From contig OZ022592.1 of the NCBI GenBank assembly GCA_963669155.1, forward strand, positions 20,595,174 to 20,659,173: 64,000 nucleotides of DNA, in the 5' to 3' direction. Below, in pieces: positions 1 to 64,000 of the stretch. The first letter of the stretch is position 1; every line of letters begins with the position of its first letter. The position numbers and the translations under genes were made by a program. This DNA comes from Arbacia lixula (taxonomy: Eukaryota; Echinodermata; Echinoidea; Arbacioida; Arbaciidae). The notes under the pieces are model-generated. The model saw only the letters and a list, made by a program, of their open reading frames with translations, was not told the origin of the DNA and did no database searches.

Positions 1-1039
1 ACAAACAGGAAAATAAGTATGAAAGCGAGTGAAAAAAGGGGGAGGAAAAGGAAAGAAAGTAATAAGAAATATTAATGTTATAAATCAGAGAATGAAAGTG
101 AAAGAGAGATGATATAAAATGGAATATGACAACAGAAAGCCACAAAATGAAAGGAATAATAGATAAAAAGAAAGAAAAAAGTTAACCACGAATGAGAAAA
201 AAAAAGGACATGCTAGAAATAAAATGAAGAAAGAGGAATTAAAAAATAAAAAAGGGGGAGATGAGATTAGAAGAAAAAAACCCCAAAAAATACAAATGAC
301 TTGTAAAAAGGTTCCAAATAAAAAAAAATAAAGGCAGAACGGAAAACTCATAATTATTTCATCATACGCGTTGTATTTTAGAGGCCACTCGATTGGAAAT
401 GCGCATGCGCTGTATGAGTTTGCGCCCTATCCTTTCTCGCCAGGGGAATAATCACTGAAAAGCATAAGGACGCTAAGTAGTTTACGCCCCTGCGCGCGCT
501 CAGCAATCCACAAAGATTCAATAAGCATAAGGGCGCTAACTTTTCAATCGACTGTATTACCTGGAAATGTTCACCTTTTCTCACAGTTCCTTTCTATAAG
601 TTCAAAGACATCTTTAAGTTTTCTTATGTGAAAAATTTAAGGAAATTGTTCACTATAACAATGTGAAATCCATCTTCAAACATTGTCAAAAAACTTAAAA
701 CGCGCTTTTCTCGAAATCGTTTTTGTGCGCGTGAAATGAGTTAACGTCACTATGCTTCTCAGGCGACTTTGCCGCTTAAATGAGTGCATACAACAGTAAT
801 TACAACAAAATATTTATCTTAAGTTGTACTTACCAATATTTTGTGAAGCATGTCAGCGTAGTACTACACATATGAGAGTAAGTGTACTACGGAATGCGAT
901 AGGAGTAGGATAGGATAACATATGATTAGGACAGGACAAGGATAACATTAGGATTATGTGTGCATGCGTATGTATCCATGTATGATTAGTTATGTGAGTT
1001 AGTGTCACTCTATTTTTAACCTTTATTTTAAACTGGTCA
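1..1039. other. non-coding, purine-rich then AT-rich flank
   Basis: The first 350 bases are strongly purine-rich on the plus strand (runs of GAAAG and GGAAAA). The matching minus-strand frame encodes only Phe/Ser/Leu low-complexity protein. The remainder is AT-rich with no coding signature, splice-site pattern or recognisable repeat. Confidence 0.5.
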
Positions 1040-1310
1040 TAAACATATGCACACCAGGGGTTGGCATCTCCAACTTTAGGTGCAAATTTTCTCCCGAAAG
1101 GAGTAGATATGCACCCGAGGGGTTGTGCACATTACAGGGTAGATATGGGTACTCTCAGGGTGAACATGTGCACCCTTTTAGGGGTGTACATGAACACCCC
1201 TGTTATGGGGTGCACATGTGCAACTTTAGACGTGCAAAAAAAAAAATGAAAAAGATTGTGCATCCCTAAAAATTGGGTTGCACAAACGCACCTCTATTTT
1301 TTAATGTGTT
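1040..1310. repeat. short GGGGTGCACAT-type interspersed repeat tract
   Basis: Variants of a GGGGTG(T/C)(A)CATG word and its complement recur about every 25-40 bases, producing short palindromes such as TGCACATGTGCA. The tract looks like simple-sequence or satellite-like DNA. The short plus-strand ORF across it is a by-product of the repeat. Confidence 0.45.
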
Positions 1311-1494
1311 CATGATAACCAACAACGCGTACTTCGTCTGCCCTCACCAAAATTCGTAATGGAATCTCACAACGACCCAATCACAATCACAATCAACTGA
1401 TTGACGTCCAACCTAATATCTGTGACGTTTGAAGCTTCACGGTATTTAATATTTGAAAATATCGGATTGACATACAATTAAGATACGAATAAAC

Positions 1495-1499
1495 GTATC
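1495..1499. repeat. target-site duplication, left copy (GTATC)
   Basis: GTATC sits immediately outside the TGTCACGTGAG terminus at 1500. The identical GTATC occurs immediately outside the CTCACGTGACA terminus at 7024 (7025-7029). A 5-bp duplication next to TG...CA ends is what retroviral-type integrases leave. Confidence 0.85.
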
Positions 1500-2865
1500 T
1501 GTCACGTGAGTGACTTTTTTTTTTCTTCCGCTACTCTGACACTGAAATAATATAAATTCAAACTGTTCGTATACAGTTATGCTCGAGTTTAATATTTCAA
1601 ATCAACAAATCAATAATATATTGAGCATAAAAGATGATAAGAAACAAATCACAAATACATAACTTAGGTTATCTTGGATGACCTGAACTGGTGATCCCCT
1701 CAGCCTGGCTCGGTCGCCATCAACGCCGCGATACCCTCGTCGTCGACCTCGGCACAGTCGCTTGGCGTGTCTCTCGGAAGCATCCCTTGACTTGGCCACT
1801 CAGCTAGACGCTACCCTATCGGCGGTCCTCTCAGCTCCTCGGCCTTCACTAGTCGCTGCTACCATGCAGACTCATGCCTCGACCTGCGATGCCCGAGCTC
1901 AGACGACGGCGAGCAGGCAAATGGAGATTGAGCTCCGTTCCAAAGTTCGGATCATAAATGTCCGAGTTCAGTTTTATCGGCAGCTGGAGCTCGCATCTCA
2001 CCGACGTGGAAACCCCCCAGAAGAACGACTGCTGCCTAAGCGGAGATCTATGCTGGATGTCTGATTGAAGTGTTTCTCAACACGATCACATACTCATACT
2101 CGCTCTTGAGCTCTGGATCTAGTTTCTCGGCTGTCCACAATTCTCTTAGCACATCCAAAGGCCCCCGAACATGTCTCCCATACAACAACTCGAACGGAGA
2201 AAACCCCAGGCTCGAACTCGGTGCTTCTCGCAAAGCAAACAACAACGCCGGAAGATACCTATCCCACTGACGTGGCTCCTCGGAACACAACCGCTTCAGA
2301 GCTGATTTCACCACAGCGTTGTACCGTTCAACGAGGCCATTGCACATAGGATGGTAGCGAGAACTTGTTAACTGTATTATCGACAGCAACCTACACACCT
2401 CACGCATCAAATCAGACACAAACTGTATCCCTAGATCCGACATCACTTCAGTCGGAATCCCAACCCGGCTGTATACCGAAACTAACGCCTCAGCTACGTC
2501 AACAGTTGATATCGATTTCAACGGTATATCGCCTCCACATACCTAGTCGCATAATCTACAATGGTCAGGATATGAGTGTGTTTGCGAGCAGACGGCATGA
2601 ATGGACCAAGAAGATCTATCGCAATGCGTTGAAACGGGACACCAATGAGGGGGACCCTACCAAGGGTAGTCTTGGGCACCCTACCTTTGTCAATAGTCCT
2701 TTGGCATACATCACATGACCTACAGAAATTAGCCACGTCTTCCGACATCCCAGGCCAACAGAACTGAGTCTGAATCTTAGACAACGTATTGTTGATACCC
2801 AAGTGTCCACCTAAGAGTGAGTCATGTGCGACTCGCATTATCTCGTTCCTACGAGGCTTAGGCAC
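1500..2865 (-). repeat. left inverted arm of the retrotransposon
   Basis: The sequence is the reverse complement of 5660-7024, with a handful of substitutions and a 1-bp length difference. From the outside inward it runs TGTCACGTGAGTGAC, a T-run, an AT-rich segment, a GC-richer segment, then antisense integrase. Beyond about 2866 the match falls to scattered microhomology (GGCAC..ACG and CAATTT), which marks the breakpoint. Confidence 0.85.
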
Positions 2866-2889
2866 CACGTGACAATTTGGAGGTCCCAC
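2048..2889 (-). pseudogene. inverted partial integrase copy in the left arm
   Basis: Two overlapping minus-strand frames (2889-2518 and 2521-2048) encode the H2C2 zinc-binding region and the DDE core of a Ty3-type integrase. Both are almost identical to residues 308-579 of the pol frame at 4736-6475. The frame breaks near 2520, where a few bases are inserted after the first catalytic segment, so this copy cannot make one intact integrase. Differences from the right copy include Phe to Leu and Lys to Glu in the segment after the second Asp. It has no start of its own and is the passive product of the inverted duplication. Confidence 0.85.
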
Positions 2890-2894
2890 CGAGA
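2866..2894 (+). promoter_or_regulatory. LTR-end remnant and tRNA-Gln-type primer-binding site
   Basis: CACGTGACA (2866-2874) equals the last nine bases of the element's right end. After ATT comes TGGAGGTCCCACCGAGA (2878-2894), which is complementary to the CCA-bearing 3' end of eukaryotic tRNA-Gln as I recall that sequence. An LTR end, a short spacer and a primer-binding site is the normal 5' arrangement, which shows the original 5' LTR ended exactly here before the inverted arm replaced it. Confidence 0.7.
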
Positions 2895-3139
2895 CTCTGC
2901 TACCTGATTAGAAAAAGTTATTCAGATACTCTTTTAACATGCTTTAGGCTTAAAGACGATGTTTGTATTGGATTCATGATTGAAGTTTCATTGCTCAATC
3001 GTACGCATTACCGTCATATACTGCATGTTATTATTGTCGATGTGATAAATGTTTCGTATGTTTGATCGGAAACGTTACCCCAGTGTGAATCATACGAGTA
3101 TGTTGCCTTACGTGACAGTTTGATTGAAGTTTTTCTCCC

Positions 3140-3427
3140 CAAGGTTATGCCCTTGGTGGCCTACTAGAGGCACACATGTGATGTAGATTCGGGTATTGAA
3201 TCTGTGTGGAGTGTTGCTCCGTATTTCAAGGTTACGCCCTTGGTGTTGCATGTTATATGCACGATTGGAAAATTCGGGTTTGTGTGCATGAGTCTATGTG
3301 GAGTGTTACTCCTTTTTCAAGGTTACGCCCTTGGTATTGCCGGTTAGAGGCGGTTTGATAGATTCGGGGTTTGCATGTATGAATGAATTTGTGCGGAGTG
3401 TTAGTTTATTGCAAGGTTACGCCCTTG
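3140..3427 (+). repeat. four leader repeats containing small hairpins
   Basis: CAAGGTTACGCCCTTGGTG and close variants start near 3140, 3227, 3318 and 3412, each in a unit of about 90 bp that also contains GTGTGGAGTGTTACTCC. CAAGG/CCTTG pairs as a small stem around TTACGC. The array lies in the untranslated leader between the primer-binding site and gag. Confidence 0.75.
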
Positions 3428-3861
3428 GTGTCGCCTGGTATAGGCATGTTTGGTGGATTGTAGTGTTGGGTTTGTACAGTCCCAAATCAATTGTATGCTC
3501 ATTGGGAGATACAGCTCTAGTATGCTTATTGACAAGGCATGCTTGGTATGTGGAATGTTTGTAAAGTGAACTCGTATCATTTCACATTGCCTGCATTCCA
3601 GTACGCTTTTGACATGGTACTAGCGGTTTGGTATGTGGAATACTTGTTGAGTGAATTTCAGCTGTTTGTTATTTGCAATTGTATGCTCGCTCGGAGTAAC
3701 GAATTGTTGTTAAGTACGCCGGCTACAAGGTAGTACTTTTGTCGGACTTTGATAGTCAGCTGGTTTGTACGATTATACGTCTGCTTAGTCTGGAAGTTAC
3801 ATAGTCAGTATGGCTATGTAGTGTTGAGCAAATCAGAGAGTTCTCTTCATTCGGCAGAGAA

Positions 3862-4746
3862 ATGGGCCTTAGTGGTGGTGAATTGAGTAGCTTTGTTTCA
3901 GAGCGATGCCAGGCAATTGAGGCTGATCAGGCGCGCGAACATGAACTAAAATTAGCGCAGTTGCGTGTAAAGGAAGAAACAGCGAATGTTGGTAGGCCCC
4001 AGTTAGCTGGCTTGAAACTGAAAGTAGGTCGATTTGATGACGCACATGATAAGTTTGATGCTTATGTCACAAAGTTAGAAATGTTGATGAAAAGTCAGAA
4101 CATCCCGGTAGACATGTGGGTGTTGTATTTGATTTCCAATCTAACAGGCAAAGCGTTAGATGTTGTGAATCGGATGAGTGCTGATGATCGCCAGAATTAT
4201 GCTACAATGAAGCATGAGTTGATGTCATATTGTCATCTCACTAAAGAGGGGTATAGGCGGGGTTTCAGATCAGCGAAGCCAATAAAGTTTGAGCGCCCAA
4301 AACAGTTTTCTACCCGAATGAAGGGGTATTTCGATCATTGGGTGGAACAGGCTGGGATTGGGGATACTAGAAAGGATCTAGAAGATTTGATTTTGCAAGA
4401 GCAATTTCTGATAGATTGTCCCAAAGAAGTAGTTAGGTTTGTCAAGGAACGAAAATGAAAAGATTTCAGGGAGGTAGTCGATTGTGCTGAAATCTATGTA
4501 GAAGCTCACGGTCCTCATGCATTTTCGGGTGTACAGAAAACGGAAAGAAACCGATCAGATTCAAAGCCGGATAGCAAACCGCCCCAACAAAATCAGGTCA
4601 AGAAGAGTAGTACGTATCAGAAACCGGCTGATGCTCAGTCAAAGGCAGGAAAGGCTATGGGAAATAGGACTTTTCAGGGCAGGGGTTGCTATATGTGTGG
4701 AAACCCTAATCACATGAAAAGAGATTGTCCCATACATGTTGTCTAG
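3862..4746 (+). pseudogene. gag: gag of the Ty3-type element, with an internal TGA
   Basis: The frame opens at ATG 3862 and runs to TGA 4456-4458 (198 aa). It then stays open in the same frame to TAG 4744-4746. The first part is a helical, charged Gag-like protein with a region (around residues 50-190) resembling capsid/SCAN-type folds, containing YLISNLTGKALDVVNRM. The downstream part, still in frame, ends with one CCHC zinc knuckle at 4687-4728 (CYMCGNPNHMKRDC), the nucleic-acid-binding tail expected of Gag. The TGA therefore splits one gag gene: either a disabling mutation or, less likely, a readthrough site. Pol follows in the +1 frame. Gag would package the element RNA in cytoplasmic particles. 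Confidence 0.75.
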
Positions 4747-6475
4747 GCCGGTATCTGCTCAAGGTTTGATGGGGGCTGGGGAAGGTACGGCGCCAAAAGC
4801 AGACATGAATGTGGCGAATGAAGTGTCTCGGGGTGATTCTAAGCCGGAAGTTGTTGGTTCGACGGCAGGTTGTTTCCCCATTGAAAGGGTGGTCGATGAC
4901 TTTGATGTGAAAATGAAATTGGTTGACAGAGTTGGAATGGCATACAATGATGTCGCCGCGATGGTGAATCGTATGCCGGTTGTGTCTGGAAGGCTGATGC
5001 CAGATAATACACCCGTGTCTGTTTTGCGTGATACAGGTTGTAGTACGTGTGTGGTGAAAGAGAGATTGGTTAGAAATGACCAATTAAGAGGTCAACACCA
5101 GGGAGTGAGGTTAATTGATGGTACGGTTAGGCGTTTTCCCTTGGCTAAGATAGCTGTTGACTCGCCATATTTTGAAGGGGAAGTTGAAGCCGTGTGCATG
5201 CCTGATTGTTTGAGTGAGGTAGTTATCGGGAATGTAGAAGGGGCTCGTGAACCGAGTGACCCCAATCTACATTGGGTCCCAAAGAGTGTCGTGTTTGACC
5301 CGGATGTAGACGTCATAACCCCGGATATGGGTTTAGAAAGTTCAAATGATGGTGTAGAACAGGACGTCGAGATCGCATTCCCGGGTGAACTGCATGATAC
5401 TGGGATGGCTGCGCAAACTCGTGCACAAAAGATGAAGGATTCGAGGCCTAGTAAAGGTTTGACTATTGCAGATCCTGTTGATAATGTGCGGTCGAGTGAA
5501 TTTCTAAGGGAACAGAAAGAGGATGAGTCATTGCGCCCTCTATGGCAGAAAATAGGACAGGTTGATAATTCCAAGTACAAGTTTGTGTGTGAACAGGGGT
5601 TTCTACTTAGGCAGAAAAGGGATGAAAGTAATCAGGGCATGGGTCCTAAATTGCTCGTAGTGCCTAAGCCTCGTAGGAACGAGATAATGCGAGTCGCACA
5701 TGACTCACTCTTAGGTGGACACTTGGGTATCAACAATACGTTGTCTAAGATTCAGACTCAGTTCTGTTGGCCTGGGATGTCGGAAGACGTGGCTAATTTC
5801 TGTAGGTCATGTGATGTATGCCAAAGGACTATTGACAAAGGTAGGGTGCCCAAGACTACCCTTGGTAGGGTCCCCCTCATTGGTGTCCCGTTTCAACGCA
5901 TTGCGATAGATCTTCTTGGTCCATTCATGCCGTCTGCTCGCAAACACACTCATATCCTGACCATTGTAGATTATGCGACTAGGTATGTGGAGGCGATACC
6001 GTTGAAATCGATATCAACTGTTGACGTAGCTGAGGCGTTAGTTTCGGTATACAGCCGGGTTGGGATTCCGACTGAAGTGATGTCGGATCTAGGGATACAG
6101 TTTGTGTCTGATTTCATGCGTAAGGTGTGTAGGTTGTTGTCGATAATACAGTTAACAAGTTCTCGCTACCATCCTATGTGCAATGGCCTCGTTGAACGGT
6201 ACAACGCTGTGGTGAAATCAGCTCTGAAGCGGTTGTGTTCCGAGGAGCCACGTCAGTGGGATAGGTATCTTCCGGCGTTGTTGTTTGCTTTGCGAGAAGC
6301 ACCGAGTTCGAGCCTGGGGTTTTCTCCGTTCGAGTTGTTGTATGGGAGACATGTTCGGGGGCCTTTGGATGTGCTAAGAGAACTGTGGACAGCCGAGAAA
6401 CTAGATCCAGAGCTCAAGAGCGAGTATGAGTATGTGATCGAGTTGAGAAACACTTCAATCAGACATCCAGCATAG
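4718..6475 (+). CDS. pol: protease-integrase polyprotein of the Ty3-type element (3'-truncated, no RT)
   Basis: The frame is +1 relative to gag and opens after the stop at 4717; the first ATG is 4736 (579 aa from there). The aspartic protease active site is LRDTGCS, with Asp99 at 5030. A TRAQ-containing linker follows and then, without any RT or RNase H, the integrase: H2C2 zinc-binding region near residues 322-362 (HDSLLGGH and CRSCDVC) and a DDE core with AIDLLGP, SDLGIQF and NGLVERYN carrying the three acidic residues. The integrase ends at TAG 6473-6475, soon after its GFSPFELLYG region, so it lacks a full C-terminal tail. Only about 430 bp separate the protease and zinc regions. That is too short for a lost RT-RNase H block unless the deletion was exactly in frame, so the protease-integrase order is probably native. 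Confidence 0.85.
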   Translation, partial: KEIVPYMLSRPVSAQGLMGAGEGTAPKADMNVANEVSRGDSKPEVVGSTAGCFPIERVVDDFDVKMKLVDRVGMAYNDVAAMVNRMPVVSGRLMPDNTPVSVLRDTGCSTCVVKERLVRNDQLRGQHQGVRLIDGTVRRFPLAKIAVDSPYFEGEVEAVCMPDCLSEVVIGNVEGAREPSDPNLHWVPKSVVFDPDVDVITPDMGLESSNDGVEQDVEIAFPGELHDTGMAAQTRAQKMKDSRPSKGLTIADPVDNVRSSEFLREQKEDESLRPLWQKIGQVDNSKYKFVCEQGFLLRQKRDESNQGMGPKLLVVPKPRRNEIMRVAHDSLLGGHLGINNTLSKIQTQFCWPGMSEDVANFCRSCDVCQRTIDKGRVPKTTLGRVPLIGVPFQRIAIDLLGPFMPSARKHTHILTIVDYATRYVEAIPLKSISTVDVAEALVSVYSRVGIPTEVMSDLGIQFVSDFMRKVCRLLSIIQLTSSRYHPMCNGLVERYNAVVKSALKRLCSEEPRQWDRYLPALLFALREAPSSSLGFSPFELLYGRHVRGPLDVLRELWTAEKLDPELKSEYEYVIELRNTSIRHPA

Positions 6476-7024
6476 ATCTCCGCTTAGGCAGCAGTCGTTC
6501 TTCTGGGGGGTTTCCACGTCGGTGAGATGTGAGCTCCAGCTGCCGATAAAACTGAACTCGGACATTTATGATCCGAACTTTGGAACGGAGCTCAATCTCC
6601 ATTTGCCTGCTCGCCGTCGTCTGAGCTCGGGCATCGCAGGTCGAGGCATGAGTCTGCATGGTAGCAGCGACTAGTGAAGGCCGAGGAGCTGAGAGGACCG
6701 CCGATAGGGTAGCGTCTAGCTGAGTGGCCAAGTCAAGGGATGCTTCCGAGAGACACGCCAAGCGACTGTGCCGTGGTCGACGACGAGGGTATCCGGCATT
6801 GATGGCGACCGAGCCAGGCTGAGGGGATCACCAGTTCAGGTCATCCAAGATAACCTAAGTTATGTATTTGTGATTTGTTTCTTATTATCTTTTATGCTCA
6901 ATATATTATTGATTTGTTGATTTGAAATATTAAACTCGAGCATAACTGTATACGAACAGTTTGAATTTATATCATTTCAGTGTCAGAGTAGCGGAAGAAA
7001 AAAAAAAAAGTCACTCACGTGACA
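5660..7024 (+). repeat. right inverted arm: integrase end plus LTR-like terminus
   Basis: The outermost part (about 6476-7024) is non-coding on the plus strand and ends in CACGTGACA, the LTR-type terminus. I could not locate an LTR start (TG after a polypurine tract) with confidence; AGGCTGAGGGGATCACC near 6819 is one candidate. A 100-aa minus-strand frame (6761-6459) exists in both arms. It starts at a non-ATG codon and has no recognisable domain. Confidence 0.8.
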
Positions 7025-7029
7025 GTATC
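7025..7029. repeat. target-site duplication, right copy (GTATC)
   Basis: This is the partner of 1495-1499, directly abutting the element end at 7024. Confidence 0.85.
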
Positions 7030-7529
7030 TTACGTCACACTTCATCTGCCCTCTGAACTATCTAGACTCATCTCTATTGTCTATAACACAGAAACTAAGA
7101 GATGTAACTATTTTAGTGTCAGATGACCTCTTGCTCTATGATAATTGTGTGAACTACGTGTGTAAAAAGTCACATGTAGCACACAAAGAGTGAAGAAACA
7201 CTTGTAAGCATCGTAAACAAAATGTTGTAAGTGGTCTTATATATTAGTACAATATTGAATGGCTAAACAAACAACAATAATGATGAAACTAGTAAGACCT
7301 TTGTGATATACTCACAATTTGTTTAATGATATCTGCATAAAATTATGTGAACGGAAATTTGAGCCCATGCACAATTTCAAGGTAATGGAATAAAATTAAT
7401 GTCTGCAGCTGGAATATTCTATTTTTCTGAACTACATGTGTATGGTATCTGCAGGTATAAATGCTATTTCATTGTGTCGGAAAACACTGTCCATCGGATA
7501 GGACGGATGGAGGTCCCATGTATAGAACA

Positions 7530-7800
7530 GACACACCCAAGAGGCGGATCCAGCTTAATGCCAAAGGGAGGGGAAGGGGGGGAGTGGGGGTGGTGGAGGG
7601 TAAACCTTATCAAAACAAATTTTTTTACTCACTTTTTCTTCATTGAACGTTCCAAGGGATGGGAATAAAAAAAAAACAGCCCCTCCCCCCTCCCGCTACT
7701 GAACCTTGTGCAAACTGTATCAAATATGCTTTGAGATTGATATACGAAATAAAAGTCGAACAAATCTGAAAATGATGTCATATTTGAAGTTAAAAGAAAT
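7530..7800. repeat. dispersed repeat, copy 1 (related copy at 14480-14760)
   Basis: The segment runs from a G-rich stretch through a run of C to ACCTTGTGCAAACTGTATCAAATATGC and an ACGAAATAA...GTCTGAAA-like stretch. The same order of words is found at 14480-14760 (ACCTTGTGCAAAAATGAATCAAACATGC). It is a short interspersed repeat of unknown class with no coding content. Confidence 0.5.
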
Positions 7801-7977
7801 AACGGCCCGTAGTCACGACCATCACACCCTCTTACTTTTTATTTTGGCTTTATGCAAGCTTTTGCCAGAACTAAAGTAGGCTGAAAGAGATTCGGTACCC
7901 ACATAGAGCTGTTAGTTCATGATGATTTGAATTTAATACCGCAATATTGCGTATAGCTGCGCAACGATCTAGCAGCA

Positions 7978-7983
7978 TTTATT
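7978..7983 (-). terminator. candidate polyadenylation signal of the sulfotransferase-like gene
   Basis: AATAAA on the minus strand lies about 130 nt beyond the TAA stop at 8112-8114. It is the nearest canonical hexamer; a second one lies near 7837. Confidence 0.4.
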
Positions 7984-8111
7984 TGCTTTCAAATTAATAC
8001 GTAATTATTCTTTAAGGCAGTAAGGTTACTGTCGGTATATGCTTTTAATGCGATTCTTTCCGGTAACATGTTGGTAGATTTCTAAAGAATTGAAGGATTG
8101 AATGGATACAG

Positions 8112-9993
8112 TTAGATTCTAGCATCGTACATCTCCTGGTAATACGGCATGCACGCCTCCACACACTCCCTGACGTCATCAGTGACGTCTTCCATGGAGG
8201 GAAGCTTAGATGGGGGAAGAAAGTGAGATGTATGGAACGCCGTCTTGCAGTAGATACGGATGAACTCAAAGTCGTTGGGTGGCGCGAATGCACTAACCCA
8301 GTTGTTGGTCGTCGCTGGACTAGCGTCCCACCGTAGTAGGTCCTCGCTGTACGGCATGCCCAGAGCTCGACAGAACTTCGGGAGCACGCCGGCTGGGTCG
8401 GCCAGGAGATCGTCGCTGTCAAGAATGACCGGGCTCGAGTCAAGATGGTCTTTGACGTGCTTCCACAGGTCATAGAGCTCCTTGAAGAAGCGGCCGGGCG
8501 GGGCGTACATCGCGGGTACATCTCTGACCATATGGAAGGCCTCTTGCGACTTGGATCGCTCTGCCTCGGGGAAGAGTTCTTGGTTGAGTTCGAACATGAC
8601 CTTCCGCCAGGACACGAACACCTTGATGGGGTGACGAAGCAGAAAGGCGTGTCTGTACCCGGAGGACCTGGCTGGTAGGAAGTCGAGTTGCCCGGTGATT
8701 GCGTAGGCCATCTCCTTCAGAAAGACCCCTTTCAAGGCGGGTTCAGGGTTTTCCAGCAATTCCTGGATTCGGTGATAACTGAAAGATCGAGGTAAAGGTT
8801 ATGTCAATAAAGCGGTTGATGGAGAGGGGGAGCATAAGAAAGAGAGAGGGAACGGTAGGGGAAAAGTTGTGTTTATGTAGGAGGAAGGCTACATCTAAAA
8901 TTTTCCGAGAGTTTTTCAATCTGTTTTGTTTGAAATAAATTCAAAATGAAATTGTAAAATGATATTAACGTTCTTATGAAGCCCATGCATATTATGAATA
9001 TTTTGAGAGACAGACATAGAGGAAGAGAGTAAGGGACGGAGAAGAGAGGGGTGAGCTGTGAATATGACGAGTTTTGTAAGGCATGGTATCAGTTGAAATT
9101 TACAGAATGGGAAGTAAGATTCAAAAACAAAAGTTTTTCCTAGAAAATGGCCAGGCATCAAACAATGACATATGAGACATACAACGAATCCGCTGACAAA
9201 TAGTTGTTAAATCATGCAGCTAGGGCGTGAGTGCGAGGATTACCACATTTGGTTTTATTCTCGATCTCCGTCCTCAATGCCTGATACCAAATCGAAAGTT
9301 TGCTCATTCCTACATAGGCATGCGGGCGTGTTCATGTGAAAATACCAATTCCGTCTACCAACGCACGTAATCGACACGCTAACACGTTGTGGCATGGTAG
9401 CATGCGAAATGGGACTCGAGCTAATGTCCATGTATATATCGGCTACGTGACGCACAGCTTGGACAAACGAACTTCACAAAAGATGTAAGCAAGGTATTAA
9501 TCTGACATGCCCGCATTCATGTATCTGAAATGAATTTGAATTTATCACGTTGCGTGCCACAAGTAAAACACACAAATCTCACAGGGTTAACATGGTTTCA
9601 ATCTGCGGTAGTGCATTTTGTTAGATCTCAACAAGAAAAATATTATATTTCCTTTAAAAGGTCGTTCTGTATCACTCACCTAAACATCTTGAAATCGACC
9701 CTCCCATCGCCGCAGTTTTCACCACCGCTGATGAGCTCGGCTGCTGTCAAGCTATCAGCCTCCCCGATCGTTGATTCACCCCCTTCCCCCAGCCCCAAGC
9801 TCCTGAGTCGCTTCTCGTACTCGTAGCAGAAGTAGTAAGGCTCGAAGAAGACCCGCGTCTTGGGAAGAAAGCTGAGGCACTTGGTAAGAATTGACGAGGT
9901 TGAGCGGGGCGCACACCACATCAGTACCCGGAACTGCCGGCGCTCAGATCCCTCGCTTCCTGGTGGATTCGACGAACAAGCCTCCGCCGCCAT
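8112..9993 (-). CDS. sulfotransferase-like protein, two exons (9993-9680 and 8778-8112)
   Basis: Exon 1 starts at ATG 9993 in a good context (GCGG after the ATG) and ends at 9680 before GTGAGT. Exon 2 starts at 8778 after CTTTCAG and ends with TAA at 8112. The joined frame is 981 nt, 326 aa, with a 901-bp GT-AG intron. Residues 22-34 hold a P-loop-like 5'-phosphosulfate-binding motif, CAPRSTSSIL, followed by FFEPYYFCYEYEKRL. Exon 2 holds LLRHPIKVFVSWRK, the Arg/Ser 3'-phosphate-binding motif of PAPS-dependent sulfotransferases. The protein would move sulfate from PAPS to an unknown acceptor. It belongs to the cytosolic-looking sulfotransferase-like family abundant in echinoderms and amphioxus, often misnamed after branched-chain aminotransferases. 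No signal peptide or membrane anchor is visible. A GTG further upstream (10038) is in frame but less likely as a start. Confidence 0.85.
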
Positions 9994-10157
9994 TAATGAT
10001 AAAAATTGTGCGAGTATGTACTGTTCTACGATAGTCACGGATCATGCAACCGAGGCCTACACTTAATCGAATTAGTTACAACAATTATCAGGCCCCGCCC
10101 TCTAAAAAGGAGGAATCTCGGCTCCTAGAGACACTGAAAGAGAAAGTAGAGATAGCA

Positions 10158-10160
<3 letters not shown>

Positions 10161-10199
<39 letters not shown>
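10161..10199. repeat. (GA)n microsatellite
   Basis: About 19 GA repeats; the ORF translating it as Ser-Leu repeats is an artefact. Confidence 0.9.
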
Positions 10200-10201
<2 letters not shown>

Positions 10202-10329
10202 GAGATTTGAGTTTTGATAGTGTTTTGATGCACCAGAACAATATTTCCTGTTGAAAACAGGAAAGCAAACATGATTGAAAACTATCCCAGAGTTCATTAC
10301 TATTTGTCAACATCCTCGTTAAATCCCCG

Positions 10330-10560
10330 TCATTTTTTTTTTTTTTGGGGGGGGGGGGTGGGGTGGATGGGTTTGCAATGGAGACTCGCTAAGCTGGAGA
10401 TGGTCTTACATACTGACATTGCAAATAAGTTCGGCTACAAAAAAATATGACAGGTAGCAACGATGTATTGTGTGAGTAATGATTACGAGATCAGTCACTT
10501 ATACACCGTCCACAGCCCCCCCCCCCCCTCTCCACCCCACCCCACCCACCCCTACCCTCA
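10330..10560. repeat. poly(T)/poly(G) and poly(C) tracts
   Basis: A T-run joins a G-run near 10333-10368, and a C-rich stretch lies at 10515-10560. There is no coding content. Confidence 0.7.
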
Positions 10561-10944
10561 CCCATGCACATCAAACAATCCCAGTACGCCCATTGGCGCT
10601 ACATCAAGTACAGCGTGCCCATGAACTCCATATCCCACCAGGAAAGCTGTGCTTCGTATTGCCCTTCGCCTGATGGACTTAAGACCCGAGTTGGAGTGCG
10701 TTTGTTGATGTTCTATAAATAGACTCAATACGCGTGTCAATACGTTGTTCTATGATACAGTGTTTCTTAACTCCCAGGTACGTGATTTTTGCTCATGAAT
10801 ACAAAATCGGGGAGGCCGAATTGAAGGGCGATGAATGAATGTAGAGAAATATCATTTGATAGGGAATTATTTGAATTGTTGAACAATATTGAATAGTCTT
10901 CCCAGGGAGGTCCCTGGTCGTCCTTAAAGAGAGTTATATGATAA

Positions 10945-10965
10945 CACGTGGGTGGTGGTGGTGTG

Positions 10966-11014
<49 letters not shown>

Positions 11015-11490
11015 TGTATGTGCGTGTGTGTGTGTGCGTGTGTGTCCATGTGTGTATGTGTAACTGTGTGTGTGTGCGTGTGTGAGTGTGTGTGTGTGTG
11101 AATGTGTGTATATGGGTGTAGGCCCCTATCCGTTTGTGTATACTGTATAGCTGTGTGTCTGTGTGTGTCTGTGGCTGTGTGTGTGTGTATGTGTGAGTGT
11201 GCATGTATGTATGTCTGCGTGTGTATGTGAGTATGTGAGTGTATGTGCGTGTGTGTTGTGTATGAGTGTGTGTGTGTGTGCGTGAGTGTTAGTGTGTGTT
11301 CGTGTTTGTAAAGTATGTGAGTGTGTGTGTATCTGTGTCTCTGTATGAGTGTGTGTCTGTGTATGTGTATGTGAGTATGTGTGTGTAGGTGCCTGTGTCT
11401 CCGTGTGAGTGTGCGTGTGTCTGTGTGTGTGTAGGTGAATGTGTCTGTGTATGTGAGTGTGAGTGTGTGTGTGTGTGTATGTGTGTGTGA
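10945..11490. repeat. TG-rich micro/minisatellite
   Basis: Roughly 550 bases of TGTG interrupted by TGCGTG, TGAGTG and TATGTG words. Minus-strand frames across it encode His-Thr repeats and are not genes. Long TG/CA tracts can adopt Z-DNA and are length-variable. Confidence 0.9.
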
Positions 11491-11604
11491 TTGCGTGACA
11501 ACATCATTCCCGTTCATTGCACCAATCACTGTTCACCTCAGATGAGCCTCAATCTGAACCTATTGACACGTGACGTCACGATACTCGTGGATAGAACCAT
11601 CTAC

Positions 11605-12070
11605 CGAGGGCGTATTTTTTTTCACACGCAAGCCTGTGTTCTTTCGCTATTTAATTCAATGAAACCGCTCGGTGTGCGTCTACGCTCACTGTCGCTCACT
11701 CGGCGCTTGCGTGGTTTTATCATTATGGGTATCATCATCAGTTTGCACGCACTGAGCCAATCATGCTCACCGCCGTACGCCTACATTGCTACAAGTACAC
11801 TGCTACAGTCATACCTCGCATTACGTCGCAGGAAGAGTAAAGCAGTTGTAGAATTGAACTACGTACGCAACACGAACGAAAAAATCCTGCATGATTTGCA
11901 CCGATCACACGTAGACAAAAATAGTCGGTTGTGCGCTTTATAAATACTTGCATTTCGTTTCATTACTCTTCATGTGTACGCCTATTGTTTCGATATCTTG
12001 GGGGCTTTCATTGAATTAAATAGCGAAAAACCACAGGCTTGCGTTTAAAAAAAAAGATACGCCTCCCGAG
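11605..12070. mobile_element. non-autonomous inverted-repeat element, about 0.47 kb
   Basis: The left arm 11605-11664 (CGAGGGCGTAT, T-run, CGCAAGCCTGTG, CGCTATTTAATTC) is repeated in inverse at 12006-12070 with few mismatches. The interior has no coding capacity apart from a chance 150-aa plus-strand frame. TGACGTCA occurs just outside both arms, so the true ends may lie a little further out. The superfamily is unknown. Confidence 0.65.
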
Positions 12071-12399
12071 GCACGCCATATATGACGTCATTCCCAGATA
12101 ATGACGTAGTGCGATTTGGACCAATCCTTCAACCAAACGGTGTCTAAGGATGGGAGAGTTTGTCTTTCCTGGCCGTAGATGGCTCACTCAGCCTAATGAG
12201 CTGGCAAATTTCTTAGCCAAAGTAAGCATTTGAAGTGAAATCTACAGACCAATGTTTTTGATTGGTCAATAGCTTATGATGTAAGACCTCCTCCTCTCGT
12301 CACATGACCAACATACACAATTTTCAAATTCTTAATTGTCTTAAACAAATCTCTTTCTTTGCCTGCTCTATTTAATACATCTGTACTACTAATTCGTTT

Positions 12400-13260
12400 A
12401 AAGATTTTTATTATTTTTCTTAGCATATAATCCCAGTTTCAACTCAAACAATTTACTCCAGATGTCAAATTTTCATCTCTTTATTCTCGGCATCCTTTTT
12501 CAGCTTCCTTCAACTTAATACATTGTCCATTTACATGAAAACTGATCTTGCAACCTCTATCCTATGTTTTATTGCCCTGCCACACTTCCCATCTTCTGTG
12601 ACGGTCTGTCCAAGATAAACAAACATATTGACTTGTTCTATTAGTGTGTCATTGACCTGAATATTAACAGTCAGGACTTCTTTCTTTCTATGTCACCATA
12701 GTCTCAGTCCTGGATGCGTTGATTGCCATACCAAATCGTTCCCCTTCATCATCCACATTTTTTACAAGTCTCTATAACTCTTCGTCGGATTCCGCTAATA
12801 ATATAGAATCGTCTGCATACCCCAGGTTGTTAATGTTCAAGCCTCCAATAATGACTCTTTTTTTTAAATTAGTTAGCACTCTGAAAATCATCCCTGAATA
12901 TATGTTAAGCAGTAAAGGAGAGATTAAACAACACTGTCGTACACCTTTTTGAATTCCAACATCTGGTGATAAATCCTTCGTGCCTGTCGCTGTTTTTGGT
13001 TCCAGAACAGACTTCTTCTACTCTCAGTCTTTCATCATGGTTGTGTACTGATGTAGCATACCTCTCAAGGAAATCACTCTCCTTCCATGTTCAGTCTGGT
13101 TTTCATGGGTAGAGCCTCCTTTATTACCTTAAGTGCGATGTTTACCTTAACAACGACGGGGTTATGATCTGAACCTATATCTGCACCAGGACAGGTCTTG
13201 GTCATCTTTATTCTCCTCCGCAAGTGCTTACTGACTGCAATATAATCAATCTGTAAATGT
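12400..13260 (-). pseudogene. dead LINE fragment (endonuclease C-terminus joined to RT)
   Basis: On the minus strand, 13260-13090 translates to the end of an APE-type endonuclease with its IGSDHNPVVVKVNI motif. Downstream, about 12950-12720 encodes the RT catalytic region, including GYADDSILLAESDEEL and RFGMAINASRTETMV. About 12680-12480 encodes the NIQVNDTLIEQV and MFVYLGQTVTEDG segment that follows RT. The block between endonuclease and RT palm is missing, and stops interrupt the frame (for example after ESDEEL), so it is a deleted, inactive non-LTR retrotransposon. Confidence 0.85.
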
Positions 13261-15344
13261 CAGGGCTAAGTATTGGCAAAGACCCCAAAAATGCAAATAT
13301 CGTTATCATCGTGTCCCGTAACTTTATGACGACCAATCACACATTGATGCAAAGTATTATCTATACAAGTTATATACACAATGAAAATCACACACAAACG
13401 CTCAACAAACTAATAACAAAAATTAGATTAAAGAGTACTGATGACACTAATTGGAAAACAAATGGATTATACTGAGGTTTGAGAGACGCTTTGAATGGAC
13501 TAGACTGTTGCAAGCCAATACAATGGATTGAATGACATATTTGTAGCAGATTTACTACAACAACGCCTATCCACGATGTGGTGGTCCTGTTTAGTATTTA
13601 AATGAAACTTAAAAAAAAACAATGTAATCAACGAGAGTGTTATTGAATACATCATGTTAACCCCCCGCACACACACACACACACAAACACAACCCTTTCC
13701 CCTCCACCCTTCCGCCCGACTCGTAAATATTTCTAACCCGTGCCACATTACTTGGACTTCTCTTTCTTTAGTTTTTTCTCCCTAACCCCTTTCTTAATTT
13801 TCGCATATGCTCCCCTGATCCCCCATATATCTCTCTCTGTCTGTCTGTCTCTCTTTTACTCACATACGCATACACATGCACATGTCTCTCTCTCTCTTTC
13901 CCTCTCCGGCTATCATTCCAGTGACCGATGGATTGATGATGATTTAACGAAGAGGGCTTTAAGGATACTACTGCACCACAGACATACAATAAGACATTTT
14001 CGTAATATATTCAAAGCTTTCCCCGTAACTGCCTGTTGACGCCTCATTTTATTCACCTGTATTTCGTGATTAAGTTTCAATGGATGGAACGCACTAATAG
14101 TTGTTGCTACTAGGACAAACCTCGGACAAGCTTTGGGGTTACCATTGGAAACGTACTGTTTGAACGACGTGAATAAAATTTGCATACATAACGAAAATGG
14201 TAGATCATGAACGAGATACCGCTTCTATGCGCGAGAGGGCGCTCGTCATGATATTGGTGTCAACGTTCATCGTTGATATATGTTGAAGAATTTCCGTTAA
14301 ACGGAGGGTACAGTGGATGAACTATGGTTAACCCATGGATATAATAAGAAAAGGAGATGTCAGTATGGTCCCCAGTATTGGCGTGGATTAGGGGCCATAT
14401 TCTTACCATGTTTCATAGTAGCGGTGGTGTGTTTTTATCAGACAAGTATCACCCCCTTTTTTAAGGCTTCGATCTCCTAAATCCCGTTATCCCCCCTTCC
14501 TCTTCTTTTTAGATTCCAAGGGAGTGAGAGGAGGGGAGGGGTGTTAAACCTAGAAAACAATCAATTGTCCTCATGTTGTCTTCATGTAATCATCCCTTAC
14601 ACCCTTAAACACCCCTACCCCCACTAACCCCTCATCCGCCCCCGGATTCGCCAATGCACCTTGTGCAAAAATGAATCAAACATGCATTAAAAATGCCACA
14701 CGAAATAATTGTTAAACTTGTCTGAAAGTTTCATCATCTTTCAGATTGAATGTAAGTAAGTGTGGCTCTTAATACTCTCTGACTGTTGGCTTAGTCTTCA
14801 AGCAATGACAACAGTCTCTGTACAAAGAAGTGGAACAAATGACAAAATGACAAAGCGTGGAAAAGAATCAGAACAACACCATCAAGTGATTAACCTATAT
14901 TATGTACAATCATCTAAAGTACATGAACAACTTTAGGGATATAAGGAAGAGGAAAATAAAATCGGTATGTAAGGTGATAAAAAAGGATTACATGTATTGA
15001 GACGGGAATGTATAAAGTTTTAGTTGAGTTTTATTTATCTTTCCCTGTGTCCTCCAGCTCCTTCTTTATTTCACCTCTTTATTATCTTATAATTGCAAAG
15101 AGGGAAGTAAAATTCAATGAACAATTTGGTTCGTCAAAGACGAGGGAAAAAATACCTTTACATAAGCCCTGCATGGAATCTACTTTTACTTTGATATTTT
15201 AAAGGTTATAAAACAGGAACGCGAGCAGGAACATGTTATGGCGAGTATGCGTGTGTGTGTGTGTACGCGAGTAAGGGTAGTTTTATTTACGTGCATTTGG
15301 TAGTTGTGGACGAGGTAAGGGTAGGGGGGGGGGGGGTTCTGGGT
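13261..15344. other. no gene seen; simple repeats and a dispersed repeat copy
   Basis: The stretch holds CA-rich (13660-13690) and CT-rich (13830-13910) simple repeats and the second copy of the 7530-7800 repeat (14480-14760). The remaining sequence shows no coding signature. Short frames here are interrupted and lack recognisable domains. Confidence 0.5.
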
Positions 15345-16964
15345 ATAGATTAAATATATTTTAATATACTGATTCATTCTTCTTCCTTTATTACTTTCGA
15401 ATGATTGTATATCATTGAGTAGGTCGATCTGTTTACAATTGATTAGTAATTGTATTTAATTTATCGTGCTTTTGTATATTTCAAGTGAGGGATTTGATCT
15501 ATGTAAAATTGTGTTAAAATGAAATCAAAAATAAGAATATTACAACATAATGGGTGTATGTGTGTGTGTAAGGGGTGGGAGGGGGGTGGAGGTGATTGAT
15601 TCACCGTTCACCTTCCTACTTGTCATCATTCCCTTTGGTAAATTATTCCTGATTTTGCCAACCTTAAAACCTGAAACCTGGCCTTCACCATGCACGTAGT
15701 ATGCTACGTAAGACTCCTAACTCACAACCCGAATGACATTATATGTTAACTCGCGCTCATAGACTACACAATGAAAGTAGTGCAATTATTAAAAAAAACA
15801 GCTTTACTCGTGTCTCATGCATCCTTTAAACAAACTGAATCTACCCTACTGAGCATTAACCTGTTATAATGAGCAGGAGAAGGATAAGAACAAGGAAAAC
15901 AACACCATCAGAATCAACGTCATCGTCGTCATCAACATCATCATCCTCATTCCTCAACATAGTGTTAACACAGTAACTATCACCATCACTATTACCAAAT
16001 AAGCCATCATCATGACACAAGTCAAAATACTTTTCCAATGACTTAGTTTGCAATCTTTATTTTAAAATATGCACACGTATTTTATTAGTAATCGTGTATA
16101 TATTGTTACAATATTACTGCATTTGTATTTATACCTTTCAGATTGATGTAGTGAGCCTGACATCAATGTACACATGAATCAAAAACATCATCTTTGCTGC
16201 GGTACGCTTATTTAAAGAAAAAAAACAACATCAAATTAAATCTAAACACGAATAATAATGTAAGGTTTACCTATTTGAAAGGATAGATACATGTTCTCGT
16301 TTTTATCAATACTTCTTGCACCCCTAATGCAGTTTGCTTTGCACTGCTCGTCCTGGTGGCCCTGGGTGCATCCCTTATCCAGACATCGAAGTTACGAACA
16401 CATTCATTGAGCCACAGCATCATTATGCATCTGGATTCTGATAAGTGACTCTACATAAATATGGATCCGAATATACTTTGTAGTTTATCCCTAAAGCAAT
16501 GTTTCTTATCCAAATGCAGATTATGGAGATGACGGTTTCCCATAATTGCAACATTACCATGACATATAAAGCGCATTTACTTAATGAAATCTCCTTCAAT
16601 AAGTTATGTAATATTCATTTTGTCAGTACACAGCTATACAGGTGTAGTGTGATGATTAAATGTCCACATGACAATACGTCACGTTAAAAGACTACGGTCA
16701 ATACAAGTCAGCTCCTTGTTACACTTCTTTTTTATAGGAGAGTCAATTAATGCTACGTGTATCAACATGATAAATTATTGCATATATTTTACAATTTCAT
16801 TCTAATGTTACGCCACATTTCAAGAAGGACGGCCAAATGGAAATACATTTTATAGCACATGATTTTAGGCGTTTGGAGGCTACTCCAGTTACAAGCTCAT
16901 CTATCATGCGTGACCTGTCGCAATGGTAGTTTCTCACATGATGCTTGCACACTTGTCCATGTTA

Positions 16965-17525
16965 TATTCAGGCTAGCCTAGTTACTAGACTGGGATTTGC
17001 GTGGATACAACCGAGTCTGTAAACAACTATGTCTGCATGGTAAGACAGACTATACCCTAATCCCAACCTGGTTCCTTGTGCTCCTTATTGGAGCCAGGAC
17101 GGGATTAAAGGTAGCCCGTCCCTTTTGCAGTCCTAATTTTGAAAGTTCCCTGCCTTTGTCGTCATTGGTAAGAGAGTGTATATATAACCTTTCCCTGGAA
17201 TCGACAAAGCGAAATATTCGGTTTTGAGGAAATAATCTTCGATAATTGATCGAACTTTTTGTTTTCGTACCACGAAAATAGTCACATCTCAGTAAAAACT
17301 AGTTAGATTTCCATTTATTTTACGGGGGTTATACATGTAGTACCTTTGACTTTAAAATTGCACAGTTGGTATCCTAAAGATACGAGCTAAATATGTGCAA
17401 ACTTTCATGACGTTTGCAGATGTTTGTAAAAGGGACGGGCCATCTGTAAGGCATAGTCTGTGTTTTCAGACATAGTTGTTAAGAGACTCGGTTGGGTCCA
17501 TGCACCTTACACTATATTCAGGGTT
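16965..17525. repeat. fold-back element, copy A (interrupted)
   Basis: The left arm (GGCTAGCCTAGTTACTAGAC ... AACTATGTCTG) and the right arm (GGCATAGTCTGTG ... CAGACATAGTTGTT) are separated by the inserted 17112-17445 element. Copies without that insertion lie at 19565-19780 and 20818-21050. Confidence 0.7.
17112..17445. mobile_element. non-autonomous element with AGCCCGTCCCTTTT ends, copy 1
   Basis: The segment begins TAGCCCGTCCCTTTTGCAG and ends with an inverse of this (TTTGTAAAAGGGACGGGCC). It is absent from the matching positions of the duplicate copies near 19690 and 20955, where GGATTAAGGCATAG is uninterrupted. The inside carries a TTTTCGTAC/GTACGAAAA-type palindrome shared with the related element at 39950-40463. 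It is non-coding and resembles a small hAT-like MITE. Confidence 0.75.
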
Positions 17526-18816
17526 GCAACAATCATTCCATCTTCGAACACAAAGGGCATTTAAGACAAAGTATCCCGTTTTTAAAATTCATGAAACTCG
17601 GCAGGAATCAGAAGTATACTCTAAGAATAACATGTATGAAATTACACAGATAGCTTCACAACATTATCTGGAAAAGTGAAAGCCATCCTTGTTTACGTTT
17701 AAACCGCCAGTTTGAGAGTCACTTTCTGATTCACATATTCTGCAGCGAGTCCTGCAACGCTATAAATGTATTCTAATATAAGTACAGGACGTGTACAGTA
17801 TGTATGTACACACATTGACATCTTAGATTTATAAACAATGCAGATCATAATGCATCTGTATTGATGAAAAATACACATACAAGCTCATACAGCGCGTATG
17901 AACTTAATAATAGTTTTACCTAGGTGCATGGGGCGGGGGTGGAGGGGGGCTGGGCGTGATGGATGTAAATTAAATATATTTTGATTTACTGATTCATTCT
18001 TCCTTTTTTTTTTGTTTCACTTTGGAACGATTGTTTATCATTGAGTTTGTCAATTTGTTTTCAAGTGATTGATAATTGTTGTCAACTTCTATTGCATCTT
18101 TATATTTAAATTGCAGGGTATGATCGATGTAAAACTGTGCTCAAAGTAAATGCAAATTATGATTATTAATACAAAATGTGTGTGTAGGGGGGGGGAGGTT
18201 GATTGCTTCACCGTACATAGGCCTACTGGGCGTCCTTCGCTTTGATAAATTACTCCTGATTAAAAACCTGATTTAAAACCTAAAACCTGGCCTTTATCAG
18301 TTTATACACACTACGTAACACACCTAACTCAGAACCTTCAGCCCGAATAACAACATATCTTAACTGTTTCTAATATACTTTAGAATGAAAATAGTGCAAA
18401 TTCTTTAAAAAAGCGTCTTTACTCGTGTCTCATACATCCTTCAAGCAAACTGTATTCACCCTACTGAGCATTAACCTGTTATAATGAGCAGGAGAACGAT
18501 AAGAATAAGGACAACAGCATCATCAGAATCAACGTCATCGTCATCAACATCCTCCTCCTCCTCAACATAGTGTTAACACAGTAAATATCACCATCACTCT
18601 TAAGCCATCATCATGACACAAGTCAAAATTCTTTTCCAATGATTTAGTTTGTAATCTTTATTTTGAAATATGCACACATATTTAATTAGTAATCGTCCAC
18701 CATATTTCTACAATAGTACTGCATTTTTATTTATACATGTACCTTTTAAATTGATGTTCTGAGCCTTATATCAATGTACACATGAATCAAAAACATCATC
18801 TTTGCTGCGTTACGCT

Positions 18817-18844
18817 AAAATTCCCAGGTTTACCTGGGAATTTT
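18817..18844. repeat. perfect hairpin, 13-bp stem, 2-base loop
   Basis: AAAATTCCCAGGT is followed by TT and then its exact complement ACCTGGGAATTTT. The matching part of copy A (about 16212-16275) has unrelated AT-rich sequence. Confidence 0.8.
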
Positions 18845-19564
18845 GAAAAAGTTACTATCTGTTTGAAAGGCCAGATACATGTTCTCGTTTTCATCAAGAC
18901 TTCTTGCACCCCTGATGACCTCGTTAGTTTGCTATGCACTGCTCGTCCTGGTGGCCCTGGGTGCATCCCTTATCCAGTCATCAATGTTAGGATCACATTA
19001 ATTGAGCTACCACAGCGACATTATGCATCTGGATTCTAATAAGTGACTCTAGATGAATATGGATCCGAAAATACTTTGTAGTTTATCCCTAAAGCAATGT
19101 TTCTTATCCAAATGCAGATTATAAAGATAACGCTTTCCCATGATTGCGACATTACCATGATATATAAAGCGCATTTACTAAATGAAGTCTCCTTGAATAA
19201 ATCATGCAATATAAATTGTGCCAGTACAAAGCTATACAGGTGTAGTGTGATGACTAAATGTCAACATGACAATACGTTACGTTAAAAGATTACGGTCAAT
19301 ACAAGTCGCTCCTTGTTACACCACATTTTAGGAGAGTCAATTAATCAATGTATCAACATGGAAACATTAAATATTGCACATACTTCACAGCGTCATGCTA
19401 GTGGTATGCAACATTTTAAGAAAAACAGCAAAAAGGCATTACATTTCATAGCGCATGTGTTTAGATGTTTAGAGACTTCTCTAATTACAGACTCATCTTG
19501 TATGTTTGACCTGCCACAACGGCAGTTTCTGAAATCTTGCTTGACACATTTGCCCATGTTATAT

Positions 19565-19780
19565 TCAGGCTAGCCTACTTACTAGACTGTGAGGTGCATG
19601 CACACAACTGAGTCTGTTAAAAACTATGTTTGGTAACATAGACTACGCCCTAGTCCCATCCTAGCTCCTTTGGCAGCCAGGACAGGATTAAGGCATAGTC
19701 TGTGTTACCAGACATAGTTGTTATGAGACTCGGTTGAGTCCGTGCACCTCACAGCCTAGTAAATATGCTATATTCAGGTT
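19565..19780. repeat. fold-back element, copy B
   Basis: Inverted arms of roughly 90-100 bp around a short loop, the same family as 16965-17525 and 20818-21050. Confidence 0.7.
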
Positions 19781-20159
19781 TACAACAACCATTCCATCTT
19801 CGAACACAAAGGGCAATTGAGACAAGGTGTCCCGTTTTCAAAAGCCATAAAACTCGACAGGAATCAGCAGTACACGCTAACAATAACATGTATGATATTA
19901 CACAGATATAGCTTCACAAACGTTTTCAGAAAAAGTGAAAACTATTTAACCCGCCAGTTTGAAGGCCAGTTTCTAATTCAAATATTCTGCAGTGAGTCCG
20001 GCAATGCTATAAATGTATTATACTGCAGGATGTATGTTATGTACACACAGTGACATCTGAAGTTTATAAACAATGCACATCACAATGCATTTGTATTGAT
20101 GAAAAACTACACATACGAGCTCATACAGCTCGTATGGACTTAAAGTGAATAACAAACGG

Positions 20160-20815
20160 TGTATTATACATGCAAAACTCGGCATAGATTATCAATATAC
20201 AGTAGCATTACAATAGCTATTGAATTTCACAGTCGCGGAATTTTGGAGGGTCTGTTCAAAACTCAACTTGAAATGTAGCTTTTAATTCAGTTACCAGTTC
20301 GTGTATTGTGAGCAATGCTCTTACAAAGAATATTGTTTCATTTATTTTCAGAAGATCTACTCTACCGTAAGGGCTTACAAAAGGACTACACAACGTCATA
20401 TCAGTAGATCTTTCAAGCATATGTGGATTCAAAGCTATTTACAAACTCATCGAACGATTATGAACTGTCGAATAAAGACATATATACACCATCACCATCA
20501 TTGCAACATTGTTTCCCACAAATCAAACACATTTATTTGGTCTCATATATCGAACAAATAATGATAACGAAACGCTTTGACATTTGTTTCAGATTCATGT
20601 ATTCATCTTTAAATAAATCTGACAGCTTGCCTAGATCTGTAATATGATTTGATTGAAAGACACGTTTTTGCTCGTATGTTCTAGACAAAATTCTAAATCG
20701 GAAGTTTGTTACCATATGTCTCGTGGTAACTATACATTCATTTACAGTAATTGAGACTGACAAAAAGGATATACCACCTTTAAACATGGACTGTACATAC
20801 ACAATATTGTCCATG
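20160..20815. repeat. duplicated block D1 (partner 21690-22340)
   Basis: Shared landmarks include ATGCTCTTACAAAGAA (20315 and 21834) and CTACCGTAAGGGCTTA (20361 and 21889). Together with the adjacent fold-back element this shows a second round of tandem duplication of about 1.3-1.5 kb. Confidence 0.75.
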
Positions 20816-20817
20816 TT

Positions 20818-21050
20818 ATATTCAGGCTAGCCTACTTACTAGACTGTGATGTGCATGCACACAACTGAGTCTGTTAACAACTATGTCTGGTAACACAGAC
20901 TACGCCCTAGTCCCACCCTGGCTCCTTTGGCTCCTTCTCGCAGCCAGGACAGGATTAAGGCATAGTCTGTGTTACCAGACATAGTTGTTATGAGACTCGG
21001 TTGAGTCCGTGCACCTCGCAGCCTAGTAAATAGGCTATATTCAGGTTTAC
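20818..21050. repeat. fold-back element, copy C, uninterrupted
   Basis: The left arm (20818-20935) and right arm (about 20938-21050) are inverse copies over about 110 bp. The innermost stem, AACAACTATGTCTGGTAACA (20877-20896) and following bases, pairs almost perfectly with 20962-20990. Confidence 0.75.
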
Positions 21051-21689
21051 AACAATCATTCCATCTTCGAACACAAAGGGCAAATGAGACATGGTATCCC
21101 GTTTTCAAAAGCCATAAAACTCGGCAGGAATCAGCAGTACACGCCAACAATAACATGTGTGATATCACATAGATATAGCTTCACAAACGTTCTCAGGAAA
21201 AGTAAAAACTATTAACGTTTAACCTGCCAGTTTGAAGGCCAGTTTCTGATTCAAATATTCTGCAGCGAGTCCTGCAATGCTATAAATGTATTATGATACA
21301 GGGCGCGTGTTATGTACACACATTGATAGCTTAGATTTATAAGCAATGCACATCGCAATGCATTTGTATTAACGAAAAACTACACATACAAGCTCATACA
21401 ACGCGTATGAGCTTTAAAAAATAAAGTTTATGAACAAAAAATAAATATACATGTATTCCGTGGACAAAAAATATAACATTTCAAACATGATTCAAAAATT
21501 TATTGAGGCACTTTGACATCTACACCATGTACATGTATCCACACTTGTCATGTTGATATGAATTTAGCTCCTACAAAATCTACAAAATGATTGAACTACC
21601 AGCCAGTTTTTATTCATATTCTGAAGGGAGCTCTGATATGGTAGTGTGTTATATATTCCATGTAGTACTGACACTATTTTACATCACAG

Positions 21690-22340
21690 ATGGTTTGTCC
21701 CTCCAAACAAAGTCATGAAACTCATCATAGATTGCCAATACATAGCATAACAATAGCTATGGAATGTTACAGTCGCGGAAGTTTTAGACGACCTGTTCAA
21801 AACACAACTCGAAAAGTTCTCATATTGTGAGTGATGCTCTTACAAAGAAAGTTCTTTCATTCATTTCAATAGGCCTCCACTACCGTAAGGGCTTAAAAAA
21901 AAGAACTACACGTGTACACCACGGCACATCAGTAGATCTTTCAAATATATATTTGTATGGATTGAAAGTTATTTGCAAACTCATTATGAATGGTCGAATT
22001 AAAGACATATACACCATCACCACCATGTCAACATCATTTCCCTCAAATCAAACACAATTGTTAAGACAAATATATCAAACGAATAATGACAACAAAACGC
22101 CTTGACATTTGCATCAGATGCATGTATCAATTTTTGAATAACTCAGTTTGCTAAGATCTATAATATGGTTTGAATGGAAGATACATTTGTGCTTGTTTGT
22201 TCAAGATAATGTTCTCACACAGAAGTTTGGTACCCTTTTTCATGTGGTAACTGTGCATTTATTTACAGTACTTAAGGATGTACCACCTTTAAACATGAAC
22301 TGTACATACACAATACTTATAAAAGTACATTTGTTTTGAT
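21690..22340. repeat. duplicated block D2
   Basis: Diverged partner of 20160-20815. Confidence 0.75.
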
Positions 22341-23236
22341 ACAAAGCTATTTACAAAGTCATACATCAGGCATTACCTATCATCTTTAAGGTGTATATTT
22401 TGCAACATAATCTCAGACATGTGAACGTGACTTTAACACACCAGGATGCTCAATGACATCTTTACATTTCATACACGTTTCAACTTCAATGATTGTGTTG
22501 ATTCGTGTATATTTACAATATTCCTTTTTTTTTGCCACGGCATGTTCTTGTTTATGGCAAAAAGTGTTATTTCAAAAACATCATTATCATGCCTGCAGAA
22601 AGGAAGACACCATCTTCAGACACAAGCGGAATATGAGCGGTTCATTTCTTGATTTTGTATTAACACACTATCTTCAACTGAAGTGGCAATTGAGAAAACG
22701 TCAATGTCCTGATACTGATGTAGTCTGTCAACACCACCTCCAACTTGATAGCAACGTTTGTTCAGAGTCAAAACACGTACATGCTTAGATGAACATTGAC
22801 ACGATGTAACCTCTACATCACCATCATTGAAAGAAATTCATTCTTCAAGGTTTGAAATGTTCTGTCAAATGGGTTTTCAAACAGCAGCTTGTTATCATAT
22901 TCCTCGTGGTATTTACAAATATTTCAACTTGAAACTGGCAAATTAGTACACCCCCTATAAACAGAACAGGTATATCAGATAGACATATACAGATATATTT
23001 ATGCTCGTACGAAACGTTTTAAAAAACAATTCACCAACTGTGACATGTTAATTTGTTAACAATTATTTACAACACTTCAAACACGTTTCTTTTAAAGCGA
23101 AAAACAAAGAGCATATGACGCAGTGACGGTTGTTGAAGGGCTTAATTAATTAGTACATGTGTCCAATTTGGATTAATTTCATAACAATTTCTCTTCGTCG
23201 AAGAACCCATCAATGAAATCATTCTGCTTAAAGCCA
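22341..23236. other. no gene seen; distal flank of the NLR gene 3' end
   Basis: AT-rich sequence without domain-bearing frames. The short plus-strand frames around 22446-22788 overlap one another in different frames and match nothing I recognise. Confidence 0.4.
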
Positions 23237-23242
23237 TTTATT
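23237..23242 (-). terminator. candidate polyadenylation signal of the NLR gene
   Basis: AATAAA on the minus strand lies about 530 nt after the stop codon at 23771. It is plausible but not unique. Confidence 0.3.
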
Positions 23243-23770
23243 TCTTCCTTTCTTTTGAAGGTAGTAATTTTCTTTTTATCTTACCCATGTCTAAGGGATA
23301 CACCATCGTCAAACCAAACACGACACACATTTGATGGTGTACCAGTATTAAAAAAAAGAGCTTTCGTGGGTAATCTTACATTTTACAGGATTTGAGCAAG
23401 CAAGCTTCTACATACCGGACAGCGACTTAACCGCAAGGCCATTTCTAGTCCACAGATTATGACCGTATGCCAACTGGCTTCACACTATTATACTGAACCA
23501 ATTTTGAATTCTCGTTGTGAGAAGATAGTCAAATATACGTATAATGATGCCTTTTAAATGATATTAAATTGTATGTTGCAAAAATCTTAATATAGAATGT
23601 GAAATTTGGAAAATTCGTTGTACTTATCCCTTTCCCTCAGAAGTTAAAATAATGTTTCTTCTTGAAATATGAATATAATGAAGTAGACAGCAGAGCATTT
23701 CTTTTGAAAACATAATCATGATTACCTCACTACAAAGTTAACATCACGTAACAATGTTACAGCTTTTCTC

Positions 23771-24490
23771 TCAACGAGTAAATTTCCTTTTTTTGTCAGG
23801 GAAGTCATGGCTGACACGAGTGGATCCTGGTACCCCAGCAGTAGGGTCATCTAGGCTGACATGAGTAGATCCTGGTATCCCAGCAGTAGGGTCATCTTGG
23901 CTGACATGAGTGGATCCTGGTAGCCCAGCAGTAAGGTCATCTAGGCTGACATGAGTGGATCCTGGTAGCTCAGCAGTAGGGTCATCTTGGCTGACATGAG
24001 GGGATCCTGGTACCCCAGCAGTAGGGTCATCTAGGCTGACATGAGTGGATCCTGGTACCTCAGCAGTAGGGTCATCTTGGCTGACATGAGTAGATCCTGG
24101 TACCCCAGCAGTAGGGTCATGTAGGCTGACATGAGTGGATCCTGTTACCCCAGCAGTAGGGTCATCTTGGCTGACATGAGTGGATCCTGGTACCCGAGCA
24201 GTAGAGTCATCTTGGCTGACATGAGTGGATCCTGTTACCCCAGCAGTAGGGTCATCTTGGCTGACATGAGTTGATCCTGGTACCCCAGCAGTAGGGTCAT
24301 CTTGGCTGAGATGAGTGGATCCTGGTACCCCAGCAGTACGGTCATCTTGGCTGACATGAGTGGATCCTGGTACCCCAGCAGTAGGGTCATGTTGGCTGAC
24401 ATGAGTGGATCCTGGTATCCCAGCAGTAGGGTCATCTTGGCTGATGTCTTCATCATCACTTTCCTCGTCCTTCCTGTCAGCGTACCAAAC
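23771..24490 (-). CDS. NLR terminal exon: coding 45-bp minisatellite, about fourteen 15-aa repeats
   Basis: The exon starts at 24490 after TTTGATAG (phase 0) and ends with TGA at 23771-23773: 240 codons including the stop. It opens VWYADRKDEESDDEDIS, an acidic linker, followed by about fourteen repeats of QDDPTAGVPGSTHVS and the tail DFPDKKRKFTR. All units are exactly 45 bp apart from a 3-bp in-frame loss in the last one. I read every unit: none has a stop in this frame, although variants (CTAGAT for CAAGAT) create stops in a neighbouring frame. There is no start codon in this frame, as expected for an internal or terminal exon. KKRK near the end resembles a nuclear-localisation cluster, which is inference. 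The phase matches the preceding exon (26457-26355). Confidence 0.8.
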   Translation of the reverse strand, partial: VWYADRKDEESDDEDISQDDPTAGIPGSTHVSQHDPTAGVPGSTHVSQDDRTAGVPGSTHLSQDDPTAGVPGSTHVSQDDPTAGVTGSTHVSQDDSTARVPGSTHVSQDDPTAGVTGSTHVSLHDPTAGVPGSTHVSQDDPTAEVPGSTHVSLDDPTAGVPGSPHVSQDDPTAELPGSTHVSLDDLTAGLPGSTHVSQDDPTAGIPGSTHVSLDDPTAGVPGSTRVSHDFPDKKRKFTR

Positions 24491-27400
24491 CTATCAAACA
24501 AATAACATGACACGTTGTAACCAAAACATAGCACACTGTCGTATAGAGCTACATGAGAGGAAGTGATATTTAATCATACCATTGGGAGCATTAAAAGAGT
24601 TTTTTTTTTCCTTTCCAGGTAAAATTAAAACGAATACATTTGGTTACATATTTGCTCTTGTTATGACAATGATTCGAGGAGTAGTTGATACTTGGGATTG
24701 GGAAAGGGATGCTTTCACATATTCATCCAGAATACGAATATACGAAATTGGTGTTGGTAGTTTATACCTTCTATTCATACACGTGTAGGCCAATCTTTTT
24801 AGATATGTAGAGGTTCAATGTTCACTTGGTATTATGATCATTTTACTAAGTACTGTTAAATTGTTCTAGAGATATATTACACATAGTATCTAGATCTTTA
24901 TAGATGACATTGTAATTTAACGTTTGTTATGGGCTTCTTAAAATACGTTTATAGGGTCTTTGTTACGATTAAAATATATATGTGTTATTGTTATGAGCCC
25001 TAACAATACACAACGTGCATATGTAGTTGAATTGTCCTGCTTAAATATGTTGACACGAACTTGATGTCATTCTGGTATTGTTCTTCTAGAAGGAAGTCAT
25101 CACAATACGAAATCATTGTTATCCATTGTGCATGTACTATCATCACAGGCAGGGTATGTACAGTGTACTTATGCAGTCATTGAAAGACAAGTAATTATAT
25201 ATTAGATGTTTTCTTTTGTATAACCCAGGGTGCAAGACACGTTTACCTGACATGGGCTGTTGTAAAAGGTTTATTGGTATCAATGTGTTCAGGAGACCAG
25301 TCTGCACATTTTCTAGGTGGACTGCCTTTGCGATATGCTGCTGGAAAGAAATAGCAGCCACTATTTAAAATTGCCATTGTAGTATTGACCACTATTTAAG
25401 ATACCATTTGAACTAGACATTTTCCCACATCACATGATATATCATATTAAAGTGGATAACGTTTCCTACAGGATAGAACCATATTTGCTGGGCAAAGAAT
25501 CCGATGCAAAGAATATGACTTTTTATCATATTTCCCAAAGTTCTTAATGTCATTGTAATACACATTTCTTCATACATCCGAAAATGTATTAATTAACAAT
25601 ATGAAACTTGTCAGAAAACTGTTGAAGCATCTGTTCTATACGATGTGAACAAAATAATTATAGTGCTTATCTAGATGTGAAGCTGGAGTAATCTAAAGTC
25701 CATGCTAGCTTCTCTGCCATATGTTTAACACGTAAAACCGTATATTGGGTATGTATGTCGCTTGTGTCCATTATGGGCCTCTTCTGTCCACATTTTCTCC
25801 CATATTACAACTTATTACATGTCTGCATCATCATACTGATGTTTGGTAAAGAGAAGGGTGTTCCTAAAGGACATTTATACATACCCAAGCCTGATGCGGG
25901 TGACAATCTCCAAGTGAGGAACCCGCCTGAAACACAGGTTGTATTTTTAATGTATGTTTTTTATGCCTACCAATATTATTTCTGTTTTCACTGAGTCCTG
26001 GAATTAGCTGTATCGCTCTTAAATAATAGTACAGTAACATGTTGTACTGTTCTTGACATCCAATAGTGGTCAATACTTCATTTAAACGGCGGCAATTTTG
26101 AAAAATGGCTGCCATTTCTTTCCAGCAGCATATCACAAAGGTAGTCCACCTAAAAAATGTGCAGACTGGTCTCCTGATTACATTAATACCCAACGACCTT
26201 TTACAACAGCCCATGTCAGGTGGACCAACAAAAACGGAGTTTGCTCCCTCCCTGCGTGTATGCTGTGTTTACGCTTGCCCCCCCCCCCCCCCCCCCCAGT
26301 GATCTATACATGGTATGTTGTGAATAATAACGATGCACAGGTCAAGTGACATACCTTTTGTGGTGCGCTGTGATCTACCGTTACTCTCACTCTTCCTGCC
26401 CGGTTGACCTCCTCGGCAGCTGTGTCCAGGAGCGCATCCGGACCGCATCTTATTATCCTGTGAACAGAAACAAATATCAGCAAGAACACGGAAATGATTA
26501 ATGCACTGTATTTACGATTATTGCTCCATTGACGACAGAGAGAAATATTTGGAAAGTTCGATGGAATAAATGAATAATTATTGTCTCCTTGGTAGAATAA
26601 GCTGAGCTATAAGTTCAACGTTATGGAGTGTGTGGACACACTGCGTGTACACACACAAATGTCATGTATGTTATTATAGTACAGTATACATCGATAGAAT
26701 ATCAATCCTAGCACCATCGAATTTCCATCTAAAAACTTGAAAGAAAGTACTAGCCTAAGCGCGAACTCAGTTGTGGCTGCATGATTAATCATCAAAACGA
26801 AAATTTAACTTATTAAAAGTTTGGCTGCAATGTTTTTTTTCCTTTTGAGGTTGGGAAGCCCTTTCCAACAAATAATGAAACCCAGCAGTAATCAGCTGGA
26901 TACATTTACTATATAACGTGTTTCAAATGGTATAATTAATCTTCACAAACCATTTCAATAAAAGTGAAAAACATATCAATTTTTACTTTTAAAACGTAAC
27001 GAAGAGCTGTGACTTGCGCGCACTATTTAGTATTTCGGTCTCCCAACTCTGTAGGTTAAAGTTTTCGAACGAACCATTCAAAATCTAATCAATATCAGTC
27101 TGTTAAAGTCAGTTTCCAGTTTGATAATTGGGAGAGATGAACTTTCACACAATTGTCTTCAACTCCCGTTTTTTTTTTTTTTTTTTGCTTTTTAAACCTA
27201 ATTATTTTTTTTTTGACCTGCAAAAAAGGCTACCCTGTCTTCTATAATATTTATTTCTATAGTGAGATTTGTTGACTTAATATGTTCAATATGATGTCTT
27301 TCACAAAAGAGTGTTTGGTTCTCTCTTCCGTGGAAGGAATATCTTGTATTTTCGTCCGGGTCGTGCACATAAAATCAAAATTTTAATTATTTCACCTCAT

Positions 27401-30400
27401 AGTTCATGGATTGCAATTTGTTTCTGTCCTACTGATTGATGTCGGCTCAAAAGGTCACAGAAAATTCAATGTGCGGGGGTGTCTGCCCTACTGCGGTATG
27501 ACGATTCTGAATGCTTGATCTATAAGAGAGGCTCTCTCGTGTTCTTAAACTGCGTGCGTATCATATTATCAGCAACAGCAAAAAGAGGTTTCAGCTATGT
27601 AACTTAGTTTATCTCAGTTTGTGTACTTTTTTAGTATCCTTGATCGGCTCAATGTTATATGTGGTTTAAATCAACTTGCAGAGCCACATAGTAAAGACGG
27701 CAAGGGAAACTTTGGCTGGTTATCTAGAGCTGGGAGTGGGTCTTGGAGGGAATCCGCTTAAAGTTAGGATTACTAGAGTAACGTCCCTAATCGGTGGACT
27801 GGTACATGTATGCCAACTGTGATTGTGAGGACATTTTGCTATTTGAAGGTATTCCAAGTATTGTGGGGCACTTTACCTCCCTTATAACATATGATACCTG
27901 ATTTTGAGGGGTACAATACCACACATATATCCTTTTGTTAAACTAAGTCTGCGGGTGCTTTGCTCACACGCACACTCTACGGATATATCATAGAAAACAT
28001 GAAATGCTGTACGTGTTTTGTAACTTGTGAACAAGGTGCTAACATTCTTCCTTAGTTCCATTGATACTATGTGGATGATAATAAGTTATTTACATTTAAT
28101 ATTTGAAATGAACGCAAATATGTCAATTGTATTTTTCTTTCTTCCTTTCTAAGCAAACACATATAGGAAATACACGTAAATTTTCACTTTTGGGGTAAAC
28201 ATGAATGTGTTGATGTCAAATCGATACAATTTCTTTCTTTGGTATTGGTAAGCTAAGTTTCAATGTGTAATTTTGTCATTTTTTCTGCGCTTTCCAATGA
28301 TATAAGTACGATGTTGATTGGTTAAAAAAAACGTTTTATCTTTAAATAAATATTGATCAGACCACATGCCGAGCTCAAAGTTTGGCTCATCAACTCACTT
28401 TGCATGCAAACGTACATACGGACGAACCTCCACCCGCGCGCGCGCAATTCGTACGGCCGTGCGTACAACTATATAGGCCCTTTTACAAGGATGTAATATA
28501 TTTTGGTGAAGGTAACTGAGAATTTTAGTTCCAGTTGGGCCAAAGGGGAATTTGCATTTTCAAGGTTACTGCTTTTAATAGGGTGGTGCCCGCATAAAAA
28601 GTTTAGATTTTATATGCATATAAGGGAAACTTGATTTGAACTAAAGGATAAAACGCAGAATTTAAAAATGATGCGCTATAAGAAATTACGATACATATAA
28701 ATAAATAATATTGTCCCATTGCCAATATGACTAGGCATAAACACCAACAATGAGCTATTCACACACAGACACACCTCCTGTTGTTTACTAGGCCCATGGT
28801 TCGCGTGCAAAGCGAACGCTGGACTATTTATCTCTCAAGATGGAGATCAAAATATTATTTTGAAGGTTTGGGAGGGTGAAAATACTTTAAATGATCGAAA
28901 AAAAACCAATTGGTTTATTGTAAAACAGTAACCCTGCAGACATGTTTGGAGGCGTAGCAAATGATGCGAGCAGCTTAGCGTTGAGGCAAATCAAGGCGTG
29001 TAGGGGACAGCGGGGTTAATACGGACATAAAATGTCAGACTTTTGTATTAGCACAACGAGTAGTCCCATCATCAAATGGACATCGTATAATGTACATAAA
29101 ATTATGTGGAATGCCCTCATTATGGCATGGTTAATGGAAAACAGCGTTATTTTTTTCTAAAGTTATCTTTCAAAAAGTATTTTCATAGATGTCCGCTATT
29201 TATTCCCCGACCAAAAGTGGGGAATTACGGGCATGTGGTTAGGTAAATACGGACGGAAGATAAGGTTGACTGTTTCGAGCCTTGCCTAATTAAGCTACCC
29301 CATCCCAACGCTTAAGCAATGGAAGCAGATACTAACTACTCCCAACATATTTCTCTTATCTTTACTTCAGTGAAGTTTCTTAGTCTAAAATCCTATGCAT
29401 TGAGAGCGTACTAACATGTAAGCCTCATGTAATTTCATTAATGACAAGATATGGGACTGATTTGAATAACTAAAATGTTAATTCAGCTTAGATTTCTTTT
29501 ACTGAAACCAAACACAGGCCATAACGCAAGACGCAAGTTCTGTGGAACACGTTTTATTCTATATTTGAAAGGAACTTATCAATCTTTCAGACAGTTAATG
29601 AATTACCGTTTGAGTCACTGTGCTTAAAAAAGAAGAGCGGTAGTAAGTGAAGCTCAGTTTTACATTTTGTGAGAAATGTGAAAATAATAAACAATGTGGA
29701 TTTTTAAAGCAGAATTATCCTGAACGTATGGCATCCATGTTTCAAGTCGTTCTTCAGTGTTTTATTTTATAGGTGTACGTTCTGTGATGCGTGCAATCAT
29801 TATCATAAGCAGTGGAACTTACTTTTTATAACGGGCTTTAGGGGATAATGATGTATTCACCCTGTTATTTTAGATTCCTCGTTATAAAAAAGTAAAAATT
29901 ATAATATTACCGGTAATACAGGACAACATGGGATTTATGCTAAACAATGGATCACACTAAATAAAACTTTGTCGCAAAAATTACTGTAAATCTAACCCCG
30001 TGATAGCAACGAATCGATCAACTGAAATCTATAAACACATTTTTGGGGATAGAAATAACATTTTGTTTAATAACTTATCATTAAATGATGGAAATAAAAA
30101 AAAAATCCTGGAACTTGACTTATCACAAGCAGAGCATCTCAGCCAGGATAGATTTAGAACGACATCTATCGCGATAGTCCTAAAACAGGCCTGTCTGGTA
30201 TTACCCCATGTCCGTATTTACCCCGCTCTCCCCTACCGATGATGCGCGCTATCGTGTGTTCCCAAGCAACGTCCTGAATCTGGACTAGACATTATAAGAG
30301 CGGGTTTTCAAAGTATGAATGATTTGTTTTGAATGTTAAAAATGATCCTCAACACGTTTTTACAAGTTTTACAACAATGGGCTACTGAAAAAAAAAAACG

Positions 30401-33400
30401 ATCATCCACATCGTGTTGTTTTACGGACCTAGAGATCGGGCCTTAGCGCTCGCCGTATACGAAGTGTATATCTCAAAAAAGAAAAACATATTTTCTGATT
30501 TCAAAACTGAAAACATTTGTCTTGCTTTATACTTTGGTGGTGCAGTGATTATACGCCCCCCCTCCCCCCCCCCCTCCCCCCCCCCCCCCATATATATTAT
30601 ATATCCATGCTCCTGTTTGTAATAGAGAGAGTGTACATCATGGCACGAGCACTGTCAATCACACGGCTTTACCTGAGAACCCTGAGATGTGGATGACTGG
30701 AGATTGAACGCAGCAATGATCGTGCATCATCACTTCTCCACGTGTAGTCAGTGACAGTCAGCTTAAGGAGATGAGGGAAGACTGTGGGCAGCTTCTCTAG
30801 GTAGGCGGATGCACGACGTGTTATGTCTGCACTGCCTTCCTCAGGTATGACGTTGAGTACTGTGACGCCGGGTAGCTGGAGCTGGGCTGGCAGATCATAG
30901 TAAATCTCCACATCCACCACCAGGGTGACTCTCTTCAGGGAGGGGAACACAGCGTTCATGTCACCATACGTCCACTTAGACAGTATCCAGCCATCTACCG
31001 TCAGCCTGGTCAGCGGGCAGGGAGGGGTGCTGTCCCCACCAGCAGCCTGCAACCATAACACACAACACGTCATAAAAGATGATCAGCGTAACATTGCAAT
31101 ACTATTCCTTTCTAATCGTGGCAAAAAAGAACAAAAACCTAATGGTTTTTCATTCAAATAATCGACATACATGTCAATGTTTTGTGTTTTGTTCAATGAT
31201 AATGACGATACGTACTGATTCTAATATACATAGCGCATAGCACACGGTAATCAAATATGTTTCTCTGCACTGTAGAGAAAAAACTATGAAATACATGAGG
31301 TACTGTATGTTCAAACAAAAATTAGCACATTATGAATGCATTCGTCTTCTATGCGATCTAATATTCATCACGGGAATCATTTTTGTAAGTTCCGAAAGAT
31401 TGTTGGATAAGCATGTGGCAGGGCGGGTCAGCGAGGCTGCGTTCACTAGATTGCCTGGTCAGAACTGGTGAAATACCAAATACATGTTCTCATTAGAATC
31501 AATTTTTATAACAACGAAATGAAAAAAAATAAGTAGGTGCAAAATTATGAAAACACTTCATGGCGAACAACACCATTTTGAATGAAAGACGAGGATGAAC
31601 GGGAAGCCAATTAAGTCTCTTATAATGAAAGAAAAAGATTCCTGTTTTCTAAACACGGTATATAGGACGAGCTGCAGAGTTCTGCATAACCTGCATATGT
31701 TGGACTTGACAAGCCAGGAATCCCAGAAGGGAGGCTGTTACATAAATCAAGGAGACACTTTAAAATGCATGACCTCAGCGCTTAGAAGTTTGTATATTAC
31801 AAATTTTATGAATTTGGAGAAGTGTAGAAGTAGCAGATCTGCATTTTGTGAATTGGCCATAGTAAATTCATCATCAAACTTTGCACCGCAATTAAACACT
31901 TCCTCACAAAATTGTCCCGTGCGCCATCCAAACCAATGTAAAATGTAGGATTCTGTCGAACAAAACGAGAGGATATGTGAAAAATTTAATCTTGCTTCTA
32001 TTGGGCTTAACCCTTTCTCTGTCAGATAAGAAAAAAATAGGAATTGTGCGTATCACAAGTGCACAAATGCGACAGTAGCGTATACTGAGTTCAGATCGTT
32101 TACTTCTGACCATTCTTTAATCACTTGAACACGATGAACCATTTGTGATTAACATCGCCTAAATCCGAATGCTGTAATTCTACAATTTAGTACCATCGGC
32201 GTAAAACATTAGATGACTCTTGTAGCATACTAGTAGTGTATAGTGTACCTGGGGTCCAACACAAACTTTTCTTCTCTTTGGAGAAAATACTGTTTTCATG
32301 AATTAATTGTGTTAATTAAATGTTGTTTCTTTTTTGTTTTGTTTATTATACGTGAATTCACATTGCTGTTTTGGTTGTGTGTTTGTTTGCTTTTTAGGTG
32401 GAAATATAAAATTGAATCTTGAATAGTGAAAATAACATGGATCTGTCACTGTTTTGCGTGTGCGTGCATGTATAAGTATGTGTATGCGTATGCGTCTGTG
32501 TGTTTGTGTGGATGCGCACGTGTGCATCTGTCTGTATAAGTGTGTGTGAGAGTGAAGAAGGGGAAGGGGGGTGGCCTGGCAAGTAAATTAGTATAAAAAT
32601 TACCTGGAAACTAGTTTTGGATTCGATTTTGTAGTCGAAGTCAACATCTGGATTTTGGAAAGCATTATCTGACCATGGTTACTATTTATCATGTAAATGT
32701 GAACAATATATTTTAAAAAACGAGAGAGATACAGTACAGACTGGCTTTATCAGTATTTCCTTGTTATCAGCATGAAGTATAACGTAAACAGTGGAACATA
32801 ATATGTAGTATAAAGTGTTAATGGGTGGTCCCTAAACCGGCCCGCGTATTCTGCTCAATGCGCGTTATCGAAGGTTCGATGCGCGATTGTGCATTTTCGC
32901 ATAAAATTTGTCACAATTGGTCACAATCCTCAACATCAGGGTGTAATGAGATTTTTTAACCATTATGTAAAGAACACAAACTTGTTAAGCCTGTTACAAG
33001 TATTCATACAGCTCCACACTGCACATGTCTACCTCACGCCCCTCTCCATCTCCCACTTAGTACTCAAAAAGCACGAATCTTGGAAGAAAATTTTTTTCAG
33101 TGTGTACATATAACGATTGCACATTTTCGTTCACAATATCTCTTGTTTTCAACTTGCGTTCGTAATTCCATGATTTTCTCGTTGATCGCATAAAGTTTTC
33201 CATGTTTCATGCCACTGGAAGGAACATGCATGCTCTTAAAGACGCAATACTGGAGGGCATTTCATGAACGTTGTCTGCACTGACCAAATGATCAGTGCTG
33301 ACAACTTCAGTGAAATCCTCGGTTTTGATTGGCTAAGAGGCACTAGCCTCTGACTGTTACTATGGTAACTGTCAGAAAAAAGACAGCTTGTCAGACGAAA

Positions 33401-36400
33401 AATGTTCATGAAACGCCCTCCTGGTGAAATGTCGGTATTGTACTCGTCGGATTGACGGATATATCGAACATTATCGGTTAGGGCCGGTTTCAAGCTTCAG
33501 TGAAGTGAATGTGTGGTGTTTTACTGAGCGATATTTGAATCGCAATTCTCAAAGCTTTCTCTCTAATCTTCAATCCAAAATTATTTCTTTAAAAAGCATA
33601 TTTTGTTGATCTGTGAGTGATATTTCAGTGTTTAATATCTTTATATTGGTATGCAAAATATTCAAAAGAGGCACCCGAATCATAAATGTAAAGTTAAAGA
33701 TACAGATACAGAACGGACTGACTGTACCATTATTTCATTCTTAGCAGTAATGATATAGATATTCAATCACTAAGAACACTCACTCGAAATATGTAATTAA
33801 ATCAAAGTAGCTTTTTGTAAAGTAACTACTGTATATTCGCGCATCGAGTGTTCGATAACGCGCATCTGAGCAGAAATACGCGATACGCGAGGGCCGCTTT
33901 CAAGGGTAGGGCCAGGGGCCGTGGTTTGTGGATCACTCACTCTACCTGTGTGCCAGAAGAGTGCTGCGAAGCAGGGCAAGAATGACTACTCGCTCGTATT
34001 TGCACACAAAAAGTGTAACTTGTTATGGTACCTGTGTATGGTATGATCATTTATAACAGAAATACACAATGTTAATAAGCAAGAGCGGACGCAGATTAAC
34101 ATGGTCAATTAATGCTTTGTATAGCTGGTGTTGAGGTTCCGCCTCGAAAAACTCAGGTACACTTATTTTGGACTAGTCTAGAGCTTATTTTAGGCCACCT
34201 CAGTATTTTGGAAGAAAGTATGTGTCATTTCTGGAATACATAACAAACTGACTGCATCATTATTTCCTTGTTAGCAGTGTTGATACATATTTGCAAACGC
34301 TAATAACACAGACACCCACATGGAAAATAAAGTCAATGTAACTTTTGTAAATGAACTATTTATCAACTAGTCGAGCTTGTATTAGTACCTGTGTGCCTGA
34401 AGCCTTCGATGCTAATGCTGAGAAGAAGCCATCGTGAAAGCCACAGTTGTTGAGACTGACCTTTGTCAGACTGGGTGCTCGGCACACAAACAAACCAAGA
34501 TCACGTGATGATGCAGACGCATTCATCTCATCAAGGTCCATCCCGATCAGATCTAAGCTCTCGATCTGTACAAAGTGATCCCAAAACGATGAGAACAGAA
34601 ATTCATAAGATTTAGAAACAAGAGCGCACACAGTTTGACGTGATCAATTAATGCTTTTTAAAGTCCATGTCGATGTAAAATTTAATTTGTATATAGCTGG
34701 TTATGAAATTGATGAAATGGTAGTACCTGTGTGCCTGTTCAAAGCCTTCGATGCTAATGCTGAGAAGAAGCCATCGTGAAAGCTACACCCGTAGAGACCG
34801 ACCTTTGTCAGACTGGGTGCTCCGCACACAAACAGACCACAAACAGACACGATCAATTAATGCTATTTAGGGCCTATAGCCTACCCTATGTTGAGGTTCC
34901 GCCTAAAAAAAAAGAAAACCTCTAAACTTATTTTGGACTAGTCTAGAGCTTATTTTAGGCCACCTCAACAATTACATTTTTGAAGGAAGTATTTTTGGTT
35001 CTACGTGATGTGCTTAATTTGAAGATTTAATATGCCTACATTTTATTAACAAGATTATAACAAGTCTACAAGATCATAAATAAAAAAAAGTACAAACTGA
35101 CTATCGTTATTTCCTTGTCAGCACTATTAATACACACTTTCAATCACTAAGAACACTCACACAAAGTTCATGAAATATAGTCAACGTGTGTTACAAAAAT
35201 AATTCATTAACTTGTCACATTTGTTATAGTACCTGTGTGCCTGAAGCCTTCGATGCTAATGCTGAGAAGAAGCCATTGTGAAAGCTACAGCAGTAGAGAC
35301 TGACCTTTGTCAGACTGGGTGCTCCGCACACAAACAGACCAAGATCACGTGATGATGCAGACGCATTCATCTCAAGGTTCATGTAGCTCAGATCTAAGCT
35401 CTCGATCTGTACAAAGTGATCCCAAAACGATGAGAACAGAAATTCATAAGATTTAGAAACAAGAGCTCACACAGTTTGACGTGATCAATTAATGCTTTTT
35501 AAAGTCCATGTCGATGTAAAATTTAATTTGTAAATACCTGGTTTTGAAATTGTTGAACTTTATAGTACCTGTGTGCCTGAAGCCTTCGATGCTAATGCTG
35601 AGAAGAAGCCATCGTGAAATCTACACCAGTAGAGACGGACCTTTGTCAGACTAGGTGCTCCGCACACAAACAGACACGATCAATTAATGCTATTTAGGGC
35701 CTATAGCCTACCCTATGTTAAGGTTCCGCCTACAAAAAACCTCTAAACTTATTTTGGACTAGTCTAGAGCTTATTTTAGGCCACCTCAACAATTACATTT
35801 TTGAAGGAAGTATTTTTGGTTCTATGTGATGTGCTTAATTTGCAGATTATAGGCCTACATTTTATTAACAAGATTATAACAAGACCATAATATAATTACA
35901 GTACAAACTGACTATCGTTATTTCATTGTCAGCACTATTAATACACACTTTCAATCACTAAGAACACTCACACAAAGTTCATGAAATATAGTGAACGTGT
36001 GTTAAAAAAAAATCATTAACTTGTCACATTTGTTATATTACCTGTGTTTCTGAAGCCTTCGATGCTAATGCTGAGAAGAAGCCATCGTGAAAGCTACACC
36101 CGTAGAGACGGACCTTTGTCAGACTGGGTGCTCGGCACACAAACAGACCAAGATCACGTGATGATGCAGACGCATTCATCTCATCAAGGTACATCTCGCT
36201 CAGATCTAAGCTCTCGATCTGTACAAAGTGATCCCAAAACGATGAGAACAGAAATTCATAAGATTTAGAAACAAGAGCGCACACAGTTTGACGTGATCAA
36301 TTAATTCTTTTTAAAGTCCATGTCGATGTAAAATTTAATTTGTAAATACCTGGGGCCGTATTCCATAAACATCTAAGAATTTTTGCTTAAGTCTAAGCAA

Positions 36401-39400
36401 TTTGTCTTAGCCTTTTTCTTGTCTAAGAAATTTGTCCTAACGGTATTCCATAAACTTAAGCATTTTTTCTTAGGTTAGACGATTTGGCTAAGCCAAATCT
36501 GAAAATTCTTTATGGAATACGGCCCCTGGTTTTGAAATTGTTGAACTTTATAGTACCTGTGTGCATGAAGCCTTCGATGCTAATGCTGAGAAGAAGCCAT
36601 CGTGAAATCTACACCAGTAGAGACCAACCTTTGTCAGACTGGGTGCTCCGCACACAAACAGACACGATCAATTAATGCTATTTAGGGCCTATAGCCTACC
36701 CCATGTTGAGGTTCCGCCTCGAAAAAAAAAAAACCTCTAAACTTATTTTGGACTAGTCTAGAGCTTATTTTCGGCCACCTCAACAATTACATTTTTGAAG
36801 GAAGTATTTTTGGTTCTATGGGATGTGCTTAATTTGCAGATTATAGGCCTACATTTTATTAACAAGATTATAACAAGATCATAATATAATTACAGTACAA
36901 ACTGACTATCGTTATTTCCTTGTCAGCACTATTAATACACACTTTCAATCACTAAGAACACTCACACAAAGTTCATGAAATATAGTTAACGTGTTTTTAA
37001 AAAAAAATCATTAACTTGTCACATCTGTTATAGTACCTGTGTGCCTGAAGCCTTCGATGTTATTGCTGAGAAGAAGCCATCGTGAAAGCTACACTGGTTG
37101 AGACGGACCTTTGTCAGACTGGGTACTCCGCACACAAACAGACCAAGATCACGTGATGATGCAGTCTACGCATTCATGACGCGCAGATCTAAGCTCTCGA
37201 TCTGTACAAAGTGATCCCAAAACGATCAGAACAGAAATACACACGGTTTATAAACAAGAGCGCACTTAGATTAATGTGATCAGTTAATGTTATTGAAAGT
37301 TCACTTTGAGGGTAAGCCTAAAAAAAAATCGAAACTAATTTGGGTTTAGAGCTAATATTTCAATTAACATCAACATTTGGAATTTTAAAAGCAGTATCTC
37401 ACATCGTTTTAAAGTGTATATAAGTTGCAGTACAGACATTTTTGATAAAGAATCGTAATACAGAAACAGAAAAAAAAAACTGACTGGGTCACTATTTCCT
37501 TGTTAGCAGTGTTGATACAAGTTTGCAAACACAAATTACAGCACTCACATATGAAATAAATACAATTAAAATAGTATAACTTTTGTAAATTAACTATTTA
37601 TCAAGTTTTTGAACCTATTATATGCAGACGCTCTCTTCTAAAGGTCCATCAAGTTCAGAGCTAACCTCTCGATCTGTACACAGTGATCAAAGAGCGCACA
37701 CAGATTGATATGTTTATTAAAATAATGATGTTTATAGCCCATGTGAAAGTTTCGCCTAGGAAAAAACTCTAAACTAATTTGGACTAAAGCTAGTATTCTT
37801 AGTCCACAACTTGAACTGCAAGAGCAGTATTTGCCTATAAAACGAAGGTATCAGTTAGTAGACCTACTAAATGTGTTTTGCTCTCAATAGAAAAGTCAGA
37901 ATATAGATTTAAGATTGTTAGTGCTGCGCAATCAGAGCTGCCTCAAGTCTCACGCATTCTGCGTGAGACTCGAGCATTCTGCGTGAGGCTCACGCATTCA
38001 CTGGGGTCCATACACATCGTGTAGGCCCGGCCTCATATTTAAATGACAGGGCAGTTTTCTGAAAAGTTTCAATTCATTAGATAGTGAAAATACTTGATGA
38101 AATTTGAAGACTTCTTTAGGCTATATATTTTCATCAAATTCTAATTTTGGGGAAAGAAAGTAAGACATAGTTCTTTGCCAAACAATATAAACATTCAGAA
38201 GCCCAACAAATGTGATATCATACGGTGCGAGTAAAGCTTATTTCAATCCACTTATAAACAATTTGTCAATACTAATTTTTCCATAGAGGTCAGTTAAAAA
38301 AAATGGTCGCCATTTTTCTCAAACAGCAATAAATTGCAAAGGTAGTGCAGGTAGAAAATGTGCACGCTAATCTCCCAAAAGCATTGACACCCAGCCACGT
38401 TTTACAACAGCCCATGTGTGATGGACGCCAAAACAGGGTTTGCTGCCTGGGTACTAAAGCTGCGTGGTTGTCTTCTTTAAAAATTAATGACATAGTATTG
38501 TGAAAGGGAGCTGAAGAAAAGTTCCTACGGTGATTGAGGGAAATGTACACAGAATTTTGCCTGTGCAAATAAACGTTTTATTTTTGTTCTTGTGGTGGTG
38601 GATAGGCACAGGGGCGTTGTGTTATTCGAAAAAAAAAAATTGATTGGGCCATTCGAGCCAATCAAACCATAATAAATGCCATTGATACATATGGATAAAA
38701 TCTATTTCAAAATATCTCCCTAAAATGTATAGGCCTACATTTGACAAATACTAACATAAAGCCGGACTTGACTTCCAAGCATTTTTGTTATCGATCAAGA
38801 GTGCAAATGTATAACACGTAGTATTATTTGCGGTCCACGTAGGCCTACCCTATATAGTAACGTCAGGCGATCAAACTGACTTTTTAATTTCAGAGTTAAG
38901 ATGAGTCTTTTCGACTTATCCTCATCAGGTTTTTATTTCAAGGAAAGTTTGTCCACTGTGATACTGCAAATATGCTCTCGAATGATCCCAACCAAATTAT
39001 CCCGAAATCAAATTAAAACATATTAAATGAACGAAAGTCTACCTTCAGCAAAACTGACTTGGAGGAGGGGGGGGGGAATTTTGAAATCCCTACCCTTTCT
39101 TTTAAAATCCCGGACACGATTTGATTAGTAGACTGTTGTTAGTGGGTTGGTATTGGTTGGTATACTAGGTCGTATATTGCGCCCAAATAAACCACGCCTA
39201 CGATCGACTATTCTGACGCAGACAGAGGCACAGTGTTTCCATCTGGCTCGAAAATTCCTACTACAATATGAAGTTGCGATTGCACTGAAAATACAAATGA
39301 TTATGATTATCACGTCGGTATAGCTCTCTACGAGGAGGGCAGTAACATCATTATACTTGAAGTACTTTGTTGTTTTCCGACTATCCGTCGTAGGTCTGGG

Positions 39401-42400
39401 AAAGTGTCCCGTCCCTGGCTCAGGGTGGTAGTTTAGGTTTCAAAGGGTCAACACGTTAACCCGTTTAATACGGCTTTTTGAAGCGTTTCAAATAATATAT
39501 AACATTTATATTTATCTTTGCCCACCCTGTACACAAATTTCTTAATCTAATGATATACAACACACCCTACGGTACACTTAACATTTCATACATTCTCTGT
39601 CAAAACAAATGTGAAAATTTAACTTATTGTTAATTTGTTAATTCCTTAGAATGATCTGCTTACAGTGTATTCAGGTGATCGGAAAAAAATGTGCGGGAAA
39701 GATGTTTGTTGTAATGTATATCTTCAAATTATTTGCGTTGGGCTATGGTAATGCTGGATTATTCCAATGAAACGGCGTGTTGCAATATCATTCCGTACAC
39801 CATAAGGCGCTTTGATTTAGCTGATATTAAATGGCATAGCCATTAGACAGGCCATCTGAGCGCGCGGAGAGTGCGTGGATGGATGCCGCCCCTCCCTTCC
39901 CGATTTAAATGCTTTTGATATGTGGGCAATCTGCCATGCTCTTAAAGACAGCCCGTCCCTTTTTCAGATCATCACAAAACCATCGAAACATTGGCAAAAC
40001 ATAGAGAAGTGTTAGCAAGCTGTATATTCCTAATTTGAAACTGATACGTAGTGTAAAATTCAAATAATACACGTAAACAACGTTTGATTAATAGTCTTTC
40101 CCTTAGGCTCTTAGCAGTTTATGTTGAAATATCTGCTTTATTGATTAATCTGTTTATTAAATTTTGAAACGCATTATGAAAAAAATTGTTTTATAGAAGG
40201 AATCATATCCAAAGTTTGGTAATTACTCATAAAATTATAATTTCACACATGCATAATAACCACATAGATACTGTAACAAAGACTAATACTTTTTTCGTAG
40301 TACGAAAAAAGTCGGTTTGAAATTTAACGGCTGAAATTTTTACATATACAAAAAGCTTCAACATGCCATATTCTTAGAAATGGTCTTGAATGACAATTTT
40401 CTTCAATTTACGATCGTGATAGACGATTTCAAATTTTAAGCTTGCAAAAGGGACGGACAATCTTTAAAGACAAAGTGTCGCATGAAGCTCATGCAACTCT
40501 GCAGGAATCATGTATAAACCCTTACAATAACGTGTATGAAATCTCACAGTCAGAGCTTCACGAACATTTTCAGGAGAAGTGAAGAACCATCCTTGTTAAC
40601 CGCAGCGGGCACAGTCTTCATTCATGATCGTATTGTCCGCTCTTAGTGCACGATGCGAGCATTACCACCATTGAACGCACGTACCGGGAATCGGAGAGAT
40701 ACAGACCATAGTGTAAGGCCATCTCCGATGTCTGGGCTATAGGCTTTTGACGAACCGCCCCAAAACCTCTCCCATAATCTCGCTATGATCGCTCTAAATT
40801 TGCTTTACGTCAGTTTCTAATTGTATCATCATGCTTATTGGGCATGTTGGGAGGGAAGTTCTTATAATTCTTCTTCCATTTTCCATGGATTTTACAAAAA
40901 AAAGAAGATTGACCTTCAAAAGGTACATACTGTCTTAATACTGTGTACTTCTTATGAAACGTGTAGGGGCGGTTCCAGCATTTGTGCAAAATAAAAAGGG
41001 GGGGGGGTAAGATAAGATAAGATAAGATACAATAAGATTTTATTAACTATATCGACCCACTCTCGGGGTATGAGAGTTCAAAATATTTACAATGATATAC
41101 AATAACATGAATACATACAAATACATAAAGTAAATAGAGTACATAACTTCTTCAGTATTTACAACACCAAGCGCACAGGATTTCTTACAATTCTACCACT
41201 ACGCGTAACTACATGTTCGTGACGCTAAACAGTAACACCAACACAATCACTTCTTTTTGGTTCGTGACTAAAAGGATTCATTATTATGTTAACAAATTTT
41301 ACAATTTTCCTCAACTGGCAACAGTCTCGCATCTTAAAAAGTTTATCCATTTCTATAGAGCTAGGTCTACGACTACGTAATACTGATTTCTCTAAATATA
41401 ACTTTCTCTCTTCCAAAAAGAAAGGACAAACAAATATATAATGGAATTCTTCCCCTGTATCTGACAAGCAAAGTGTGCATATATCATCCTGCGACATGTC
41501 TGAGTCAAACCTATTATTATTTACAGGTAAACTGTGTTATCTACATCTGAATTTACACAAAGTAGTAGCATCTTTACTATTAAGAAACAGCAGATACTTT
41601 TCCAGTTCCAATAGGCCTTTAAACATTCTATAATTGGAACATAATCGGTTACCTCATATTGTAGCTTTCCAGTCCTGTTTAAAGATATCAGCTAGTCTCA
41701 ATTTCAATGCCTTCAGTACCCATTCAGATTTAGATCCATGACTCTGAGATAACCACACATTAGCAAATCCTGCATTGTTCAATATATCTTCAACATATCG
41801 TAGCCTATTTGATACTGAATTCAAGTCTTCATTTTGGCTCAAGCATTTTGAAAGACGGTAAAGTAAAAATGAGTGCTTGGTTTGCTCCCCTTTGACGATC
41901 TTTAACCAAAACCCAACTATTCTGCACTTGACATGGTTTAGAATTACACATCGACCAGTTTCACCATAAACCATGCAGTCGGGAGTGCATTTATTAACAT
42001 GTAGAATAGTTCTTAAAAACTTTTTGTGAAATACTTCAATTTGACTTATATTTTCGTATCCCCAAACCTCGCATCCATACAACAAAATTGGTAACACCAT
42101 ACGATCAAATAACTCACATTGAGTATTTATAGATAACTGCAATCTCTTTGCTTTAACTAGCATACTAAATAAAGCCTTTTGTGCCTGAATCACTTGCTTT
42201 GTGATAGCCTTCTTGAAGCTGCCATTGTATTTGAATTTCACTCCTAAACAAATAAAATCATGAACAACCTCCAACTCTTCGCCATTAAATATGAATGATT
42301 GTACCTTCCTCACTTTTCCTCGGGAGAAAATTACATTTTTTTTTTACTAGTATTAACATGAATATGCTATTTCAAGCAGTACCCCTCAACTCCATGCAAT

Positions 42401-45400
42401 GCAATTTGAAGCTCCTCTGGACTTTCAGCGAAAATGAGGGTGTCATCGGCGTATAATAAGCAAAATAATCTAGAAAAAGGCTCTATTTCATCTTCGCTTA
42501 CATGTGAATCTACCAAAGCAGATAACTAATGGAGACCGCTATACAATCTGCCGATGTGTTTATCAAAATCGTTTAAAAACAACGCAAATAAAAGCGGAGA
42601 CAGATTTTCTCCTTGCCGTACCCCTACATTGCATGAAAAGAAGTCTGAGAGTTTTCCCTTTGCGCTTACGCAAGATTTGGCATAGCCATGTATGTTTTTG
42701 ATAACAGTGAAAACTTTTCCATTTACACCTGAGTTTCAACATTTTCAACCATAAGGGGGATCTATCAATTAAATCAAAAGCTTTTTTTTAGTCAATGAAT
42801 GCACAATATAAACGCTTTTTTGCTGTAGACAAATATCAATTTTACATTTCAGTGTATATACATGATGAGTTGTTGAGTGACCTGAACGGAAACCAGCTAA
42901 TTCCTCACCAATTGTGGAATTTCTTTGTAGATACCCAGTAATTCTATGGTTAAGAATTGAGGTGAACAACTTCCACAAACAGCTTAACAAGGTTATACCT
43001 CTATAGTTGTCAGGGTTTTTAACATCACCCTTATTCTTAAATATTGGAATAATGATTCCAACACACCAATCAGTAGGAATAACACCACCATCTAGTACAG
43101 CATTAAACAAAGAAACAATAATGTGCATGACAGAGGACGGACAATTTTTCAGAAATCCATTCCTAATTAAATCAATACCAGAGGCCTTACCATTTTTCAA
43201 TTTCTTAAAGATCATCAGGGTTTCTTCCACAGTGATTGGAATATTCAAACTGTCATTGTCATAATCAGGAATGTTTGAAACAGGCTGAATGTGTAATTGA
43301 TTCTCTGAGCTCTCTATGACTGGAACATTATCTGTATTCTCTAGGAGTTTAAAATGATCCACAAATACATTCAATGGAACTTTATCACTAGTATGAGCTT
43401 TTCTTTCACCTTTCTTTAATATTGACCAATATTCTGAGCGGTTATTTTATTTCAAGAACGTAAACTTCCATTTAATGTTGCTGTAAATAATCTCTTCTTA
43501 TGTCTCAACAGTTTTTTGTAAGTCTTCCTTACAACGTCATGACTGAGTCTGGACCTGCATGCTCCTTACCCTTAAGTCTATGTTTTATTGTAAAATATTT
43601 CCTTCGGGGAATTTGGCACTCATGGTCAAACCAAGGTTGGTTTGTTTCACACTTTTTGTGAGCAGTCTGGCAAGGATCAATCCAAGAACTCACACCTGCG
43701 TCAGTGGCAGCTTTAACAAAAACTGTGCTGAGTTTCGAACAAAAAAACATCAACACAATATTGACATCCTTATTGAGACAATCTAGACTCTCGGATAAAT
43801 CGGTAAGAGATGTACCAACACTAAGCATATATTCTTCAGCCTTATCTTGAGACCACCTAAATGCTAAGTGACCTGGTCTAATGTTGACAGCTGTAATAGA
43901 ACCAGTAGCGCTATCATACGCTGTCTCATCCTTGGATGGACATGGCAAGGTACTACCTGATGATAGTATTATAGGGCAATGTACATCTGAGAAACATTTT
44001 CAAAGGTATCAACTTGAAAACCACAAACGTGATCAAAAAGCGTGTAAGAAACTAATGCATAGTCGACAGTGCTACAACCACCATTTTTGTTATAACAAGT
44101 TATTTTACCTATATTTTAATCCTCTCTTAATCTACCATTCACAACTTTAAATCAAAACTTTGACAAATATCAACCAGTTGTCTCCCATTATTATTTACTT
44201 TACTATCCATATTACATCTACGTGTAAAATGTCTACTTTCATACAATGCAGAACGAACATCAACATTACCATCACTAGCCAAGTCAAAAAGCCTGTTAAA
44301 ACTCATCAACCTCTATAAAATAATCCAAGACTCCTGTTCTGGCATTAAAATCACCAACAAGACATAAAGGCATATCAAATCTGCTACGAGTATCTACTAC
44401 ATCCTGAATCAAATTACCAAACACTTGCCTAGAGTAATGATCTGATCCTTCAGATGGGAAAGTCAAAGCCAAAGTTTACGACGTGTAACTTTAACCCAAA
44501 TGACCGAGTCCGAGTTTGTTCCATGAATTCTCTCTAAAGATTCAACAATTTCATTTCATTTAACATAATACACAATCCATGGAAGCCACCAAACTTTCCA
44601 GAATGTTGAGTACTTTTGAGTTTTGTAAAAAAAAACTTGTAGTCATGAAGAGAAGTTTGCATTAAATCTACACTATTTTTTTTAGTTTTAGATAGACATA
44701 TGATATCATAATTACTGAGGTACAAATCCAGGAGGTTGTCATTTAGTTTGATGTTTAAACCATTAACATTGAGACTAATAATAGTCAGAAAACGTTGAGG
44801 TACTAGGTCACATGATGAGGGAGGGTCGGATATGTCCTATACTCGAATGTCCACAAACAAACCAGACTGCTTCAGCTTGTCCTCCTTCCAGCCTAACTGC
44901 CGAAACAGAACCTCTGGGGAAGAAATCACAAATTTCATCCTTTGACGGTCATTTTTCAGAGTACAATTGATTCTCCCATCAATTGTCCAAACCTTCTCAG
45001 TGATCTCGTCTTGATTCATGATTTGCAAAAGCTTGCTCGCCTTGGGGACAGATGCTCACCCACCATGACATCCTTCGCCGAAGTGTCTTTTAATTTCCTC
45101 TCATTGCGCAGCACAAATCGAGCAATGATAGACCTCGTCTTGTTGGGTTGAGGCCTCCCTACTCGATGACTGGTGCTGATGTTAGCCTCAGTCACGGTCA
45201 CTCCTGCTGCCGCCGCAATCTCCATCACCCTCTGGTTGGTGGATTCCCTGGCATCTTCTGCCACTCCCCGCAAAACAACTTTGTCCCTCCGAGAGTACTG
45301 CTCAATCTCATCGAGCCGGTTGTCGTGCTTCTGTACCACAGTCTGCACTCTCTCGACTGAGATCTGCGGACTCAACTGAATTTGTGCACTCAGCGACTGC

Positions 45401-48400
45401 ACCATGGGCATGAGGGCTGCAACAACCGCCTTGACAATATCGCCTATGAGCTGAAGATTGCCACCCTCACGATCGGGAATTAGCTGTATATAGCTCCTTC
45501 CACAGCATCGTGGAACAAAACAAAAATGATCCACACAGCTGTGTGGGCCTTGTTGTTACAGTTGCGTATTTTGCTTTGGTCCGCCTGCGAGTTTCCGTTT
45601 TACACCCTGGCGAACTTACGTTATATCTAACCAGCGAAGTGTGTAGACTACATCAAGGGTGTAAAACGGAAACTTGCGGTCTGCCGGCGCGGCCCGGTTA
45701 TGACCTGGAGCGTTAGGGATTAATATGATATTTCTTCTCGTTAGATTTAATATTTTTTAAGTCTGAAAAGGGGGAGGCCCCCTCTGGACAGTCTGAAACT
45801 GGAGGGGGCAGCCGACTCGCATATCCATCTTGACCCGCCATTGCGGTACATAGTGATACCACATCAGAAGGGTTTGCACTGCCTAAATCAATTCACTTGT
45901 AATTTGCTCCTCCCCCCTAGATGATTAATGTTGGCTAAACAAGTATAGACAAGGAATCTGCAGGGGTTTATCAGACCCGGAAATGGATTAAATAAATCCC
46001 TGGCCGACTGAGTAGTAAATTGTAGTGATACCTTTAATATACCAACAAACTGGATTGATATGGTGATTGGTATCACGTTACTACTGAAGACATAATTCTA
46101 ATACGAAACGCAGGCCGTTTACACAATTATCGAAATACAGTTATAACTATATAGGATTAAATGCAAGACGCAATACCATAAACACGAGGATTATATCACT
46201 CATATTTTCAATAGATGCCTTGTTTGAATCAATCTAATTTTGATTACCACTTGAAATTGTGGAAGGTATGATTGTGCATAAAATATCCCCCCCCCCACAC
46301 ACACGCAAAGAAATAAGAATAAAAAATAAACAAATACAATTGAGATATAATATACATAATTAAGAACAATAATACAACTACTACCGATAATAATAATAAT
46401 AATGATATAGGTTCATGGCAGTAATCTTACCTGTGAAGAGCCTGCCTGCTCAGCATGGTCAGCAAGCACCTTGTAGAAATCATCGTGCATCTCTGCCTCA
46501 TTATGTAGGGCTAGCGACCGCAACGACGGTGAAGTGCTGATGAATTCAGCTGCATCACGCGATACAGTGCGTCCACATCTCCTGGCTATGCTCAGTGTTT
46601 TCTATCGAGTAGGGAGAGAAACAAAGAGCGCGTCCCTCTTAGACGGGGATTGTGATATAACGGGGAGAGAAGCAACAATCGTAGGAACAGTGGTTAATAA
46701 TATAATGTGTAGCTTCGGGTATTTACAGTCCGATACAGGTGGTGTATTATGGTACCTTGTGTTAAAGAGGTTTGCGAACAAATTAATCAAAACTGTTAGA
46801 AAAAACACGGAGATAAGCATGACACTTATTTGAGGTGATACAGAGAACGAGATAGAGAATGATCATCCAAATGGGCGATTCCTCATAGCGGGAACGGCGT
46901 AAGACAAAGAGAAGCGAAAAGAAGAGAATAAAGAAAGAAATATGATATTATATAATTACATGATATATATTGGTACCTTGAATAAAACAAGTGATATGTA
47001 GTGTTCACTGCAATTCTGAACATATACACATATCTGCATTCGGATTACCAGATTGATGTGCTTCTTGACATACAAGTAGCCTGAAAGAGTGTGAGACGTT
47101 ATCTTGGAGCCATCATCGATGTGGATAGCTCTGTCCCTCAAGGCGTGCTGTACTGCTTCCATTGCTACCTGACTGTGACATTCATACGCTACGTCTACGA
47201 GGAAATCAGTGTTGCTCTGCCTCTTCTGGTAATAGTAATCCCTCTCATCCTTCGTTGGAAGGCGTGATATAATGTCGACTCCTACATCTTTCTCCTGGGC
47301 TGACGTGAAGTACACAAGGTACCTGAACTCCCTGCACTGTGGAATGACGATCTGAGACATGAGTTGGTCGTATCGGGAACGGTCTGTGCGGTACAGGGCT
47401 GCCAGGTGCATCGCAGCAAGATTCTCCTGGAACAACTTGTGTGGGAAGTGGAAGGTAGACGTCACAGGAGAAGAGGTGTTACACCTGTCTTTCCTTTGAG
47501 AGAAACACCTTTCTCGAGACAGGACACCTATCCTACAGCCAGCCTCCATAGTATCTGGACATGATTTGAAATCGCTTTCTGACAAGTCAAGTCGTTTCTC
47601 GAAAAGCCCATTGAGCGCCATCTCCCCAATCTTTTTCAGAATGCCAAGAGCGATATTACGCCGACGAGGTACATCTGATGCATCTTCATATGACTGGCCA
47701 CTGATCTTTGAAATGTAGTGATCAATGAGAAAGTCGACAATTTCTCGGAAAAGCTGGGAGTACGTCTGCAGCCGGTGCATTGCCTGTCGCCTCTCCTGGT
47801 CATACTCTTTCCACATGATACACAGCATAGCCGTGTAGATTGGGAAGGGAGACATGTTCTCTGCGATGACGTCATTATCACGAATGAACTGATTGAGACC
47901 AGAGCCTGAAACTGGGTCTTTAACAAAGAACTTCGTGATGTAGGATGCCAAGTTATCAGGAGTGAATCCTTGAACCGCAATGAATGCGTACGCCTGTCTC
48001 AGCTCTCTCCGGCCCCGAATCTCATCAGCTCGCCAGGGTCTCGACGTGACTAGCACAGTGGTGCTCTTGTACGCATGGTTGTGCATGATCTCGGGGATGT
48101 CTTGGGAGCTCTTGAAGTCCCCACTATACTCGTCCAAGCCATCGCAGACGAGAAAAACGTCTTTGTGATTGGTCAGGATGTACTTGTCGATCTTCCACGC
48201 TTCTACGGGATTGCTGTCAGGAAGGTAGGTCTTGGTGACTTTGCCCACAGTCTGGTCTTTAGCATAGCGAAGGAGAACTACCAGAACCAGCTTGAATTGT
48301 TGAAAGCGTCTTCCCTTCAGCCAGTCCCAGGCAAGTCGGGCGCACAACGTCGTCTTTCCAGCTCCCCCTTCTCCCTCGACCAGAAGCCGTTTTGGGTAGG

Positions 48401-51400
48401 CTCCATTGACTTTTGTTTCTAATAGCTTATCGTAATCAAGCGGCACTTTACACTTCGTGCTCTTCTCTTCTTCTACCAGTTCGAGATTTGTGAAGATATC
48501 GTCAAACTGAAGGAGGGTATCAAAATCTAACGGGTCCGCCTGGATTTGGCAGAACCGCGTAGCGTAGTAGTGCTTCAGGTCGTCAGAGCACCGCTGAACA
48601 TCCTCATCCGACAGAGAAGAGAAAGCAGTTGTGTCAAGTCCTGCACAAAGGGATAAAAGATACAGCATGTAATCAAATCCCTCCTAGCCTGGAACTATAA
48701 TGGATAGACTATGATCGGAAAGACTTCTTTTGATCTATCAGACAGCATCCTCATACAAATGTAAGACATTCAGGTGTTTTTAACAATACCCTACATTCAG
48801 TGATATTTCTAATTATGCAATGTCATCCTCTGAATAAAGAAAAAGGAAATCTGGTTTGAAATATATGTCACCCGTTCAGCCTTTGCCGGGCCTTAGATGA
48901 TCTTCATGCACAAACTGTGAATTAGTGGTGAGCGAAGGGAAATGTTGACAGAATTGTAGGAATAATTTGGTCAGTACCTTTTCCGGACACCTTTACAGAA
49001 TCGTATCATTATAAGACGTATTATTACTGTGCATGCATTTTAGTGCATGAAGTGGCACTGAAATCTGCGCATACAAAAAATATATATTTTTTAAATGCAT
49101 CCCAAAGTTGTCTTGCCTGTTTAACGGTGGACCTCCTCAGATTAAATAGCAAAAACGCGCAAAATATTCACATGATGCCCTTAATGCAATATAAAAAGCA
49201 TATATCATATTGTAATATTATTTGGGCAACTCACAAATGCAATACGGGTCCTATATCAATGCGTCAAAAAAAAACAAGCAACGAGATTATGTAGAAACTC
49301 ACAGTATCAGGATCACACGGACCCTCCATTGTTTTTTAGTTAAATCATTCGCCTCAATTCGGACCTTTTCCCCCTCATATTCAATACAACATTTCAGGCC
49401 AATTCACAAGTTCATCCATATCCCACTAGACATTCGACAAATCTACATATTTAGGTCCAAGGACTGCACTTGCGCATACCTCAATTAAGCAGTCTGGCTC
49501 TTATATTGGAATTCCCTTCCCACCGAAATACAAATGTTGAACACGATATACTCTTTTAAGAAAGCGCCAAAGCTTCACCTCATTCAACAATACATTGTAT
49601 GGTTGTATTCCAGTATGCCCAGATAATACTTTTTTATTGTTATTGCGTTAATCTCCCATGACTTTGTACAATATTGTTGCCCGCACATTTTTTTTTTATT
49701 TTAATACAAAAACTAGAACAAAACGCACTTGGAGTGGAACGCATCTTTCTCTCTCTCTCTTTCTCACTCTCTCCGCCTCTCTCTCTTTATATTTGTGTCT
49801 TTCTATATTTTACTTATACCCGGTATAACATGCAATTACGATTTTTCACACCTTCAAGCCTCGACTAATGATGAAAACCCTCTGTTATTCATTTCGTACA
49901 ATATGATGTACTTTGGGTTTTCATGCCATTAAGTTTCGGTGTCTTTTGAATAGCCTGCTGTTTTTTCGTTTTTTTTTTTTTTTATTCATTCTTGGCTATC
50001 CTTGTTTTGGAATATCCGCACTTTGTATGAATTGATATGTGTATCTACTATTGTAATATATTTATTGAAAAACAAGCAGAAAATACATTAATCGAATAAA
50101 ATCAAGATTTTGTGTATTATATGGCATTACAGTAAGCACTGCAAGTTCGCATGGACTAATCGCAGCAGGATGAGATAACGTGCATGCATCATCATAATAT
50201 CTACCTGCAGCAAGGCGATTTGCAAGATTCTCCAAGGGAATTGAACGTAGTTTATCAACCAGGATCTTCCTCGCCTCTTCTTCCTTCACTGTTTTCAGCC
50301 AGTCATTCAGCATGTGGTAGGTTGCCCATTCGATGCTTTGCTTGTCGTGTTCATATCGGCGCAGCGCGGCTTCCGTGATCCCTAAGGCCAGACCTACTTT
50401 CCTGTAGTCCTGTGGATCCATTAGCTCGGCCAACTTGCACACTTCTAGGGACTTTAGGTTTTGAGGCCTGGGAAGTAGAATGACAAATTTAAACATAGTA
50501 AAGGCAATAAGACTCGATCACTCATTGAAGTGTCAATTAAGCCATGAAGGTGTGCACTATATTCTAACGGTGGAATAATGACAACCTTCTCATGCTTTCC
50601 CCCGTAAATTATGTTACGCCATAGCATTGCACTTTGAAAGAACAATACACAGATGAAATACTGATCAGAATAGACGCACATTTTAAGACAATAGTGTGGC
50701 TGACTTCAACAAATTGCAAGACCCCAATGAATCATTTGAAAAGTTCATGTCACTCCTACGCTTTGCTTATGATGAAATAATTCCTGCCCAATTGCGCAGA
50801 AAACCTAATTGCAGGAAAGTACCAAGATCACCGTGGATAAACAAAACCCTCCTAAGATCAATCAACCGAAAAAACAACTTATACTACAGATATAAGCACA
50901 ACTCTAATCCCACAACGCGAGCCAAATATACTACGTACAAAAATATACTCACATCTTTGCTACGAAATGCCAAAAGAGGCTATTTTGCAAACAAATTTCA
51001 CAACAACAAACACAACACAAATGGCACGTGGAAGACTCTGAACAGCATTCTTAACAAAAACAAACTGCAAGATAACTGTAACCAAATAATATTAGAGAAC
51101 GAAACAATAAGAGAACCGAAATGAATAGCACAACATTTTAACGCTTACTTTGTAAATGTTGGTCCAAACTTGGCAAATAAATATCAGAAATATCAAACAT
51201 TGTTACACAGTTCAAAAACGACAAAAGTCCAGGCTTCGATAATATCAACAACACATTACTGAAAAGGATTCTACCTGACCTACTTATCCCACTAAATCAT
51301 ATCTTCTATTTATCCTTGACAACTGGTGTATTTCCCGATCAAATGAAAATTGCGAAAGTTGTACCAATATTCAAAAAAAGGAAACACAGCTCTTCTCACC

Positions 51401-54400
51401 AACTATCGTCCAATCTCGCTTCTAAAAACTTTTTCTAAGATCCTAGAAAAAGTTCTTTATAAGCGACTTGTCTATTTTGTAAAACAAAACAACATTCTTA
51501 ATGACACAAAATTTGGCTTCCGCGAAAACCACAACACATCACATGCCCTACTGACCCTAATACACAAAATAAGTAAATCACTGGATGATAGGCTACAAAC
51601 TATCGGTGTGTTCCTGGACTTCTCCAAGGCCTTTGACACAGTTGACCACAGCATATTGTTAAATAAATTGTCGCATTACGGTGTCCGAGGTAAGGCCTTG
51701 GAGTGGTTCAGGAGTTACCTAGACAACAGGAAACAATATGTAGTAACAAAACACAGTGAATCTGAAATGAGGAATGTTTCATGCGGCGTCCCCCAGGGCT
51801 CAATTCTAGGTCACTTACTATTCATTTTGTACATAAACGACATATGCAAATCTTCCAAATTGTTATCATTTATATTATTCGCACATACTCACATTCAAAC
51901 CCCGATACACTTGTCAATGTCATGAATAAAGAACTAAACAACGTCAACAGCTGGATACATGCATATACATTTTCTCTAAACCTTGACAAAACGAATTACA
52001 TGCTTTTCAGCAAAACTCTCTCACTCCTCCCAAACCCCATTCTATTCAACACTACTACTTTACAAGGAGTAAAATCTACTAAATTCCTGGGGGTATACGT
52101 CGACGATGCCCTCACTTGGAAACACCATGTTAATGAGTTATGCAAGAAAGTCTCACGTAACATCGGAATTATCAAATGGCATGGGGCAATTGTTTCACGT
52201 CACAAACAAATAAGCTAGTATTACTACAAAAAAGAGCAATGAGAATAATAAATGGTACAGGCTACCGAGAACACACAAATAATTTATTTTACCAAAACCG
52301 AGTCCTAAAATATCACGATCTCTACAATTTAAGTCTTAGTTCCTTCATGTACCAGCTAGCACAAGAAACATTACCTCAAAACATCCTTGATTTATTCTGT
52401 AGAAACCGAGACGTACACAACTATCCTACAAGACAATCACGCCTTTATCATCTCTTACTGACCCGGACATTATGTCGCCAAAGAATATTTTTATATCAAG
52501 GACCTCAACTGTGGAACTCACTGAGCAGTGAACTGCAGTCATCCGTAATCATCTATACATTCAAGCGCAGGCTAAAGCGCAGCCTAATCGACGCATATCG
52601 CACACTTCCCGATGCTTAGTTTATTTTCTCCTACGTATGCCCTTCACCTTGAACCCCCCCCCCCCCCCCTTTACGGCACTTTGATTTAATAAATGTATAC
52701 ATCTTTATGTAATTTCATATATTGTAACGGGGAGCCTATAACCCTACAAGCTTCGCTTTTTCTATAGGCTCCCTCCACACTGTTATATGTTATCAATTTT
52801 CTGTTATTGAAGTGTACAAGCAGTAATTTGATAATGTTTTCGATATGCATTATATCTACCTCGTTAATGTCCCCCTTTATTTATCTGTATATGCATTTGA
52901 ACGTATCATTTCATGTACTTGTGCGTTGTATGTTTATGTTTATATGTGGAAATAAGTTAAATTAAATTAAATTCAATTCAAATTACATAATCACAGGATA
53001 TATGCGGTTGCCTGGGTTTTAGTTTAGACGCGTTCACGATTTGTGCTTGACTCCATGTTTGATAACATGTATGTGTGCGTATGGAACGCTACTGAGGTTA
53101 AAACACTACATTCCTCCTTACAATATGCATTCATTCCATAAGCTCTACAGTTTCAAATAACTCGTTATTGCATGTACCTAAAGATAAGTTTTTCAGCTGT
53201 GTATTACGTTTATCAATCTAAACAACGCAGTTTTTACAATACTTAAAACACATGCAACTATAGTTAAAGTGCATGACAGAAAATCTTATTTTAACACACC
53301 AACTTCTGACTACTGATTATTTGCATTATATTCCACATACTAAGAATGTTGCTATATGATTGGTCAAGATTTGATCACGTGATGAGGCGTAGTTTTTCCT
53401 AACAGATCACCTGAGAATAAAAGTTCGTTACACTCCAGGTGATAGTAGTTTTTGGTTTCGCTGATCTCTTCACTCCTCACAGTCCTAACGCGTGATCAAT
53501 ATGTTGAGTACGCGCGAAATAAAATTGCGTTACACTCGGACTATCAGTAGCTCCTACTAGCGCGTCCTATGCGCGCGTGTTCCCCATGGCAGCGGCTCTG
53601 GGCTAGGTAGAGAAGAAACATTACTTTTGTACGTCAAATTTTCATTTTTTGTATAGATAGTTGGTTTCAGATGTGGAATATAAAGCAAATAATCAACTTT
53701 TGGTTTCAGGCAATGAGACGAACGATCACTTCCTCGGCGATCTGAATGTATACGCTATCTTTCCTCAGCTGCGCTTCGGAAAGATAGCTACATCCATATC
53801 GCCTCGGAAGTGATAGTTCGTCCAATCACCTTCACCAACGTTGATTATTTGCTTATTAACATTCATGAAATGTCTTTCAGCATTGTGTCTCTGAATGTGA
53901 AAAGCTAGTTGCTCACATAAAATGAGATTAGATCTGTTCTTCTCCCATATGACCGTGGCCTCGTTGATATTGACTTTTATGTGTTGGTCTATGGAAAAAA
54001 AATAGATTGCTTTAGCACTAAACAATATTTGCTGTTGGCAGTTTAGAACTTACAAAATAAAAAAAACATAGAAATTTCTAATGTCTTCATGTAGGAATTA
54101 TTTTTTTTTTCCTTTCCAAAAACATGGGGGGGGGGGGGTGGCTCTCTCCAATCAACAATGTAACATATAACACATTTACAAGCAAGGAATAACCATCTCA
54201 TTATGTTATTTTGTTCTGTGTTTTTTTGTTTTCAAGGGTCCATTATTGACCTTAAGACATTACCTTATTTTTCTTGTATAAATTGGAAGGAAGAAATAAG
54301 CTGGCCACATTAACAAATCAATCTGTTAGCTAAGCCTTACTGTTAACATTATTCCCCCTTTTCACCTTTTTTGTTCCTAGCAGTAACATACAGATTAAGT

Positions 54401-57400
54401 AAATTATGAGTGTATGTAAACACTGTTACCACTCACTAGTTTCATCAAATGAAGATGTGTTTAGACTTAATAAATTCAAACCTGGTATAGTTGTACTTCG
54501 TGAGATGCCTGAAAAGTAAAAATAACTTTGGTTTAAGATACATGCCTTATTCATTTATCTCCTACACTTGGACTTTCTTTACATGAACTCCAAAAACTGA
54601 AATCTGAACCAAATATAAGGATTGAGTATTTCGATTACTCCATATTCAATAAGGTATATGACTACTTGTACCAACGAAAGGATATAGTCAATCATTACAC
54701 TATGGTTCGTGTTTATTATCATTGACACATGATCAGAGATAGCAAAGTGCCTGTTAGGTTTTCATCTTTAGTCTTCAGGATATACAATTATGTAGAAAGA
54801 TCCCTGAATTTTTTTTTTTTTTTCACGGCAGTACATGTCTGTATTTCTCCCCCCCCCCCCAAACACCAGAAAAGGAGAATTGTAGGAGAAAAAGAGAATT
54901 AAGGAAAAAACATATCCTTGGACCTAGGTACCTGATTAAAATGATTAAAGTGTGCAAACCAATTTTTGTGAGGTCGGTAAAGATGATGGACATATTCATC
55001 AGTTGATATCATCAAGGCATTTTGCATAATTTTCATAATTATCCCCAAAACGGCGGGAAAACAGAGAAAATCATGTTTGTCATATGTTATTGTTTATTGC
55101 TACATGATTAAGAAATGTAAGTTTGCAAGGCAATGTTTATGAGGTCAGTGAAGATGATTTAAGTATTCATAAGTTGCTTTCATTAAGTTTCCATAATTTG
55201 CATAACTTTCCCTAAAGAGGGGGGAAAGTCAGAAAAAAAAAATTATGTTATTGTCTACAAACCTGTAAGTACATGATTAAAGCAATGTAAGTGTTGGAAC
55301 CAATGGTTTCATAACTTGTAGATTATGATGGACTAATATTCAGATTGATGTTATCAATCTAATTTGCATAATTTGAATAATCATCACTACCATCACTAGC
55401 CAGAAAAAAAAACTTCTTCCCTATGTTTTTGTTTATAAGGCCATGATTTGAGCAATATAAATGTTGGAAGCAACTGTTTCATATTTATCAAAATTAGTTA
55501 GTCATGGTTATATATGCAAATGGATGGAATGAATCCATTTTGTATAATTTGCATTATTATTCCTTAAATGAGGGAGGGGGGCAGGGAAATCCATTTGCCC
55601 TCCGTTTCTGTTCATAAGTTCATGATAAAAGCAATGTAAGCGTTTAAACCAATTGTTTCATATTAAAATATACTGGACACTTGTTCAAAATATGCACACT
55701 CATAATCATTTGCAGTGATAGAGGATTAATACATTGCATTATGAATTGACATGGCAGCACCCAACTTGTATGCCATTTTCCAAACCAATGTAATAAACGT
55801 GAGTAATTATACTGGGTACGTTTCCTGACTGATATGTGCATATCTTCTCTAGAGAATAACAATTAGGTATTTATTATTGTGCACCGACAGGCAGTTCTCC
55901 ACTAAATAAAATGTAAAGTCTCCATGGTGATAACCCTTGAAAAAGACACTAGAAGTGCAAAACATATATAAACAAATGGGTTCTATAAGATAATCAACAT
56001 TATCAAATCAATAGTTCACATCAGCCTAAACACAAAATAAATAGAGTAAAGGGTTCATGAGTATAATACAAAATTAAGCATCTTGATCTCGAACAATGGG
56101 AGGGAATTATATTTTTTTTTTATTCAGGTTTAGCGTATTGAAATGTGTTTCATTGGTTTCGTGGCCCCAGAAAATGTATATTAAGCACTAAAAATCACAT
56201 CCCTAAGTAATCAAGAAGTGATGATATGGGAAAATATCAGATCCATATATATGGTGGCCATTTTGAGAAATAGATGCTGTTTCAGCTTTTTGGCCAGGTA
56301 GAGCTTATTAGATTGTGTTTCATTGGATTACTGGCCCCAAAAAATATATTTGGCACTAAACAACAAAAGCCCTAAGTCATTTTATGTGAAATATCTGGTT
56401 TTTGGCGGTCATTTTGAAGTGTGCTATTAAACGGTTTGCTTTCAATGTTATTTCACCAACTGTTTTTATGAATACATAAACCTGAAAGTGTTGATGAGAA
56501 TGCTTTTGTAGATTCAGAAATCTGATAAACAAATCAGCTTGTAGAACTATACGGTACCAGCATGGGAATGGTATCACAGTGTCGTCTGATGGTTTCTCTT
56601 CACACAATAAAATTGAGTAAGAACAAGTGTAAGTGAAAACAGTAACCATTTTCCTAGCATTCTGCTCTATCCTTGTTTTCACTGACTTCTGCATATACAT
56701 GTATCAGAAGTCATTTGTACTAAATACAAAACAAATACAATTCAAGTTGCAGAGAAGTTTACATTACGTGACCTATCAAGTATCAATAGCAATATATGCA
56801 TACATTGATGCTTCTTTGCAATTTTGCATCTTAACACATTTTTGGCGTTTAGAACAATTACAAACTTTAGCATTATTAAACATAAAGGATAGCTTTCATG
56901 TCAGTTGTGAAAACACGTTACTGTTACTTTGAACTTTTTCTTTGTAGTGCAAAACCACATCATCTGTGTCGGTTGAGTAGTGAATATTTTTATAAACTTT
57001 GTAGAATTACTTCACATCCATGAGCAATGGTATGGTGAAACACCAACATCCTGTTTTGTCCAAAAATTCTTACTTTCAATATTCATCCTTGCCTAGGCTT
57101 GGATAAGACATATAATTCAGTTTAATGTTTCTGTTTTGATTGTTGACATATTATATTGTCATGCACAGACAAAATGATAACATACTTGTTTTTCTATTTA
57201 TTTGTGTTTGTACCAGAAGTGTTTTAACACAATAATATTGTCATGCATGTTCGAATTTGTCAACATATATGGTCAGCTATCACATATAGAAAAACATTGT
57301 TTTACAGATCTTGAAAGAAAAAATGAGATATACACAGTTTTCCTTGAGTCCACAAACAGTTTCACTGAGTCCAATAAATCTATGTTCACAGTGCTTTGTG

Positions 57401-60400
57401 ATTTTTTCACATGGAATTCCAGTTTATTCACCCACGTTAAATTGTTCAAAATGATGCTTCACTGTTAGTGCTCAAGTTTTACTCAACAATTCTCAAATTG
57501 AGGTCTCTATCCAGTCCTTGTCATCGGGCTTAAAGCATAATTATCAGTTTGCTTTTCTAAGAGACATCACGTTTTTTCGCGCCAAGGCACCCACGAAGAG
57601 CTTTCAGGATCAAGTCCTTCACGTCGTGCATGAGAGTGACCGGTTTGACGAGCTCCAGCTTGCCACATCGATGGAAGAAGTGAGGCCGTTATCAGTGCAG
57701 ACGACTTCAGGAACACCAAACAAAGAAAATGTGCAATCCAAGTGAAGGATAACAGCTTTGCTGGATGTAGATAAAATAAACAACGATATGAAATCCTCTG
57801 TAATCATCAATGATTACTAGTAAATGATCTCAGGTGGGCGAATGTGAAAAATCGATGCTCACTTCCTTCCATGGATGTGTAGGCAGAGTAGACATCGTGA
57901 TTGGCTTGCATGTACTGGTGGAGATGCCTGTCGCTTGGCATGGGATGCATGGACTAATCCGGTCTTCCACACGCTTATCTATTCCAGGAAAACATACTTT
58001 TTCGCGAATAAATTGCAACGATGCCGTGGTGTCCCTGGTGTGCGATAATGATGATGGGCTCTCAAATGGTAGATGGAATCACAATTCTGTGCTCGCGCAG
58101 AATAACATCCCCATCTTTTGCTATGCTCAGTTCATGTCTCACATTTGCTAGACATTGTAGCTGAGGCACATCTTGTGAGATGGAGTGCTAGCGATTCTCT
58201 TCGATGGCTTTCTTGCAAGACTGCAGAGTAGGATCTGACTTTGTAGCTGTGATGATTGCTTCCATCGTGACAGATTTCGGTACTGCGTTTTCCAGATTGA
58301 AGTTGATATGCTCTTTTGCATTCGGCTCTCCTGCCGACATGCTTCGCGACGGATGTCATGACAGGTATCAGCTGGATTAGATGCACCTGGCTGGTACTGG
58401 AGAATGAAATCATACTGCTGGAGATGTAGCACCCATCGTTTGATCCTTTGAGTCAAGTTGGCTATGTTGAACAGTGGCACAAGTGGCTTGTGGTCGGCGA
58501 TCACTGAGAACTGGCTTCCACAGAGGTACAGGTGGAAATTTGTGATTCCCCAGGATGCAGCAAGTGCTTCGCGTTCCGTCTGCGAGTATCGTTATTCCAC
58601 AGAAGTGAGTGACCGGCTTGCGAGTGCCACAATGACTGACTTGTCGCGTTCACCACCGTGTTCTAGTAGCATGGCATATAACCCAACAGGACTAGCATCG
58701 ACAACTGTGGAGTAGAGACTTGGGTTGTGACAGTGCTGTGCGATAGCGTGTTTGATGACATTGAAGGATTTGGCGTGTTGATGTTCCCATGACCATTAAA
58801 CGCTCTGCTTTGTCGGGTCTACTCTCTCCGTGCCCTCCCCCCCCCGCCCCCCCCCCCCCATTCTGTGTTTCTCTAGCCCGCTCATTAACGAAGGACACCC
58901 CACGTTAAAGAGAGGTTACCACCAACGTTACAGGGTGGTGACGGACGGACAATATATACGCTATTGTGAATTTTATTTGGAGCGCAATTTTAGAGTTTGA
59001 AATCGGATCACAATGTCACAAGTTTTAAGTTCGAATCGAAATCAGAATAAATTTCTGCATTACCTGTGCGCTGGAAATCAACTAGAAATTTGAATTCTGC
59101 TCAACTTTGGAACTGGAAATAAGTTGAACATTTGTGCAATACTTTTAAGCGTGATATTGAGGATAAGTCTTGCAATAGTCCTGCTTTGGAAGTCAAGAGA
59201 TACAAAAAAATTATTTCACGATATCAAGAATTATATATTTCAATATCAAGAATTCTGTTTCGTGATATCAAGAAATGAATTCTTGATACCAAGAGATGGT
59301 TTTGTGTGGTTAAGCAATGGTAATTGTCGATATCAAGAAATCAAACTTTTGATATCAAGAAATCGAATTCTTATATCAAGAAGTAGGAAAAAAAAAAAAC
59401 GTCTTGCCATTCGCCATTCGAAAGTGGAAAAGGTTTGCTAAAACTTCCTGAACTTAGTGGCTAAAATCAAATCTATATCGAGGGGTGGGGAGGAGGTATC
59501 GTAAACGTGGCCAACCTCGTCGCCAGTATAATGTTGCTGACTTCAACAAACTACATAATTGCAAGATATCTGTGGTTGCCTGGGTTTTAATTTAGACACG
59601 TTCACGATCTGTGCTTGACTTCATGCTTTATAACACGCGTGTATGCGTATGGAACGCCACTGGGGTACAACACTACACAGATATATCACCTCAATATGCT
59701 TAATCGTTTAAAAGTTAATCGTTTCAAGATACATTGATGGTGCCAAGTTTTATTGAAATTAAGCCGCATCATAAACTGAGTCAATATGATACTCGTATCT
59801 GAGATGAAACTGCTACAATTGTAAAGCAACTTCAATAGACCAGGCAGCTCAAGGACAGATAATGGAAATGTATTAGATATTACACTCACTTTGCGTTTGG
59901 ACCGGGGTTCGTCTCCACGTCCCCAGCTTGTAGGAGAATTAATTTCCCGATGCAGGCGATGTCATTGTCCACGTTAGAGGTGTGATCGTTGCACCGCTCA
60001 GTCGTACACTTGGCTGGCGAGGCAGCATTAGGTGGATGTTCCTTTACACCAACATGGATACATAAATGGAAGTATTTATGGTATCATTGTTGGCTACGGT
60101 CGCGGGGCAGGTCAAGAGTTTTAAAGGATAAGGCGATCATACAAAATAATACTTCCGAAAAGAGTTGTATTACTGCAACATGTCTAGTGTGATATTATTA
60201 CGCAATATATTCCTTTCATCTAAAAACTGATCGAGCACTATTATGCTCTCCATTGTGTTTATATATTGGTGTGTCAGTCTGCTTTGCATGAAAAAGTTTC
60301 ATTATGGTAATTTCTTTATTCATTGATATTATTCTTGTAACCGGGTCAACTACATAAGCTGCTATGAGAACTGCTACCATTGTTTTGTAATTGGCTAGTT

Positions 60401-61169
60401 TTGTGTGTTAAACTGTTCTTGTACAAGCACCATCAATATTGGCATGCATGGTGTTGAAGCACTGACAATGATGATGTCTTACCAAGGATGATTCAGGACT
60501 CTTGACTTTTTTCTTGAGATCGAATCCAGGACCAGAACCATTGACCTTCCTTGATAGATGTTCGGAGAGTGTGCGTTCTATCGGCTTGTCGTTCTTCGTG
60601 CACGGTTCAGATGTTGATCCGCAAGCGTTGTAGCTCGCCTGCGTTCGTGGATTTGTTGAAGAGGACTTGTTGCTAGAAGATTGGGCGCCTTCTGATGTCA
60701 GAGATAGCTGCGTTCCATTTGCTCCACTTGTACGACCTGAACCCGCGTACTCGACAGAAGAGTAGCTTTGAGACGTATCTTCCTCTGTGAGGTCTTGATT
60801 GGCATTGCCCTGGGCGCTCCCATCCATCACGCAACTGTCCTTGCTTCCTTTGTCTTTGCTAGCTGTGTTCAACGAGCCTGCATACGATGTAGCGTAATTT
60901 TCGTTAAGGTCATTTTGGGAATATTGCTCCCCATTCTTGGACATCCCTTGATTGTTTGTTGATCTTTTTTCTCGTTCCGTGCTGACTCCTCCCTTCCTCT
61001 GGCAGTATTCGTCATATTTTCGTTTCAGCTTTAGTAAGCCATACAACTTCTCGACAAAGTCAAGTGATTGCTCAAACATCCTGCTCTGCCTTTCAAGCCA
61101 TATTTCCTTCCGTCTTCGTTGGAAGAAGCAACCGATCCGAGCACGCCATTCACAGATTTGGATCGGCAT
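23771..61169 (-). CDS. NLR-type immune receptor: leader-2A-Death-NACHT-LRR-repeat tail (whole gene)
   Basis: My model joins 61169-60483, 60041-59890, 50467-50205, 48640-47049, 46601-46431, 36218-36042, 35406-35233, 34565-34389, 31046-30673, 26457-26355 and 24490-23771. Every junction is GT-AG and every phase agrees (0, 2, 1, 0, 0, 0, 0, 0, 2, 0). The sum is 4590 nt, 1529 aa. The product is a cytoplasmic STAND ATPase receptor: a Death domain for homotypic signalling, NACHT for nucleotide-dependent oligomerisation, and LRRs for sensing. Large Death-NACHT-LRR families are known in sea urchin. The 2A peptide would separate the 276-aa leader from the receptor. The least certain joints are leader to 2A exon (weak polypyrimidine tract) and which LRR exons are used. 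Long introns carry at least eight transposon insertions. Confidence 0.75.
25247..25363 (-). repeat. dispersed repeat, inverted copy
   Basis: The complement reads CAGCATATCGCAAAGGCAGTCCACC through CCTTTTACAACAGCCCATGTCAGG. The direct-orientation relatives are 26105-26221 and, more diverged, 38303-38422. Confidence 0.75.
26105..26221 (+). repeat. dispersed repeat, direct copy
   Basis: Pairs with 25247-25363 as an inverted repeat about 740 bp apart, so the intron RNA could fold over this distance. The plus-strand ORFs here are repeat artefacts. Confidence 0.75.
26355..26457 (-). CDS. NLR penultimate exon (34 codons)
   Basis: The acceptor TTCTGTTCACAG precedes 26457. The first G completes an Arg codon begun by the AG that ends exon 31046-30673. 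The exon reads IIRCGPDALLDTAAEEVNR and so on to SAPQK and ends phase 0 before GTATGT. The join HLRVLR-IIRCGPDALL is a natural continuation of an LRR-capping sequence: hydrophobic strand, then an amphipathic helix rich in Ala, Glu and Leu. It is too short to recognise alone; confidence comes from phase and context. Confidence 0.75.
26458..28999. other. intron, no gene seen
   Basis: AT-rich with poly(T) tracts near 27170, and a CpG-rich alternating stretch at 28430-28470 (CGCGCGCGCG and a GTACGGCCGTGCGTAC palindrome). No coding or mobile-element signature beyond this. Confidence 0.5.
29000..30236. mobile_element. 1.24-kb non-autonomous element with 29-bp inverted ends
   Basis: The left end 29000-29028 reads GTAGGGGACAGCGGGGTTAA then TACGGACAT. 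The complement of the right end 30208-30236 is GTAGGGGAGAGCGGGGTAAA then TACGGACAT: two mismatches in 29. A subterminal variant (GTTAGGTAAATACGGACGG) lies at 29238-29256. The interior has no transposase-like frame. No clear target duplication was seen, so the superfamily is open. Confidence 0.75.
30237..30672. repeat. intron with poly(C)/CT tract
   Basis: A C-rich tract at 30556-30590 followed by an (AT)n-like stretch. The 69-aa plus-strand frame across it is not a gene. Confidence 0.5.
30673..31046 (-). CDS. NLR C-terminal LRR-like exon (374 bp)
   Basis: The acceptor is GTTATGGTTGCAG before 31046 (phase 0) and the donor GTAAAG follows 30673; the exon ends with two bases (AG) of an Arg codon. 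Its 124 residues run from AAGGDSTPPCPLTRLTVDG to SISSHPHLRVLR. They carry spaced Leu/Val segments of irregular LRR type: LTRLTVDGW, LKRVTLVVDVEIYYDL, VTVLNVI and LLKLTVTDY. This looks like the C-terminal leucine-rich part of echinoderm NLR proteins, where the ligand-facing solenoid ends. It joins in phase with 26457-26355. Confidence 0.8.
31047..32835. other. intron, no gene seen
   Basis: AT-rich with a TG-rich stretch near 32455-32545. A 117-codon plus-strand frame at 31595-31948 has no recognisable domain or splice support and I regard it as chance. Confidence 0.5.
32836..33901. mobile_element. 1.07-kb element with CpG-rich inverted ends
   Basis: The left end 32836-32886 contains GCGTATTCTGCTCAATGCGC, GTTATCGAA and TTCGATGCGCGA. 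The same words occur in inverse at about 33837-33900. The outermost ACCGGCCC/AAGCGGCCC parts also match. No coding frame. A smaller element (33252-33421) is nested inside it. Confidence 0.7.
33252..33421. mobile_element. 170-bp MITE nested in the previous element
   Basis: Ends GGAGGGCATTTCATGAAC (33252-33269) and GTTCATGAAACGCCCTCC (33404-33421): inverted ends with one mismatch in 18. The inside is non-coding and contains a short TTACTATGGTAA palindrome. Confidence 0.75.
33942..34015 (-). pseudogene. possible decayed LRR exon end
   Basis: TCTGGCACACAG followed by GTAGAG resembles the 3' end and donor of the array exons (TCAGGCACACAG then GTACTA). Upstream similarity is weak and no acceptor is evident. 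Confidence 0.25.
34389..34565 (-). CDS. NLR LRR array exon A1 (59 codons)
   Basis: Acceptor TTTGTACAG and donor GTACTA, phase 0 at both ends, so copies can be added or skipped without a frameshift. It reads IESLDLIGMDLDEM... CRAPSLTKVSLNNCGFHDGF ...ASGTQ: two leucine-rich repeats with the LxxLxLxxC pattern. Copies A2, A3 and A4 are nearly identical apart from the positions just after the beta strands (IGMDLD, SYMNLE, SEMYLD; SLNNCGFHDG, SLYCCSFHNG, RLYGCSFHDG), which in LRRs are solvent-exposed. Confidence 0.8.
34727..34840 (-). pseudogene. truncated LRR exon between A1 and A2
   Basis: Matches only the 3' two-thirds of the array exon (from CGAPSLTKV). It lacks the acceptor half and has a 4-bp insertion before the donor, so it cannot be used in frame. 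Confidence 0.7.
35233..35406 (-). CDS. NLR LRR array exon A2 (58 codons)
   Basis: Same splice sites and phase as A1, 174 bp, one codon shorter (NLEM for DLDEM). Open reading throughout. It lies about 840 bp from A1. Confidence 0.8.
35564..35670 (-). pseudogene. truncated LRR exon between A2 and A3
   Basis: Keeps the donor and the 3' part of the exon (from the CGAPSLTKV region) but has no acceptor half. Same truncation point as its relatives at 34727 and 36553. Confidence 0.7.
36042..36218 (-). CDS. NLR LRR array exon A3 (59 codons)
   Basis: Intact: acceptor TTTGTACAG, donor GTAATA, phase 0/0, open. Begins IESLDLSEMYLDEM and ends ASKASETQ. Confidence 0.8.
36354..36524. mobile_element. 171-bp MITE with GGCCGTATTCCATAAA ends and CCTGG duplication
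   Basis: Perfect 16-bp inverted ends, flanked by CCTGG at 36349-36353 and 36525-36529. The duplicate intron at about 35535-35550 has the uninterrupted TAAATACCTGGTTTTG, the empty site. The inside repeats the CGTATTCCATAAAC...CTTAAG motif. Confidence 0.9.
36553..36665 (-). pseudogene. truncated LRR exon between A3 and A4
   Basis: The third member of the truncated series, with the same 5' breakpoint next to GTGTCTGTTTGTGTGCGGAG. Confidence 0.7.
37037..37201 (-). pseudogene. LRR array exon A4 with premature TAG
   Basis: Splice sites are kept (TTTGTACAG, GTACTA). The exon is 165 bp; a small rearrangement after LDLRVMNA places TAG in frame. Inclusion would truncate the receptor just after NACHT and one LRR exon, so it is probably skipped or a decaying copy. 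Confidence 0.75.
37202..39949. other. intron, no gene; hairpin cluster and decayed repeats
   Basis: A strongly decayed trace of the LRR array exon lies at about 37620-37690, and a copy of the 26105 repeat at 38303-38422. A cluster of perfect hairpins lies at 37946-37996. Otherwise AT-rich and non-coding. Confidence 0.5.
37946..37996. repeat. tandem TGCGTGAG hairpins
   Basis: AGTCTCACGCA-TTC-TGCGTGAGACT is a perfect 11-bp stem (37946-37970). TGCGTGAG-G-CTCACGCA follows at 37980-37996. The shared CACGCATTCTGCGTGAG word means alternative pairings are possible. Confidence 0.75.
39950..40463. mobile_element. non-autonomous element with AGCCCGTCCCTTTT ends, copy 2
   Basis: Begins AGCCCGTCCCTTTTTCAG and ends CTTGCAAAAGGGACGGACAA then TCT. 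It is flanked by TTAAAGAC on both sides (39942-39949 and 40464-40471), an 8-bp duplication as left by hAT-type transposases. The inside shares TTTTTCGTAGTACGAAAAAA with the element at 17112-17445. Confidence 0.75.
41008..45534 (-). pseudogene. near-complete dead APE-type LINE (ORF1, endonuclease, RT, C-terminal zinc motif)
   Basis: Reading down the minus strand: ORF1 (45534-45016) has a helical segment, then EQYSRRDKVVLRGVAED and STSHRVGRPQP, typical of L1-type RNA-binding ORF1 proteins. The endonuclease (about 44830-43960) includes LSNYDIICLSKTK. A linker (43948-43529) contains QPWFDHECQ. The RT (43374-42769) contains LKNGKASGIDL, PDNYRGITLLSCLWKLF and ELAGFRSGHSTTHHVY. The thumb region (42313-41654) contains FICLGVKFKYNGSF and LLYGCEVWGY. 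A Cys/His region (41497-41225) has CTLCLSDTGEEFHYIFVC. Stops and frameshifts separate all of these. A (GATAA)n-type tail at 41008-41035 marks the 3' end. It inserted in the intron between the first LRR exon and the LRR array. Confidence 0.88.
45585..45679. repeat. 25-bp inverted repeat upstream of the LINE ORF1
   Basis: CTGCGAGTTTCCGTTTTACA then CCCT (45585-45608) is repeated in inverse as AGGGTGTAAAACGGAAACTT then GCGG (45656-45679). It could be a 5'-untranslated structure of the LINE or an older small element interrupted by it. Confidence 0.7.
46431..46601 (-). CDS. NLR first LRR exon (57 codons)
   Basis: Acceptor CTACTCGATAG before 46601 and donor GTAAGATT after 46431, phase 0/0. It reads KTLSIARRCGRTVSRD... 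SPSLRSLALHNEAEMHDDFY ... AGSSQ: a leucine-rich repeat pair of the same length class as the array exons but well diverged. It continues the NACHT exon in sense (HINL-KTLSIARRC). Confidence 0.8.
47049..48640 (-). CDS. NLR NACHT exon (530 codons)
   Basis: The acceptor is CCTTTGTGCAG before 48640; the first two bases complete a Gly codon from the Death exon. The donor GTAATC follows 47049, phase 0. Walker A is LLVEGEGGAGKTTL, Walker B is VFLVCDGLDEYSG, and sensor-1-like TTVLVTSRPWRADEI follows. A helical NACHT-associated region with FHFPHKLFQENLAAMHLAAL comes after. This is the nucleotide-binding oligomerisation module of STAND receptors; the intact Walker motifs suggest ATP binding and hydrolysis. 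A large single exon for NACHT is usual for this family. The exon could be read through into the intron for about 30 more codons, but the GTAATC donor and the next exon's phase favour splicing. Confidence 0.92.
48641..50204. other. intron between the Death and NACHT exons
   Basis: AT-rich; contains the LINE remnant at 49060-49620, a CT-rich stretch near 49750 and a poly(T) run near 49970. No other exon seen. Confidence 0.55.
49060..49620 (+). pseudogene. 3' remnant of a CR1/L2-like LINE
   Basis: Plus-strand fragments read YCNIIWATHKCNTGPISMRQ and, after frameshifts, HIPLDIRQIYIF, IPFPTEIQM and IYSFKKAPKLHLIQQY. These match in order the C-terminal region of CR1/L2-type LINE ORF2 proteins. The frame is broken and RT is absent. 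Confidence 0.7.
50205..50467 (-). CDS. NLR Death-domain exon (263 bp)
   Basis: The acceptor TCTACTTCCCAG precedes 50467. The first G completes a Lys codon with the AA that ends the 2A exon. The exon ends with G before GTAGAT, completing a Gly codon with the NACHT exon. The 87 residues from PQNLKSLEVCKLAELMDP through RLAA form a six-helix Death-fold pattern: LAELM, YRKVGLALGITEAALRRYEH, ATYHMLNDWLK, RKILVDKLRSIPLENLANRL. The conserved W of helix 5 is present. It would recruit Death-domain adaptors. CARD or DED are less likely given the LGI...W..WL spacing. Confidence 0.88.
50690..52980 (+). pseudogene. 5'-truncated dead LINE (CR1/L2-like RT)
   Basis: The fragments in order are a pre-RT segment (50696-51124, RSPWINKTLLRSINRKNNLY), RT palm and fingers (51350-51925, NYRPISLLKTFSKILEKVLY, DFSKAFDTVDHSILLNKLSH, CGVPQGSIL), thumb (51781-52218, STKFLGVYVDDALTWKHH) and a C-terminal part (52176-52619, LQKRAMRIING, PQLWNSLSSELQ). 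The catalytic YADD is gone: after LFA comes HTHIQTP and a frame change. The endonuclease is missing. A TTAAATTAAATTAAATTC tail near 52944-52975 marks the 3' end. Confidence 0.87.
52985..53130. repeat. dispersed repeat shared with 59555-59700
   Basis: GGTTGCCTGGGTTTTAGTTT then AGACGCGTTCACGATTTGTG and so on is matched at 59573 onward with few changes. Both copies follow a TACATAAT-type stretch. At 59530 this is directly preceded by GCTGACTTCAACAAA, the same word found at the 5' edge of the LINE remnant (50699). Confidence 0.7.
53717..53822. repeat. long hairpin, about 45-bp arms, 13-base loop
   Basis: The left arm 53717-53764 (GACGAACGATCACTTCC ... GCTATCTTTCC) and right arm 53778-53822 pair with only a few mismatches and a 3-bp bulge. 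It may be a fold-back MITE; transcribed, it would make a pre-miRNA-like hairpin. No target duplication is obvious. Confidence 0.8.
54930..55640. repeat. diverged tandem repeat, about 165-170-bp unit, about 5 copies
   Basis: Each unit holds, in order, ATGATTAAAGCAATGTAAGT-like, ACCAATGGTTTCAT/TTTATGAGGTCAG-like, GATGGACATATTCA-like and TTTTGCATAATTT-like words, then an A/G-rich stretch and GTTTATTGTTTAT. Divergence is high. It lies in the intron between the 2A and Death exons. Confidence 0.65.
55641..57540. other. intron, no gene seen
   Basis: AT-rich; a word resembling GTTTCATTGG(T/A)T followed by GGCCCCAGAAAATGTATATT recurs near 56148 and 56318, a weak repeat. Short frames on both strands lack any recognisable domain. 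Confidence 0.45.
57540..58800 (-). pseudogene. Ty3-type pol remnant (RNase H and integrase N-terminus)
   Basis: The minus strand from 58800 encodes an RNase H-like end: PSLYSTVVDASPVGLYAMLL, a stop-broken SLTSVE.RYSQTEREALAAS, VIADHKPLVPLFN, IKRWVLHLQQYDF and YQPGASNPADT. A frameshifted linker follows. Then come the integrase zinc region (58018-57830, REKVCFPGIDKRVED, CIPCQATG, HPWKEVSIDFSHSPT) and part of the core (57810-57619, FGVPEVVCTDNG). Several frameshifts make it inactive. It differs clearly from the 1500-7024 element: here RNase H precedes integrase, the usual Ty3 order. Confidence 0.85.
58835..58860. repeat. poly(C) tract
   Basis: C-run with one G interruption inside the intron, adjacent to the pol remnant. 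Confidence 0.8.
59205..59390. repeat. cluster of TTGATATCAAGAA words
   Basis: GATATCAAGAA or one-base variants occur about eight times in 180 bases, spaced 20-45 bases apart and often as TTGATATCAA palindromes fused to GAATTC. No frame or gene is involved. Confidence 0.75.
59890..60041 (-). CDS. NLR exon encoding a 2A translational-recoding peptide
   Basis: From 60041 to 59890 the frame reads EHPPNAASPAKCTTERC ... DIACIGKLILLQAGDVETNP then GP-NA, ending with AA before the donor GTGAGT. DVETNPGP fits the 2A consensus D(V/I)ExNPGP exactly, preceded by the usual hydrophobic helix-forming stretch GKLILLQAG. In 2A elements the ribosome fails to link Gly to the following Pro, releasing the upstream chain and continuing. 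Phase 2 at the 3' end fits the Death exon (AA+G). The acceptor I chose (GTAAAG before 60041, phase 0) fits the leader exon but has a poor pyrimidine tract. 2A peptides are documented at the start of sea urchin NLR-type proteins and in some LINE polyproteins. Confidence 0.75.
60483..61169 (-). CDS. NLR leader exon: Ser/Asn-rich N-terminal 229 residues
   Basis: Starts at ATG 61169 (A at -3) and ends at 60483 before GTAAGA, phase 0. The start MPIQICEWRARIGCFFQRRR is basic and aromatic. Next comes a Leu-rich segment (SLDFVEKLYGLLKLKRKYDE) that could form a short helix, then about 130 low-complexity residues rich in Ser, Asn, Gly and Thr, and a basic end (FDLKKKVKSPESSL). No signal peptide or known domain is visible. 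With the 2A exon it would form a 276-aa separate polypeptide. Linking it to the NLR rests on position, strand and phase only. An independent small gene is possible. Confidence 0.6.
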
Positions 61170-62200
61170 GTTGAAAATCTATAAGATATGAAAATGAGAA
61201 GTGCAAAAATTTAATGTTTTCAAATTCAAACGTATGATGTCATGTGTTTTTTCTCACAAGTGGTTAGCATTAGGAATTGTTATCATTCAAAGGCTCGTTA
61301 AAGATTTACATTACCCTTGGACGAAAATCAACATTGCAAGGGGGAGCATGATCATGATTGTTTGTGGGCATGTGTGTGCGTTTAACAGCCGAAGACTATT
61401 ATGTATGTTCATTATTCATGTTCTTATGCTTTTGATGTATCATACACTAATTATGCCACGTAAAGTAAAATTTAACAGCGTCTTGTTCATTGACTTTAGT
61501 AGTCTTTACATGCAGATTAGCTGACATGTACGTCCTATACAAGGGGTGTGTGTGTGGGGGGGGGGGGGGGCGAATTGGGTATCAAAATTCAAAACATAAA
61601 CTTGACTTGTAGATTGCAGTTACGAAGGCACTGGATGAAAACAGATATCTACAAGAATAATGCGAGAAAAAAAAATGGACCAGACCTGTTAGGATTAAGG
61701 ATTTATTTTTACATTAATATGTGCCAGTCATGTCAGTGTGGATGTGTGCGTTTGTGTTTGTGTATGTATTGGCTTTTATTTGCAATTGGTGTGATGGGAG
61801 CATATGTGTGTTGAATTCTGTAGTACGCCTCGTACTAGGTACGCCACGACTGATCTTAATAACCATGTCGTAACGCCGTTGATCTATTTACCTCTTGATC
61901 GGTGAATTGAATTGTTATTTCTCAATTCCTCAGTTATTTATGTAAACTTGATTTATACATTTCAAAACAATAACGACATTTCTTTCACATACTTCTATGT
62001 ACAATTCTTTGAGAGCTTAACTGAGCTTAACTGAGTGTGAATTTTCCGTTAGCTGATTTCAAGCCTCCGAAATAAACTTTAAAGACTGCTCACACAAATA
62101 TAAACAGGGAAACTTAATTGATAAATGCATACAATGTAGTATATGGGCATCTAGCTCACCTGCTGATAAATAGCAATGATATTCCCTGCATTTTGAAAAT
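61170..62200. other. upstream flank of the NLR gene, no gene seen
   Basis: No clear TATA box or CpG island is seen before the leader ATG. The plus-strand frames (61201-61524, 61548-61814) have no recognisable domain. A G-rich tract lies near 61555. Confidence 0.4.
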
Positions 62201-62439
62201 AATGATTTGTATTAAAGTTTCATTCTATACAAAAACTGTTGTCTTTATTTTGAACATTAGAATTCAATAGTTGGATTGTTTGTACCAAAAAACAAGTAAC
62301 TCGCCCCCTCCCCCCCCCCAAAAAAAAAATAATAATAATAAATAAATAAGTAAATAATAAAAAAATAAATAAAGTGATCTGGAGGGGGTTGCGTTCGCAC
62401 CCTCCGCAACCCCCCTCCCCCTTTTTGGTGAACGCCATG

Positions 62440-64000
62440 TAATCAAATATCATACCCCTTTTGTATGATCAAAGCGATGTAAAGTTTGGATAAGAAACCG
62501 AACTATTGACTTAACGAAGTGTAGTATATAATTTAACTTATCATATTTTTTGTTATCATTTCACAGGTGTATATAGCTCACAGACTAAGATGAAGTGTTT
62601 ACATAATTAACTAAGCGCTGAAAGGTACAGATAGTGTCACCCTATCCTCGTTCGAACCAAGTATGAGAAGAGCAGTTGTAAACAGGTAAAACACATAAGA
62701 TTTGATCTATGGAAGAGGGGACTTGGGCTTTGGTTGGGTTCGGGGAGGGGGGGGGGATTCTTTCGGAATACTATATTTGCTACACTTGACCGTGCGCAAT
62801 TCACCCAAATGTCATACAAACTCTACTTCGGTGGACGTTCGGCGTAACTCGCGCATAGATTGTTTCAACTCAAACAACGTTCGGCTAAACTCGTAGTATG
62901 CGCTCGATAAAACTTGTACCACGCTCGGTATGAATCACGCCACACTTGGTTAAACTATGTAACATATGAATTACTTCGAAAACTGTTAACAGTGCTGTAG
63001 TAACACCTTTTGAATGAGAACAAAATAGCTAGTACTATGGGTTTCTTGGATATGAACGATATTCATTAGCAGTGATGGCGGGACTCATCTGCAAGCAGTA
63101 AACCTTTAGATTTAAAGATGAAACTGGCTGCAACTATAATGACTATATTATAGCTGAAGGACAAAACTCAAAGTATTTTCCTTTCTTCTCATTGACCATG
63201 TTTACCCCCTCCATACCCAAGAACTCAATATGCTAAGGTCTGCTCAATATATATCTTGGTCTACTCAAATATCATACTCCCTTTGTATAATTCAGGCGAT
63301 GCAACATTTTGTTGAAACTGTACTATTGACTTAACAAGATTACTTCGCCAAAGTGTATGGGTAATAGCACCGCGTGATGACTACCAAGATGAAGTTTTTG
63401 TTTAACCAAGCACCTATAGGGACAGACACTGTAACCCTATCTTAGTTTGTACCGAGTGTGAGAAGAGCAGTGGTAAACACGTACAGCTTAGGAGATTTGA
63501 TATATTTAACAGGGAAATGGGGCTGGGGTTTGGGGGTGGGAGCATGGGGGTGGGGTGCTTTTGGAATAATATCTATGCATGTTGCCAGGAGTGCCCGTTA
63601 ATGAGCCCTCGACTGATATATCAAGCCTTCTCATATCAGAATCCCTGATACTATTACAATCATTATAGCTAAAGGAAAAAAAAAACTCGTAGCAATCTCC
63701 TCCCACCTCCCCAACCCCTTCCATACCCAATAACCCAATATTCGTCTGCTTAAAAAAATGTTGGCCTAATCAAATATAATTGTTCTTTGTATAAGTAAGA
63801 TGATGCAAAATTTGGATAGAAAACTGTACTCTGGACTAAACAAGATATTGTATATACACTGTATTAAGTTATTGATTTCTTTTTTATCTCACAAGTGTTT
63901 GGATAATAGCATCGCGTGATGCCGACCAAGATGAAGTGCTTACAACCAAGTGCTTATCGGCAATCACAATGTGAAAAGGGTGTATCTGGGCTCTACGCTG
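62440..64000. repeat. diverged tandem duplication, at least 3 copies, reaching the window edge
   Basis: Shared order of words: TTTGTAT(A/G)AT..(A/C)GGCGATG(T/C)AA, then CTATTGACTTAAC, CAAGATGAAGT, CACTGTAACCCTATCTTAGT or a variant, and GAGAAGAGCAGT(G/T)GTAAAC, followed by a G-rich tract. Copies start near 62455, 63275 and 63775. Non-coding. Confidence 0.7.

Follow-up and report, generated by a model that had tools for sequence, protein, structure and literature searches.

A 2A exon set in frame between a conserved leader and the Death-NACHT exons of an NLR gene family in the sea urchin Arbacia lixula

The receptor gene in the window

The window, which is the whole 64,000-nucleotide stretch of Arbacia lixula DNA that was analysed, harbors on its minus strand a series of exons that read as one NLR gene. 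The leader exon (61169-60483, minus strand, 687 nt) begins with an ATG at 61169, runs for 229 codons and ends in phase 0 at a GTAAGA donor. It is followed by a 2A exon (60041-59890, minus strand, 152 nt), with the translation EHPPNAASPAKCTTERCNDHTSNVDNDIACIGKLILLQAGDVETNPGPNA plus 2 nt, which ends at a GTGAGT donor and reads ...CIGKLILLQAGDVETNPGP|NA at its end on the minus strand. This exon contains the full 2A core LILLQAGDVETNPGP (DVETNPGP), and the DxExNPGP motif was found a single time across the six frames of the window. The upstream context was L-rich with Ala-Gly before the Asp of the core, reading LILLQAG- in the window and LLLLQAG- in the other 22 copies compared. Further along the minus strand, the Death-domain exon (50467-50205; Pfam Death PF00531, E=1.9e-8) presents the acceptor cttcccag and must be supplied with 2 nt by the exon before it; the NACHT exon (48640-47049; Pfam NACHT PF05729, E=5.7e-19) found its best solved-structure relatives in NLRC4 (E=1.1e-10) and then in NAIP.

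Joined at the GT-AG splice sites predicted from the sequence, with matching phases, the leader, 2A, Death and NACHT exons make up 898 open codons, and the 2A thus has coding sequence in frame on either side, with conserved predicted splice phases. An earlier, sequence-only reading of this DNA had placed a 2A exon in phase upstream of the Death exon, had described DVETNPGP as a 2A core after a hydrophobic run and had counted 276 residues before the final Pro. Its coordinates, sequence and phase proved right, the 2A exon ending 2 nt into a codon; the run is indeed L-rich, with G before the core, and the count holds (229 + 47).

LRR-type exons were recognised at seven places on the minus strand (37201-34389) by tblastn with a paralogue LRR-type exon (E 4e-24 to 2e-13); over the three of them that were scanned with Pfam LRR models, the best match was LRR_1 with E=0.14, below the cut-off. 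The LRR-type exon at 37201-37037 (minus strand) has an in-frame stop that may truncate the receptor encoded in the window.

The predicted intron between the 2A and Death exons spans 9.4 kb in the window, where it includes a LINE reverse-transcriptase fragment (51347-51922, plus strand; RVT_1, E=3.8e-26) and a Gypsy-type RNase H fragment (58151-58591, minus strand; RT_RNaseH, E=1.3e-14). Both exons were read in 20 other paralogues; in 19 of these the intron measured 432-537 nt, in the same phase, and in L039 it measured 4.2 kb. An AG acceptor was found at the Death exon in all 21 copies, the window included; for five further copies (L020, L029, L032, L012 and L014) the Death exon lay outside the sequence extracted.

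Other features were observed elsewhere in the window. A 45-bp tandem repeat of about 14 copies (23808-24444) has an open minus-strand frame that encodes a 15-residue repeat (SQDDPTAGVPGSTHV-like), an ORF at 8115-8798 (minus strand) encodes a sulfotransferase domain (Sulfotransfer_5, E=1.6e-8), and a Gypsy-type integrase frame occupies 4718-6472 (plus strand), with a partial inverted copy at 2048-2907 (minus strand).

A multicopy family arranged in a chromosomal array

The assembly searched comprised 607 Mb in 590 contigs, and counts of large families given here are lower bounds. A pattern made of the codons of DVE-x-NPGP, with x restricted to Ser, Thr, Arg, Cys and Trp codons, was found at 44 places genome-wide, versus none for the reversed pattern. 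When the 2A exon was used as a DNA query, 33 matches were obtained, all among these 44 places, and 31 of them were near full length with 84-100% identity, the window's own included. A NACHT match on the same strand followed within 30 kb in 40 of the 44 motif places, versus 0 of 44 in the strand-flipped control, and lay downstream of every one of the 33 DNA matches. The recurrence of a near-full-length exon 31 times, together with these two controls, shows that the motif is not a chance occurrence, and this explanation was ruled out.

The NACHT profile PF05729 gave 78 genomic matches, all above the cut-off, among which some may be other STAND NTPases, since in a control the profile also matched 11 of 14 named prokaryote genomes, above the cut-off in three. 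The proportion of these matches that go with a 2A (40/78) is the count for one motif pattern only.

A protein search with the leader returned 40 rows corresponding to 39 leader exons, one of them split by a deletion, and none had an internal stop. All 39 had a 2A on the same strand within 22 kb, and 38 had a NACHT match downstream on the same strand. Most conspicuous was contig C17, in which, between 17.99 and 20.99 Mb, 29 leader, 29 2A and 29 NACHT exons alternate strictly, each unit keeping to one strand: 23 units run one way and are followed by six reversed ones, the window unit among the latter.

The four motif places without NACHT corresponded to LINE copies on C2 and at C12:9.85 Mb, to C12:7.93 Mb and to C22:9161, the last being a leader-2A pair for which no NACHT was detected. 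At the C12:7.93 Mb place (L006, C12:7926720), the 2A core lies in a short frame; no NACHT match occurs within 30 kb, and no other feature was identified there.

Among 26 extracted array-type copies, which include the window and the C8 and C50 copies, the 2A exon measured 152 nt in 24 and 137 nt in two, so that its length was 2 mod 3 in all 26, the exon ends being taken at the GTGAGT/GTAAGT donor that the script sought. The peptide DVETNPGP was identical in the 23 array-type copies compared. These paralogues are kin and possibly homogenised by gene conversion, and counts over them are therefore not independent.

In-frame stops were present in four of 19 extracted NACHT exons (two of the 19 being partial), which, together with the stop in the window's LRR-type exon, means that some copies are not functional genes. 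Three near-identical leader-2A-Death-NACHT units about 6 kb apart (L025, L026; C17:18.54-18.55 Mb) all carry stops in the NACHT frame; here a gene that was already defective has apparently been duplicated, locally and recently.

Sister genes and short-type genes

A divergent sister set was found on C12, C19 and C22. These genes carry DVERNPGP-type 2A exons, and their leaders, in the four compared, were 25-29% identical to that of the window over the whole length, the first 43 residues, which hold the helix pattern EWRARIGCF..R.RK..W.ERQ, being 49-60% identical. Downstream of one sister on C19 and one on C22, a Death exon (59-64%) and a NACHT exon (71%) could be read. Two further NACHT genes, L043 (C22:4209534) and L005 (C10:463158), present an ATG shortly 5′ of a strongly hydrophobic N-terminal 2A; of the two, a Death exon was read for L043 only. 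The 2A exons of four sister-type genes and of these two short-type genes likewise end 2 nt into a codon, the short-type phase being taken at the nearest GT[AG]AG.

Selection on the 2A exon, the receptor exons and the leader

The ratio dN/dS (w) was calculated by the Nei-Gojobori method, with the near-identical copies L025b, L026 and L012 left out. From the leader set were also removed L024 (deletion), L016 (no ATG) and L004 (missed by the end pattern), as well as L021, L037 and L038, whose leaders were incomplete in the sequence extracted, and from the NACHT set, four copies having stops and one partial copy. In the 2A exon, the last 18 codons gave w=0.108 and the preceding 32 codons w=1.08 (23 copies). 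The Death exon presented w=0.27 (19 copies) and the NACHT exon w=0.41 (14 copies). For the leader, w was 0.62 over the whole, 0.48 over the first 60 codons and 0.68 in the tail (17 copies), within which one 30-residue block exceeded 1. Counting alleles, residues 34-48 of the 2A exon held eight synonymous and one nonsynonymous, versus 10 and 30 in the rest of the exon (Fisher p=7e-4, 24 copies), although the copies are related and this test, like the dN/dS values, is therefore a guide rather than an exact test. The octapeptide itself held four synonymous and no nonsynonymous alleles among 24 full-length array-type copies.

None of the 22 extracted leader frames had a stop; in a neutral simulation of the leader at 5% divergence, about 1.8 stops were expected and 16% of runs were stop-free. 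The equal phase among leaders is not an independent result, since their extraction demanded an in-frame donor.

Judged by these ratios, both the 2A core and the N-terminal helix of the leader (w=0.48) are under purifying selection. On the genomic evidence, the 2A exon belongs as a fixed component, maintained by selection, to an NLR gene family of many copies, and a 3-Mb tandem array of 29 NLR genes whose 2A core is strongly constrained provides good evidence for the dependence of a host gene family on 2A.

The leader protein

AlphaFold2, run with 21 sequences, placed a single helix at residues 3-60 of the leader (ten-residue pLDDT means of 63-83) and no structure after residue 60, with a mean pLDDT of 49 over all residues; residues 61-229 are thus predicted to form a disordered Ser/Asn-rich tail. 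The first 60 residues bear a net charge of +7 and no signal-like hydrophobic run, the best 12-residue Kyte-Doolittle mean there being 0.73, a measure of hydrophobicity only. The corresponding best values were 1.93 at the window 2A and 3.67 and 2.93 in the short-type genes.

The leader had no Pfam match, a sister leader giving a 9.9-bit match at chance level only, and no relatives among solved structures at E<=1. A search of the protein database with residues 1-380 of the joined gene returned nothing at E<=10 among 6542 candidates, the Death part included, and since the Death part was also unmatched, this database is probably one without such animals.

A splice acceptor located 9 nt 5′ of the leader ATG is conserved in the aligned copies and in the C12 sister, which suggests that at least one further exon probably exists upstream; such an exon may be coding and may even provide a signal peptide. 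When the sequence 5′ of the leader (2.8-4.1 kb) was compared between the window and two paralogues, good alignment was confined to the 40 nt that surround the acceptor, one other match being poor (155 nt, 66%), and the upstream exon was not found within 2.8 kb. The C50 copy is without the leader ATG.

Proposed mechanism and alternative explanations

In the mechanism proposed here, the leader, 2A, Death, NACHT and LRR exons would be spliced in this order into one frame, and the nascent 2A would stall the ribosome so that the Gly-Pro bond is skipped at NPG|P. The stall at this site, the release and the restart with Pro are given as established for 2A in two papers (PMC4981915; PMC12846837), and the motif together with the selection acting on it suggests the same here. 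A leader of 276 residues would be freed, composed of a basic N-terminal helix followed by a long disordered tail with the 2A peptide at its C-terminus; synthesis would resume at Pro to produce a Death-NACHT-LRR receptor, cytosolic as other NLRs are, leaving a minor unskipped fraction as leader-receptor fusion. We put at roughly 0.8 the probability that one mRNA gives rise to the free leader, the Pro-started receptor and some fusion, and we infer that each intact gene very likely yields two separate proteins. The sequence-only reading had proposed these products, and its interpretation is supported.

The leader helix could act as a co-made partner or regulator or, within the fusion, as a module for localisation or oligomerisation, and either role appears more likely than that of a secretion switch: the leader is without a signal-like hydrophobic stretch and so is probably not the switch found in S. 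purpuratus. It may be tentatively suggested, as a possibility somewhat short of probable, that these genes are a viral-style polyprotein in a host immune family, in which 2A would co-make, in fixed ratio, a functional leader (for instance a trans-acting partner or brake) and a cytosolic NLR, a small fraction of which stays tethered to the leader. If this is true, an immune sensor that has expanded to some 39 copies would have a translational set-point in the efficiency of skipping.

The leader could otherwise be a disposable N-terminal extension, cut free and then degraded, whose sole purpose would be to tune the amount of receptor or to expose an N-terminal Pro. Such a reading would fit a tail (61-229) that is predicted to be disordered and is near-neutral (w=0.68), as well as a 2A core that is better conserved than any other part of the exon, but the purified helix, and the conservation of its first 43 residues in sister genes that are otherwise so divergent, argue against a purely disposable leader and make this explanation unlikely. 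Less likely still is a dual targeting like that of S. purpuratus, with the leader sending the unskipped form to a membrane or organelle and the skipped form remaining cytosolic. In that species an NLR 2A sequence combines the activities of a signal sequence and a 2A (PMC4981915), two NACHT genes of the present genome (C22:4209534 and C10:463158) have a short hydrophobic N-terminal 2A, and the leader helix is basic; however, the hydrophobicity of the leader, by Kyte-Doolittle only, falls well below that of the short types and no signal-like run occurs in it.

It was also considered that leader and 2A are alternative first exons used in few transcripts, most of the receptor coming from other starts. 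Of 21 array-type copies, 19 have an in-frame ATG in the intron directly 5′ of the Death exon (MFKFVILLPR- in the window), which could initiate a second, leaderless form of the receptor. Nevertheless, this ATG sits inside the polypyrimidine tract and is missing in L037 and L004, as well as in all three genes of the sister or short type that were read, so that it is unlikely to be the main receptor start, and leader and 2A are kept in all 29 array units; alternative first exons are accordingly improbable as an account of the whole. The refutation that the sequence-only reading had itself named is that the 2A exon derives from the 5′ region of a LINE and would then be in phase with an NLR only fortuitously. 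LINEs with a 2A do exist in this genome (C2:26920317 and C12:9853334) and elsewhere (L001, L002). Yet the window frame closes just past the 2A exon with no same-strand endonuclease/RT frame after it, the sequence context of the LINE 2A copies differs, and all 31 near-full-length 2A exons lie within leader-2A-NACHT units. With stops following in the intron, the Death exon following in 21 copies and a same-strand NACHT downstream of 33/33 relatives of the 2A exon and 38/39 leaders, this origin was contradicted, and a LINE remnant is ruled out for practical purposes. The elements L001 and L002 were met in a search of bacterial and archaeal genome contigs, as 2A-bearing LINEs on bacterial MAG contigs, and probably represent eukaryotic contamination.

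Comparison with known 2A systems and NLR proteins

The preferred reading, a host NLR gene that makes two proteins by 2A skipping, shares traits with several known systems. Odon et al., in 2013, reportedly described 2A in APE-type non-LTR retrotransposons, going with the LINE endonuclease/RT. The core peptide and the L-rich context are the same in those elements, but endonuclease/RT follows there, as in L001, L002 and L003, whereas NLR exons follow here. NLRC4 and NAIP, whose N-termini are formed by CARD and BIR domains, are the best solved-structure matches of the NACHT exon; unlike them, the present genes have a Death domain and a 2A-separated leader.

The arrangement of two proteins separated by 2A is best known from viruses. 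As in viral polyprotein 2A/StopGo (PMC12846837), the 2A is internal here and lies between two substantial products, but in this case it belongs to a host multigene family with introns, set in a chromosomal tandem array. The same paper describes LLLLSG-like and (A/S/C)G-ending motifs for the 2A class to which the window's core, with its L-rich context and Ala-Gly, belongs, and calls cellular genes that use 2A skipping rare.

The closest precedent comes from S. purpuratus, in which about 35% of NLR proteins (85/241) have a 2A (Roulston et al. 2016, PMC4981915). The sequence-only reading had stated that N-terminal 2A sequences of sea urchin NLRs are reported to double as signals, and that paper says so: in the characterised SpNLR2A, the 2A is formed by residues 1-26 and also serves as a signal sequence. 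Both species have a 2A on the N-terminal side of Death-NACHT receptors, which here have putative LRRs, with a hydrophobic run ending in GDVETNPGP, and the frequency of 85/241 NLR proteins there compares with 40/78 NACHT matches here, counted with one pattern. The short hydrophobic 2A of L043 and L005 resembles this signal type. In the window, however, the 2A ends at residue 276 and not within the first ~26-40 residues, and it is preceded by a separate 229-codon hydrophilic leader exon without a signal-like N-terminus (Kyte-Doolittle).

The architecture had been proposed as possibly undescribed. This stands for the conserved leader family, unreported in the literature searched, and does not stand for the 2A itself, since PMC4981915 mentions, for some S. 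purpuratus NLRs, a 2A 'within the N-terminal region'; the claim of novelty is therefore limited to the leader family. Among the literature matches listed, that paper alone bears on 2A in NLRs by title or abstract start, and PMC12846837 cites it, as it does Odon 2013; none of these matches has a conserved 229-codon leader exon before an NLR 2A. A description may exist in Odon 2013 or in Rao 2025 (Cell Rep 44, 115822). Hence, 2A on NLRs was already known, and the leader exon kept in all 29 array units is apparently new within the literature searched. Since long hydrophilic and short hydrophobic types occur in one genome, secretion versus separation of two products becomes testable, and these genes form a ready-made set of immune receptors with 2A in which to study how translational recoding tunes immunity.
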